Positions 1 through 64,000 of a DNA stretch of 64,000 nt are shown here, in pieces. Within the stretch, counting starts at the first letter, position 1, and the number at the start of each line of letters is the position of its first letter. This DNA is from Buxus sempervirens (lineage: Eukaryota; Streptophyta; Magnoliopsida; Buxales; Buxaceae). Both the position numbers and the translations under genes were made by a program. Below the pieces are notes generated by a model. The model saw only the letters and a list, made by a program, of their open reading frames with translations, had not been told where the DNA came from and searched no databases. The stretch is from the NCBI GenBank assembly GCA_947561395.2, contig OX387184.1, positions 28,200,766 to 28,264,765 on the forward strand. The letters run 5' to 3'.

Positions 1-176
1 AATACTCAAAAATTACAAAATCTAATCATGTCACAAGGTGCACAAGATCATAGAAGACATTTTGTGTTATGTAACAAATTGCTTGCTAAAACAGCAGCAG
101 AAACGTTAGGCCTGGCGAATGGTAATCACAAATAAAATGTGTAGGGTAAGATGACAAAAGTTTACAATTGCTACAA

Positions 177-180
<4 letters not shown>

Positions 181-231
<51 letters not shown>
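181..231. repeat. (GA)n microsatellite
   Basis: An uninterrupted run of GA dinucleotides of about 51 bp. The rest of 1-300 is AT-rich with no recognisable gene. Confidence 0.97.
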
Positions 232-234
<3 letters not shown>

Positions 235-299
235 TCATTAGATAGCTAAACAACCTTTTACTTGTAATATTGCCTCTCACGACACCCAAGTGCAAGCAA

Positions 300-620
300 A
301 CATGCTTTGCATTTCAGTAATTACCACCAATAAATATAAACTTGGTATAATGTTGAATGTCTTGAAGGAGAGAAAAGACACCTGTTTTGAAGTTTTAATC
401 TTGTCTGGCTTATGCACTACATATCATATCAACTCTATACTATAAAGAGAATTCAAAGTAGACATGCCTTTGCATTTCAGTAATTGCCACCAATAAACAT
501 AAACTTGTTGTAATTTTGAATGTCTTGAAGGAGAGAAAAGACACATGTTCTGAAGTTTTAATCGTGCCTGGCTTTTGCACTACATATCAAATCAACTCTA
601 TACTATAAAGAGAATTCAAA
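300..620. repeat. tandem duplication, about 159-bp unit
   Basis: Positions 300-457 and 462-620 are two diverged head-to-tail copies. Both start at acatgc(c)tttgcatttcag and end at ctataaagagaattcaaa, with scattered substitutions. No coding potential is seen in either copy. Confidence 0.9.
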
Positions 621-779
621 ATCTCGCTACAGGATTTACAAACAAATGCACGTGTAATTGATCAAATATATGTCCTAGTGTATTTTTCCTAGTGTATTAT
701 CCTTGAATCGAGAACTATTTTCCATCAAAAGTGCAATACAATGTATGGTCAGGACAACATTAAAGCAATTCAGAAATAA

Positions 780-1130
780 TATCACACCCTAGACATGAAT
801 GAAAGACCATAAATCAACTATTGAAAAGTATAAAGATTTAGACATGAATAAACCATAAAATGTATAAATCAGATATTAATATCATACCCTAGACATCAAT
901 GAACCATATAGTGTATGGTTCAGGACATGCTTTTGTGTCTCTGTCATCACCAACAATACATCAATTTTAACTTTTTATTTTGCTGAAATTTTAAATTTTA
1001 TGATTTTTCTCAATTTTCTTTTCAATTTTATGATTTTCCTGAAATTTTTTAAATTTTATGATTTTCAGAATTTTTAAATTTTTTATGATTTTAAAATTTT
1101 ATTATTTCCCTATTTTTAAACTGTTAATGT
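780..1130. repeat. AT-rich, repeat-bearing noncoding segment
   Basis: A phrase like cc-ctagacatgaatgaa recurs at 786 and 887. From about 960 to 1110 the phrase aaattttatgatttt recurs several times in a low-complexity T/A stretch. No gene is visible. The following 1130-1528 also shows nothing coding. Confidence 0.7.
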
Positions 1131-1459
1131 TTTTCCTTTTATTTTCTTCTTTATTTATGATTCACTTTTAATAGACTTTCTTTTTATCTTTCACGAATAT
1201 TTATGTACTTGGCTGTTCTTCAAGTGCTCTATAGTATAAATGAAAAACAAGTCCTAACACACACAACTGAAGGACTAATTAGAACTTGAAGCAAATTACT
1301 TATCCATTGTTCTCAAACTTTCCCAACCGGTGCTCATTAATTCCAAATTTCTTCCAACCTTCTTCAGTTTTACTACATACCCTTTCCTACTCGTTAAACC
1401 AACCTAGGCTCTCATCTAAAACCTCCCCAAATGACTCACCCAAACTTCTCATCACCATG

Positions 1460-1525
1460 TAAACCTTGCAACCTACTATTTTTTAAAATCACTACCACTC
1501 ATTTTCAACAAAGCAGTAGCTGCCC
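1460..1525. repeat. left copy of a direct repeat flanking the CACTA element
   Basis: The block running from cttgcaacctactatttttt to aaagcagtagctgccc reappears at about 5392-5456 with few changes. The two copies lie just outside the CACTA element, one at the left border and one about 100 bp beyond the right border. This suggests insertion into, or next to, an already duplicated sequence. Confidence 0.75.
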
Positions 1526-1946
1526 ACACACTACTAACAAATTGGCCTTTACCGGCGTTTTTAAACCGCCGGTAAAAATAAAAAACCGCCGATAATTAAT
1601 TTACCGGCGGTTTCAAGAATTCCACTGAATCGAGCGTCGCAGATTGTATCCGCGGCGCTTTAAACGGCGTTTTTAGAACCGCCGGTAATAAAAAAATGCA
1701 TTTACCGGCGCAAAACGCCACTACTCTATTTTTGCTCATTCTCTCTATGACCACCGATAATAAAAAAAATGCATTTTTTATTTTTTTTTAAAAATGGGTC
1801 CAGGGCTCCCGCATCTACGCATGGCCAAAAAACAAAATTTAAAACCTTCAGGTCATCCCCATCAAATACACACTTACCAAAGAGGGCAAATTATCCACCA
1901 TAGCCATTTGAGTATTTTGAGAAGCTGAAGCTGCATAGATGGTTAA

Positions 1947-2230
1947 TCAATCGTTAACTGTGACTGAAGCATCATTTGTGTCTTCTGCATTCATAGACTC
2001 GTAAATATTCTCACTTCTCTTGAGGAAGCTACCACCAGTGTCATTAGGAGCATACGTGATAGGGGAGGGGATTTCTGTGATCAGGAATTGTACTGATCTC
2101 CTAAGTTCCATCAGTTTCTTCTCTCCCTTTCCAACCTTCTCGTTGAATCTCACGGCATCATCTGTCTGTCACCACATCGCATACCTTTACAACGAGCTTC
2201 CTTACCTTCAAAGGCACTTCAGTGATCTGG
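1947..2230 (-). pseudogene. unidentified exon-like fragment inside the CACTA element
   Basis: On the minus strand an open segment of 68 codons follows a possible acceptor (ttttccag near 2231). It is lysine/glutamate rich at first (KVGKGEKKLMELRR) and then acidic, ending in TVND and a stop. A short upstream stretch reading ITEVPLKVRKLVVKVCD is in another frame and may be a separate exon. I do not recognise the family. It lies just downstream of the Aux/IAA exons on the same strand, so it may come from a second captured gene or form a chimeric transcript. Confidence 0.35.
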
Positions 2231-2511
2231 AAAAGACAAAGTAGCATCAAAGGATGAGTCATAAAATGTAACTAAACGATCATGGTGAGAGTATATTTCT
2301 ATCAAATTTATTAAGAGATTAATTGGCAAAACCCAAACTGATAACCGTTTCATCTTCATGCATAAGCTAAAGCAAGCCAACAAGATTACATTTGCCTGCA
2401 AGATAACTGCTGAAAGGATAAAACATTCATGCTTTAAGGTTTGTCAAGATGGGTTTATACTAAATTACATAATCCTTTGAGGTTAATCTTGTTATGGGAT
2501 GAAGAACTTAC

Positions 2512-3013
2512 TCCCATGGGACATTGCCAACCAGCATCCAGTTGCCGTCCTTGTCCTCGTATGTGGGCACAAATTCTGAACTGTTCAAAAGATCTATCAA
2601 CTTGCTCTCATTCAAGAAATCCTTCATTCCTTGAGACCCGCAGTGACCTTCAATGTATAATCCCATTATAAACAAAATATATTTCTGACTAAGATCAAAA
2701 TTATAGTGAAATGAAACAAGAACATAGAAAAGGGCTGTTTATTCCATAACACAATAATGAGGTTAATGTAAAAGTTGTTCTCTACTTACCAATGGTGAAA
2801 GAACTGAACATCTTGCCTAAGGCATCAGACAGCTCTTGGTAGCTCTTGTACATCTTTATGTCTACCTTATGAAAGTAAGGTGCACCATTCATGCTAACCT
2901 TCACAAACATAGCGTTGCCGTTCACCTTCTCGCTCTCATCAGTACTGCTCTTCTGGACAGCCAGAATGTTCTTTCGGAATGATCGGACGGGTGGCCAACC
3001 CACAACCTGTGCC
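2512..3013 (-). pseudogene. captured Aux/IAA gene fragment, two exons
   Basis: Two minus-strand exons with good splice borders encode the middle of an Aux/IAA auxin-response repressor. Exon 2790-3013 is preceded by ttttag and begins with the domain II degron core [13 protein letters not shown], the contact for TIR1/AFB receptors. It runs into domain III of the PB1 fold ([20 protein letters not shown]) and ends at a gtaagt donor. Exon 2512-2647 continues with CGSQGMKDF and [17 protein letters not shown], the domain IV region, and also ends at gtaagt. The N-terminal EAR-motif exon and the final exon are not found. The piece sits inside the CACTA element with no reading-frame breaks, so it looks like a Pack-CACTA passenger and not a working gene. 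Confidence 0.85.
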
Positions 3014-3019
3014 CTAAAA

Positions 3020-5100
3020 TCCCAGGAGCATGAAATTATTCAACTTCAGTTACAACTTCATGCACTAAATTGGACCTATTAGGATAACAACTCCAGAGGA
3101 ATAAAACAAAAACAAAAATCTACGAAAATGGATACAACAGAATATACAGTCCGAGATACACTTTCGTTAACGTTAAACAAGATCAAAAATAAAAAATGCA
3201 TTACATTATACACTTAAATCAAATACAAAAGATCCATTTCTACAACAGATTTGTAATGGGCCTAAACAAACAAAGACACTTAAAATTGATCATGGTCACC
3301 ATGAATAAGAATGTAAAAGTAACCAACTTAAAATGCTTTTTATCCCTAACTTTCCTAGCACCATCTTTTACACTGTTATCGTACAATGTTCACAGCTTTA
3401 CACAAGGAAACAAACACAGAGAAAGAGATGCAGCAGAAATAAAATGGCCGCCATAAGCCTCTTAGAGCCATATCTAGAATTCTAGTAAGGAATAAAAAAC
3501 AATACAGTAACTATCACTAGACCAAACATAAGTGAGAACTCAAGATTTTCAGCACTGTTCAAGACCATTAATCTGACCATATGGTATACATGGTTAAAAG
3601 AAACTTCAACAAATAGTGAAGGATTGTAAGACAGCTAAATGGTTGAGCAACCAATCAGTGATTGACAGAAATATCTTTCACTTTCAAAGGAGGGGTTAAA
3701 ACATAAAGCACACCAAAAAAACCCAACCTCGGCATTCCAATATAGAGGTCATTACAAGAGGATCATATTGTAACCCTCTGGAGGCAGAGTATTCCACTAA
3801 AGAGGAAACTTTTTCCACCACTGAAAAGCACAGCTGCAACAGAGAGAAAAAGAAGAAGAAGTTTCTAGGATAAGTGAATATGACTTTAATACTAGAAATA
3901 GCAACATAACACCTTTCTCATACTAACCCCATTCCACATCCTTCAATTCCTTATCTTCATTGAACCTCCTCATTCAAACCATATGCGTCCTCATCCACAT
4001 TAGCCAACAAAGATAGCATTCAATCATTCTAAATAAACAACTCCTTCCTGGTAGATGAGAATTCCAAAAACTAATCATAAATTGCCGAAAATAATTTCAT
4101 TTAAGTAAATCAAAACCCCAAAGTAGAATTACAACTTTTGCAATAGTTACAGGAGATTCAAAAGGTCCCCAGTATTCGACCAAGACACGATTTAAGCTAA
4201 ATGGTTGAACAAGAAGCCAACAATGCATCGACAGAGGCAATGGAAACCCAAAAACACTAACACCATTAACGGTATACATTAAAAAGAAAAATTAGTGAGA
4301 ACAAAAAGGGAAAAATCGAAGAATCAAGATATCCAACGTGCTCATACCACCGAAGAGTGAAGATTATACGCAAGAAAGAGTGAGCTGAAAGAGAGAGCAA
4401 CCACGATGGCGGGAAAATAAGGGCAAAATTAAAATGAGAAAATTTCAGAAAGAAAAGAAAAAACAAAAAGGAGAAGAGTTAAAAGGTGTGAGCATCTTAC
4501 CGTAAGTGTTCGAAGACGAGATTTACAAAAATTGATGATGATCACTGAACGGGGAACTGCAAGCCAGCAACAAGGGTTTCGCAAATCGCCTATTGCGCAC
4601 GAGGATGAATACACATGTACGTGTGTGTATTTGTGCTATGAACAATTTATTTAAATAACATAATATTAAATAATTAAATTTGCAATAAGTTTTTAACACT
4701 CCATTGTTCCTCACCATGTCCGGCTGCAAGTGGGACTGAGATCGATCAACCCTGTCTTGTTCTTCTGTTCCAATCAAATCTGTGGTGACAGATGGAAAGA
4801 AGAAATTAGAAGCAAAAGCAAATTAAGACAACAATAAAGACATGAGTGAGAAAACCTAATCGGCTGCAAGTGAAACCGAGATCGATCGACCTTATCTTGC
4901 TCGACTTTATCTTGCTCTTCTATTCCAATCAGAACAGAGAAGCCTCAAGGTTGAAACGAAATCAAGCTTACAAAAGTAGCTCGGTTAGGCTCTCTACGAG
5001 ATTTTAGGATTTTCGCTCTGTTCTTGTTAATGGGAAAACGCAGGACCTTCATTCTATTCATCCATTCGATTTGGAGAGGAGAACAAGGGTCTTGATGAAG
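3020..5100. other. CACTA interior without recognised gene
   Basis: AT-rich sequence with short open frames only. On the minus strand 4380-4620 looks like a leader (pyrimidine-rich, with possible splice sites), as would be expected upstream of the captured Aux/IAA exons, but no first exon of that gene could be read. A phrase cggctgcaagtg-ga--gagatcgatc occurs twice (about 4721 and 4861). Confidence 0.4.
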
Positions 5101-5905
5101 TATCATCGGCGGGCACCTAAAATTATTTATGGCGCTTCACTAAATAACTGCCGTTAAAATGCCACCTGAAATGTGACAATTGTGGGTTTTCGGGCGCTCG
5201 GGTGAGGAGCGCCCCTGTACACGTTATTACCTGCGGTTTCGTGAAGCCGCAGGTAATAAGTCGCCACTAATCCTCCAAAATTTTGTAGCGACAATAGCCA
5301 TTACAATAATCTGAAACATAAATCTTTTCAACTTTCTACTATTTATATTAATTTCCAATAAGACATCAATTTATCACCTTCAACAGTCCAATCTTGCAAC
5401 CCCTACTATTTTTTAACATCAGTAACACTCATTTTCAGCAAAGCAGTAGTTGTCCCTTTTAGACACAGTCATAAGGCACCCTATTAGACAAAGTCAAAAT
5501 GCACCTTATTAGAAGCCTTCAACACTAGAGTCAAAGCGAAAACTTTGTAAACTATATTATCCCCAACAACAACCAAACTTCCTATTTAACAGGCCTAAAG
5601 CAGCCAAAAAGAATTCTCAATCATTCGCTTAAACCTCATGTAGGCCACAAGGCAACCTACCAACAGCCGCAAGTTGCCTCTCTTAATATACCAGAAATTT
5701 CTAGGAATCAGTTAGTGTCAAATCTCCTTTCTCAAATTTCTGCTACCTTCAATATCCCTTCATACTACACATATATCCACATGACTACGTTATAAAAAAA
5801 TATAACAGAAAACAGCTCATATGCATTTGAAAAATGGAACCCAAGGAAAAGCATGTGTAAGAGAGCCAACAATTCTAAAACAAATAAATCCTATTATCAA
5901 TCATT

Positions 5906-6070
5906 TTTTTTTTAAAGTTAAGTAAGAAATATATTCACAAAAAGGATAGAAGATTACAAGAGTTACATAGACCCAGCCTCCCCTCACGGTTGGGCCACGG
6001 TCACACAAGGCTATACATAAGCCAAAACACTTCCTAACTTATACTTCAATAGAATGAATGTTTCCACGTC
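5906..6070 (-). mobile_element. LINE 3'-end fragment
   Basis: Read on the minus strand, this ends in ...gtaatcttctatcctttttg...ttacttaactttaaaaaaaa, a LINE-like 3' UTR followed by an A tract (T tract at 5907-5915 on the plus strand). No coding part and no clear target duplication were seen, so the assignment is tentative. The flanking 5291-5900 is AT-rich and holds no gene. Confidence 0.4.
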
Positions 6071-6899
6071 ATAAAAAATTCCAGTTTTTTTTTTTTTAAA
6101 GAAAACCCACTAAGGCATGAATAGCTTTAGTGGCACTCCAACGGTGGGAGGAGGGTTGAGGCAAACCCTGACCTGTAGATTAATACTAAAAAGAAAAGAT
6201 ACACCAGCAAGGGGGGGACATCGAACCTTACCCTTACAAAACAACCAACAGCTAGAAAAATACCAACAATGGGGGGGACATCCAGCCTTACCCAAACAAA
6301 AACACCAAAACTACATCCTAATGGCATACAAGACAGTTCGGTCATGAAATAAACAATCACGAACCTGAGAAGATAAATCTGAGTGAAAAACATAAATTTT
6401 CTTTGAAGAATGGGCACATCCCTCGTTAGCGAAAGCATCTACCACCGAGTTGGCTTCCCTGTAAACATGCTTCACAGGCCGGTTAAAACTATTGAGTCTT
6501 TCTTTGATTTCTTTCCACCAGATAAGAAGTTTCCATGGAACAGAAGCCAGGCCATTAATGATATCAACCAAGACCTTTGAGTCAGATTCAATGTCCAGAT
6601 CCTGAAAGCCTTGAAAATCCGCCAAACGGAGGCCATCCCTTAAAGCAAGCAACTCAGCCAAGAGGTTAGAGTTAAAACCATAGCTAGCAGAAAACGCCAC
6701 CTGGAAAGAACCGGAAGAGTTACGGATAACTCCCCCACCTCCCGAAATTCCAGGATTACCTTTAGAAGCTCCATCCACATTCAAAATGAATGGAAAGGTC
6801 CTTTGTCTAATCTAACGAACCAAGTGAGCTTTTGGGGGTCTGATTACTGATAATTTGCCTATTGCTAATAATAAAATTCCACAATAAAAAATTCCAGTT
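6071..6899 (-). mobile_element. 5'-truncated LINE insertion with 16-bp target duplication
   Basis: The 16-mer ataaaaaattccagtt stands at 6071-6086 and again at 6884-6899. Between them lies about 800 bp that, on the minus strand, codes for a LINE C-terminal RNase H domain and ends in an A tract abutting the left duplication (T run at 6085-6097). Target duplication plus poly(A) plus 5' truncation is the standard signature of target-primed reverse transcription. Just at the 5' junction a 24-bp phrase starting attactgataatttgcc occurs twice (6843 and 6911), so the junction also carries a local duplication. Confidence 0.85.
6311..6838 (-). pseudogene. LINE RNase H-like domain (RVT_3 type), broken
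   Basis: The frame carries the domain found at the C-terminus of plant LINE reverse transcriptases. It has NVDGASKGNPG with the first catalytic Asp, LLAELLALRDGLRLA with the Glu, LDIESDSKVLVDII with the second Asp, and VYREANSVVDAFA near the end. Upstream the same frame reads PPKAHLVR, then a TAG at about 6812-6814, then RTFPFIL, so a nonsense codon precedes the domain. Everything N-terminal (endonuclease, RT) is missing because the insertion is 5'-truncated. Confidence 0.85.
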
Positions 6900-7470
6900 C
6901 AATCTCCAATTACTGATAATTTGCCTATTGCTTGCATTGTCTTTGACAACGTAGTCTTTACAAGAGCATTTCGCATACACCTCCTCAATGATATGGCCGA
7001 GCACTTCAGTATGCGGCAGGTAACTATTTTTGAAACTCGTCTATTGTCAATTCATGCTTCTAAACAAAGTCATATGCCTGTAGAAAAATCCCAACACCAC
7101 AACATCTCTGACAAAATATCAAGGCAAAACTTCAATCCAAGTTGCAGTAACCTTAGTGAATCATAAGTCCCAATGCAAGGGGTGTAAATCAATGCCCAAC
7201 AATATGGCTATAGATCCACCAAAATTCATTTACAACCAAGACATCCTAACATTAACCAACACCCCCTCAACTGCCATAGAAATACACAGCACACCATACA
7301 ATTGAAATGTTTTTTCAACCCTTGCTGTCTGTAAGGCAGCCACTAATCAAAGAACATGACAAGGTATAAGAAACATGATCAACCTTAACACAAGGTAGAC
7401 TTCCAAGCCGTAGAAAAAATCAGAATTTTCCATAGGTATGTGACTGACTCATAAATGCATTTAAACAAAC
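6900..7470. other. no gene seen
   Basis: Ordinary AT-rich plant intergenic sequence. The longest open frame (6921-7166, plus strand) has no recognisable motif. Confidence 0.5.
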
Positions 7471-7479
7471 AGCAAATAC

Positions 7480-7920
7480 TGGTGTCTAAATCGAATCGAT
7501 CATCCAACGGATCTTTTACATCTGAATCTGATTTCGATTCAAATTCGACTAATTATAAAAATCCAATTAGATAATATTAGAAAAAAAAATTTAGATACTA
7601 TAAACCTCAAGTTAGTGGATCAAATTGGGATGTATTAATTCAAATCGGTCCAATATTATGATCTTAAATCAATAAATACTATATGAAATCTTCATTCCTT
7701 ATATAATAATATATAGAATTGACCTAAAAATGCCTAAAAAATATAACATATATACAAGATAAAGGGTCAGATCTTTATCAGGTCGAATATGTATGGTTTC
7801 ATATTCGAATCCGAATATAATTGAATCTAAATAATCGGTTCTGTATTTGAATAATCGAATCTAAACTAATATCTATATTTGGATATTCTGGTCAGATTCA
7901 AATCTTTATCCAACTCATTG
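7480..7920. repeat. GAATC/GATTC-rich degenerate repeat, possible hAT-type remnant
   Basis: The segment is dense in permutations of aatccgaat, ttcgaatcc and gattcaaat on both strands, the same texture as the subterminal parts of the hAT element at 11969-12200 and 38110-38326. Clear terminal inverted repeats or a target duplication were not found, so this is only a possible remnant. Confidence 0.35.
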
Positions 7921-8085
7921 CCCGCCTACTTATTACTGATCCAAGTTCTCATAAAATCTGTATCCTATGAAAAAGAGACTAATGACAGGAAAGGATATTC
8001 ACTTTTCTACCACGTAGTGCATCGCTTAATTCTAAGATTTGACACATAGATTATACTGACATGAGGACTTTAGTCTATGACACCG

Positions 8086-9756
8086 GAGGAGCCCGCATCT
8101 TCTCCTACGCCCCCTCTCCTCCATTTTTACTGCATTGAGGAGAGGCTGACATGTGTGCTGTAGGTCCCACAGTTTGTTTTTAAACAAACGGCACCGTCAA
8201 CCAACACTAACGTTTTTCCATGTTTTTTAATGGAAAAGAAAAACTTAATAAAGGAAAAAAAACTCAACTCGTCCTCAACAACGAGTTGGTAAAGCCATCT
8301 TCAACAAGGAGTTGGATAGCCCTCCGGCGAGGTAGAAGTGTTGTTTAGAACAAGAACAGAGAAGCCGGTTTGATCATGCATGAAGTGCTAACCAGTTATA
8401 ATGGACACAAGGAACTGAACTTTTTTACCCTTTGTTGCTGGTCAAGCTGATTGGCTTCGTTGTTGAGGTCAGTCACCTCGAAGGTGACGACTTCTTCATC
8501 ACCGTCGTTGTAGCACCAATAGGCTGCGCCGGCAGGAACCGCGATAATGTCTCCCTGCCAGAACCGGTGAACCTTCTATTGTTGGTCAATTATGCTCTTT
8601 CCTCCCTGTGCTCCGGCGGAGGTGTAGGTCTCCGGGCATCCCGGGAGAGGAAACCCTACCAGCCCTCGACCTGTGACATTACAAACGTTTTGTTACTATA
8701 CGATGACTCTGATCCATTGACGGAGCAAGAACAATGTGACAGACCTTTCTCGATGAAGACTAGGTGAGGCGATGGAGAGTAGTTAGGCAGTGAAAGCGAT
8801 CTGGGTTGAATTCTTTTCCTCAGTGCAGCAACTCCAGCGCATTGGAATTGATCGTCATACTCGTTCCAGAGCTCGGTCACGCCTCCCTCTGACTGGATCC
8901 TTTGAGAAGGTTGGCTGGCCCTGATCCGACGGAGACGGCATTGCCTGGCTTCATGCAAACTTGTCCGGGACAGTTGGTCTTGTTCATTTCCTGCAGCGAC
9001 ACAAATCAACGTACAGAGAAATATGGCTTGCAGCAATTTGATATCCATGAGTAGAGTCCCAGAAAAAAACGTGGTTGATATAGAGAGAGAAGCTAAAACA
9101 ATGCGAGGACGATGAAAAAACGTGGTTTACTAGCGCGTTTGCTTTTTTGAAAATTCAGAAAGAGGGAAAATATAGATTTTTTTTCGTTCTTTGGAACGTT
9201 TTCCGGAGTTTCATCAACTGTTTAAGTACTGTTTTGGTATTTGCAGCTCCGTTGGGAGAAAATCTTTCTATATATAATTTGTCAACTTAAGTTGTTTGAT
9301 TTTAACGTAGATGGATTAGAGGAGCTTTCGTGTTTGGACTTGTTCCTCTTGCCTTTTGGATTTCTGCACTTGGATTACCGCTTGCGTGTTGTCTTTTATT
9401 TCTTCCAACTTAGAAGGGAAACCTATTGGTGGGAAGAGGAGTTCATCTGACTGATAATCGGGTCAACGTTCATGTCTTTGTTCATTTCTGTATTCGTTTG
9501 TTACACACGCAGCTATAACAAAGCCAAGCCAACTCCTTGTTGAAGATGGCTTTGGCTTTACCAAGTCGTTGTTGAAGACGAGTTGAGTTTTTTTCCTTTA
9601 TTAAGTTTTTTTTTTCCATTAAAAAACATGGAAAAACGTTAGTGTTGGTTGACGGTGCCGTTTGTTTAAAAACAAACTGTGGGACCTACAGAACACATGG
9701 CAGCCTCCTATGCAGTAAAAATGGAGGAGAGGGGGCGTAGGAGAAAATGTGGGCTC
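8086..9756. mobile_element. Pack-MULE (Mutator-like element) with long terminal inverted repeats
   Basis: Terminal inverted repeats of about 229 bp (8086-8315 and 9529-9756) are nearly identical when one is reversed, both beginning gagccc(a/g)ca. The left end has three extra bases (gag). The 9-bp ATGACACCG flanks it at 8077-8085 and 9757-9765, as expected for Mutator. The empty site is present in the duplicated GDSL promoter at about 42330-42350 (ctatgacacggactgtaacg). No transposase is present; the cargo is an 11S-globulin fragment on the minus strand. Insertion was upstream of the first GDSL copy. Confidence 0.92.
8429..9048 (-). pseudogene. captured 11S globulin (legumin) exons 1-2
   Basis: The minus strand encodes the N-terminal part of a legumin-type seed storage cupin. 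Exon 1 (8745-9048) starts with a signal peptide (MDIKLLQAIFLCTLICVAAG). It continues with the conserved QCRL, RIQSEGGVTELW and DQFQCAGVAALR segments, with the cysteines used in the interchain bond region, and ends at LVFIEKG. A gt...cacag intron (8671-8744) joins in frame to exon 2 (8429-8670), which reads GRGLVGFPLPGCPETY and later FWQGDIIAVPAGAAYWCYNDGDEEVV, the first cupin barrel. A TAG at 8576-8578 breaks exon 2, and the second cupin domain and later exons are absent. Its position between MULE termini marks it as cargo. Confidence 0.9.
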
Positions 9757-9890
9757 ATGACACCGACTGTAACGTCATCTTGGACTAAAAGGAAAAACTA
9801 CTTGAAAGTTGAAACCTGCTAAATTAATGTGCCGTTTCATCATCAATATTAGCCATTATATTAGGAGCATAATCCAACATTGTCTCAATC

Positions 9891-9894
<4 letters not shown>

Positions 9895-9952
<58 letters not shown>
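9895..9952. repeat. (CT)n microsatellite upstream of GDSL copy 1
   Basis: About 29 CT units. The matching position near GDSL copy 2 (42480-42589) has (CTC)n followed by (CT)n, so the array differs in length and composition between the duplicates. Confidence 0.95.
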
Positions 9953-9957
<5 letters not shown>

Positions 9958-10276
9958 AAACAAAACAAGGTGGGCAATGGTAGAATGTGATCAGACGACC
10001 GATCGATGGATCCTCCAAGTGCCTTAAATTATAGTTGGTTACTCATGAACAATAACTCAACTAAAGATAAATTCAAAGAACACCGGTACATTAAGGGCGC
10101 TATTGATAAACCACAACGACCTCTCTTAAATATTTTTTATCGTTTGGGTTGCCAACAAATGCATGAAGTGCTATCCCAGCACCTGGCTCGCGCATTCTGT
10201 TTTACCTTTCTCATTTTTCTTCTGTTTTAATTTGTCCTCTCTCTCTCTCTCACAGACACAAAGACCATATTTCTTG

Positions 10277-10286
10277 CTATATAAAT
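10277..10286 (+). promoter_or_regulatory. TATA box of GDSL copy 1
   Basis: ctatataaat lies about 40 bp upstream of the ATG at 10326. The same element stands in front of copy 2. A short CT run precedes it (10238-10249). Confidence 0.55.
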
Positions 10287-10325
10287 TATAAGGTTACTTT
10301 ATATCGCTTGAACTCTGAAGGACAG

Positions 10326-11968
10326 ATGGAGATGTTTCTGCTCATCTCTTTACTTCTTGCCTTGATTTCTTCCATATCCGCGTTTAACGTTCAGACTATT
10401 TTTACATTTGGGGACTCCATATTTGATGCAGGAAACAATCATTTCAACAAGAATTGCACTGCTCAAGCAGATTTTCCACCTTACGGATCCAGCTTCTTCC
10501 ACTACCCTACTGGAAGATTCACTAATGGGAGAACAGTTGCTGACTTTCTGTTTTAGTCCTAGCTAGGTTTTCGTATTTTTGTTCTTTCAGTCTGTTGCTC
10601 CGAAATTGGGCCGGTGTGGACACGTGTCGGTGTTGATGATGTGTCTCTACGCGGGCGTGCCAGTATCGTTTGATACAATGATTTCGAGTCGAGCCCTGAC
10701 CCTGGGCACCTGTTCTGAATCTAAACTGGGATCGATTCAGTTGTACTGCAAGTCACCTGTAATAAAATCGGTTAGGCGATGATATGAAAACTAGGGGTTC
10801 GGTCTTCGTTTGGGTTCTTGTAAGTGTTTGAAAGCGAAAGCAACTAATGGCACACAAATCCTTTATTATGAAATCAGTCGACGGGCTGAAAGCGACAACA
10901 GATAATCCTCAAAAGGGAAACAAAAAGTAAAAAGAAAACTGACAGGGCTTGCAGGACTGGCCTATCCTGGTCTTATAGCCGTAATCGGGTATAAGAGCAG
11001 AAAAAAGGGGGCGGCTGCTAGCAAAGCCAATTCAGGGGGTTCACCTTGGATTGCTACTTACCCGAAAATACACAAGTCACCTGGCTTGATCAGAGTGAGT
11101 CTCGGGACCGGCTGCTCGGGATTCTGTTAACACAGAACTGCAAGTCAGGGGCGGCCTCAACTTACCCTCCGGTGGCAGGATTCTGGTGTTAATCGAAGTA
11201 AAGAGAGGTCTAAGATGTCACTACGACTTGAAGCAGTGAGAGAGGTCCTAGTTTATCCTTCTGACTACAGTGTAGGAGAGGGGATAAAGATCACGGATGA
11301 TCAAAATAATATTATAACCAGTTGCGGTTGGATGGATTGTGTCCTCGAATTCTTCGAAGTTGGGTCTTTTATAGCCAATCCTTGACGGTTGCTCAACGTC
11401 CTACTCTTTCACGATCTTCTGGGCGGTTGGCCGTCTTCAGTCTTCTGTTATAGAAAGATAACCGCCCGGCCACGATTTTAAATAGGTTACTCTCGAACGA
11501 CCGATGGCACGATCTTCTGATAGTTGTGAATGTGGTTTGTCGTATTGGCTTGCGTGGCTTTACCTGTATTCTTGGTTTATGCGAATGCTAACGTGGCATG
11601 TACAAAACCTGCGTATGATGATGCCATGCCCTAAGTAAGCCACATAGGTACCACATGTTCTTCTTTTATTCGTTGGTCATATAGGGTGTAAACACAGTCT
11701 TATTTCACTTCCTCTGAATCTTTTGATAATATTCAATGATAATGAATTTTCTAATGGGTAATTGCATGCAGCAAAGTTCATTGGAATAGATTTTCAAAAA
11801 CCATATCTTGAAGCAGAGATAGAGGTTATTAATGGCACCCAAAAAGCTTATCCATCAAACGGTATCAACTTTGCTAGTGCTGGGGGTGGTGTTTTGCAGG
11901 AAACTAACAAGGATTGGGTAAGCCAAAGTTCATTTTCAATAGAAGTAGATGGATACTTACCTAGAGGC
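10326..11968 (+). pseudogene. GDSL esterase/lipase copy 1, 5' part (broken)
   Basis: Exon 1 (10326-10551) and exon 2 (11772-11917) match those of the intact copy at 43007-44567, including the signal peptide and the FTFGDSIFDAGNN block with the nucleophile serine. Several lesions disable it. The intron 1 donor at 10552 reads TT instead of GT, which runs the frame into a stop at 10554-10556. A 1.1-kb solo LTR sits in intron 1 (10593-11694). The hAT element with the nested Ogre retrotransposon is inserted in intron 2 after 11968. The continuation is 26 kb away (38327-38567), and exon 3 is cut off after 30 bp. Exon 2 shows a Glu-to-Lys change right after the splice site. Confidence 0.93.
10593..11694. 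mobile_element. solo LTR in GDSL intron 1
   Basis: An 1102-bp block starting TGTTGCTCCG and ending GGTGTAAACA, flanked by CAGTC at 10588-10592 and 11695-11699. The intron of GDSL copy 2 has this site once and uninterrupted (ctttcagtcttatttcac, about 43266-43283), which proves the borders. TG...CA ends and a 5-bp duplication fit an LTR left by recombination. It contains an inverted pair gggcggtt/aaccgccc (about 11424 and 11461). No coding sequence is seen. Confidence 0.92.
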
Positions 11969-12399
11969 TAGGACTGTAAACGGAGCGAATACGGAGCAGA
12001 TCCTGTTGAATCCGAATTCGAATCCGTTTAAGTAATAGGATATCCGTATTCGTTTAAATATTCGACGGATATTTGAAATACACTACCAAGTCCGAATCCG
12101 ATAAAAAATGTTACATCCGTATTCGTATCCGATTGTATTCGAATTCGATTAAATATTCGAATCCGTTAAGAGATCCGAAAATCCGATTAAATTTCGTCTA
12201 ATTTAAACAATAAAATTAGTTTTTCCAATCAAACCATTGGGATTTAATAAATGATACAACAAACAAATGATACAATAAAAACAAAAAAATCATACAAACA
12301 AAAATTAAAAAAATTAAACCACGTTAGTCTTTCTTTATTACACAAACAAATGATACAATAAACCAAAATAAATAAATAAAAAATACATTCAAAGATCAC

Positions 12400-12840
12400 T
12401 CATATGCCCACTTCTGTTGCCTCCCGAGTTCAACTCCAAAGTTGAAATTACCTGTATTTCCAGAAGTTAATGTCATTAATTGACAGAAACTTAACAGTGC
12501 TCTCCTAATCAAATTGCAAAAAAAAAAAATGTACATGCTTAAATGCTCCGATAAAAATTCCCATTCAAGTCAATATGAAAATTTAGTGTCCAAAAGTTCT
12601 TATCAAATATTGATATATTAAAATTTTCCACAATGTTCAGCATATTTAGGCTTAAATTTCAGAAATAATAAAAATTGATTTATACAAGTTGAGTTACCTC
12701 AGAGAAATCATCATCTGACAACATGCAAATGAGAATATCATTTTTCGTATTGGAAACTTGGAGTAGAACCTCTATACTGCTGTCATCCATCCTCAAGGCC
12801 TTTTTTATGCCTAAAAGAATATAAAAAACAATTTATCACC
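12400..12840 (-). pseudogene. exon-like gene scraps carried by the hAT element (left part)
   Basis: On the minus strand a segment near 12697-12820 reads open as KALRMDDSSIEVLLQVSN followed by ILICMLSDDDFSE and then gtaact, a plausible donor. Near 12391-12450 a piece after aaatacag reads GNFNFGVELGRQQKWAYE and a stop. These look like two exons of one host gene on the hAT minus strand, but I do not recognise the family. On the far side of the nested element similar scraps occur (about 35590-35650 and 37640-38010). Confidence 0.3.
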
Positions 12841-14023
12841 AAATATTGGTCATCAAGCATCAAGTACAGAGGAAATGTATGGCATGAGTACTGTATAAAA
12901 GTTAGTGCAACCTCCAATTGACCTCCTCATATTCTTACATGAACTGAAAGCACAAGCCAATGAGTCAACATGTCCCATCTGTGCGCGCGTGGGAAACGCG
13001 GCATGGGGTAATTTCGGAGTCGCCACCGCCTGATGGAGTGCAGGCGAACACCTGGGTGCCTAATCTTGTCTATTTAGGTCTTTGGCTCTGCGGCTTGAGA
13101 TTCTAAGGTTGGTTCTCGGTTGTGGGCTGGGGAAGTCCGTAGACACCCAAATCCGCCCCGTCGGATGACGGGTCCCGTGGGTTCCCTAACTTGAGTCAGC
13201 TTTCTCACTTTGGTTCTCACCCGATTCCTAATCCAGCATGTATTTTTTGTTAGGTCTTGGTGGGACCACCTGAGTGGTGTGGGTCCCTTTAATGGATTTT
13301 GCCTTTGCTTTATTCTTAAGCGATCTGGGCCTGTTTGGGTGGGCCTCGTTGGAAGGCCCACGGTATCCTTGGTGGGCTTGGTAAGCCCGTGTGCCCTTGG
13401 TGGGCCTCTGTCTAACCCTAAGAGGCCTTATGGGCTTTGGCTAATGAGTTAATTTTTATTAGGGTTTAAGTTGAAGCTTAGGTGTCTTTCATGCAAGTGG
13501 TGGGCCGGATCGGTTGGTGGGCCCACATGGTGACCAAGCAAGTTTAATTTATCTTTTTTTTCAATTTTTACCAAAGTGGGCTTGGTCATTGGGCTTGGGG
13601 CCCATGATCCAGGCCTCGGGCTTTGAAAGCCCAGTTCCTCGGGGTTTAGGGCTTGTACCCTAACTCGGTTCGGTTGGTGGGCTTTAGCGGGCCCGACATG
13701 TCCTAGCCCATGGTCTCGGCCAAACCACACAGTTCATGCACTTATTTCACACATCAAGGTACGGGCGGGCCGCATCGGGTTTGGCCCATCCGATTAGATA
13801 GGTTGATTTCACTTAATCTCGCTTAGTTGCATGCCTTAGGGTTCATTGAGTTTGGTGGGCCCCGTTGGAAGGCCCACTAGTGAGCCAAGTTGGACCGGTT
13901 GGTCCAAGTCCCATCTTGGGTTTCCGGGTGGCCCAGAAACCTTGTTGGCTTAATGGTTTTGACACAAATCATCTCAAAATTCGGCAATATATCTCAATAT
14001 ACAAAAAAACATGCTTCTGTGTG

Positions 14024-14163
14024 TATCCGGTAACTCAGGCTGGATATACAAGGTCTGCAGGTGATCCGGTCAGAGTGACCGGATACACAGGGGCTATGGG
14101 TTATCCGGCCTTGATGGCCGGATATGCTAAGGCCTCAGGTGATCCAGCCTGAGTTACCGGATC
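14024..14163. repeat. dyad array A: four 23-bp palindromes on a 39-bp period
   Basis: Palindromes start at 14024, 14063, 14102 and 14141, exactly 39 bp apart. Each is 23 bp, of the form (T/G)ATCCGG-N9-CCGGAT(A/C). The nine central bases vary but often keep extra pairing (for example GGTCA/TGACC and GGCC/GGCC). The 16-bp spacers are related to tgctaaggcctcaggt. The array lies in the transcribed part of the LTR, about 1 kb downstream of the TATA box in element sense. The other LTR keeps it at about 31802-31941. Confidence 0.95.
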
Positions 14164-15178
14164 ACCCTGGAATGGCCTTTTTTGGGCTTTGGCCTTTCGG
14201 GATTGATTCTTGAGGCTCCCAGGAGGGTTTTTGAGGTGCCGTGGGCCTCTGAGTGGGCCCACGTATGTTCAGGTTGTGGGAGAAGCCACTGTTGGCTTCT
14301 CCTTCCTGGATTCCCTAACACAGCAAATGTGGGAAGCTTGTTGCCCTCCCCGCCGCCTCTGGTCCAGCTAGCTGGTTGAGATGGGGACCTAAGCATCCCC
14401 ATCCGGTCTCCAGATCCTCACCAACGCATGCATGACTTCCCATGGTAGCATCATATCAAGATGATCAAGAAAAGAAAAAAAAAACATGCTTTACATGCTG
14501 GACTGCATACACATGCAAAACTTAGTAAGAAATCCAAGCCGAGAAGGGATATCCGGCTAGGCTCGTGCCAAGGTTTATGGCTCATCACGAAACCACCATC
14601 GAAGGGAAAGAGGAGGGGGATTAAAGGGGTACAGCAGATCACAAGATGGGAAGGAACATGCTCCTCCCATAAATTCTCAAAAACGGCACACTAAAAGCTA
14701 CTAAAAAAGGGGTGAAAAGATACTCCCATGCTTAAAGGAGAACCCACATAGACTTCCTAACCGGGGGGACTCTCATGCTATAAGAAAGGGAAATGAAATG
14801 CATGCTTGCATGGAGGGAACATGGCCCCATGCAAAAAAGGAATCACATAGCAACATTTTCAGAAAAATACAGATTTAATATATGTTGAACCTAACATGGT
14901 GAGGAGTCTTACCTGAGGTCCTTGACCTCTTGTGCAAGGTGGTGGTATGCCTTGGGGGTGGTGCAGCACCTGGGGACCTCCTTGGAGCACCAATCAGCAA
15001 CTCAAGTCCTTCTTGTTTCAGTAGGGATGGAGAGGAGAAGGAGAAGAGAGGAATGGCTTGGGGTGGTATGGGGGCCAAAGAGGCTGAAAGAGAGGGGATT
15101 TCGAGTGACAATGGGTGAGAGAAGAGAGCCCAAAATCGCATGAACAAAGGCCAACCCCAGATATGAGCTGCTGTTTTG

Positions 15179-15188
15179 CTATTTATAG
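15179..15188 (-). promoter_or_regulatory. TATA box of the Ogre LTR
   Basis: The minus strand reads CTATAAATAG, a perfect plant TATA box, between dyad array B and the 105-codon open frame. It is retained in the other LTR at about 34767-34776. Confidence 0.6.
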
Positions 15189-15199
15189 GCAACTTAATG

Positions 15200-15443
15200 T
15201 ATCCGGCAACTCAGGCCGGATACACTAAGGCCCCTTCGTATCCGGACTTCAAGTCCGGATACACTGGTTTCCCTTTGTATCCGGTAACTCAGGCCGGATA
15301 CATGACTTAATGATTTCAAAATTTAATGCCGCCGCGAATCTGTCGGCCAAGTGGCGCGAATTTCGCGCGAATATCTTTATGTATCCGGTCTTCAAGTCCG
15401 GCCATGAAGGATAGGCAGTGTATCCGGTATATGTGACCGGATA
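15200..15443. repeat. dyad array B: five 23-bp palindromes upstream of the LTR TATA box
   Basis: Palindromes start at 15200, 15239 and 15278 (39-bp steps), then at 15382 and 15421 (39 bp apart). The second, TATCCGGACTT-C-AAGTCCGGATA, is a perfect 11-bp-arm palindrome. The fourth has a decayed right arm. The array begins about 11 bp upstream (element sense) of the CTATAAATAG box, that is in the proximal U3 promoter. The counterpart in the 5' LTR is at about 34788-35021. Confidence 0.95.
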
Positions 15444-15997
15444 CAAATCGAAAAATTACAGATTTGCCCCTCGACTCGACCGATTCGACCGATTTGACCC
15501 TTTTTGATATCTACGGATTGCCCGTACGAAATTTTTATATTTAAGATTTTGTCCCTGAGATATTTTGCTGCGTTGGCTGCCACGTGTGCAGTTCCTGCGC
15601 CACGTGTGCAGTTTCCGGCTTCTGCTACCCGGAAACTTCGACAGATCATATCTCCTTCACCCGAATTCCGATTCGAGCAAACTCAATTGTGCTAAACTCG
15701 TATCGGGGCCCTCTATTTAATAACACAGGGCTAAGCACTTGGCACGGATTTCGAGGAAAAGTCAACTTTTGGCCTTCCCTCAAGTTTGACTTCCCTTAGA
15801 ACCCTCATCCGGACTCTGATCCCTGCAAACCCAGTTGCGTTGGAACCGTGTCGGGATTCTCTATCCTACGGGATAGATCAAGGTTAACCAAATTTTATCT
15901 GATTTAAAGGTCAACTTTTCACCCCTTAGGGTTTGACTTTCTGTCCAAGGCCTTGCATTTCTGGCCTTTCCGGGAGCGCAAAAAGGAGGTGCTTACA

Positions 15998-16012
15998 GCT
16001 GCCCCTCTTTGC
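15998..16012 (-). other. polypurine tract of the Ogre element
   Basis: In element sense GGCAAAGAGGGGCAGC directly precedes the TGTAAGC start of the 3' LTR. A purine-rich run touching the LTR is where plus-strand synthesis is primed. Confidence 0.75.
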
Positions 16013-18129
16013 CGGAGTCACCTTGCAGATGAACGGCAAAGAGAAAAAGAAACTCGTTTTTGCGCCTAGCATTTCTGTCGACATGGTTGATGAGCTAAGT
16101 CCTTTGAATTTTTCACTTTGAGAGGGAAGCGGCCAAATCATGTGGCATCACTTCCCGGCTTCAGAGTTTCCTTACCCTTTTCCTTCGGGTTTTTGTAGGG
16201 CAACCCTTCAGCCTTTGATTTAAGTTTGAAAGAAATTAGATTGGGCTTGAGCTCGCCGACCTGTTTCGGCGTTGATGCCAGACACTTGACAATATTCTTT
16301 TCTTCTTGTTCGTTCCATTAAAGCTTTTAGGTGACTTCAGAATTTTGATCCCTTTTGTGTCTTTTACTTGAAGCTTATCTTTCTTTGGACGGCCGAGGGT
16401 TGGGCCAGGATGCGGACCAAACGGAGAAAAGAGGAAGGAAGAGTGGAGGAGGAGCTGCTGTTGGTGAGGAGGTGCTTCCAGCGCTGCCCAGTGCCTCAAG
16501 GTGCCCACACATCTGCTCTAATCTATTTACAAAAGTGTGAAATCAAAATTACAAAAGGGGTCGTCTTGCCCAGTGATATCTTCATTTATGCTCATTCTTC
16601 TTCATGTCTTCTTGTCCCTTCTTTGGTAGTGCTGGCTTGTTCTCTTGGAGAGGCTCCCTAGCTTGGCGTGACTGTTACTGGGGATTGGGAAGGAGTCTTT
16701 TCCTCATTGCCTCTCCTTTTGATTCAATCCTTGTCATTGGCGAGCGTGGGAGTCCCCCTGGGAAGGATGCTCCACTGGGGATAAGCGGGGATTCCTCACT
16801 CTGCCATTTTCCTTTATAAGGCGTTTTCCCTTTGCTTGGGCTTGAGTTCTTCATGCTTGTTCAAGCCTTTGTCGAGTGCGAGAGACTCTGCTGAGGATCG
16901 AAGTTGGCTTGCTTTGTCTCTTGCTTGCTCTCCTTCACCAGGCCGGCCTCTTCAGACTGGGCGAGGCTTGAGAAGTTTTCATTGTCAGGCATCACTCGCT
17001 TGAGAGGACTCTACTGGGGATTCCAGACAAGTATCATGCTCCTTCTGATGAAAGGGTTTCACTGGGGATTTTTGGAGAAGACGTCCGTCATCCCACTTTT
17101 GCTGTACCTATGAAGTCATGAAGGGAACAAGAAGGTCAGTCTTGGACTAGCTGGGGGTTAATGCAAAGCATTCTTATTTTCTTCGTTCTGAGCCTTTTGC
17201 CCATTGCAACAAGAAATGGCCTCTGCCAAGGTTGAGAGACTGTCGACTCAGGTTAGTAGCCCAATGCGGAGCCTCAAATAGTTAAGCAGAACAATTATAG
17301 AGAAGTCAGGTGTGTAAGTGTGTGCTTGTGTTTGCAATATCAAAGAAATTTTCAATGGTCAGACGGGACTTGGAGTGCTTGGTATTTTCAGCAGCATCGT
17401 CATCACAGGCCACTGTGAAGTCTTTAACTCAGGCGCAACCTGCCGGTCTGAACCTTACAGATCTGTGCAATTTTCTCAGTTTACTGCCTGCCACTATCAC
17501 TGCTCTCCTCTGCATCTTGCTCTGCTCAATCCAGATGTGACTAGTTTTTTTTTTTTTTTTTTTTTTGGGACTAACCACACAACGCCCTTTTTTTGGGTTT
17601 TTCACTGTGTCTAGCCTTTTTAGGAAACTCTGAATTCCGTCATGGCTGACGAATGCCGACTTAACTGTTTGCCCTGATCATTCTTTTCGGGATCCGAGAG
17701 GTCTTAGAGATAGGACGAAGCGTAGGCTTGGTCTTGGTTATGAAAGAAAGGATAAGCGGCTCAAACAGCTTTAATTTTTGGGTTTGCAAAGTGTGCTACT
17801 TTTATTGTTGGTGGGACTTACATCCTGGCTTATTTGTATCTCTGTTTTTGTTGGGTAAACATGTCCCCATTTTTTGTGTTTCTTTCTTTTTCTTTTCTTT
17901 TTCTATTGCCTTTTCTCTTCTTTTTGAGGTTTTTTCTGGGCAAGAGTGCCCTGTTTCTTTTTGCTTTGCCAGGAATGCCCCTTTTATGTATAGAACACTT
18001 GTAATGGGTTGAAAGAATTTCAAGGCTCAAAATTGTTTAACTAGGGGAGAATTTTAAGGTATTTGGAAGGATTTACAGTCTAAAGGAGAGTCAAGGATGG
18101 CCTCTCTACATTTCCAAATCAGAATGATC
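16013..18129. other. noncoding 3' region of the Ogre element with ctggggat repeats
   Basis: About 2.1 kb between the integrase stop and the polypurine tract, without a credible gene. On the plus strand, versions of ga(c/t)tctactggggat recur at 16675, 16767, 16883, 17005, 17055 and 17144. In element RNA these read as ccccagtrgag, complementary to the primer-binding site at the other end. A run of about 22 T lies at 17545-17566. Confidence 0.7.
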
Positions 18130-20157
18130 TTAGGCGTAGTACAGTTTGACTGCATCTGCATTTATCGGCTTAGGAAAAATTGCCCCATCCATTTCTTGTA
18201 GGATGAGTGCTCCTCGGGACAGAACCTTGTGGACTACGAATGGCCCTTCGTAGTTTGGCTTGAATTTCCCACGGTTGTCCTCTTGATGGGGAAAGATTCT
18301 CTTCAGTACTAGGTCTCCCACTTTGAACTGTCGTGGCTTTACTTTCTTGTTGTAGGCTCGCGCCACTCTCTGTTGATAAAGCTGGCCATGGCACAAAGCC
18401 TTGATCCTCTTTTCATCCAATAATTGCAACTGGTCAAATCTGGACTCTTCCCATTCGACGTCACTGATTTCAGCTTCCTTCAGAATTCTGAGTGATGGAA
18501 TATGTGCTTCCACGGGGAGGACTACTTCCATTCCGTATACTAAGGAGAACAGGGTTGCCCCGGTTGATGTCCTAATCGACGTCCGATAGGCGTGCAATGC
18601 ATACGGCAGCTTCTCATGCCAGTCTCTGTAAGTGACTACCATTTTCTCAAGTATTTTCTTCAGATTCTTGTTGGCAGCCTCAACTGCCCCATTCATCTTG
18701 GGCCGGTATGCCGTGGAGTTTAGATGTCTGATCTTCAGATCTTCACACATCTTTTCCATGTCCTTATTATTCAGATTCTTTGCGTTATCAGTGATGATCG
18801 CTTCTGGAACTCCATAGCGACAGACTATATTGTTTCTGATGAACTTGAGCACATGAGATTTCTTCACATCCACGAAGGACATGGCCTCTACCCACTTGGT
18901 AAAATAGTCAATTGCCACTAAGATGAACCGATGTCCGTTCGAAGCCATTGGATGAACTTGGCCTATCATGTCAATTCCCCAGATGGCAAATGGCCAAGGC
19001 GATGTCATAGAATACAATGTGTTTGGCTGTGCATGGATGTTGTTGGCATAAATCTGGCATAACTGGCATTTTCTGACATGAACGTAGCAGTCTACCTCCA
19101 TGGTCATCCAGTAATAGCCCATCCTTAGAATCTTCCTTGCTAGCATATGCCCATTCATGTGTGCGCCGCACAACCCTCCATGGACTTCCTCAATCAATTT
19201 CTGCGCCTCGGCTTCTCTGACACATAGCAGTAGGGAGTCATTGTATGACTTCTTGTACAGTCTACCCCCACTGTAGAAGTATTGCCCTACCAACCTCTGT
19301 ATAGTTCGCTTCTCTGCAGCTGAGGCACCTTCTGGCAGAATTCTGTTTCTTATGTATCTCTCAATGTCTGCGTACCAAGGCTCTTCTTCGGGCGTGCTTT
19401 TCTCGACACTGAAGCAGTAAACAGGGTAACACCGAATTTCTATCTCCAAAGGTTGCACCCAAGCATCATCCATGATGGTGGCCATTGATGCCAGCGTAGC
19501 TAGTGCATCCGCAAACCGGTTCCCGTCTCGTGGCATGTAGTCGAATGTCACGCTCTCGAATTCTTCTTCTAATTCCTTGACCAGTTCTTGGTATGGTACC
19601 AACTTCACATCTCTAGTCTTCCAGTTTCCCATCACTTGATAGATGATAAGACTTGAATCCCCGAACACTTTCAGCTCTTGTATACGCATCTCAATTGCCG
19701 CTCGCAAGCCTAACACACATGCTTCATATTCGGCCATGTTGCTAGTGCAATCAAACAGAAGTTTTGCTGCTATCGGGTGATGGACACCGTCTGGGGAGAT
19801 TAGCACTGCTCCGATCCCCTTTCCATTTACATTCACTGCCCCATCAAAGAACATCTGCCACTTGGTTTCTTCTGTATCATCTGCAGACTCTGTGCACATC
19901 ACATCTTCGTCCGGGAAGTGAGTCAGAAGTGGTTGGTAGTCAGGTAGTGGATGCTCTGCCAAGTGGTCTGCCACGGCTTGCCCTTTTATCGCCTTTCTAG
20001 TTGTGTAGACAATGTCATACTCAAATAAAAGGACTTGCCATCTGGCAACCCTACCAGTGGAGATCGGCTTCTCAAAGATGTACTTCAATGGATCCAGATT
20101 GGAGATTAGTAAGACTGTGTGACTAAGCAGATAGTGTCGGAGCTTCTGAGCTGCCTA
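18130..20157 (-). CDS. Ogre pol: RNase H C-terminus, archaeal-type RNase H and integrase
   Basis: The longest intact pol block has 652 codons after position 20088, plus an in-frame part back to a TAG at 20155-20157. The end of the normal RNase H (SNLDPLKYIFEKP, ARWQVLLFEYDI, ADHLAEHPL) is followed by a second RNase H with FFDGA (D82), AEYEA (E120), FGDSSL (D144) and RFADAL (D194). Next comes integrase with the zinc finger H310-x3-H314...C341-x2-C344 and the catalytic triad D373 (GIDMIG), D434 (ITDNAK) and E470 (NGAVEAANK). The C-terminal part contains the typical KVGDLVLKRIFP...KFKPNYEGPFVV stretch. All visible catalytic residues are kept, unlike in RT. The first residue numbered is the Met at 20088; translation would normally come from a polyprotein. 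Confidence 0.93.
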
Positions 20158-22322
20158 GACCAGTGCGCAACACGTCTTTTCAAGCACTGTGTATCTGACT
20201 TCGATGTTAGTAAATTTCTTGCACAAGTAATAGATTGCTTGTTCTTTCCGCCCTTTCTCATTGTGTCGCCCTAGCACACATCCTACAGCCGTCTCTGAGA
20301 CTGTCAGATACATGATCAAAGGTCGTCCTGGGACAGGCGGGACCAGCGTTGGTGGACTCATCAGATAGGCCTTGATCTTATCGAATGCTACCTGACAGTC
20401 ATCATTCCAAACCACAGGGTTGTCTTTCTTTAGCAGCTTGAATATAGGCTCACACACAGGGGTCATTTGTGCAATGAACCTACTAATATACTGCAATCTG
20501 CCTAGGAATCCTCTCACTTCCTTTTCCGTCGACGGAGGAGGCATTTCCAGAATTGCCTTTGCTTTGACGGGGTCGACCTCTATGCCCCGCTTGCCTACTA
20601 TGAAGCCGAGCAACTTCCCTGAAGTGACTCCAAATACACATTTGTTTGGGTTGAGCTGGAGCTTGTGCTCTCTGAGTCTGTCGAACATCTTTCCAAGGTT
20701 CACCAAGTGGTCTTCTTCTTCCTTAGACTTCGCTATCATGTCACCCACATACACCTCCATCTCCTTGTGTATCATGTCGTGGAATAACAAAGTCATTGCA
20801 CGCTGATATGTAGCACCCGCATTTTTTTCAGTCCGAACGGCATCACGCGGTAACAGTAAGTGCCCCAGTGCGTGATAAAGGATGTTTTCTCCATATCCTC
20901 GGGTGCCATTCTTATCTGGTTGTAACCAGAGAAGCCGTCCATGAAAGAGAACATCGAATGCGTTGCTGTATTGTCTACCAGTACATCAATGTGCGGCAGT
21001 GGGAAGTCGTCCTTCGGGCTTGCTCTATTCAGGTCTCTACAGTCGACACACATCCTGACTTTCCCATCTTTCTTGGGAACTGGCACAATGTTGGCTAACC
21101 ACTCTGGATAGTGAGTTACTTGCAGGAATCCAGCATCCAACTGCTTGGTGACCTCTTCCTTGATCTTCAGGGCCCATTCCGGCTTCGTGCGCCTGAGCTT
21201 CTGTTTCACAGGTACGGCCTCAGACTTTGTTGGTAACCGATGCACAACCAAGTCCGTGTCTAACCCGGGCATATCCTCGTATGACCATGCAAACACGTCA
21301 GAATAAGATTTAAGAAAATCAATCATCTGTTTTCTCAATAATGGTGACAGCTTTTTACCAATTTGGAGGATCCTTGGTTGTGCTATTTCACCTATGTTAA
21401 TTGGCTCTGTTTCCTCAATGTTAGCCTGGGGGCCCTTTTCATGCCTTTCCAATGCGAGTTGGATTTCAAGCGGGGTCTCCCATGATCCATCATTGTCCTC
21501 ATGTTCAAAAGGCTCACAGGGGACGATGTTTGAATCTTCTTGCTGCGATGGGCGAGTGCCCCAATCTGATTCGTCGAGTTCTTGCTCGTTTTCAGGATTG
21601 GATACTGGCTCATGCATTTCATTTATTGTTGTTGCCATCTGGACTGGCTTTTCTTTTTGTTTTTCCTGTTCACTTATGGCAATCTTACTACCTATCCCGT
21701 GCCCCAGACTTTCCGGGTGTGCGTCGGGATTGATGCTAAGATCGCGATGCTCAAGTTGTTCATTTTTGTTATTTTCTTTTTCAGACAAATGCAAGTAGTA
21801 AGAAGAGTTCAGGTATTCATTAAAAACTTTAGCAGTAGCTACAATGGAAATTTCAGAGGTGATAGGAACCCCCTTTGGAATGGTAGCTTTGCTGATGGCA
21901 AAAGGCGTGGCGCTCCAGTTTTTGAGTGGTGCCCGATCTTTCTTGTTGATGACGATTGCCGTTTCTGGTTCTTCAGCTAGTACCATGTTGGCGCTGTCGT
22001 CAGAAGATAGGCAGATCGGATCATGTACTGCGCCTCCCACTGGCTTGTTCTGGCTCCTCTCTGACTGGGGGCCAGATTCTGATGATATTGCCATCCATGC
22101 TCCACTGATGGGGATGGCCCACGGTATCTCGTCCCTGGGTGGCGCATACGCGATGGTGACTTCGTTGGCCGGGTCAACTCTAGGGGGTGCAAACATTATG
22201 GGTATTCCAGTTGGTATCCCAGGCACCGTAGAGGAGTAAGCTGGCGGTGCCCATTTGCCGTAAGCTGCATGGTATACCTCTTCCGGTACCGGCCCTAGCA
22301 CTTGGGGCATGCTACGGAACAT
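20155..22322 (-). pseudogene. Ogre pol: reverse transcriptase and start of RNase H, broken
   Basis: Element sense reads from a linker (YGKWAPPAY...) into RT (VTHYPEWLANIVPVPKKDGKVRMCVD broken across two conserved blocks, then FSFMDGFSGYNQI with the first catalytic Asp, then CYRVMPFGL). Three lesions are seen. The A run after FGLK (T run 20822-20828) has the wrong length and shifts the frame. The catalytic YxDD box downstream reads YVGD (about 20743-20754), losing one metal-binding Asp. The RNase H domain is cut by a TAG at 20155-20157 in CCALV-stop-AAQKLRHYLL, where a Trp is usual. The two halves otherwise keep family spacing. This copy cannot make active RT. Confidence 0.92.
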
Positions 22323-23900
22323 GCGGTTTAAACCATCGCGAGTTCCAGGGTGCGGGATATAGGGGGTGGAGGAGGCGACCTTGGCCTGCGGGTTGGTGCT
22401 CCTGAGCTGTCTCGCCCTTCCATCATGCAGACATACATGATTGGGCCTTCTTCTTTGGATTCTTCCTGGGGAGCAGGTGACGGCACTTCCATCACACTTG
22501 CAGAGTTGATCGAGATCCCATCAGGGATGAACTACTCATCTGGTGGGGAGAAGGCCATGGTGACTTCGTCGACTGAGTCCAAGGCGACCAGTGCTGGCAG
22601 GTCATCTGGTGGCCCCTCAGGAGCCAACGGGTCTACTTCCACTATGTCTCCAATCATGCCCATAGATGGTGGCTCCTCCCAGAGCATCTGAGCTAGGCCT
22701 TGCAGGTAGTCTTCTTCTACAGCAGGGGTTTCCAAAAACTCATCTCCCCATCCCTGGGGGACTATGTTCTCGATGGCCTGGGCCGCTTCACGCTCCATGT
22801 TAGCGAAGCGGTGGTATAAGTTCTCGTGTGTGCATATGGGCCAGTGGGGGTCTCTTCCTTCAGTTCTTGCCTTTTCCTCTCAGTATGGTTCCCAAGGAGT
22901 CGGGAGTAGTCTTCTGGCTGCGGTCTGAACCCCAGTCCAAAACCAGTAGTCTGCTCATAAGGTCGGATGGCTGCCTTAATTCCCTGCTTGTACTTGCCCA
23001 ATCCATCGCCGGCTCTGAGACCCCAATCTGCGCAGTCAGCAGCGCTGAACATGTACATTCTCCTCTTTTTCGAGAGTTGTCGCCCCCTTTCAGATTCAGG
23101 GATACGGTTCACCTGCACCATCTCCACTGCTTGGAAATTGAGTGTGGTGGGCAACTCATAATCCACATAGGGTACTCCGACCCTTTCGAACTCTCGGTGA
23201 TCCTCAGCGTGTACTGTTATAAGTTCGTTGCCTGACACGAACCGGGCCATTCTGTGCAGTGTGGAAGATACTGCTCCCGCCTGATGCAGCCACGGCCTCC
23301 CAATCAGCAAGTTGAATGAGGCGTTGATATCCATGAGTTCGAACTCCATGGTAAAGGGCCTATTTGCGATCATGATTACCAAACTGACCTCTCCCAGTGA
23401 GTCCCTTCGGGCGTTGTCAAAGCCTCTAACATTATGCCCACTTGGTTTGATCATTGAAGGATCTAATTGTAAACTGTGAAACGTCCTCATCGGGCATATG
23501 TTCAGTGCCGACCCATTGTCAATCATGGCACGTTTTACAATGAGATCCGCACACTTCACGGTTACATAGAGCGGCTCGGTGTGATTGCACCCTTCAGATG
23601 GCAGGTCTGCCGCAGAAAAGGAGATAGCCTGGGGTGCCATGATCACTGACACCACTGCCCCTAGCTGCTCCGGATCAATATCTGTTGGTACGTGTGCGTC
23701 ACCCAGGACCTTCATCAGCACTGCCCGGTGCTTCTCTGAATCAATCAAGAGCCTCATTATGGAAATCTGGGCGGGTACCTTGTTCAGTTGCTGGAGTAGA
23801 TCATATTCGGGAGTGTAGATGCTGTGGTGCAGATCCGTGACTTCCTCTTCTGTGGCCCTTCCCTTTCTTTTGAGGGTCGGTGGCAATTCTGTGACCACGT
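22323..23900 (-). pseudogene. Ogre protease region and linker, broken
   Basis: The frame at 22762-23898 carries a retroviral-type aspartic protease. AMIDNGSALNICPM holds the active-site Asp (D127 from the first Met), with Asn in place of the more common Ser/Thr next to it, followed by FELMDINASFNLLIGRPWLH with the Gly-Arg flap-like motif. After the G-patch-like end (GDGLGKYKQGI) the frame shifts near 22800 and again meets a stop at 22532-22534. The linker to RT is proline- and glutamate-rich. The shift at about 23905, in a GA-rich run, separates it from the gag-side frame. Confidence 0.85.
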
Positions 23901-24480
23901 CCTTCCCTTTTTCTTTCCTTTTTGCTTCTGCTTCTGCTCCCTCCTCTGGTGCGGGTGGGGGTCGGTGTTTACGTATCGGCCGGATCGGGTGATTCGGTCG
24001 ATTTCTGCTTCAATGGTGGTTGTGGAGGTGGCCTGATGATGGAACGATTGGGTGGGGTAAGGTGGGGGTGCGGCCTTATACGATGGCGGCTCTAGGTGGA
24101 GCTTCGAAAGGTTCAGTGTGGGTGGTTCGAATGAAAGGCGGAAGGGGTCTTGTGGAGGCGAGTCCATGATGTCGTGGATGTTGAGGGTTAAAGGGCTAGG
24201 GTGAGAGATGGGGGTTGGGTAGAGGAATTCCTAGTCTTCGGATGGGTGGAAGTGCACCAGAGGGAAATCTGTAAGGGGGTCACCGCCGTCTCCTTCAATG
24301 ACGTTCACTGTCCTGCTTTCTGCTGACGCTTCCTCTGAGTCCATATTAGGGGATTCGTCCGAACTCTCATATGGATCAAGCAGGGTGGCAAGTTCAGGAG
24401 GGGATGGTGGTTCCTCTTCCTCCGTGGCATAAGGGGGGACGAACCACTCCGACATGCCGTGGGAAGAGGATTCTGAACTC
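23784..24480 (-). pseudogene. Ogre gag-pol linker
   Basis: An acidic stretch (SEWFVPPYATEEEEPPSPPE...) ends in a TAG at 24231-24233. In the same frame it resumes with MDSPPQDPFRLSFEPPTLN and IDRITRSGRYVN, the latter a signature of Tat gag-pol junctions, then a basic KQKGKKKG run where the frame is lost. It is not clear whether the TAG is a natural gag stop or a mutation. Confidence 0.65.
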
Positions 24481-26448
24481 GGCTCCGCTGATAGAGGATC
24501 GGTGAGGGATTGCAGGTCCGGTCTGAAGTCGCAGACATATACTCAGGTGGCCATCCGGTAGACATCTGCGGGGGTACCCTTGAGCTGTCCACGGACGCGT
24601 CTGTATCCGGTGGCCCATTTCGGAACCAGGGTCCTTCAGAACTGCCGATTCCTTCTCTGCGTGGAGGGGATGGGGAGTCATTGATCCATCCGCATTGCAC
24701 TGGGTTCCATGCCCCGTGACCTCCTCACTGCTCTGCGGTTCATCCTCTATGACACAGATGTGGACGTCTGTATTTTCCTCAACTGCACCAGCTGCCAAGG
24801 GGGTTCCTGTTTGCAGCTGTACCCTCACTGTCGGCCCTGGCCGTCCGATAAGTATGGAAGGGTCGAACTGCCTGGTGCCCTGATCACTGCTCACCTGATT
24901 CGCCGTCCTACTAGTGGAGGCCTTTGAGTGATCTGGGAGAGGATTGGTGGTCACGCCAGCTGCTGGAGTCTGGGCAGGGGGTGCCGAGGGATCGACAGTG
25001 ATGCGTTTACTGTCAATCAGGTCTTGGATATCGTGCCTCAAATCCCAGCACCGATTGGTATGGTGCCCGGGAGCACCGGAGTGGTACTCGCATCGCTCTG
25101 CTGCGTTATAGCTTCTAGCATTGACCAGGCGGGGATTTGGGGGTTTGACCTGTACGTACCCCTTCTTCAGCAAAGTAGGCAGCAACTCTACCGGCGCATA
25201 CGGGAGTGGAGTGAAGACCCGCTTCATTCTGGCCTCCATCTCTTCCCTGGTTCTTCTTACCCCTTGGTAAGCAGCCTGCGCGGTCCCTTGAGGTGCCACT
25301 GCTTCTGGCCTTCGAGAGAAATGGTGGGGTGGTGCAAGGTGTACATAGTTGACTGCCTGCTGCTCCTGCCTCCTGGGCTCTTGTCCCTGACTCCTGCCAC
25401 CTAGTCCTGCTACTGGCCTTCTTGGTGCGGCACTCTGCCCACTGCCATCTATCTTTCCGGCCCTCACTGCATCTTCAATCCGATCCGCAGTCAAGATCAG
25501 GTCATTGAAGTTCGAAGTACTTTGCCCCAGCAACAAAGTGAAGAATGGTTGTCCCAGCGATGCGATAAATAGAGATGTCATCTCTTGTTCCAACAGTGGC
25601 GGCTGTACTAGTGTTGCCAACTCCTTCCAGCGTTTGGCATACTCTCTCACCGACTCATGGCTTTTCTTGGTCAACCTCTGTAGTTCTGCCCTAGTCTGCA
25701 CAATCTGACTGTTCAGGCGGTACTGCCGGATGAAGACTGCTGCCAGGTCATTCCATGTCTTGATCTTAGCCTTGTCTAAACTCAGGAACCAAGAGTAAGC
25801 GGCCCCGGTTAGTGACTTTTGGAAGAATTGCACCATGATCCGTTCTTCCTTGGCATATTGGCACATGTCGCCTGAATACGACCTTAAGTGGTTCAGTGGG
25901 CACCCAGTGCCGTCAAACTGGTGCAACTCAGGGCATTTGAACTTAGCCGGGAGTTGTATGTCCGAAAAGAAGCAGAGGCTTTCCAGGGTAGCCTCGCTCT
26001 GCACTGTACTGGGTTGGAGCTGTTTGAGCTGCTCCTTCAGCGTGGCCATTTCTGTTCTGTTTTCCTCTCTTACTACCGTCAGCTTTTCCTCAAACTGCAC
26101 CTCCTGCGTTCTGTACCAGTCTTCATCACCCTGTCCCAGATGGATGGGTAGAAACTGATCCTGTTGAGCAACATGGAATGGGGGCGCTGGCCGTGGTGGT
26201 GCCAGGGGAGGGGGATTCACTGGACGCGGTGGTGGCGCTACCTCTGCTTGCGGCGGAAATTGTGGCTACGGCTGCTGGGTAACTGGTGCCCCTGGTGGGC
26301 CCTGCCTTAACTCTCTCAGCTCTGTCATTAGCTCCTGGATGATAGAACTCATGTTGTCCATTTTCTGTTGCATCTCATTAACTATTTGGGCATGACTGGA
26401 TTCAGCCAGATGCTGCCCTGGCGGTGTTTGCTCTCCTTGCTGTTCCAT
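24394..26448 (-). pseudogene. Ogre gag, interrupted
   Basis: The ATG at 26446-26448 opens a glutamine-rich N-terminus with a short coiled-coil-like part (EMQQKMDNMSSIIQELMTELRELRQ). A TAG at 26266-26268 interrupts the frame after 60 codons. The same frame then continues into the retrotransposon gag domain: FDGTGCPLNHLRSY, SLTGAAYSWFLSLDKAKIKTW, DLAAVFIRQYRLN, TRAELQRLTKK, SVREYAKRWKELA. A short CEYHSGAPGHHTNRCWDL segment is the zinc-knuckle-like motif (C-x2-H...H-x4-C). The C-terminal part slips frame at about 24480-24700. Confidence 0.9.
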
Positions 26449-26609
26449 ATCGAGTCTTCTCCTCGATCTCAGTAAGTACGGACTTCTGAAAGCAATTTTG
26501 GTACCTGAGGGAACAACTTGCCGGTATTAGTGCAATTTTACACAAACTGACTGTACAATTCATCTGACTTTGTTTATTTTTTCTGTTTTCTGATATGCTT
26601 TGACTAACT

Positions 26610-27006
26610 GGTCTATTTTAGCTACCCTAAGGTAACAAGGGAAGAGAACCTTAATAAATTTGATTGATCTATTTTAGCTATCCTAAGGTAGCAAGGGAAG
26701 AGAACCTGATTTTTGAAAAACTGATCTATTTTAGACACTCGGAAGCGCCTGGGAAAGAGAACCCTATATGGATTAACTGAAAACCGATCTATTTTAGCTA
26801 TCCTAAGGTGGCAAGGGAAGAGAACCTGATTTTTGAAAAACTGATCTATTTTAGACGCTCGGAAGCGCCTGGGAAAGAGAACCCTATATTTATTTATTTT
26901 TTTTTTCTTTTTGAAAGCTGATCTATTTTAGTCGCTTGGAAGCGACTGGGAAAGAGAACCCGGCTGAACTGATCTATTTTAGCTGTTTAGGCAAGGAAAG
27001 AGAACC
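26610..27006. repeat. seven-unit hairpin repeat between ORF1 and gag
   Basis: Units start (t)gatctattttag and end agagaacc, beginning at 26610, 26665, 26722, 26785, 26842, 26919 and 26970. Two types alternate: one with ctatcctaaggtagcaagg and one with ac(a/g)ctcggaagcgcctggg. The middle of each unit is an inverted repeat; the clearest is agtcgctt-gg-aagcgact at 26929-26946. It lies in the leader just upstream of gag, where ribosome entry, splicing or packaging signals could be. Confidence 0.85.
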
Positions 27007-27039
27007 TTCAATTTAAGGGGTTTTGTTTGAGCTCAGAAT

Positions 27040-27440
27040 CACGGGGTTGGACCAATGCAGGGTCTCCGCAGGGGGTGAGCTGAAAAGCAGCACCCAGGCG
27101 TACCTCAGCCGATCTCCAGTTCATTCACTGGCGGCGTCGGCGCCTAACTTCGGCTAGTAGTTCCCGGGCGTGCCTTAGCTAGTCGTTGGTTTAATCACCA
27201 TTGACTTCGACGCCTCACAAGGGGAAGGCTATACCAGGATGCTCCTCCACCAATATCCGACTCATCCGTCGGCGGCTTCGGTGCCCTAAGGATTCGGCTA
27301 GTAGTACCCGGACGCTCCACAGCCAATATCCGATTCAATCACCGGCGGCTTTGGTGTCACTAAAAGGGGTAGGCTATGCCAGGACGCTCCTCCACCAATA
27401 TCCGACTCATCCGTCGGCGACTTCTGTGCCCTACAGGTTA
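27040..27440. repeat. diverged tandem repeats of roughly 75 bp in the Ogre leader
   Basis: A theme of cc-aatatccgactcatccgtcggcgrcttcggtgcccta plus ggctatrccaggacgctcc recurs about five times, best preserved at 27240-27290 and 27370-27430. Within each unit tccgactcatccgtcgg is itself partly palindromic. No protein is encoded. Confidence 0.7.
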
Positions 27441-27780
27441 AACCGCATGATCTTGAAAAGATGTAGACGGGTGTGATCTGAGCTCAGAGTCTCGGGTGTT
27501 TTTTAACACTTGCTAGGTTTTGCGATCTCAATGGGGGAGATGCAATCAAAGGAAATTAGGTGGTCGCAGCGACCAGGAATATTGCAATTATCTGAGAAGA
27601 GGTGGCCTGTCGGAGACCGAGTTGCCCTATTGGAGGGAATTAATTCTTTTATTTCAAATTCTTGTTTTGTTAAGTTTGGACAACATAGCATAGTGAAAAT
27701 AAATTCATGCTTTAATCAAAAGGTGCCGCCATGACACAAAGTACATCATCATTCATAACAAAATACAACAAAGCCAAAGT

Positions 27781-29214
27781 CTAGCTAGGTTGGTCATCAT
27801 CATAGTGGGAGGACACATCCTGCCTCCTCAAGGCTCGCAGAAGTTTGTTCCGCAGACGTCGGTCCTCCTCGGCGCGTTTGTGGACTAATTCCATTTCATG
27901 TTGCAAGGCCGTATTGGCCTGCCTACTCTCCCGTTCCGAATCCACATAAGCTGAATGGATACGGGAGTGGGTCTCCTGCAGTTCGGCCACCCTGTCCCTG
28001 TATGTGTTAAGGGGCGGAACTGGAATGTCGCTTGAAGCGACAGGCTGAAAAGGTGGGGGGCCGTCGTGGCCGAACTCCCGAGCTATCCACTGCTCGTAGT
28101 CTCGAAAATGTGATTCGATGAAGACGTCTTCTCGATATACACACACTGTCTTCCACTCCATCAGCAGTTGGGTCCTTAGTCCCTTGGTGAGTGGACCAGT
28201 CAAATTGCCCAAGTCGTCCTTGACCGGGATTCCCTGCGGTTTCCCAAACTGTCTCAGAACCCGGATCGGATAGTACGGCATGGCATGGGTAAGGCCTATC
28301 AGGGAAAGTCCCTCTCTTTTCTTGAAAGCTATGATGGGGGTGTAAGGGATGTTGTATGTACCCCACCATCTAATGTCCGTTTCTCCCTTCAGGTGGAGAA
28401 AGTGGTTAAACCAATCCTCACGAGCGGGTAGGTCTGGTTTGATCTCTCTTTGAGCCAACCAATGGATGTTGTCGCCGGTTGCCTTGTAATATGCACTGAC
28501 GGGTGACGACACTATCAGGTGGTCTTGCAGCCAAATGTGGAGAAGGGGAGCGCACCCTTGAAACCTCCGAGTTCCATTTTTGGACAAAGTCAGGGAATGG
28601 AACAGTTGAGCTAGGATCAGTGGCATGATTCGGTACCCCGCCCTGAGTTGATCCACAATTTCCATGAGGGCCAAATTAATGGTGTCTCCCCCAGTTGGAA
28701 AGAAGATTTGTGACAGAACCACAAGGGTGAAGGTGTCAAACCAAGCCCGAGGTCTTTCCGGCTTTTTGTTTCTCATTTTCTCAGCTAGGAATGTTTTAGA
28801 GACCCGAGTAAATGATTTGTCACCTCCTAAGGTCTGAAATTCTCCCCTTGAGAGGCCAAAGAAAATACAAGCTTCATTCTTGTAACTTTCTTTGAGACTT
28901 GGCCTAGCGGGTTCTCCTAAGTCACGAAATCGGAGAAACAGGTCAAGTTCCTCAATTGTGGGAGTCAACTCGTTGACCCCGAATCGAAACACTGAAAGCT
29001 GGGGATCCCAGAAAAGCAGGGCCGCTTGGATCATATCCCAGTTAATCGGCACATTTAACAGGGACAAAGTCTGTCCCATGTGGTATTTGTGCTCCCATTC
29101 AATCTGGTCACTCCCTTGGAGCTGCCTTGTCCAAGAATGGATCCAGGGGGTATCCCAGGCGCACTTCTCTATCCTAGGGAAACGAGTTCTCTCAGATGAG
29201 GATGAGGATGCCAT
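27781..29214 (-). CDS. Ogre ORF1, plant-mobile-domain-like protein
   Basis: An intact 477-codon frame from the ATG at 29212-29214. The start was chosen there because the upstream in-frame codons include no other ATG. It lies upstream of gag on the same strand, the position of the extra ORF1 of Ogre elements. The middle carries LSVFRFGVNELTPTIEELDLFLRF, reminiscent of the plant mobile domain / ORF1 family (FxFxxxELTPTLEE), and SLTLSKNGTRRFQGCAPLLHIWLQDHL. The C-terminus is a charged helix (ELQETHSRIHSAYVDSERESRQANTALQHEMELVHKRAEEDRR), probably coiled coil. Its biochemical role is unknown. It is the only Ogre frame without a visible lesion besides integrase. Confidence 0.8.
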   Translation of the reverse strand: MASSSSSERTRFPRIEKCAWDTPWIHSWTRQLQGSDQIEWEHKYHMGQTLSLLNVPINWDMIQAALLFWDPQLSVFRFGVNELTPTIEELDLFLRFRDLGEPARPSLKESYKNEACIFFGLSRGEFQTLGGDKSFTRVSKTFLAEKMRNKKPERPRAWFDTFTLVVLSQIFFPTGGDTINLALMEIVDQLRAGYRIMPLILAQLFHSLTLSKNGTRRFQGCAPLLHIWLQDHLIVSSPVSAYYKATGDNIHWLAQREIKPDLPAREDWFNHFLHLKGETDIRWWGTYNIPYTPIIAFKKREGLSLIGLTHAMPYYPIRVLRQFGKPQGIPVKDDLGNLTGPLTKGLRTQLLMEWKTVCVYREDVFIESHFRDYEQWIAREFGHDGPPPFQPVASSDIPVPPLNTYRDRVAELQETHSRIHSAYVDSERESRQANTALQHEMELVHKRAEEDRRLRNKLLRALRRQDVSSHYDDDQPS

Positions 29215-30736
29215 GCCAACTATCCGATCGAAATTCCGAATCAATTTAAGGTTCCACACCAAGACTCTAAGTTAGTCCTAAGACATGCATAATTTTAAGC
29301 AAAAGAGATAACCACTATCAGTTCTAGCATGCTTCACCAAATGAAGAAAGAACAAAGCAATGCGGAATTTAACTCAGGCACACATGGTGTGTGGCCCTAA
29401 GGGTTGGCGCCAATGAAGGCGCAACTCCTAGACATACTTGTGTAGAGGAGCACATTCAAGTCCCGATCAGTCTTTCTGTCTTTCATCTGTTCTTTCATCT
29501 GCTTTCGGTGTCGGACCATAGCGAAATTACAACTTGCCATCGAGGGCGAATTTTTACAAGATATTTACAAAAGCTGCAAAGGATTCATCCTTAAGGCTGT
29601 TGGGAGCCAAAAGGGAGGATACAAATTGCTTTCAAAGTGGGGTAGGCTAAAAAATCCCTAAATCTAGGGTTTAGTGCCCTGGCATGCTTTCATCTGTTTG
29701 TCTGATCTGGCCGGCTTTCGTCTGCTCTAAAAGACCAATCTGGACTTAAAGTGCTCCCAGCGGACTCTAATGGGCCAGGACCCATAGCATACAGGACTCC
29801 ATGCATGGATCTGGGGTGGTTCCCCTGATCAAAAATTAGGTGAGCTTCCTAAATTAGGGCTGAGGTAGCCCAGCATCTAGGGTTTACTCAATTTGATTCA
29901 AAGAACGGGGGTTGCTGCCCCAAATGGACTCTGGATTTTATTCTGATTTTATTCATCATTCACATCCTACTCACCCTCTCATGCTCAACGCAAGGTTCAT
30001 TCAGAAACGTTAGGTGGGGAAGGATACCCAGCCCGAGACATAAGCCTACAAGGGTCTGGACTAGTACTGGATCCTCGCGTGCCACGGCAAGAAACAAGTG
30101 GTGCTAATGGACTCCAGCAAACTGGGGGGATGGGTTTACCCTGCTTTCCCCGGCAAGCCACGAGAGCGTAGGTGCTAATACCACCCCAAAGATCAGTTCA
30201 TAGTAAGAAGAAGGGTAGGCTGCTAGAGAGGTCTAAGTTTTGGTAAAGAAGTAGCAATGTTCGATTCTCTCATCTATCAAAGGTCGGATCATTCACGCAT
30301 CCTCCCTCGTGCGTGTCACCCCACGCAGTTTTATCATACCAATGCGAAAATTTAAAATTTAAATCTACGCAATTATCCATCCACGGTGTGGTGGTGTGCC
30401 CGTGTGTGCAGTTGAGCTGCGTGCTGTGCCTATACGGGTGAGTTTTATCTGGATTTAGGTGATAAAGGAATCCCTACTGCCTCGTATAGTAAAGTGCAGC
30501 ATTGGCACGTTTTACGATGTCCTGGGAGAATCCCCAGGTAAGTGGAGGGTCACAGGGGACCACTTAAATTCCACTTGCCTTAGGCAATTATCGCGTCCTT
30601 GTGACAGGACTCCCCAGAACACGTATCAACGTGTATTCTGTACCTTGCTAAGCGGGGTAGCAAGGGTTCCTAAAATATCGCCTAAGTCCCTCTTGAGCTG
30701 ACTCGGTCCTAAGTAGGGTCCTACTGGGCTGAGAGG
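29215..30736. other. Ogre 5' leader
   Basis: About 1.5 kb between the primer site and ORF1, GC-balanced, with many short open frames but no recognisable protein. Confidence 0.6.
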
Positions 30737-30754
30737 TCCCCAGTGGAGTCGCAA
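30737..30754 (-). other. primer-binding site of the Ogre element (tRNA-Arg-like)
   Basis: In element sense TTGCGACTCCACTGGGGA begins three bases after the 5' LTR ends. It fits the 3' end of plant tRNA-Arg (…GGAGTCGCCA) with a mismatch at the second base. tRNA-Arg priming is known for Ogre elements. Confidence 0.7.
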
Positions 30755-30757
30755 GAT

Positions 30758-33700
30758 TGTGCGCGCGTGGGAAACGCGGCACGGGGTAATTTCGGAGTCG
30801 CCATCGCCTGATGGAGTGCAGGCGGACACCTGGGTGCCTAATCTTGTCTATTTAGGTCTTTGGCTCTGCGGCTTGAGATTCTAAGGTTGGTTCTCGGTTG
30901 TGGGCTGGGGAAGTCCGTAGACACCCAAATCCGCCCCGTCGGATGACGGGTCCCGTGGGTTCCCTAACTTGAGTCAGCTTTCTCACTTTGGTTCTCACCC
31001 GATTCCTAATCCAGCATGTATTTTTTGTTAGGTCTTGGTGGGACCACCTGAGTGGTGTGGGTCCCTTTAATGGATTTTGCCTTTGCTTTATTCTTAAGTG
31101 ATCTGGGCCTGTTTGGGTGGGCCTCGTTGGAAGGCCCACGGTATCCTTGGTGGGCTTGGTAAGCCCGTGTGCCCTTGGTGGGCCTCTGTCTAACCCTAAG
31201 AGGCCCTGTGGGCTTTGGCTAATGAGTTAATTTTTATTAGGGTTTAAGTTGAAGCTTAGGTGTCTTTCATGCAAGTGGTGGGCCGGATCGGTTGGTGGGC
31301 CCACATGGTGACCAAGCAAGTTTAATTTATCTTTTTTTTCAATTTTTACCAAAGTGGGCTTGGTCATTGGGCTTGGGGCCCATGATCCAGGCCTCGGGCT
31401 TTGAAAGCCCAGTTCCTCGGGGTTTAGGGCTTGTACCCTAACTCGGTTCGGTTGGTGGGCTTTAGCGGGCCCGACAGGCCCTAGCCCATGGTCTCGGCCA
31501 AACCACACAGTTCATGCACTTATTTCACACATCAAGGTACGGGCGGGCCGCATCGGGTTTGGCCCATCCGATTAGATAGGTTGATTTCACTTAATCTCGC
31601 TTAGTTGCATGCCTTAGGGTTCATTGAGCTTGGTGGGCCCCGTTGGAAGGCCCACTAGTGAGCCAAGTTGGACCGGTTGGTCCAAGTCCCATCTTGGGTT
31701 TCCGGGTGGCCCGGAAACCCTGTTGGCTTAATGGTTTTGACACAAATCATCTCAAAATTCGGCAATATATCTCAATATACAAAAAAACATGCTTCTGTGT
31801 GTATCCGGTAACTCAGGCCGGATATACAACGTCTGCAGGTGATCCGGTCAGAGTGACCGGATACACAGGGGCTATGGGTTATCCGGCCTTGATGGCCGGA
31901 TATGCTAAGGCCTCAGGTGATCCGGCCTGAGTTACCGGATCACCCTGGAATGGCCTTTTTTGGGCTTTGGCCTTTCGGGATTGATTCCTGAGGCTCCCAT
32001 GAGGGTTTTTGAGGTGCCGTGGGCCTCTGAGTGGGCCCACGTATGTTCAGGTTGTGGGAGAAGCCACTGTTGGCTTCTCCTTCCTGGATTCCCTAACACA
32101 GCAAATGGGGGAAGCTTGTTGCCCTCCCCGCCGCCTCTGGTCCAGCTAGCTGGTTGAGATGGGGACCTAAGCATCCCCATCCGGTCTCCAGATCCTCACC
32201 AACGCATGCATGACTTCCCATGGTAGCATCATATCAAGATGATCAAGAAAAGAAAAAAAACATGCTTTACATGCTGGACTGCATACACATGCAAAACTTA
32301 GTAAGAAATCCAAGCCGAGAAGGGATATCCGGCTAGGCTCTGTGAGACATGGGAAAAAATCAATCTAAATGATTTCCTCAATCATCACACGGGATTATAT
32401 TAAACAAAGAGTCGCCACCATTCAATCTAGGTGTGAATGGACACCAAAATATTAAATAAGCACAAAAGGCAATTTTAGGGCAAAATATCCCTCCTAAAAA
32501 AAACACAACCAGAGATGGGTAAGGGGATTAAGTTATGAACAGGGGAAGGTGTTAGGCACCCCTATTCATCCACACAAGGTGGTTGCCAGGTATTTGTTCA
32601 TGTTAAAATAAAGGAAAAAGCTTGCTATAAAAATCACGAAAAATCACAAAAAAAGGCAAAAATATATGGTTTTTTTCATAGGAATAGTCTGATTGATCCA
32701 GAACTATCAAACATGATCATACCATTCCTAGGGTTTCATGATCAAAAATAAAATTGAGATAAAATCCAATAAAATCAATTTAAAGTGAAAAATCCAAAAA
32801 TCTGGCTTCAAGCTAAATTCTAGAAATCTAGGAAATATGATTTTTATAAAATATTTCAAAATTGAACTTGAATAGTCCAGGACATAGATAAAGCCCAAAT
32901 TTCACATTAAATCAGAAAATCAAAACCAAAAATACCCACGTTGATGAAAAACACCAAAAAGGGAGAATTTAGACCGTAGGGTCTTCTCTCAATAATGAAA
33001 AACGATTTAAAAACCACATCATGAAACCCTAGAATTTATTTTCAGGCTTTTAGATTCAGATTTACCATATTGATCATGATAAATCCAAGATCCTAGCCTA
33101 AAATCACAAAAATCACAAAAACAGTGCTGTAGGTGCAAAAGTGGCAAAAATCCAAATTTTGGCAAAAAGAGAGGATCTCATGCTATAAACATCATAGATT
33201 CATTTTATTCATTCAGATATATCATAAAAAGCATTAAAACATGATCAAGATATTCAAAATAGCCATATCTCACAAATTAGAGCACATGGGGGTCTACCCT
33301 ACAGATCCACCTGTTCCCTTTTCCCCTAGTTCTCTCTTCACGTTTTACGACTAGAGAGACTCTTGAGGTACTTGGAGATAGGTTTGGTTACACAAACACA
33401 ATCACAGGCCTTATTCTAAACAAAAAAACAGATATGGGGTTCTATTCTAGGGATCCACCTGTTCCCCTTTCCCCTAGTTCTCTCTTCACGTTTTACGGCT
33501 AGAGAGACCCTTGAGGTACTTGGAGACAAGTTTAGGAATACAAAAACAGATATGGCCTTATTCTACAGCAATAGAGATGATCCTATTACATCTAGAATTG
33601 AAGACAGAAAATAAAAAAGGATAGGAGACTTACCTGGATTGAGCAGGCAGAGCAGCAGGGATTCCTTTCCTTCTCTTGGAGCTTTTGATTCTTCAAAATT

Positions 33701-35564
33701 TCGTGGCCCTTAGCTAGAGGAATGAGCCTCTATTTATAGACACACCCAGGGGAATGGTTGGTCCAGAAAGATATAGCCTGGTCTTTAGGATAGAGTGAAA
33801 TACAGAGATAATGCCCATCCATAGCCAACCAAGGTAGCTTTCAGCGAATAAAACACCTAATTTGCTTATTTAAAGATATATTGGACTTCAAATAAAGCTC
33901 GGAAATCGAGAAAAGGACAAAACTCGCACGTGTCTTTAATGCCCGTAAATGCACTACGGTCCAATGGGGACCGTATAGTTACTACGGGCGCGCCTGTCCG
34001 TAGATTAATTTCGGGCGCGATGGGCCCGTGAAGGAAATACGGGCAAAGCCGGTTTATTCAATTTTTATGCTTTTTTGACATGTTTTAAGCTCTAATTACA
34101 TGTTTTTATTATTTTCTCATTTGGCAGTGCAATTTGGGGTGTCTACAGGCTCGTGCCAAGGTTTATGGCTCATCATGAAACCACCATCGAAGGGAAAGAG
34201 GAGGGGGATTAAAGGGGTACAGCAGATCACAAGATGGGAAGGAACATGCTCCTCCCATAAATTCTCAAAAACAGCACACTAAAAGCTACTAAAAAAGGGG
34301 TGAAAAGATACTCCCATGCTTAAAGGAGAACCCACATAGACTTCCTAACCGGGTGGACTCTCATGCTATAAGAAAGGGAAATGAAATGCATGCTTGCATG
34401 GAGGGAACATGGCCCCATGCAAAAAAGGAATCACATAGCAACATCTTCAGAAAAATACAGATTTAATATATGTTGAACCTAACATGGTGAGGAGTCTTAC
34501 CTGAGGTCCTTGACCTCTTGTGCAAGGTGGTGGTATGCCTTGGGGGTGGTGCAGCACCTGGGGACCTCCTTGGAGCACCAATCAGCAACTCAAGTCCTTC
34601 TTGTTTCAGTAGGGATGGAGAGGAGAAGGAGAAGAGAGGAATGGCTTGGGGTGGTATGGGGGCCAAAGAGGCTGAAAGAGAGGGGATTTCGAGTGACAAT
34701 GGGTGAGAGAAGAGAGCCCAAAATCGCATGAACAAAGGCCAACCCCGGTTATGAGCTGCTGTTTTGCTATTTATAGGCAACTTAATGTATCCGGCAACTC
34801 AGGCCGGATACACTAAGGCCCCTTCGTATCCGGACTTCAAGTCCGGATACACTGGTTTCCCTTTGTATCCGGTAACTCAGGCCGGATACATGACTTAATG
34901 ATTTCAAAATTTAATGCCGCCGCGAATCTGTCGGCCAAGTGGCGCGAATATCTTTATGTATCCGGTCTTCAAGTCCGGCCATGAAGGATAGGCAGTGTAT
35001 CCGGTATATGTGACCGGATACAAATCGAAAAATTACAGATTTGCCCTCGACTTGACCGATTTGACCCTTTTTGATATCTACGGATTGCCCGTACGAAATT
35101 TTTATATTTAAGATTTAGTCCCTGAGATATTTTGCTACGTTGGCTGCCACGTGTGCAATTCCTGCGCCACGTGTGCAGTTTCCGGCTTCTGCTACCCGAA
35201 AACTTCGACAGATCATATCTCCTTCACCCGAACTCCGATTCGAGCAAACTCAATTGTGCTAAACTCGTATCGGGGCCCTCTATTTAATGACACAGGGCTA
35301 AGCACTTGGCACGGATTTCGAGGAAAAGTCAACTTTTGGCCTTCCCTCAAGTTTGACTTCCCTTAGAACCCTCATCCGGACTCTGATCCCTGCAAACCCA
35401 GTTGCGTTGGAACTGTGTCGGGATTCTCTATCCAACGGGATAGATCAAGGTTAACCAAATTTTATCTGATTTAAAGGTCAACTTTTCACCCCTTAGGGTT
35501 TGACTTTCTGTCCAGGGCCTTGCATTTCTGGCCTTTCCGGGAGCGCAAAAATGAGGTGCTTACA
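30758..35564 (-). repeat. 5' LTR of the Ogre element, split by a solo LTR
   Basis: Matches the 3' LTR along its length, with sparse substitutions and small indels (for example one copy of gcgcgaat lost near 34945). Removing the nested 1807-bp solo LTR and its 5-bp duplication leaves 2995 bp against 3018 bp in the other LTR. Dyad arrays, TATA box and G-box repeats are all preserved. Confidence 0.95.
32341..34147 (-). mobile_element. solo LTR nested in the Ogre 5' LTR
   Basis: Begins TGTGAGACATGG, ends GGTGTCTACA, flanked by GGCTC (32336-32340, 34148-34152). The other Ogre LTR shows the empty site at about 14556-14570. Ends and interior landmarks (gagtcgccacc, gtgttaggcac, ctctcttcacgttttac) match the solo LTR at 50182-52590 in opposite orientation, so both belong to one family. 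An inner block of about 150 bp is duplicated (33280-33390 and 33430-33535). In element sense (minus) a CTATAAATAG box lies at about 33729-33738, with short palindromes such as TACGGTCC-AATGG-GGACCGTA (33955-33975) upstream. Confidence 0.93.
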
Positions 35565-35569
35565 CCATC

Positions 35570-38110
35570 TATTTAAAACCATAAAATTTCCCAGTTGCTG
35601 TTGCGCTGCCATGGGTACATGATGATCAGCAGAGTGCTGATAATAGCAGAACTACAGTAAGAAAATCCATTAATTGACAGGAATTACTCAATAAATAGAA
35701 CAGTGTTCTACAATATCAACATGGACTCTACTATAATACCATATAGAGCTTACAACATGGTTGTTCTTGCTGCTAAATGAAATGTGGCAACAATCACCAA
35801 CAGTAGACATCAGTGTTATAAAAGCAAGTCCATGCTGCTCATTTGCAAATTTGTTATGTATTTGTTTATTTAACAAGGTTATGCCTAGGGGTGATCTTCA
35901 GCAGGGAGCTTCCTAAAGAGGTAACAACACAGGTACCCCTTTTGTCATAATAATCCTATAAAACGTTTTAAAACATAAATTTTGTAGCACTTCAACCCAT
36001 TATGGTCGAAGGGCCTCAATAGATGACCTTATATGAAATCTAGTAAGGATTTCCATTCTCTTATTTTCATATAATTCTCACTAAAGACCTTGTCAAATAA
36101 AGGGAAGTTAACTTGGTTAAAAGAAATATACAACGTCGTCCCTACAAAAATCACAGATTATACAACAGGACTGCATGATGGAGAACTATGCTTTAGATAC
36201 AAAATACCAGCCACCACCCCAGTTTCTAAGTATCTAGTTTAGAACTTTGTGGAAATTTATATTAATTACCTTGGAGCAGTGCATGTTTCATGGTGAATAA
36301 AGTTCATGTATGATCATGAAAACTATGATTGTGGTAACCCAGAAGCTAATTAATTCACCAAAGAATGAATGTCAAGTGAAAAGACAATCAGCAAGAATTA
36401 AAGAGGTAACAGAAAAAAGTATCATTTCAATGATTTCTTGTTTTCACAGTGAAATTAATTCTGAATTGGAGCCAATAAATAATCTTGAACATGGTCGAGG
36501 CACAACTCCTTGAAAGGTATACATCTCGTGATAAACAACAATGCATAGACTCAAAAGTGTCTGAATGCCTTCAATTTTTTCATGGCAATCACATGGAACA
36601 GAATTTCAATGATTACTGTTGAGTGGTGAAGATCCCTTTTGTGGCCAGTGCAGGTGGTGCTTTCACTATTCAGTTTACTCAATTTAAACTAAAAATGTTT
36701 ATTTAAACTTACACATATGCAAAAGCTAAGATGCATTATTCATATTTTCACTGTCCCAACACCAACATCATTAATGAAGTAAAAGATTTGTTAATATAAC
36801 TGTTGGCGTGAAGACAGATAGGGAAGGATGGTTGTTTCGAGTTAGCAGCAGGAATAACAACTCATAAAAGCCCTTGGTTTGGTTACTTTTTGAGCACTCT
36901 GGATGTTGCCCTACACCTAATTTCTGTAAGTTTATATAGTATATATCCATTTTTCTGAATCTTCTGATAAAAGAACCACCAACCTCAATCCGGACTTTTT
37001 GATTGTGGATAAACTAATAGAGAAGAGATTACTTAATTTTGGTGGAAGGTGTAGTAATAGTTGATCAAACAAGAAAATTAAATGCAAAATTAGAATTATG
37101 GAGGAATACCTCGAAGAATAAGGGTTTTGAAGGAGGTTGGCCAAGAAATTTATATATATGGAATCCAACTCAAGTGAAATTACACATACATGAACGAAGC
37201 AACATTAACAATTGACAGCAAAAAAGATCTTGTAGAAAAAAAAAAAGAAAAAGGAATAGGGTACATGTTCAAGGATCTAAATAACAGATGAAGACTGAAA
37301 AGGAATCAAACTGAATTTGTAAGAAATTTTTAAATATTTATAATCTGTTGAAGATTGGTTATAATAGACTGAGATGAGGAAACAAGACTAACTATCTCAA
37401 ATATTCTGTCGATGTTAATGCATAAAAATCTAGTCTGATGCAAACACATCTGGACCATCCAGGGTTTAGAAGGGCCATCCAACAGAGATCATGAAATTGA
37501 TAAGTTACTCGTACAGTTCAATTATAAAAAGAATCAGTAAACCCCAACTTGAATATCAGTATTCCTGATGCACTATGCAAACTACAAAAGGAGTTTAGAA
37601 TCAAGATCCTGATTCTCCAGCAGCTCCAACTTTAAATAGAAACAGGAATGAAAAAATATAATCAAATTGAACCTGTAAATATCAAAACTCAATTCCCGAT
37701 AGAAGAGCTCCGGAAATTCCTCCCTCAATGTCCGAATCACATATCCCGTATTCACGTAGTAATTCTGCTTCTCTTCCTCCTATTTATTCCGTTTGGACGG
37801 CGATGTCACCGAAGCGGAAAATTGCCGAGAAAGCCTAATATTCTCTCCGAAATCAGAAACCCTAACATCGCAATCTTTGATGTTCGCGAGGAAGGTGACA
37901 AGAGGAAGACGAGAGAGTTGAGAGGGAGAGTTGAGACTTGAGACTTGAGAAGACGAGAGGAAGATGAGAGAGTTGAGAGGGAGAGTTGGGACTCTTGTGA
38001 ATCTTGGGAGCAAGACGAGACTCTAGGAGGAAGACGATTCGGCGAGATTCGCGAGACAGCGAGAGAGAGTTCGGAGTCTTCGGACTTCAGATAGAGTGTT
38101 AGGGTTTAGG
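35570..38110. other. right arm of the hAT element without recognised gene
   Basis: AT-rich, with exon-like scraps on the minus strand. Near 35590-35650 an open piece contains YYQHSADHHVPMAAQQQLGNF after a possible acceptor. Near 37780-38010 a leader-like stretch is present. I could not assign them. No transposase motif was seen. Confidence 0.4.
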
Positions 38111-38334
38111 GCAAAATCGCACATTATACCTATTTAATCGGATTCGGATCTTAATAGGACGGATATTGCCCTGATTTGAATCCGAATCCGATTATAAACG
38201 GATCCGAAAATCGGATCCGAATCCGATCTGACGGATCATTTAATCGGTTAAAAATCCGATTAAATCGGATAATTTAATCGAAAACGGACGGTAAACGGGT
38301 CATGATCTGATCCATTTACAGCCCTACTAGAGGC

Positions 38335-38567
38335 TATTTGGTACATTTTTTCAAATTTACTTTTTAACTTTTCAAAATAGAAAAAAATTAAAACATTTTA
38401 TTTGGAAAAGTTAAAAAGCTAGTAACTATACCAAACAACCTCATAAGTAGTGTGTGTATGTATATATATAGTTTATGCATAATAGATATTTGGTCTAACT
38501 TTAAATGTTACTGTTGCATAGGGATTTATTTCAATCCAAGAACAATTGCAACAATTGTTCCTGGATT
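38335..38567 (+). pseudogene. GDSL copy 1, intron 2 remainder and exon 3 stub
   Basis: After the hAT element the GDSL intron 2 resumes (tatttggtacattttttcaaa...) and reaches the acceptor tag at 38519-38521. Exon 3 starts GGATTTATTTCAATCC and matches copy 2 for 30 bp. The homology stops inside caacaatt. The next bases are a reverse copy of the preceding 16 bp, and the remaining gene (catalytic Asp-His) is missing. Confidence 0.9.
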
Positions 38568-38919
38568 CTCCTTGATTATAATACAATTAATTCTTACTAA
38601 TAATATAATTGCACAATAATTAATATATTAAAATTACATTTGGGTCAATAATTAGGTGCTCACCTTATATAAGCTCTCCTATCATATCCGGTTCATTTTG
38701 AACTCCTCCGGGTTGAACCAAAATTTCATCTCCTGCATATTATTAACCAATTAGTCTAGTTACTAAATCTGGGCTATTACATCTGAAGGACAAGATTTTG
38801 GCCCATTCCCCAGACATAGTTTTTTGTCAAAAACTTTTTCAACTTATTCTTTCTCTTAGCGTATCTCTCGTCGACTGGGATTTCATAATTTTTTGCGAAA
38901 CCAATAGTTGGTAAATGAT

Positions 38920-39275
38920 ATGGTTTTTTGATTTTATGGAGCAGTCAGTTAGTTGTCCATGTTTTGGACCACAAGTCATGGTCAATTACTGTTCAAATAT
39001 TGTATAAAGCTTTTACATTGCTATTAATTTTTATCCATGCTGATTCTTGTATTGAAATTCAGAATGATCAATGGAACTACATTGCTCAACAAATGGCAAT
39101 CTATGGACTCCCGTGGATGGTATTGGGTGATTTCAATGCAATTCTTCACCAATCAAAGAAGTGAGGAGGCTCCCCTATGGATGTGAGGCAAAGAGATCTA
39201 TTTCAGTCTTTTGTTGATCGGTGCCAACTATGGGATAATTTCATTCAACCACACAATAAGTCATGATGAAACCTA
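38920..39275 (+). mobile_element. LINE endonuclease fragment
   Basis: A plus-strand stretch reads QWNYIAQQMAIYGLPWMVLGDFNAILHQSKK, then a stop and, in frame, GGSPMDVRQRDLFQSFVDRCQLWD. The GDFNAI box is the hallmark of LINE apurinic-type endonucleases. Upstream HVLDHKSWSITVQ also fits that domain. Only a few hundred bases remain and no RT follows, so it is a fossil. Confidence 0.8.
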
Positions 39276-39384
39276 AGCTCCACGTGGAACTACATTTCAA
39301 ATGGGAAAAAGGGAACCAAATTAGTGAAATGTATCAACGTCATCATCAAGAAGAGGCACTGCTTGAGCAGGAGCTAAGTCAGCT

Positions 39385-42100
39385 TCATGCCTGAAACAAA
39401 AATAGCAATTGTCGTTTATGAGCCGAAGTCTACATAAACAATATAATTATATCCCACAACATGCTCATAACAATTTAACATATAGCTTCCGACAAATTCA
39501 AACTCCAAAGTAAAGCTTGAGGCTCGAAGTAAAAGGGGGGGACTACTCTAAAGAGCAATGCACCAGGATAGACTTATTCTATACTTGCAAATTAAAATGT
39601 TGAAAAACAATAACATGAAGGACCATATCGAAGAGAATAAGTAAACACCTCAAATTTCATAAGCTGAAAAGCAAACAGAATCACTGGGAGTATGATTGCA
39701 ACAATCAGGAGTGTTTTCAACCCATCCAACTCCTTGCGCAAACACACTAATTCAATTTCAAGAGACTTCAGCTCCTCCACTTTACCATCAATCTGAGTAA
39801 TTCGTGAACTAAGATCCTCCATTGATTCTCTAGTCAGGTTACCTTCAGATATGCTCTGACTGCAGTTTGTCTTGCTAGAACAAGATGCTTCATCGGTAGA
39901 GCCAACATGACTCACATGTGGTAAAGGCATACACCACTCGAAGACATCATATACTAGGTCTGAAGTAGAAACCTACACGTACAAGTACCTTTAGTAATTA
40001 ATATGCTATTTTCAAATTTGATAGCAATAAAAGTAACCATCAATCCCTATTGTTACAGTGGCTGATGGGATGAGGTAGATGCTCAGGAGAAAAATCTTCA
40101 TCCCTGTCATCACCATCTTCTTCTAAAAAATACTTGCGCTAAGGAGAAATTTTTTTTTAATGCCTTTAAGTTGCTTTTATTGCTTCACTTTGTAAAACTG
40201 CTATTTCTTATTTCTTGTTTAACGATTGCTATGTATTTCTATCAATACTGAAACCAGATTTTTTTGTTCAACAAACCACCAAACAAATATTCTTTTCTTT
40301 TTTTGGTAAGATTCCATCACTTGCTTACTAGATTTCGCATTTTCAGTTGTATATTCAGCTTGCATTTTTTTGAGTTTCAATTACTTCACAAAGAAAATCA
40401 AAGAACCTGTTTTTAGGAGTTAGGGATTAGGAAATTTACAGTTTTGCAAAATTTTTAGTCTACAAAATACATAAACACTCACATGATTTCTGACCTTCAA
40501 CACTAATTCTTTACTTCCTTGTTTTCAGCTACCCACTTAACCATAACGAACTCAAAGCATTGTGGCATAAGTTTCAATTATGTAAAACCAAGCTATGAAT
40601 TTTCTTCTTCTTTTTATTCTTTTGTATATTTTATTAACAAAAGTATCAATGTGAAAAGAAAATGAAAATTATACAAATTCTCCACTCTCTAAAGATGTAT
40701 TCCGTTTGAAAAGAAATCTGACAATAATAGATTTAACCTCACAAGCAATACCAATTCAAACAATAACTCACTTATAAATCAGGGGCACCAATGTACTATA
40801 AGTATCAACCATGATCACATATCATTAGTTATCTTTCCCTCTCTGGATATTATTCATTCCACAGTTGATGAATTTCAAGTTTTAGCCCACCGCCATTTCC
40901 TCACTCGATGAGGCACAACATGCCTATCTGTTGGGTTGGCTTCAACTTTTAAAGACAAACAATTTATAACTTTCTCATAGTGTTATTAATTGTTCTTATA
41001 TGCTCATATAAATAATCTAATGCTCTACAATAGATTATTTATAACCTTTTTTTCTTTCTTTTTTTCATTTTTAGATTAAGATCTAAACGCAACTGATTTT
41101 CAAATCTTTCATGAATCAATAATAAAAAAACAACAATTACAAACAATAAATAAATACATGGTAGAACATCAGGCGTATTATACAATGGAAATGAAATGGA
41201 CACAACTAATCATTGATCCTATAGCATTGAGCAAAAAGCAAGCACTCTCCTTTAATCGAAGATATATGAAATAAATTTGCATGACCATCAACAACATGCT
41301 TTAACCATGAAGGGTTCAAGACACCAGCATGTCTTTGAACAGCGTGTATATTGAAATTCAAGTCATGCCCCATACCCACACTCATGCTTCCAAAATAAGA
41401 GCATCCTCCTAGCCTCCAAAAAAAATTAGCAATTCCTTATTTCACGACAAGAGTTTATACACATATTAGAAATTGTTCACCACAACCTGATCATACCCCT
41501 GAAGACACTATGGACATCTCAGTGTCATTTTAATGTAGAGAAATGCTTCATATGATTTTTAGTCACTTAACATAATAACTAACATTTCAGGTTAATTAAA
41601 TATCTCTTTTACAGCTTCAGCAAGAGGTGAAAAACAACCATACGAACAAGTAAGATTTCATAAACTCAGCACAATACTTGATAGTTGAGATCATAGTTCA
41701 GATAATGATCAGTTACATCTTCTCAAAAAGGAAAGTAGAATAAGAAAGCTTCCATGTCTAATAGTAAAAAAATAGCCAAATCTGGTAAAATGCCAAGATA
41801 GATGACATGGGAGCCTTTAAATATAGCCAAGAGAGCAACAAAATAAACAAGCATGAACTTAAAGAAAAATACCGCTGTCTTCAGCCGTGACCTTGCCGTT
41901 TGAGAAGAGAGTGACAAAAGCTTGTATTCGTTCGGTTGATCGGTAGGACAATGGTTGCGCAGACAGGAAAATGATTGCACGCCATGGAATAAGGAAACGG
42001 CGGAGCAAGGAAACAAAGGACGAAGAATTGCACGCAAGGAGGAAGAACGAAAGGGGCTTTAAAGAGGAGAGGTTTCAAATTTTCAGCAATTTCGCGCAAT
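39385..42100 (-). CDS. possible small gene: coiled-coil protein with a C-terminal membrane segment
   Basis: Tentative spliced model on the minus strand. A first, probably noncoding exon lies at about 41876-42100 with a gt donor. A coding exon runs 39649-39972 after cgtgtag. A short last exon ends with TGA at 39385-39387 after tttcag. From its Met at 39928-39930, the coding exon gives a Ser/Thr-rich start and a heptad-like helix (MEDLSSRITQIDGKVEELKSLEIELVCLRKELDGL). A hydrophobic segment TLLIVAIILPVILFAFQLM follows almost at the C-terminus, as in tail-anchored proteins. The predicted length is about 95 aa. The 1.9-kb intron holds nothing notable. I do not recognise the family; it could also be a gene fragment. 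Confidence 0.4.
39980..41870. other. no gene seen (putative intron)
   Basis: AT-rich plant sequence with no open frame of note and no recognisable repeat. Confidence 0.5.
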
Positions 42101-42509
42101 TATTTTAATCTCAAACGACGACGAACGACCGAATAGCATCGTCGTTCGTCGTTAGTTTTTCTCCGCCAGTCTTTCGTCTCCGTGTTTTTGGTTTAAAATT
42201 AAGGACACGTAGATTATAATTCGCAAGAGGTGGTGACAGAGGATATTGGTTGATTCACTTTGCTACCACGTATTGCATCGCTTAATTCAAAATTTTGACA
42301 CGTAGATTATGCTGACATGAGCACTTTAGTCTATGACACGGACTGTAACGTCATCTTGGACTAAAAGGAAAAACTACTTGAAACCTGCCAAATTAATCAA
42401 ATGGATGAAGTGGGTAGCCATGAAATGTGCGTGAACTCGTTTCATCATCAATATTAGCCATTATATTAGGAGCTTTATCCAACATTGTCTCAATCCTCCT
42501 CTCCTCCTC

Positions 42510-42528
42510 CCTCCTCCTCCTCCTCCTC

Positions 42529-42590
<62 letters not shown>
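42510..42590. repeat. (CTC)n/(CT)n microsatellite upstream of GDSL copy 2
   Basis: A ctcctcctc run (about 42495-42533) passes into a pure CT run. The equivalent in copy 1 is a pure CT run. Confidence 0.95.
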
Positions 42591-42593
<3 letters not shown>

Positions 42594-42872
42594 AAACAAA
42601 ACAAGGTGGGCAATGGTAGAATGTGATCAGACGACCGATCGATGGATCCTCCAAGTGCCTTAAATTATAGTTGGTTACTCATGAACAATAACTCAACTAA
42701 AGATAAATTCAAAGAATACCGCTGCATTAAGGACGCTATTGATAAACCACAACGACCTCTCTTAAATATTTTTTATCGTTTGGGTTGCCAACAAATACAT
42801 AAATTAGTGCTATCCCAGCACCTGGCTCGCGCATTCTGTTTTACCTTTCTCATTTTTCATCTGTTTTAATTT

Positions 42873-42874
<2 letters not shown>

Positions 42875-42932
<58 letters not shown>
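42875..42932. repeat. (CT)n microsatellite next to the GDSL copy 2 TATA box
   Basis: About 28 CT units, against about 6 at the matching place in copy 1 (10238-10249). It lies 25 bp upstream of the TATA box, so the length change alters the proximal promoter. Confidence 0.95.
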
Positions 42933-42935
<3 letters not shown>

Positions 42936-42957
42936 GACACAAAGACCATATTTCTTG

Positions 42958-42967
42958 CTATATAAAT
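42958..42967 (+). promoter_or_regulatory. TATA box of GDSL copy 2
   Basis: ctatataaat stands about 40-50 bp upstream of the ATG at 43007, directly after the expanded CT run. Confidence 0.55.
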
Positions 42968-43006
42968 CATAAGGCTACTTTATAACGCTTGAACTCTGAA
43001 GGACAG

Positions 43007-44567
43007 ATGGAGATGTTTCTGCTCATCTCTTTACTTCTTGCCTTGATTTCTTCAATATCCGCGTTTAACGTTCAGACTATTTTTACATTTGGGGACTCCA
43101 TATTTGATGCAGGAAACAATCATTTCAACAAGAATTGCACTGCTCAAGCAGATTTTCCACCTTATGGATGCAGCTTCTTCCACTACCCTACTGGCAGATT
43201 CACTAATGGGAGAACAGTTGCTGACTTTCTGTGTTAGTCCCAGCTGGGTCTTCGTATTTTTGTTCTTTCAGTCTTATTTCACTTCCTCTGAATCTTTTGA
43301 TAATATTCAATGACAATTACTTTTCTAATGGGCAATTGCATGCAGCTGAGTTCATTGGAATAGATTTTCAAAAACCATATCTTGAAGCAGAGATAGAGTT
43401 TATTAATGGCACCCAAAAAGCTTATCCATCAAACGGTATCAACTTTGCCAGTGCCGGGGGTGGTGTTTTGCAGGAAACTAACAAGGATTGGGTAAGCCAA
43501 AGTTCATTTTCAATAGAAGTAGATGGATACTTACCTAGAGGATATTTGGTACATTTTTCAAATTTACTTTTTAACTTTTCAAAATAGAAAAAAATTAAAA
43601 AATTTTATTTGGAAAAGTTAAAAAGCTAGTAACTATACCAAACAACCTCATAAGTAGTGTGTGTATGTATATATATAGGTTATGCATAATAGATATTTGG
43701 TCTAACTTTAAATGTTACTGTTGCATAGGGGATTATTTCAATCCAGGAACAATTGCAACAATTCCAAGCATCAATAGAGCAAAACAAGATCAACAAGAAA
43801 CTCATCGAAAAATCGCTGTTCCTCTTTGAATCCGGCTCTAACGACATCTTCGGCTACTTTGTCCCTTATAACAATCACTCCCTTGACCCTGATGCCTATG
43901 TGGGCACCATGTTGGTAGAGGTCAGGCACTTCGTCGATCAAATTTATCAACTCGGCGGTCGTCGAATAACCATCTTTGCACTTGGTCCAGTCGGTTGTGT
44001 TCCAGCGAGGGTGCTCTTGCCCGGAGCACCTATCGATCGATGCTATGGAAAGATAAACAAGATGGTTAAGAGTTACAACTTGGGTCTAGAAAGCTTGGTT
44101 AAGGATATCCCAATTAAGTACCCTGGTGCAGTTGGTGTTTATGGAGCAGTATATGACATTGTTCAACTCTTCCGCTCCTTCCCAAACCGTTATGGTAATG
44201 TAACTTGAGATTATATATATGATGCTTCAACCTTATTCATGGAAGCAGCCTATTTTGCTAACATAAAATAATCCACTTTGATGTTGAATCAGTTAATGAG
44301 ATTGTTATTGTTGTTGTTTGCTTTTCAGGATTCTTCAACACATCAAGTGCTTGCTGTGGTGATGGAGATCTTGGAGGAATGTTGCAATGTGGCAAAGAGG
44401 GCTACAAGATATGTGAAAACCCAAATGAGTTCTTGTTTTGGGATTATTTCCATCCATCAGAACATACTTACAAACTCATATCAAAGGCTTTGTGGGCAGG
44501 TAACCAATCTAGGATTAGACCCATAAATATGAAGGCGCTTGTCAACATTAGCCTCCCCACTTCTTAA
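43007..44567 (+). CDS. GDSL-type esterase/lipase, four exons, intact
   Basis: Exons 43007-43232, 43346-43491, 43729-44194 and 44329-44567 join in frame with GT-AG introns and give 358 aa, the usual length of plant GDSL lipases. A signal peptide (MEMFLLISLLLALISSISA) predicts secretion. Block I is FTFGDSIFDAGNN with the nucleophile Ser31. Block II has the Gly in GINFASAGGGVL. Block III is GSNDI with Asn162. Block V is WDYFHPSEH with Asp318 and His321. The four SGNH residues are therefore all present. It should hydrolyse an ester (substrate not predictable) in the cell wall or apoplast. It is the surviving member of a local duplication whose other copy (10326-38567) is destroyed. The start was chosen as the first ATG before the hydrophobic stretch. 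Confidence 0.93.
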
Positions 44568-44957
44568 GCTGAAGAACAATTTCAAAAGAAGTAACAGATC
44601 AGATGAAAGCGGTAACTACATCTATCAGCAGCGTATGGTGGTTTATGATTAATCAAATTTCATGTTATTTTGTCACAAGGTTTGCCCATATGCAGATTTT
44701 GTTTCATTCAATAATGTGTTATTTATCCTACAAAAATCCATAAATTAGACTCTTAATTTACATGGTAATGTACCAAAAAAAGAAAAGAAAAAGACTCTTA
44801 ATTTACATGGTAAACCTACACTCTGTTGTGTAATAAATGCCATGCTTGTATCGGTAGAAAACCCCACTTTAACTGGTGGTCAGGAAACCAACGGTAAATT
44901 TACAAGGGAAATTAATTTACAGCTAGACCCCTTGAGGTTTGACTAAAAGGCACAGAC
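44568..44957. other. GDSL 3' flank
   Basis: AT-rich sequence, probably the 3' UTR and terminator; a phrase agactcttaatttacatggta is repeated (44746, 44792). It ends in the GCACAGAC duplication at 44950-44957. Confidence 0.5.
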
Positions 44958-45321
44958 TAGGGATGCAACTCGGTTCATTTCGATCCGACTTGAGCTCAAT
45001 CCAATACCAAACCGAAATTATTATAAACCAACCCAAACTGAACCGAAATCAAAACCAATAATATAAAACTGAAGACCGAACCGATTAAAAATTTAAATTC
45101 TTAAACCTGAACCAAACCTTAAATCGGTTCAGTTCTAGTCTAAAACTAAACAATTAGATTGATGTTTTTTTTAAAAAGTTTTTCAAAAACAAGACCCGCT
45201 GGCTCACTTTAGTGGGCTGGGTCGGTTTTGCTCCCAAAGAAAAGTGGCCCCTGTTATGCCTTAATTTTATAGGCAATCGGCTGGACCGAGGAATTCCTTG
45301 GTCCCACATGCACATTCCTTA

Positions 45322-45358
45322 GTCCCACATTGGTCCGATTGTCCGATTGCTTATAAAG
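45322..45358 (+). promoter_or_regulatory. possible snRNA-type USE/TATA pair
   Basis: agtcccacattgg resembles the plant snRNA upstream element RTCCCACATCG, and ttataaag follows about 30 bp later, close to the spacing used in U-snRNA promoters. Another related motif (ctcacatcggtgg) lies at 45374. No snRNA-like product was recognised downstream. Confidence 0.3.
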
Positions 45359-45560
45359 CCAAATCACCTTCTCTCACATCGGTGGACATGATCTTGCTTG
45401 GCTCTTGAGTTGATCTTACTTGGCTCTTGAGTCAAGTATTTGTTTAGTATATATCAGTATATACTAATATAGAATATGGATTTATATAGACTGTAAAAAT
45501 CGGGCTTCGGTTTGGTTAAGTTATGCCTTTTAACCCAAAACCGAATTCGATTTAAGTACA

Positions 45561-46480
45561 CTAGCAAAATGCACGTGCAGTACTGCACGTATGTAGTTTG
45601 GGAGTGGGTGAATTCACAGGCATAGTAGTCAATTGCTTAAAACAGAAGATCAATAGGGAAGTTTTTTTGGCACTTCGTGGGCCTATTGTGGAATCTGATT
45701 CCACCAAGGTGAACTCCTAGTACTCTATTTAGGTCCCCATATAGCAAAGCAAGGACTTCGATACTTAGTCGTGAAAGAACTCTGGAACTACCATTCACTC
45801 AATTGGAAAATGCTATTTATTTAATCATAAACATTACATAGATTAAACAACATCCATCAAACGAAAAAAATTAAAAGGACTCCAACACGGTGTAGATCTT
45901 GTTGAAGTAGTGCCCCAGAAAGTGCCTATTATAAAGTAACCAAGATGATCAGGAACAGGACCATGAACCAAGGAAGCGCACACACTTCCAAACCAAACTC
46001 TTTAAGCCAGAATTCCTAGTTCTGTTCCTGAGTACTTGGTAGATTATGAACCATGAAGTACTTGGTAGATTATGTTTCAGGTCTACACTCAACTGTTTAG
46101 CAGCCACAGAATAGTCTTTATCTCTTGTTCCCAGTTCTGTTCTTGAGTCACCAACATTTCCGATTACTACCAGACAATAAATAATTAAATATTGCATGTG
46201 TTGTTTGTTTTTGCAGATAGTTAAGAAGAAATAATATGAGAATACAGTTTTGAAAATCATTTAGATTCTTACATGTTGTATCAAAGTAACAGCAGTAGTT
46301 CCACTGCAGATGGAAAGAAAAGATGGAAAGAATGTATCAAAAAACTTATTAAAAATATAGTAGAGATCAATCCTAGAATTGCAACATTTGCTTCCTTAAG
46401 AATCAAACAATTTTGAAAGCAAACCCAAACATACGAAAAAATAATACAACAATGCACATAAGATTGCACGTAACACATGA
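45561..46480 (-). mobile_element. Helitron 3' part, minus strand
   Basis: On the minus strand it ends with the perfect 18-bp palindrome ACGTGCAGTACTGCACGT (45573-45590), then 8 bases and CTAG at 45561-45564, a Helitron 3' terminus. Diverged homology in reverse order links it to 60930-61671, the end of the plus-strand Helitron. Its upstream half resumes at about 53050-53610, so about 6.5 kb was inserted within it. Confidence 0.75.
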
Positions 46481-46968
46481 ATGGTACCAAAATAAATAAA
46501 TAAATAACAACATCAGATATATATGGTAGTATGAACATCTTGTTACTGCGGTGTTTGCATCCTATTAGCTACAATAAAAAAACAGAGACTAAATGAGTAG
46601 TTCACATGACATGTTACTTATGCTTGTCTTCTCTTATAAATTAAAAACTAGAGCCTGCAAGAGTTTGAATAATAGTTATGCACCACGGATCGGAGATGCA
46701 ATCCAGAAGGTTGTGAATGGGACTTTCATGAGTCATAAACGCTTGCATGAAGATGCCAAGAATGGCTATCTAGGTTCTAATCGTCCTGCCATAAAAAATA
46801 AAAAAAAATAAAAAAGAATACGACAGTACAACATGCATTCAGTGAAATGGCTGTTTTAAAAAATCTTTACTACTATAAAAAGTACGAAGGCCCTTAATGT
46901 TTGTCCACTTTTTCTTCCTAGAATACCCTCACACTAATAACAAATTTTGACGAACCTATCCTTTCGAT

Positions 46969-47280
46969 TCACCACACCGCTTGGGACACAGTCATGCATT
47001 GAGTACGCCTATTCATGTTGCCAGACACAAAAAGAAGTTCTCTTAAATCAGCATCCTTGAGCTGATTGTATGCGTCCCCACAGTGCCCCCAAGCAAATGA
47101 TTTTACGTCACAAACAACAAGATAAGACTTACAAATAGAAGAACTATCAGGAGAGAAGGAACTACCAGAAGCAATTCCTGCAAATTTAGAAGTGCATGGG
47201 ATATTATCCAATAAATCAGTTGTAATAGACATTGTCTGTACTGGAGAGCAGAAAGTTATTCCCAGATCATCTCCACTCAA
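46969..47280 (-). pseudogene. captured host exon, possibly spatacsin-like
   Basis: An open minus-strand stretch contains SYLVVCDVKSFAWGHCGDAY followed by DADLRELLFVSGN, which resembles the N-terminal part of plant spatacsin-type proteins as I remember them. Upstream is a Ser-rich linker. It lies within Helitron sequence and lacks flanking exons, so it is most likely captured. The naming is weak; a protein search would settle it. Confidence 0.35.
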
Positions 47281-47289
47281 AGAATTCCT

Positions 47290-48150
47290 TGCTCATAAAA
47301 AAAAGATCAATTAACAGTTGGCAATGGGCAAATTTCATACCGCATTCGATGACAGAGGTAGAGAAGATCAGGAATTACCATCAGTCAGCAGAAATAGCAA
47401 AGCTTTGCACTGATATGATAACAGCAATGTCTCCCTTGTTGGCTAGATGGAAGCTTCACTGCTCCTATCGTCCATGTTCCATAGCTTCAGACACCCATCG
47501 AGCCCTGAAGACACCACGACCATCATAAACAAAACGAAACAGTTTGGAATTGAAGTCAGACCTGATCGAGATGGCTGGGAGATTAAGCGGCGTAGCTTCT
47601 TAGATCATGGGAGGAAATGGCGTGGTAGGTCGTTCTATCGCTTCCTCGCTTCGTCTTCGCTCCGGCATGGGCCTTGCTGCCGAGAAACACCTTGTCCCCG
47701 ACAAACCAGTAACTGCCTATCAAGTGCTCTTTGTTCTGCTTTCTAACTGTTTGTCGAAATTTTTTCCCCTAAAATAACTCGAACAACCTCCATATTTCCT
47801 TCTTGCTTTTATCAAACCAACAAGTAACTGCAAATCCGTTGCTTCACTTTCCAAAACACCATGATAACTGCCTAGTGTCCTTTCAAATGGTCACGTACTA
47901 CGTCATCATACTCAAAAGAAAGAACAGCTGTTTCCCATCATTTCTGATCGCATCTGCAGTCTCTGTTTCTTCCTCCATCTTCATATCCGCTCTGGGAATA
48001 TTTCCTTCTTCAACCAGATTAGCCTCTTCTGTGACGGTTGACGGGGGCACACTAACATTCTCGCATTGTTGACTGTTCGGAATCCTATCCCAAATTTCAG
48101 AGAAAGGAAGAGTAACCAGGTTAGTTGCATCTGTCCATTTATGTTCCTGT
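47290..48150. other. no gene assigned
   Basis: Mixed sequence with several short open frames on both strands (for example 47898-48173 minus), possibly more captured exon pieces. None has a motif I can name. Confidence 0.4.
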
Positions 48151-48545
48151 GAACGAAAACGTTTGGTAGGCAATAATTACTTTGTTGTCACCGTTATCTT
48201 GCCATTTTGAATAGTTTGTTGCTGTTCGGTTAGTCTATTCTTGTTTTTATTGATATTATTGTATAATCCATTTATTGAACGAAAACGTTTGGTAGGCAAT
48301 AACTACTTTGCTGTCACCGTTATCTTGCCATTTTGAAATGTTTGTTGCTGTTCAGTTAGTCCATTCTTGTTTTTATTGATATTATTGTATAATCCATTTA
48401 TTTTGTAATATACTCAAGTTTATTTTGCTTCCGTTATCTTGCTGTTATTTTGAATAACGTCTATGCAAACTAATCTTGCTGTTAAGTTGGTCCATTCTTG
48501 TTTTTATTGATATTCTTGTATAATCCATTTATTATCATAACTCAA
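48151..48545. repeat. tandem repeat, about 127-bp unit, 2.8 copies
   Basis: gaacgaaaacgtttggtagg begins units at 48151 and 48279, each ending ttgtataatccatttatt. A third diverged copy without the start lies at about 48430-48530. Confidence 0.9.
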
Positions 48546-50176
48546 GTTTATTTTTATGTGTGTGGTGACTTCATGTAAAATGTTGTTAATATTGTGGGTT
48601 TTTCATGTATTTGATCTGCATATAAAGACTAAGCCTGATTGTTTACTTCTGTTAATACGTTTTAATTCTCAGAGACTCAATATGCGTGATCTTGTTCCTT
48701 CAATTTGACAAAATGAAAGCTATGGCCTCTATTGGTGCTCTCTTGTACTATTTTTCTCCTCTATTTATATATACTTCTTTCATTACCGATAAAAAAATAG
48801 CTATGAAGAAATCAGAAGAATGAAAAGATAAGAAATTAATATTAAAATGTGTGTTTAACTAAAAAAATCTGTGAAATCTGAAAGATAAGTTGATTATTGT
48901 AATTGGCATGATATTCATATCTCATTCACTGTAAGCTTATTGGGAGTCCATTTTCATGATTTCCAACATATTCAGGGAGTCCTTTTTCTTACATTAAAAG
49001 TTCTATCAGCAACCACATTGGCATAGAAACAAGCACCATGATAATGAAAGTTTGTAAAGAAATAAAGGAGAGTAAAACAAAATATGCAACCAAATTTTGT
49101 GTGGTTGCATATTTTTTAATATTGAGTCTATGTTCTATAATAAGCTTCACTATCTCCCTTTCTATTGCATTGATAGGAGAGGTTATGATTTTGTTGACAT
49201 AGCACAGAGTTCAGGGATGTTTAAAGGTTTTCATGTTGGCTCAGAAGCCTTTTTTGTTGCCCACTGGTAGTTTTCAGATGACATGATAGCTTTGGTACAG
49301 AACCAGTTATTGAAAGAATAGAGAGTCTTTTAGCAACTTGGAGAAATTCGATCTGGAATATTCAGAAACAGTTTAGAATGTCTTGTTGCTACTGTTATAT
49401 AACTTGGTATTGTCCTCGGGCATTCATAATAAGCAAGCAGTGCAGGTCCCAATGTATTAATCATGGAAGATATTGTGCCCCTGATCTTGAACAGGATTTC
49501 AATGAAGGTTATGAAGGGAAAGACGTCGTCATTGAAAATTGAAGGCAGCTATGCGTGTTCAGAGTGGCAAATGAGACCAAAAAGCCTTGGGTCTGGTGGG
49601 ATTATGTAACTAATTTTCAAATAAGATGTCCCATGAAGCAGAAGAAATACAATAAGGAATGTGCTGATTCTGTTATCAAATCTTTAGTTTATTATTGCAT
49701 CCTTTGTCAAGTGTTAGATATGAATCCCTATCGTTTTGCTTTATATGTGGACGGATTAACTATTCATATTCAAGACAAAGTGGCTAGGTGCACATTATTT
49801 ACAGACTATGTAGTTTCGATAGACCAAACTTAAGAGAGATTAAATGCAAAATCTGGGTTGCAGAAAGATACCCTAGAATCAAAAGGTTCTCAAATATATT
49901 AAGAAACAGGTTTATTCCACAGTTATAATACAAATAATAGTACACGTGAAGCAACAGTAAGATCTGAGAGTCGAGATGTTCCTGAAATTTTTTTATGTTG
50001 AACCAACAATCCACAAAAAATGAATATCAGTGACAATGTTGCACAAAAAAGTGATGGCTTAAGTGGAGAGGATAATCTAGATATATGGATCAGTACAATG
50101 AAAGTATTTTCACTATAAAATGAGCTCTGTTTGTTAGGTAATTGGAGATTTAGCAATAAAAGACATAGTTTGTCAC
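48546..50176. other. no gene assigned, probably Helitron interior
   Basis: AT-rich. An open stretch at 49555-49833 (plus) reads [19 protein letters not shown] but carries no motif that I can name. It is bounded on the right by the duplication ACAAA of the solo LTR. Confidence 0.4.
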
Positions 50177-50181
50177 ACAAA

Positions 50182-52590
50182 TGTAGACACCCCAAATCGC
50201 ACCTCAATATAAGAGAATGCCTAAGAAGAGCTTCAAATGTCTTATTTGAGCCTTGACATATGTCAAACATTCAAAAACTTTCAGAATCAGTGCCAACCGT
50301 ACTGTGTATACGGTTTTTATAATTTTGATCTCAACCGCTCTGTATGCACGGTTGCAACTGTACACACAGCACGGTTCAAGTCCATGCTTGTTGCGCTGGC
50401 GGCCACGTGGCTTCGCGAAGCTTCGGCCGTTGAGCCGCATGGACAGCAATCAATTAAAGCATAACTGAATTGAACCGCCCTGTATGTGCGGTTTGGTTAA
50501 ATTTGTATATGAACCGCACTTCGAGTAACGGTTGTGTAGAAACCGCACTGAGTATACGGTTTTGGCTGTTTCGGGGATTTGCGAAATGGCTCGATCTCTG
50601 AGCCTTATTTACGCATATTACCTCTCTCTTGGGGACTTGAACTCCCTATTTCACCCTCCGAAACTTGCTGAATTACTCCAATTCAAGCCTTGGAGGAGAA
50701 TTGGAATAATCTAGAAGGCCTTTTTGGCCTACCCTTGGGACTCTTCTACCCTTGACTTGGCCTATAAATAGAGGGGTCCTCCTCTTGCAAATGGCTGACA
50801 ATCTGAAGCTTAGAAGCTCTGCAAGAAGAAGGAGAACCTCTGCTGGATTGTCTACTCAACTGTTCAAGCTATTAAGGTAAAGCCCATTTGAGTTATTGCT
50901 TCCTCTTTATGTTCTAGCAATCTCTCATCTTCTACCTTTTTGTAGTGTAAGGCCTTGGTGTTGTTTGTAGCCCCAAACCCCTTCTAAAGTACCTGGGAAT
51001 CCTCTCTAGCCGTAAAACGTGAAGAGAGAGCCTGGGGAAAAGGAAGGTGGAATGGATCCTCTAGGTTTAGAACCCACAGATGATGAAAAGCATGTTATAT
51101 GGTTATTTTGAACCCTTGAATGCTTCTCTGATTTATTTTGTATTTGGAGAAAATGTGAATCCATGCTCTCAATAGCCATGGATTCCAACTTTCTCATAGA
51201 AATGTGATTTTCCACATCTTCACACCCACTTGTCACTGTTTTTGCAAAGATAGGCTAGATCTTGGATTTCCGTGTAAATATGGAAAATCTGAGATCATTG
51301 GCCTTAGAATGAGTTTTTAGAACTTCATGATAAGGTTTTTTGTTGATTTTTGAGGTTTTGGTCGAATCCACATGCACACATGCACTGGTTTCCATGTTTC
51401 CTCTTCAAAAACTTCAAAATAGGGCAGATCTGTGGCCTGTCTTGGAATGCTTATAACTTCATCCTCCGGATGAAATTTTGAGTGATTTCAAAGACATGTG
51501 ATAGATTGGAAAGCCTACTTAATATCTGGAAATTTTCTTCCATTTTCATATAGCCAATTTTTGACACCATCTCTTCAAAGTTTGTAGGTCAGTTCAGCCC
51601 AGATTGCTGAACTTGCCACTTCGATGGTGCACTATTTGCTCAGTTTTAATCCGTTTCATGTGATTCCAGTTTCTGAGTTTTCTTTGAGAAGTCTATTTTC
51701 ATTTCCAACTGGTTTCAACAGATTTCAATCTGTTTTGTGCCTTGGGTGCTCAATGGACTCAGAGGTGCTCGCTGGCATAGTCCAGAGCTCATCTGTGGTC
51801 TTTTAGGCCTATTCAAGAGAGCACACAAGTCACATCCGGATAGAAATTGGTGTGAGGTTTTTTTCTTTGGAAAGATGGCACCACACGCTTCCCCCATACC
51901 AATTTTCATGAATTTTTATTGAGCCAAACTCCACGAATAGAGCTTTGAAAATGCCTACTTAACGCTTTTTCTGAGTTATAACAGTAGATTTCAGATATGG
52001 ATTTCTCTTTCATTTTGAATCAGATTGAGTTGAAATTTTTACTGTATACTCTACTATATACCAGTTTTCAAATGGCTTTGGTTTCATTTGATTTGGATTT
52101 AAATTGAATGAGTTATGGTTTATCAAAGCTTTCAAGTTCTTTTGACCTAATTTCTCCAGATTGGACTTAGCTTGATTTTCTTCATTTTTACTTTGATTTT
52201 ACTTCACTCATGAAGTTTTAGAAGTGATGGATCCACGAAGAGAGCCTAAGTTCATTAGACTTCTCATGTGGAAGGGTCACACACATTGTGCTTGTTAAGC
52301 ACCTCTTAGTTCATTTTACTAACAAATGATTTAAAGTATAAGCAAGCATGTGGTAACCGTCTTAGACGGATGAGTGGGAGTGCCTAACACCTTCCCCCGC
52401 TCATAAACAATTCCCCGTACCCAATCTCTGGATTTTCCTTGTATTAGAGCTACTTTGGCTCTATTTGACATCTATGAACCTTTTGGTGTCCATTCACACC
52501 TTAAAATGGATGGTGGCGACTCTTAACATTTTATCGATCCCCGCGTGACGATATCGGAAGTCATCCGAGATGACGAATCCATGTCTCACA
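50182..52590 (+). mobile_element. solo LTR with a dyad array, Ogre-related family
   Basis: Begins TGTAGACACC, ends ATGTCTCACA, flanked by ACAAA at 50177-50181 and 52591-52595. Same family as the nested solo LTR at 32341-34147, which is reversed. A TATA box cctataaatagagg is at about 50761-50774. Near the 3' end GGTGGCGACTC (52512-52522) resembles the Ogre primer site, and ggtgcct-like tgcctaacaccttcccc (52382-52398) is typical of Tat LTRs. No coding sequence. Confidence 0.93.
50295..50561. repeat. six 21-22-bp AACCG...CGGTT dyads in the solo-LTR promoter
   Basis: Dyads start at 50295, 50333, 50356, 50473, 50512 and 50541. Five are 21 bp, one is 22. Arms are AACCG(T/C/A) and (N)CGGTT; the middle often reads ctgtat. 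Distances include 38, 39 and 117 (3 x 39) bp, recalling the 39-bp period of the Ogre LTR. The array ends 200 bp upstream of the TATA box. Confidence 0.9.
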
Positions 52591-52867
52591 ACAAAGTCAT
52601 TGTTAGTAAATAAGGCCTTGTACCTTGCAAATGGGATGCTAACAATAGAGTGCATCCATGTAAAATTTGGCTACTTTGAACTATGATATTGTAATTCATA
52701 TTTAACACTATTTCCCTTTTTTATATTTCATCTTCTGTCATCATGGTTAACAAGAGTGAGCTGAGTTATTGCATCTCCTTGCAAATAGTATATCCTTTTT
52801 TTTTTATCATAGTTATCTTTCATCTTCTTTGCATATTATTTTTGACTAGCACTCTAAATAAAATTCC

Positions 52868-52896
52868 CACGTGCAACGCACGTGCATATTTACTAG
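52868..52896 (+). mobile_element. Helitron 3' terminus
   Basis: CACGTGC-AAC-GCACGTG forms a hairpin 8 bases before CTAG (52893-52896), as in Helitron ends. The body probably extends left, through the solo LTR; the 5' end was not located. Confidence 0.65.
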
Positions 52897-53044
52897 TAAA
52901 TCTAAAAATAAATAGACATGAATTGTAAAGGTGTAGTGAGTTCACAAAAAAATTCAAAAGTTTCAAAAAACTAATTTCCAGCAATGAAAAATATGATGAG
53001 GAAAAAAAAACAAAAGATAAAGAAAAACATTTTTTATCACTTTG

Positions 53045-53620
53045 AGCTTCCATTCCTGTGAGTTTCTAGTATATTTGGTCAACCCAAGAGGATTGAAAAG
53101 TGGACCACCATGGTAGCTATTAAATTTACCACACAATTTGTTAGCTAGATATTCTTATTATCTTTCTAATGAACTATCTACCCATTTAACATATCAGGTC
53201 AGTGGATCCATGAGTTTTTCAGTGATGTTATAGCAGAGGGCAACTCAAAATGACATAAAAGTGTTGACAGTGTTTTTTTAAATTTTTTTTATTAGTAAGT
53301 AGATGATATTATATTTAAATGTGAAAATTGAAAGGATAAAGGTGCACAAAATGTGAACCAAGACCTATCTTCCCCACATACCTTCCTCCAATAGAGAACA
53401 CCTATCTCCACTCAGGTCCCAAACAGTATCCCTCCCAATTGCTGATGGTTTTGTAAGAGGCTATTTTAGAAATTGATGTGGATTCATATTTAGTGCTGGA
53501 AGTTTCCTGGGTTCCAAGCCTTTCAATGTAGCTTCCATCCTAAGTAAGGTTCCCTCTTGTGATTGGCTTCATGGACTAATGAAATCCATGTTTCTTTTGG
53601 TTTCAATAAATCTGAAATTA
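53045..53620 (-). mobile_element. Helitron fragment, minus strand, matching 60530-60930
   Basis: Reverse-complement matches include ggtcaacccaagaggattga (53078, against 60890) and tatctacccatttaacatat (53170, against 60785), as well as caatcacaag at the far end. It is the missing upstream part of the minus Helitron ending at 45561. Confidence 0.75.
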
Positions 53621-56230
53621 TCAGGGGATGCAAACTAAAAGAAAGAAAACCTATTAATTTTAAAAAGTGCAACGTTTAAGCCTCTAAAATTGACATGAAA
53701 GCTATTGGAAGTGAAGATGAAGGCCTTTAAACGTTTTAACATAGATCTGAAAAATGGCTTTTTGAAGTGGCGCCCCAACAAAAATGCACTTCACATGTTG
53801 CAAGGGGGAACTTCAGAAGCTGTGGTTGTATACGGGAAAATGTATGGAGGATGGTTATATTAGGTTGAAGACAATTAATTCAACCTAACCTTCTGAGTAG
53901 GGCGTAATTTTGGGATAGCTATTAAGACATCTTACATTTTTGGTGAACACATAATTTTTGTCTATGGTCAGGATTTTTAAAATTTTTTATTTAATAATTG
54001 AGATATATTGGTACACAATACGATTACAGGTGGGGGGATAAATTTTTGGTTTGCTATCGATCCTATATGAGCAACATAAAGTGATTATGTGTAGGTGTCG
54101 CTATCAAACTTTAGAATTAATTAATAAGGAGCCAAAAAATATTCTAAATACCTGTATACAAAATACTACTGGCATAATAGCACAAAATTTCACAAGTAAA
54201 ATTAATCACAATCAATGACTATGCAATTTTCAACATTGCCAACAAAATTAGATGACAAACCAAATGCAATGTTGTGTACAATATTATGCAAATAGGAAAA
54301 TGATAAGATAAAGGTGAAGTTGAATCCATATTATGAATGTTACAAATCAAGATATATCATAAGAATGGTGATGATAATATTAGTAGAACATTTTTTATCT
54401 ATCAGTACCCTTTTTTTTTCTTGTTTTCTAACGTTCATGTGTTATGAGATTGATCAATCTTAGCCTACTCATGTAACATACAATTCCGCATTGCAATATC
54501 GAAATCCTTATCAAACATTATTGGAAGTTTGGTTCACCATGCCAAGTCCCACACAAATTAGCATGGAATCAGATGGGAATGGCCTTCATCAACAAAGACA
54601 ATAACACTAAAGGTAAAGACATCAGGTTTCACCAAGTAGGTGAGGCAGTTTTATAAGCAAGAAATAAGCTGAGCATAATCACCTGTGGCCACTTCAGTTC
54701 CTTAAACCGCATCTCAAAACAGATCAAACCTTCTGCATGACCATACGTAATCAACATTTCCATTGAACATGATATTCCAAAGTTACACACTCTTTCTCAA
54801 GCATACCATCAAACAACTCCCATGCCAGGGGTAAACAAACAGATTTGCAATAAACATTCATGGACGTTGTTGTGAGGATCATAATAAACCATTTTCCATT
54901 AACCAACGGAATTGTTGTGCACCCAATTCCCCTTCTCCAAATCTATCGCTCTTGGCTCGGCTCATTTTGTTTACAGCCCTATCAGCAAAGGCTCTGAGTC
55001 TGAATTGGGAAACAGGTAAAGCCTGGTTTATCCAGTATCCAAGGCAGCGTTCGATTCTTGCCTTCACTGGATGGAAAGGATAGAGAGAGAATCAAGTGTA
55101 CATAGAAATGTTGTATGAAAAGAACTGGGAACAAAAACTTTGCCAAAGCAAGGTCTTGCTGAGGCAATACCTTTCGTAAACGGTCGCGGTGGAAGGGATT
55201 GGGCAACGGCAGTCAGTTACAGTGGTTGTGTTCGTTTGGGACTTTGAGGCTGAGAGCAGATAACCGCTGAGGAGGGGTAATCAAGCCCAACTCCTTAGAA
55301 GCGAGACAACAAATTGGAAGGTTGTTGTGAAGGGATCGGCGACTCCTGAAATGGCTTCTGCACGAGACAGCAAAAGCAGCATAAGGGAAAATGTAGATTA
55401 GTGTGCATGCCAAGAACAAAAAATTGAAACTAAATTAAGAGTTATACATGAATAGTAATGGGAACCATGACAGTTACCTTGAACTTGGAGAGTAAACATT
55501 GTGAGCAATTTTGATTCGAAAAAATGGGGTGGATATGTGGGAAAATCTGAAGCAGGATTTTGTGCATGGATCAAATGGAGATGGAGATTAGTAGGAGAGG
55601 CTTTTGTGCCGCCTGAGTATTCTCCGAGAAGTGCTGCATCGCGAGGTAGTCTCCACGAAGAATTTAAAGCTTTGTTTATTTCTCATCTTAATTAACAAAA
55701 TGAAATTAATTTCCTGGCCAACGAACCAAATAACAACAGAGATATTCAATAAGAGCAAGCAAAAAATTTACGTTTTCATGATTAAAAAAATGCATTAACA
55801 AAATATCCGCATCATCGAACTGGTATAGATGGTTGTTTGAAATTTCTATGACAACTAATCACCAACACCTAAACGCAAAATAAATCAATGTAACGGCTCG
55901 AAGCATCGAAAATCTTTCCACCGATAATCATTCTAATCGTTGTGGAAAAATAAACAAAATATGAGGGAATTTTTTTGGTGAGTAGAGATGGGAACAATTA
56001 CCGGTACCTTGCAATTGGATAGTGAAGCATGGAAGCAGTTCCGATTTGAGCGATGAGGTGCAGTCGTCGGAAAAACCGAAGCAGATGTAAGGTTTTTGTG
56101 AAGGGAGGGAATGCTGAGGAGTAGGTATGCCGCTCGAGACTGGCGTTTCGTAGGAGAAGCTCTCTTTTTGCAGGGTTTGTATTCGCCGGAAGGGATCCAT
56201 GTCGAGATAGACAAAGGAGGGGGAAGAGAC
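53621..56230. other. exon-like segments of unknown origin
   Basis: Minus-strand open pieces (54879-55067 with RIERCLGYWINQALPVSQF; 55928-56214) lie between AT-rich DNA and end in leader-like sequence. Two related stretches face each other in tandem (about 55476-55640 and 56004-56180, both starting taccttg-a-ttgga-agt). They may be diverged copies of one captured first exon. No family recognised. Confidence 0.35.
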
Positions 56231-56257
56231 GTCGTGGGAGGGAACGGTTGAAACTGA

Positions 56258-56400
56258 ATTTTAGGTTTTAGCGGAGTGGAGGCGGTATTGGCGTTTGTAT
56301 CCTTTAATTGAAATATCTTAATAATGGAGAACCAAAGGGTGCCGAGGGCTCTTAGGTTTTAGTGGAGGAGGCGGTATTGACGTTTGTATCCTTTAATTTA
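56258..56400. repeat. duplicated block split by a Helitron-tip phrase
   Basis: taggttttagyggag and ggaggcggtattg-cgtttgtatcc occur at about 56262 and 56353. Between them lies atcttaataatggagaaccaaagggtgccg, the same phrase as at 63352-63382 where a minus-strand Helitron 5' tip stands. Confidence 0.75.
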
Positions 56401-56541
56401 ATTGAAATCTATCTCCATCTCCACTGTATATCTCCACTATATATAAAGCGAGGTGCCCTTTTCGGGAAGTGTGCCAAACTAAATTATACCTCTTTGTCAA
56501 GACTAATTAATAAAAGGATATATCGGTAAAAACCACCTCAA

Positions 56542-56835
56542 ATGTCTGCAACCTCCCATTTCGTTCCACAACTGCTCCCTCCCACATCATTTCTGGAGAA
56601 CTCCTGCAAGGCTAAAACCTCCCATTCCGTTCCACAACTGCTCCCTCCCACATCATCTCCGGAGAACTCCTGCAAGGTTAAAACCTCTCATTCCGTTACA
56701 CAACTGCTCCTTCCCACATCATCTCCGCAAAACTCCTACAAGGCTAAAACCTCCCATTCCGTTCCACAACTGCTCCTTCCCGCATCATCTCCTACCCTCC
56801 GACTACCTCACGTTGCAGTTCTTCTCGTCCGTTAG
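56542..56835 (+). repeat. 66-bp tandem repeat, in frame (22-codon unit), also at 57800-58093 and 59333-59560
   Basis: Four units in A1 and A2, three in A3, each giving a variant of KTSHSVPQLL-PTSSPENSCKA. The open frame starts MSATSHFVPQ and ends with LRLPHVAVLLVR just upstream of the DNMT2 ATG, probably in the captured 5' UTR. Loss of one unit in A3 is exactly 66 bp. Confidence 0.85.
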
Positions 56836-56842
56836 CAGATCC

Positions 56843-57124
56843 AATGGAAGAGAGTTTCTGCAAAAGCAAGGACGAACCATGGAGGATTCTTGAATTCTAC
56901 AGCGGAATTGGGGGCATGGTATGAACCCCATCTTCCTAAAACCCCAATTTTCTATGCAGCTTCTGTTGTATCATGGTTGTTTACTGTGTCTCTCTCGCTT
57001 TCTCTCTGGAAAAAGATACTCGATCATGCGTGCTGGAGTTTCAGCGGTCATGGTTGAAGCTTTTGACGTAAACGACAAAGCAAACGATGTTTAAGAATTC
57101 AACTCTAGCCATTGCCCTTTCCAG
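56843..57124 (+). pseudogene. DNMT2: captured DNMT2 exons 1-2, copy A1
   Basis: Exon 1 (56843-56918) codes MEESFCKSKDEPWRILEF then YSGIGGM and a gtatg donor; FYSGIGG is methyltransferase motif I that binds S-adenosylmethionine. Exon 2 (about 57014-57124) continues IMRAGVSAVMVEAFDVNDKA, the DNMT2 hallmark. It contains a TAA (57092-57094) where copy A3 has a Tyr codon, and the acceptor AG has been altered by base changes. The protein is a tRNA-Asp cytosine-38 methyltransferase; only the first 50 or so residues are here, without catalytic PPCQ. Confidence 0.88.
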
Positions 57125-57336
57125 GTTCGCTTTCAATAGTCTCTGTGAAGTGGACCGGCGAAAAATGTGTTTTTATTTTTAGGTATTGCAGTCATACATG
57201 CTCGAGGGATTTTCAATTTAGGAACTATAATTGGCTTAGAATGATGTAATTGTAATTTGTACTCAATCACTAGATGGTATCTTCCCCAATTTCTCTGTAA
57301 TTCAAATTATTTGTCATGATTGAATCTCCATCTCCA

Positions 57337-57615
57337 TCTACTATATATAAAGCGAGGAGCCCTTTTTGGGAATCGTGCCAAACAACAAGTTACAATTTTC
57401 ACAAAATGCCCATCTCCTGTATGGTTTAGTTTCAATAATACAGGGCTATATCTGTCTCAACTCACTATTTTTGTTCAAAAACAATTAGTTTGTAACTATC
57501 CCCACTTCTCCTCTCTCCATTCCCTCTCTCCCCATTTATTCTCTCTCCACGTTCAGTTTTAAAACTACTCCCTCCCTTTTTTACGTGCGTGCAGTACTGC
57601 ACGTGGCCCTGCTAG
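57337..57615 (+). mobile_element. short Helitron B1 (279 bp)
   Basis: Starts TCTACTATATATAAAGCG and ends with the hairpin ACGTGC-GTGCAGTACTGCACGT then ggccctgCTAG followed by T. All expected Helitron terminal features are in 279 bp with no gene. Confidence 0.85.
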
Positions 57616-57689
57616 TCTAGCCTATGCGAGGCGCTCCTTGCGAATTGCGCCAATCTAACCTTGCGCCAATCTAGCCTATGCGATACATA

Positions 57690-58594
57690 TCTACTATATA
57701 TAAAGCGAGGTGCCCTTTTTGGGAAGTGTGCCAAGCTAAATTATACCTCTTTGCCAAGACTAATTAATAAAAGGATATATCGGTAAAAACCACCTCAAAA
57801 TGTCTGCAACCTCCCATTTCGTTCCACAACTGCTCCCTCCCACATCATTTCTAGAGAACTCCTGCAAGGCTAAAACCTCCCATTCCGTTCCACAACTGCT
57901 CCCTCCCACATCATCTTCGGAGAACTCCTGCAAGGTTAAAACCTCTCAATCCGTTACACAACTGCTCCTTCCCACATCATCTCCGCAAAACTCCTACAAG
58001 GCTAAAACCTCCCATTCCGTTCCACAACTGCTCCTTCCCACATCATCTCCTACCCTCCGACTACCTCACGTTGCAGTTCTTCTCGTCCGTTAGCAGATCC
58101 AATGGAAGAGAGTTTCTGCAAAAGCAAGGACGAACCATGGAGGATTCTTGAATTCTACAGCGGAATTGGGGGCATGGTATGAACCCCATCTTCCTAAAAC
58201 CCCAATTTTCTATGCAGCTTCTGTTGTATCATGGTTGTTTACTGTGTCTCTCTCGCTTTCTCTCTGGAAAGAGATACTCGATCATGCGTGCTGGAGTTTC
58301 AGCGGTCATGGTTGAAACTTTTGACGTAAACGACAAAGCAAACGACGTTTAAGAATTCAACTCTAGCCATTGCCCTTTCCAGGTTTGCTTTCAATAGTCT
58401 TTGTGAAGTGGACCGGCGAAAAATGTGTTTTTATTTTTAGGTATTGCAGTCATACATGCTCGAGGAATTTTCAGTTTAGGAACTATAATTGGCTTAGAAT
58501 GATGTAATTGTAATCTGTACTCAATCACTAGATGGTATCTTCCCCAATTTCTTTGTAATTCAAATTATTTGTCATGATTGAATCTCCATCTCCA
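57690..58594 (+). mobile_element. Helitron unit A2
   Basis: Almost identical to A1 at an offset of about 1258 bp, including the inserted short Helitron and the 74-bp stretch ctagcctatgcgaggcgctc... between units. The whole A+B+spacer block has therefore been duplicated in tandem. Confidence 0.85.
58102..58382 (+). pseudogene. DNMT2: captured DNMT2 exons 1-2, copy A2
   Basis: Same structure as A1 (exon 1 at 58102-58177). It shares the TAA in exon 2, so A1 and A2 share a recent ancestor that already had this break. One changed residue (EAF to ETF) distinguishes it. Confidence 0.88.
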
Positions 58595-58873
58595 TCTACT
58601 ATATATAAAGCGAGGCGCCCTTTTTGGGAATCGTGCCAAACAACAAGTTACAATTTTCACAAAATGCCCATCTCCTGTATGGTTTAGTTTCAATAATACA
58701 GGGCTATATCTATCTCAACTCACTATTTTTGTTCAAAAACAATTAGTTTGTAACTATCCCCACTTCTCCTCTCTACATTCCCTCTCTCCCCATTTATTCT
58801 CTCTCCCCGTTCAGTTTTAAAACTACTCCCTCCCTTTTTTACGTGCGTGCAGTACTGCACGTGGCCCTGCTAG
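58595..58873 (+). mobile_element. short Helitron B2 (279 bp)
   Basis: Same ends and length as B1, inserted at the same position of A2, so it was copied with the unit and not inserted independently. Confidence 0.85.
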
Positions 58874-58947
58874 TCTAGCCTATGCGAGGCGCTCCTTGCG
58901 AATTGCGCCAATCTAACCTTGCGCCAATCTAGCCTATGCGATACATA

Positions 58948-59225
58948 TCTACTATATATAAAGCGAGGAGCCCTTTTTGGGAATCGTGCCAAACAACAAG
59001 TTACAACTTTCACAAAATGCCCATCTCCTGTATAGTTTAGTTTCAATAATATAGGGCTATACCTGTCTCAACTCACTATTTTCGTTCAAAAACAATTAGT
59101 TTGTAACTACCCCACTTCTCCTCTCTCCATTTCCTTTCTCCCCACTTATTCTCTCTCTACGTACAGTTTTAAAACTACTCCCTCCCTTTTTTACGTGCGT
59201 GCAATACTGCACGTGGGCCCCGCTA
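58948..59225 (+). mobile_element. short Helitron B3 (278 bp)
   Basis: Same 5' tip and 3' hairpin (gtgcaatactgcacgtg, one change) then CTAG at 59222-59225. It is not inside an A unit: it follows the spacer directly and touches the start of A3, so it may be an independent or rearranged copy. Confidence 0.82.
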
Positions 59226-61671
59226 GTTATATATAAAGCAAGGCGCCCTTTTTGGGAAGTGTGCCAAGCTAAAATATACCTCTTTGCCAAGACTAATTAA
59301 CAAAAGGATATATCGGTAAAAACCACCTCAAAATGTCTGCAACCTCCCATTTCGTTCCACAACTGCTCCCTCCCACATCATTTCTGGAGAACTCCTGCAA
59401 GGCTAAAACCTCCCATTCCGTTCCACAACTGCTCCCTCCCACATCATCTCCGCAAAACTCCTACAAGGCTAAAACCTCCCATTCCGTTCCACAACTGCTC
59501 CTTCCCACATCATCTCCTACCCTCCGACTACCTCACGTTGCAGTTCTTCTCGTCCGTTAGCAGATCCAATGGAAGAGAGTTTCTGCAAAAGCAAGGACGA
59601 GCCATGGAGGATTCTTGAATTCTACAGCGGAATTGGGGGCATGGTATGAACCCCATCTTCCTAAAACCCCAATTTTTCTATGCAGCTTCTGTTGTATCAT
59701 GGTTGTTTAATGTGTCTCTCTCGCTTTCTCTCTGGACAGAGATACTCGATCATGCGTGCTGGAGTTTCAGCGGTCACGGTTGAAGCTTTCGACATAAACG
59801 ACAAAGCAAACGACGTTTACGAATTCAACTTTAGCCATTGCCCTTTCCAGGTTCGCTTTCAATAGTCTCTGTGAAGCGGACCGGTGAAAAATGTGTTTTT
59901 ATTTTTAGGTATTGCAGTCATACATGCTTGAGGGATTTTCAGTTTAGGAACTATAATTGGCTTAGAATGATGTAATTGTAATTTGTACTCAATCACTAAA
60001 TGGTATCTTCCCCAATTTCTCTGTAATTCAAATTATTTGTCATGATTGAATCTTTATAATGCGAGGAAGCGAAGTGAAAGCCATGTGAGTGTACCTAACA
60101 AATGGACTGTCATTATTCAAAGGCAAGGAAACGGAGACATTGAATTAATTCTATCTGTTTTTGGTTTTGAGATTAGTTTCATGTAATTGGGTTGGTTGTA
60201 TTATCATGATGCTTTGGGTGTTTTCTTCTTCTATTTTTAAATTTTACCTTCATTTAATTCCAAGTTAAGAAGTCTATGATTAGATCAGTTCCACCAGAGG
60301 ACTTTGAATCATATATTCCAATTGTTATTAATCATCGCTTTTTTTTTTTTTTTTTACCTTCTGAGCTCCAATGTGTATTTCTTCGATTTCGGTTACGGTG
60401 TCCCATTCTGAGATATGTATTGGTATTTTCTTTTAAAATTAATAGGTTTTCTTTATTTTATTTTGCACCCCTTGATAATTTCAAATTTCCTATAACCAAA
60501 ATAAACATATATTTCGTCAGTCCATGAAGCCAATCACAAGAGTGAACCTTCTTTGGGAAGGAAGTTGCATTACAAGGCTTAGAGCCCAAGAATCTTCCAG
60601 CACTGAATATGAATCCATAGCAATTCCTAAAATAGCCTCTTACAAGACCTTTAGCACTTTTACCTCATTTTGAGTTGCCCTACGTTACGACATCGCTAAA
60701 AAACTCATGGAACACCTTTAGCACTTTTACCTCATTTTGAGTTGCCCTACATTACAACATTGCTGAAAAACTCATGGACCCACTGACCTGATATGTTAAG
60801 TGGGTAGATAGTTCATTAGAAAGATAATAAGAATATGCAGCTAACAGTTTGCATGGTAAATTTAACAGTTACACTGGTGGTTCACTTTTCAATCCTCTTG
60901 GGTTGACCATATATACCAAAAATGCACAGGGAATGGAATTGTTGTATTATCTTATGTGCATTGTTGTATTATCTTTTTGTATGTTTGGATTTGATTTCAA
61001 AATTGTTTGATTATTAAGGAAGCAAATGCTACAATTCTAGCATTGACCCCTGTTGTCAAATAAGTAGCAATTTCCAATGGAGTGAATAGTAATACAAGAG
61101 TTCCCTTCCACGATTAAGTATCGAAGTCCTCGCTTTGTTATATAGGAACCTGAACAGAGTACTAGAAGTTCTATCTTGGTAAAATTAGATTCCACGATAG
61201 GCCCACGAAATGCAAGAAAGTGGTCTCTAAATATACCTCTACCGAATGGCCCTAGGTTTCCAAAAGTTGAGAATTGCATAATTTGTTTGTTTTCCAGTGC
61301 TTCTTTATACATTGTAGGCCCTTGAGGATTGTGTATCGTAAATTATTTTTTTATTTATTTGAAGTTATATAAAACGGTTTCTTAATCCGTTGTTTAAGCG
61401 ATTGACCAATATGCCAAAGAATACCCCAAATCCCCAAGAAAAACTACCATTACATTCAATCAAGTCCTAAATAATATATATAAATTTGAGTGTCTATGTT
61501 GTTTGCCAATTAAGAGATATAGCCTTAGATGGTTGCAAACCGATTTCACCCGGTCCAATTGTGTGTGTCTATGTTGTTTGCTGTTTAGGAGATATAGACT
61601 TAGATGATTGCAAACCGATTTCACCCCCTCCCAAACTTTATACGTGCAGTACTGCACGTACACTCCGCTAG
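59226..61671 (+). mobile_element. Helitron A3, longest copy
   Basis: Starts (t)tatatataaagcaaggcgcc, a variant 5' tip touching B3. It has DNMT2 exons, then 1.6 kb lost or never present in A1/A2, and ends with ACGTGCAGTACTGCACGT (61642-61659) and CTAG at 61668-61671. Its second half matches the minus-strand Helitron at 45561-46480 and 53045-53620. There is no Rep/helicase, so it needs helpers. Confidence 0.8.
59569..59850 (+). pseudogene. DNMT2: captured DNMT2 exons 1-2, copy A3 (no stop in these exons)
   Basis: Exon 1 is 59569-59643 (MEESFCKSKDEPWRILEF, then YSGIGGM). An intact ggacag acceptor precedes exon 2 at 59740-59850 (RYSIMRAGVSAVTVEAFDIN, then a stretch ending FNFSHCPFQ). Unlike A1/A2 this exon has the Tyr codon and a functional acceptor. 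After exon 2 gttcgctttc gives a donor with no further exon, so at most a truncated peptide could form. Confidence 0.9.
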
Positions 61672-61869
61672 TATATATTAAGCGAAGCGGGGGTGGCTGC
61701 TGACGTGTCCGCTTCGCGTGCTTCGGATATCAAGTCTATCTTTTCTCAACAAAAAAAAAACAAAAAACAAAAAAATGCTTTGCTCTTTTCCCCAGGGAGC
61801 TACAGGAGAGGGTTCATGCACGCTCGGGCAACTACGAACCTGCTGCAACTTTTGATTTTTTCCCTTCTG

Positions 61870-62165
61870 TTTTTAAAAGTAATTTAGATTTAGACATTAA
61901 ATTTTTATAATAATTCCAAATCAGGCATAAGCAAAACAAATTCTTTACTCCTTTCGGTTTTCAGTTTTAAAGTAATTTAGATTTAGTCATTTAATAATAA
62001 AATTAAAAACTTGCCGTAACTTTTGACTTTTCGCTCCTCAGTTTTTGAAAGTAATTTAGATTTAGTCATTTAAATTTTATAATAATTCCAAATCAGGTAT
62101 AAGCAAAAACAATTCCATACTCCTTCCGTTTTTCAGTTTTAAAGTAATTTAGATTTAGTCACTTA
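61870..62165. repeat. AT-rich tandem repeat, about 170-bp unit
   Basis: agtaatttagatttag occurs four times (61879, 61973, 62050, 62144), alternating with ataataattccaaatcagg(c/t)ataagc twice, so two units of about 170 bp. Confidence 0.85.
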
Positions 62166-62212
62166 ATAATAATAAAAAAAAAGGTAAACTCCGTTCTCCC
62201 AAAGAAGCTATT

Positions 62213-62345
62213 GTCGAGGGGGTTCGAGAACCCTCTGAACCGTCCCTCTCCGCATTCTCTCTCTATCAGACAGTCTCTCTATTGCCGAGGGGGTTCAAGA
62301 ACCCACCTGAATCGTCCCTCTCTGCCTACTCTTTCTAACGGTCCC
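62213..62345. repeat. duplicated cgagggggttc block
   Basis: gccgagggggttcaagaaccc at 62284 repeats gtcgagggggttcgagaaccc at 62213; both continue tgaa(c/t)cgtccctctc. Each start can fold (gggttc/gaaccc). Confidence 0.85.
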
Positions 62346-62690
62346 TCAGTCCTATTCACCCTCCCCTTCCCTCCCTCTCTCTTCTCTCTCCCATTGAAAA
62401 CCCTAGAACCAAATCGATCCCCTCCCCTTCCCCCTCTCTTTCCTCCCACTCTCGTCTTCTCTCTCCCATCGACCCTTCCGGTTTCGGTTGCTCAACCTGA
62501 TTCTTTGAAAACCCAAATCGCTGCCCCTCGCAAAACCTCGGAGGATCGGCACATGAACGTGAATGGCTGTGGCCATACATTAAGAAATCTCATTCTTTTT
62601 CTGCAGATTCTTGCTTTTAAATTTTTTAATTTGCAACTGATTATGGTTTTTTCAAACCTACTGCCCGTGCAACGCACGGGGCACATTGCT

Positions 62691-63350
62691 ATGAAAACAA
62701 AGTTACAAATTAGAGTAGATGAAATTTCAATTGGTGCCTTTTTTATATAGCTTTTGATTAAGAGCCTTTTTGGCAATTCCTCAGGAAACTCTAATGGTTA
62801 TTCCCATTATTGGTATTTCTAAAAGACTTTCTACTTCTTGCTTTTGTATTCTTCATTCTTTTCCCTCATTTCTTTTATCCATTTAATCTTCTTTCTAAAT
62901 ATGAATATTTAAAACAGTTTGGTCATGGGATCCAAGATTCCTAATATAGACCAATGAGATAAAAACATAATTATCCTCACTGACAATTGTTTTGCTTTCA
63001 ATTTTAGCAAATCAACATTAAGTAATTTCTTACTACATAAAATTAGTATAATTCCTTACCAATGTTCAGTTTTGTTTGATGATATTTGGATTATGCATTT
63101 TGTTTTGAATAGGAAATGTTTTTTAACCTCGATGGTTTATCTTTTGTATGTGCATCCATTTTGAGTTCTCTTTTTTTGTTTTTTGTTTTTTTTAATAAAC
63201 CATTTGCAAGTATTGTTCAGTGTAACCATAAATTATGAAATTTTATTCTTTATTTGTCCGTAGATTCTTGCTTTTAAAATTTTTAATTTACAACTGATTA
63301 TGGTTTTGTTCAAACCTACTGCCCGTGCAACGCACAGGCCAGATTGTTAG
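62691..63350 (+). mobile_element. Helitron 3' end, second copy
   Basis: From 63258 the sequence repeats 62604-62690 (gattcttgcttttaaa...cctactgcccgtgcaacgcac) and ends with the hairpin CCCGTGC-AAC-GCACAGG then TTAG at 63347-63350. The AT-rich body contains no gene. Confidence 0.55.
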
Positions 63351-63455
63351 TATCTTAATAATGGAGAACCAAAGGGTGCCGAAGGCTCTTATGGTAAGGG
63401 GCATATTTTTTGTGGCACACTTTCCAAGGGGCCAATTCCCTTTATATAGTATAGA
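63351..63455 (-). mobile_element. Helitron 5' tip, minus strand
   Basis: Read on the minus strand it begins TCTATACTATATAAAGGGAA, very like the 5' tips at 56431 and 57690. It continues through gtgtgccacaaaa to caccctttggttctcc and stops where the plus-strand Helitron end starts. A head-to-tail or truncated insertion explains this. Confidence 0.5.
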
Positions 63456-63564
63456 TTTAAGACCACAACTGAACCTAATCTTTTAAAACCCAAATTGAAT
63501 CGAAGTCGGTTTGAGTTCGGTTTTAACTAGACCAAGTTGTATCCCTCCCCTAGCACGCACAGAC

Positions 63565-64000
63565 AACCGTTGTGGTTTGAAATTGATAACGTACTTCCCC
63601 TAAGCTTTTGAAAAGGTACAGCAAACACCGCTACCGTCAACTAAGGATGGGACGGCGTTAAGAATTTCCTTAAAATGTCCAAAATATCCTCCTTCAGAGC
63701 TTCAAAATTCCAAAGGTAATGAATAACGAATAATATCTGTTGAAGGGTAAGCTTCAAGGCTCCTGAAGATCGACCCTGTGTTGAACCGATTGCTCCAAAT
63801 CTTTAAGCCCCAATCGATGTCAAGTAAGACCACCTTCAATGCAGTTAGAAGTTGGCTACTATCATCTCCAGAGTCTCAGCCATTCTTGAAGTTGTGAGTG
63901 GTAAGACCACCTTCAATGCAATTAGAAGCTTTGCTAACAGAGCTTGGAAGTTGGCTACCATCATCTCCGTTGACGCTCTTCCCAAATCTATATTTTTAAT
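63565..64000. other. flank of the second hAT element with a short duplication
   Basis: No gene recognised. gtaagaccaccttcaatgca occurs at 63825 and 63901, each followed by ttagaag and then by ttggctac-atcatctcc, so part of the sequence is duplicated about 76 bp apart. Confidence 0.5.

Follow-up and report, generated by a model that had tools for sequence, protein, structure and literature searches.

The long terminal repeats (LTRs) of an Ogre-type retrotransposon in Buxus sempervirens contain arrays of a 23-bp dyad with the consensus TATCCGG-N9-CCGGATA. Each LTR carries nine of these dyads, with a run of four in R/U5 and runs of three and two in U3, and the pattern of conservation across the family suggests that they are, probably, sites for a dimeric sequence-specific DNA-binding protein, either a host factor or the product of the element's own ORF1. 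The element was found in a stretch of 64,000 nucleotides, referred to throughout as the window (GenBank assembly GCA_947561395.2, contig OX387184.1, positions 28,200,766 to 28,264,765). It lies on the minus strand and is flanked by duplications of CCATC at 12975-12979 and 35565-35569. The LTRs were delimited by BLAST of the window against itself, and the frames were assigned with Pfam. The features are as follows, with strand where one applies.

12980-15997, minus strand: 3' LTR (left), TG...CA ends with the duplication CCATC
14024-14163: R/U5 array of the left LTR, four dyads (14024, 14063, 14102, 14141)
15179-15190, minus strand: TATA box GCCTATAAATAG of the left LTR, 12 bp from the first U3 dyad
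15200-15300: U3 array a of the left LTR, three dyads (15200, 15239, 15278)
15382-15443: U3 array b of the left LTR, two dyads (15382, 15421)
18130-22520, minus strand: frames for reverse transcriptase (RT), RNase H, second RNase H and integrase
24394-26265, minus strand: gag frame (Retrotrans_gag)
27781-29271, minus strand: ORF1, plant mobile domain (PF10536) / DUF7745 (PF24924), upstream of gag
30758-35564, minus strand: 5' LTR (right) with an interruption of ~1.8 kb, matching the left LTR in two pieces at 98.7% and 97.4% identity
31802-31941: R/U5 array of the 5' LTR, four dyads (31802, 31841, 31880, 31919)
34767-34777, minus strand: TATA box of the 5' LTR
34788-34888: U3 array a of the 5' LTR, three dyads (34788, 34827, 34866)
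34959-35020: U3 array b of the 5' LTR, two dyads (34959, 34998), the preceding gap lacking 11 bp relative to the left LTR

The available portions of PMC6317226 define Ogre elements by an additional RNase H, aRH, that sits between RNase H and integrase, and report an extra ORF with a plant mobile domain in 57% of them. Both features were recovered with Pfam: frame 18130-20154 contains RVT_3 between RT_RNaseH and rve, and ORF1 at 27781-29271 is the extra ORF. By these domain assignments the gag, RT, RNase H, aRH and integrase frames, together with ORF1, give the element an Ogre make-up. Ogre elements also have a non-coding stretch, an intron, that separates the protease frame from the RT frame. 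A gap of 241 bp separates frames 22762-24009 and 20793-22520 here, and Pfam found no protease domain in frame 22762-24009; this minus-strand frame in the interval between gag and RT has a weak G-patch match below the cutoff (E 0.0015). The insertion of ~1.8 kb in the 5' LTR (~32341-34146) has TG...CA ends and a repeated flank, AGGCTC, and looks like a solo LTR. Outside the element, tandem duplications of ~1.26 kb at 56428-60053 are 95-98% identical, with a 66-bp minisatellite in each.

All nine palindromes listed for the left LTR in the initial annotation are present and mirrored in the other LTR. When up to three mismatches were allowed, the window yielded 20 dyad matches, of which 18 are the LTR dyads, against a mean of 1.03 and a maximum of 4 in 100 shuffles. 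The proposed geometry, two 7-bp arms around a 9-bp centre, is correct, although four of the nine dyads in the left LTR are imperfect (14024, 14063, 14141 and 15382). For dyads 14024 and 14141 the arm defect is a CpG transition that is absent from the other LTR (31802-31824, 31919-31941). The CpG transitions in 14024-14046 and 14141-14163 are by chance complementary to one another. Perfect 7-9-7 dyads number seven in the left LTR (mean 0.22 and maximum 2 in 200 shuffles), including two with a different word, GTGGGCC-N9-GGCCCAC. These two lie in the downstream part of the LTR, at 13339-13361 and 13855-13877, and recur at 31117 and 31633 in the same part of the other LTR.

Neighbouring dyads within the three runs of the left LTR are 39 bp apart in all six intervals, as had been claimed, and 104 bp separate 15278 from 15382. 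In the CpG-rich gap that separates the U3 runs, 11 bp (15354-15364) are missing in the right LTR, the only such case in the 20 loci shown of 39 copies aligned with the window. The minus-strand orientation of the element puts the dyads at 15200-15443 before the TATA box, in promoter-proximal U3, and the R/U5 array at 14024-14163 would lie in the transcribed part, ~1 kb downstream of the expected transcription start. The ratio of observed to expected CpG is 1.31 in the U3 array, compared with 0.27-0.91 in three other stretches of the LTR, and 0.56 in the R/U5 array. Farther into U3, GCCACGTGTGCAGTT, which contains CACGTG, occurs at 15579-15593 and 15599-15613, 20 bp apart; the second copy plus the next letter reads TGTGCAGTTT, which agrees with the DOWN motif CATGCAGTTT, as quoted in the part of PMC9899485 available to us, in 8 of 10 letters.

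A search of the 676.5-Mb genome with the U3 array returned 2153 first-look candidates, of which 40 were scored (96-100% identity); two of these lie in the window and the other 38 copies were fetched. The 3 + 2 layout of U3 was present in all 38, with run starts 182 bp apart in 37 and 181 bp apart in one, and 36 of the 38 had an R/U5 run of two to four units. Unit number in R/U5 varies by whole 39-bp steps. Since these copies had been selected by the array, samples drawn without it were added. Both arrays were found in five of six copies chosen through ORF1 (LTR pieces 70-89% identical); in the sixth, L184, two R/U5 units were seen and no U3 array was found within the stretch fetched. A further copy, L193, which was obtained as a relative of ORF1, turned out to belong to the window's own family and has both arrays. 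Finally, the neighbouring stretch 15500-15840 was used as query and hit 38 places outside the window, 20 of which were taken. The initial annotation had held that copies lacking the 39-bp phase would point to a decaying tandem repeat; 16 of these 20 copies show spacings of exactly 39, 39, 104 and 39, and the remaining four each differ in one place. Pooling of 65 loci gave 288 spacings of 39 bp among 292 spacings of up to 80 bp (the exceptions being 8, 38, 70 and 78), and the distance from TATA box to first dyad was 12 bp at all 63 TATA matches measured.

Conservation within U3 was assessed in 26 copies whose selection did not involve the array (the 20 neighbour-chosen copies, L185-L189 and L193; L184 was excluded because it showed no U3 array). 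Minor-letter frequency was 0.018 in the arms, 0.094 in the centres, 0.080 in the spacers and 0.085 in the 81-bp gap. The arms are thus ~5 times less variable than the rest, a contrast reached by none of 10000 permutations and none of 243 shifts. For R/U5, 37 of 39 aligned sequences were used after removal of L132 and L142, and the corresponding values were 0.049 for arms, 0.156 for centres, 0.200 for spacers and 0.150 for flanks; again, none of 10000 permutations or 139 shifts reached the contrast. The array-chosen sample gave a weaker contrast in U3 (0.013 versus 0.032 and 0.023; 248 of 10000 permutations, 9 of 243 shifts). Across 44 copies, CpG was kept at 0.958 in U3 arms, 0.915 in R/U5 arms and 0.851 in the remaining LTR, and CpG outside the arms but within the U3 array at 0.916. 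This retention of CpG in the arms is not separate evidence, because all other arm letters are better kept as well. The dyad arrays are maintained, with fixed arm spacing and phase, and the data support this over a decaying repeat. The arms proved constant across copies rather than covarying as had been anticipated, which argues for recognition of the sequence itself.

Relatives of ORF1 were sought in the same genome with a Solanum homologue, and six LTR stretches were fetched. A sister family (L190, L191 and L217) carries a different 23-bp dyad, TGCCCGT-N9-ACGGGCA, at a period of 27-28 bp; the periods 39 and 28 differ by about one helical turn. Compared with the window's word, it has other letters at positions 2, 3 and 7 of both arms. 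U3 of L190 contains 3 + 2 dyads (967, 995, 1023, 1133, 1161) starting 13 bp after the TATA box, and its R/U5 has four degenerate units (61-145); recognizable U3 units are 2 + 2 in L191 and 1 + 2 in L217. The centre of L190 unit 995, ACTTCAAGT, is identical to that of window unit 15239. Beside the L190 element, L190:2241-2380 contains a four-unit TATCCGG array in 39-bp steps that apparently belongs to a neighbour. The L190 array gave 2816 candidates, 40 of them scored at 93-100%. L192 has yet another word, GGTGAGCGC/GGTGGGCGC, with an array in R/U5 and a single dyad by the TATA box (1610 candidates, 40 scored at 96-100%). In all four divergent stretches in which both places were seen (L190, L191, L217 and L192), U3 and R/U5 have their word in common. 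The place of the arrays is therefore alike across families and the word is family-specific.

In the mechanism that we favor, each 7-bp arm would be one half-site and the N9 centre a spacer. Next to the TATA box, the 3 + 2 dyads of U3 would serve the LTR promoter as a proximal enhancer; the run in R/U5, with the same word ~1 kb downstream, may be bound by the same protein. The suggestion of a dimeric protein goes back to the initial annotation, and it gains support from the kept arms and their fixed spacing, the whole-unit differences among R/U5 runs, the position by the TATA box, the single word in both runs, the different words in relatives and the high CpG ratio of the U3 array, since the palindromes before the TATA box in Sireviruses likewise mark CpG islands according to the available parts of PMC2829016. 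Several observations count against it: L216 (1031-1236) has 28-bp direct repeats (AGGAGTT words) and no such dyad just before its CTATAAA box, the sister family has degenerate dyads in R/U5, with 2-6 of 14 arm letters off, and the U3 contrast is weak in the array-chosen sample. A literature search for the dyad words returned no known factor with such a site; its two hits, judged from the listing, deal with mouse gut microbes and with pancreatitis. A host nuclear factor is a likelier reader than ORF1, and we give this identification a little under an even chance. For the TATCCGG word, half-sites common to unrelated elements (Sireviruses) favor the host factor, although the two groups may have converged on CpG-rich palindromes with no reader in common.

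Two alternatives dispense with a DNA-binding protein. The dyads might be a neutral tandem repeat whose units are kept alike through unequal exchange and conversion, a process that would fit the whole-unit steps in R/U5 and the copy L185, in which centres are swapped or inverted between units. Exchange of whole units should not, however, fix two 7-bp arms while the centre and spacer drift, and we disfavor this explanation as very improbable. The dyads might instead serve in RNA, as hairpins or through mutual pairing of the R/U5 leader with the U3 part of the transcript, for dimerization, packaging or strand transfer. Both strands fold far better than shuffles (z -9.0 and -9.8), the transcript can include both arrays, and the two arrays share a word that differs between families on both sides. 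However, near-palindromes must fold in this manner, and the covariation that would bear out the structured RNA raised in the initial annotation is missing. Among 459 in-phase units we found no symmetric arm change at positions 2-7, in a test whose power is low because few arm changes are common to several copies. Symmetric change occurs only at position 1 (37 of the 459), and since the last R/U5 unit has an initial G in 33 of 36 copies and a final C in all 36, this class fits one inherited change. Nor do the centres show the compensation claimed for them: in 63 middle R/U5 units, 1.83 of 4 positions pair, not above all shuffles (1.69, maximum 1.86). In most copies, unit 1 of R/U5 can pair with the last unit (7.61 of 9 versus 7.32 in shuffles), but in 7 of 41 copies only 2-3 of the 9 centre letters pair, and we rejected a conserved R/U5 cloverleaf built on this pairing, which exceeds shuffles overall and is nearly lost in those seven. 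Compensatory change in arms and centres was likewise rejected; across 459 units and 41 copies none was found save for one outer, inherited-looking pair. With the U3 dyads also held at a fixed distance from the TATA box, a role in RNA structure seems distinctly improbable.

A further alternative, one form of the protein-binding explanation, assigns the sites to ORF1, which the initial annotation named as a candidate reader. ORF1 would dimerize through its C-terminal helix, bind the dyads and prevent silencing of its own LTR, in the manner of VANC proteins in VANDAL elements, with word and protein coevolving. The 496-residue frame is intact in 26 of 30 fetched copies, the best 30 of 87 listed, and dN/dS across these 26 frames (325 pairs) is 0.15, so that ORF1 is, judged by its coding sequence, a maintained gene under purifying selection. 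Structure prediction gave a mean pLDDT of 37.8 for ORF1 alone and 57.3 with 25 sequences; a coiled-coil-like C-terminal helix is predicted confidently and would suit a dimer. No match to ORF1 was found in the PDB by sequence, and none by fold at E 0.001. MAIN and MAIL1, plant-mobile-domain relatives, act via genes with a promoter motif, binding being unproven (PMC7156037 and PMC9899485, as far as their available parts go), and the MAIL1-linked motif CATGCAGTTT is absent from the dyad arms. ORF1 of L190, L191 and L216 is 74% identical to that of the window; in both the TGCCCGT family and L216, the words differ as well. By contrast, an ORF1 that is 94% identical lies between two LTRs of the L192 type (C1:59642969 and 59662315), whose word is different. 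Either few residues set specificity, or ORF1 is not the reader. ORF1 is a possible reader, and the L192 element speaks against it. Sireviruses are not known to have a plant mobile domain. They carry similar arrays, as the accessible text of PMC2829016 describes. On balance, we regard this reading as unlikely. Generalized to Ogre families at large, it would have private dyad addresses at two fixed places, by the TATA box and in R/U5, read by an element-encoded plant-mobile-domain dimer that counters silencing, with the word swapped as a set in each new family; this wider form is slightly less probable still. If true, it would explain what the extra ORF of Ogre elements does and provide a retrotransposon counterpart of VANC.

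Comparison with known systems, based on the available portions of the papers cited, places the probable protein-binding dyads near the repeated palindromes (RMs) of Sireviruses of the Ty1/copia type. Palindrome arrays before the TATA box are already known in that group (PMC2829016), where they lie in a CpG-rich part of the LTR, have a family-specific motif and show a CGG-CCG core in 12 of 13 cases. The window LTR also has a repeated palindrome upstream of its TATA box, in surroundings that resemble a CpG island in the U3 array, and the Citrus motif, AATCCGGCTWRCCGGATT, has ATCCGG/CCGGAT half-sites in common with the window dyad (PMC2829016). Among the differences, the carrier in the window is a Ty3/gypsy element of the Tat group (RT-RNase H-integrase order, aRH). 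The RM centres listed are shorter than N9, the parts of PMC2829016 at hand report no strict period, and the second RM site is upstream of ENV rather than in R/U5. The sister word TGCCCGT/ACGGGCA is ordered CCG...CGG, the reverse of the RM core.

The published account of Ogre elements agrees with the window element in the order of domains, in the place of aRH before integrase and after RNase H, in the ORF with a plant mobile domain and in the long LTRs, and palindromic LTR arrays are not mentioned in the available parts (PMC6317226). In the open-licence literature searched for palindromes in Ogre or gypsy LTRs, only the Sirevirus paper (PMC2829016) was reached, and the available parts of PMC11963269 and PMC3601003 do not describe arrays of this kind. 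Viral contigs contained 107 stretches with the dyad pattern (80 listed), about what we estimate by chance for 14 fixed bases in a collection of that size; the sole clustered case among those listed, L050, consists of TTATCCGGA repeats with unrelated frames and was rejected. The integrase frame had no match in viral contigs. For Ogre, no report of such arrays with a second array in R/U5, a strict period and a further word in a similar layout was found in the open-licence literature searched.

The targets of VANC proteins in VANDAL elements are also short words in non-coding tandem repeats that differ between related families and evolve together (available parts of PMC5735166 and PMC10398659). 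Family-specific words in non-coding tandem arrays are likewise found here, the window family, L190/L191/L217 and L192 all differing; other words accompany 74% ORF1 identity in two cases and 94% identity in the L192 element. VANDALs, however, are DNA transposons, their motifs have one orientation and are not dyads, and their binding protein is known (PMC5735166, PMC10398659), whereas the window dyads have a candidate reader only. MAIN and MAIL1 offer a further likeness, as plant-mobile-domain proteins tied to a short promoter motif; that motif, CATGCAGTTT of the MORC1 promoter, is not the dyad, and the accessible parts of PMC7156037 and PMC9899485 do not show direct binding for these proteins either.

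The dyads are a precise and testable cis-element in a large Ogre family, judged by its 2153 first-look candidates (40 scored), and their word varies by family at two separate places in the LTR while the layout stays alike. They also offer a direct test of the role of the plant-mobile-domain ORF of Ogre elements. Together with the Sirevirus palindromes, they suggest a convergence of unrelated plant retrotransposons on dyads that contain CCG and lie next to the TATA box, and one reader, once found, could explain the palindromes of Ogre elements and Sireviruses alike.
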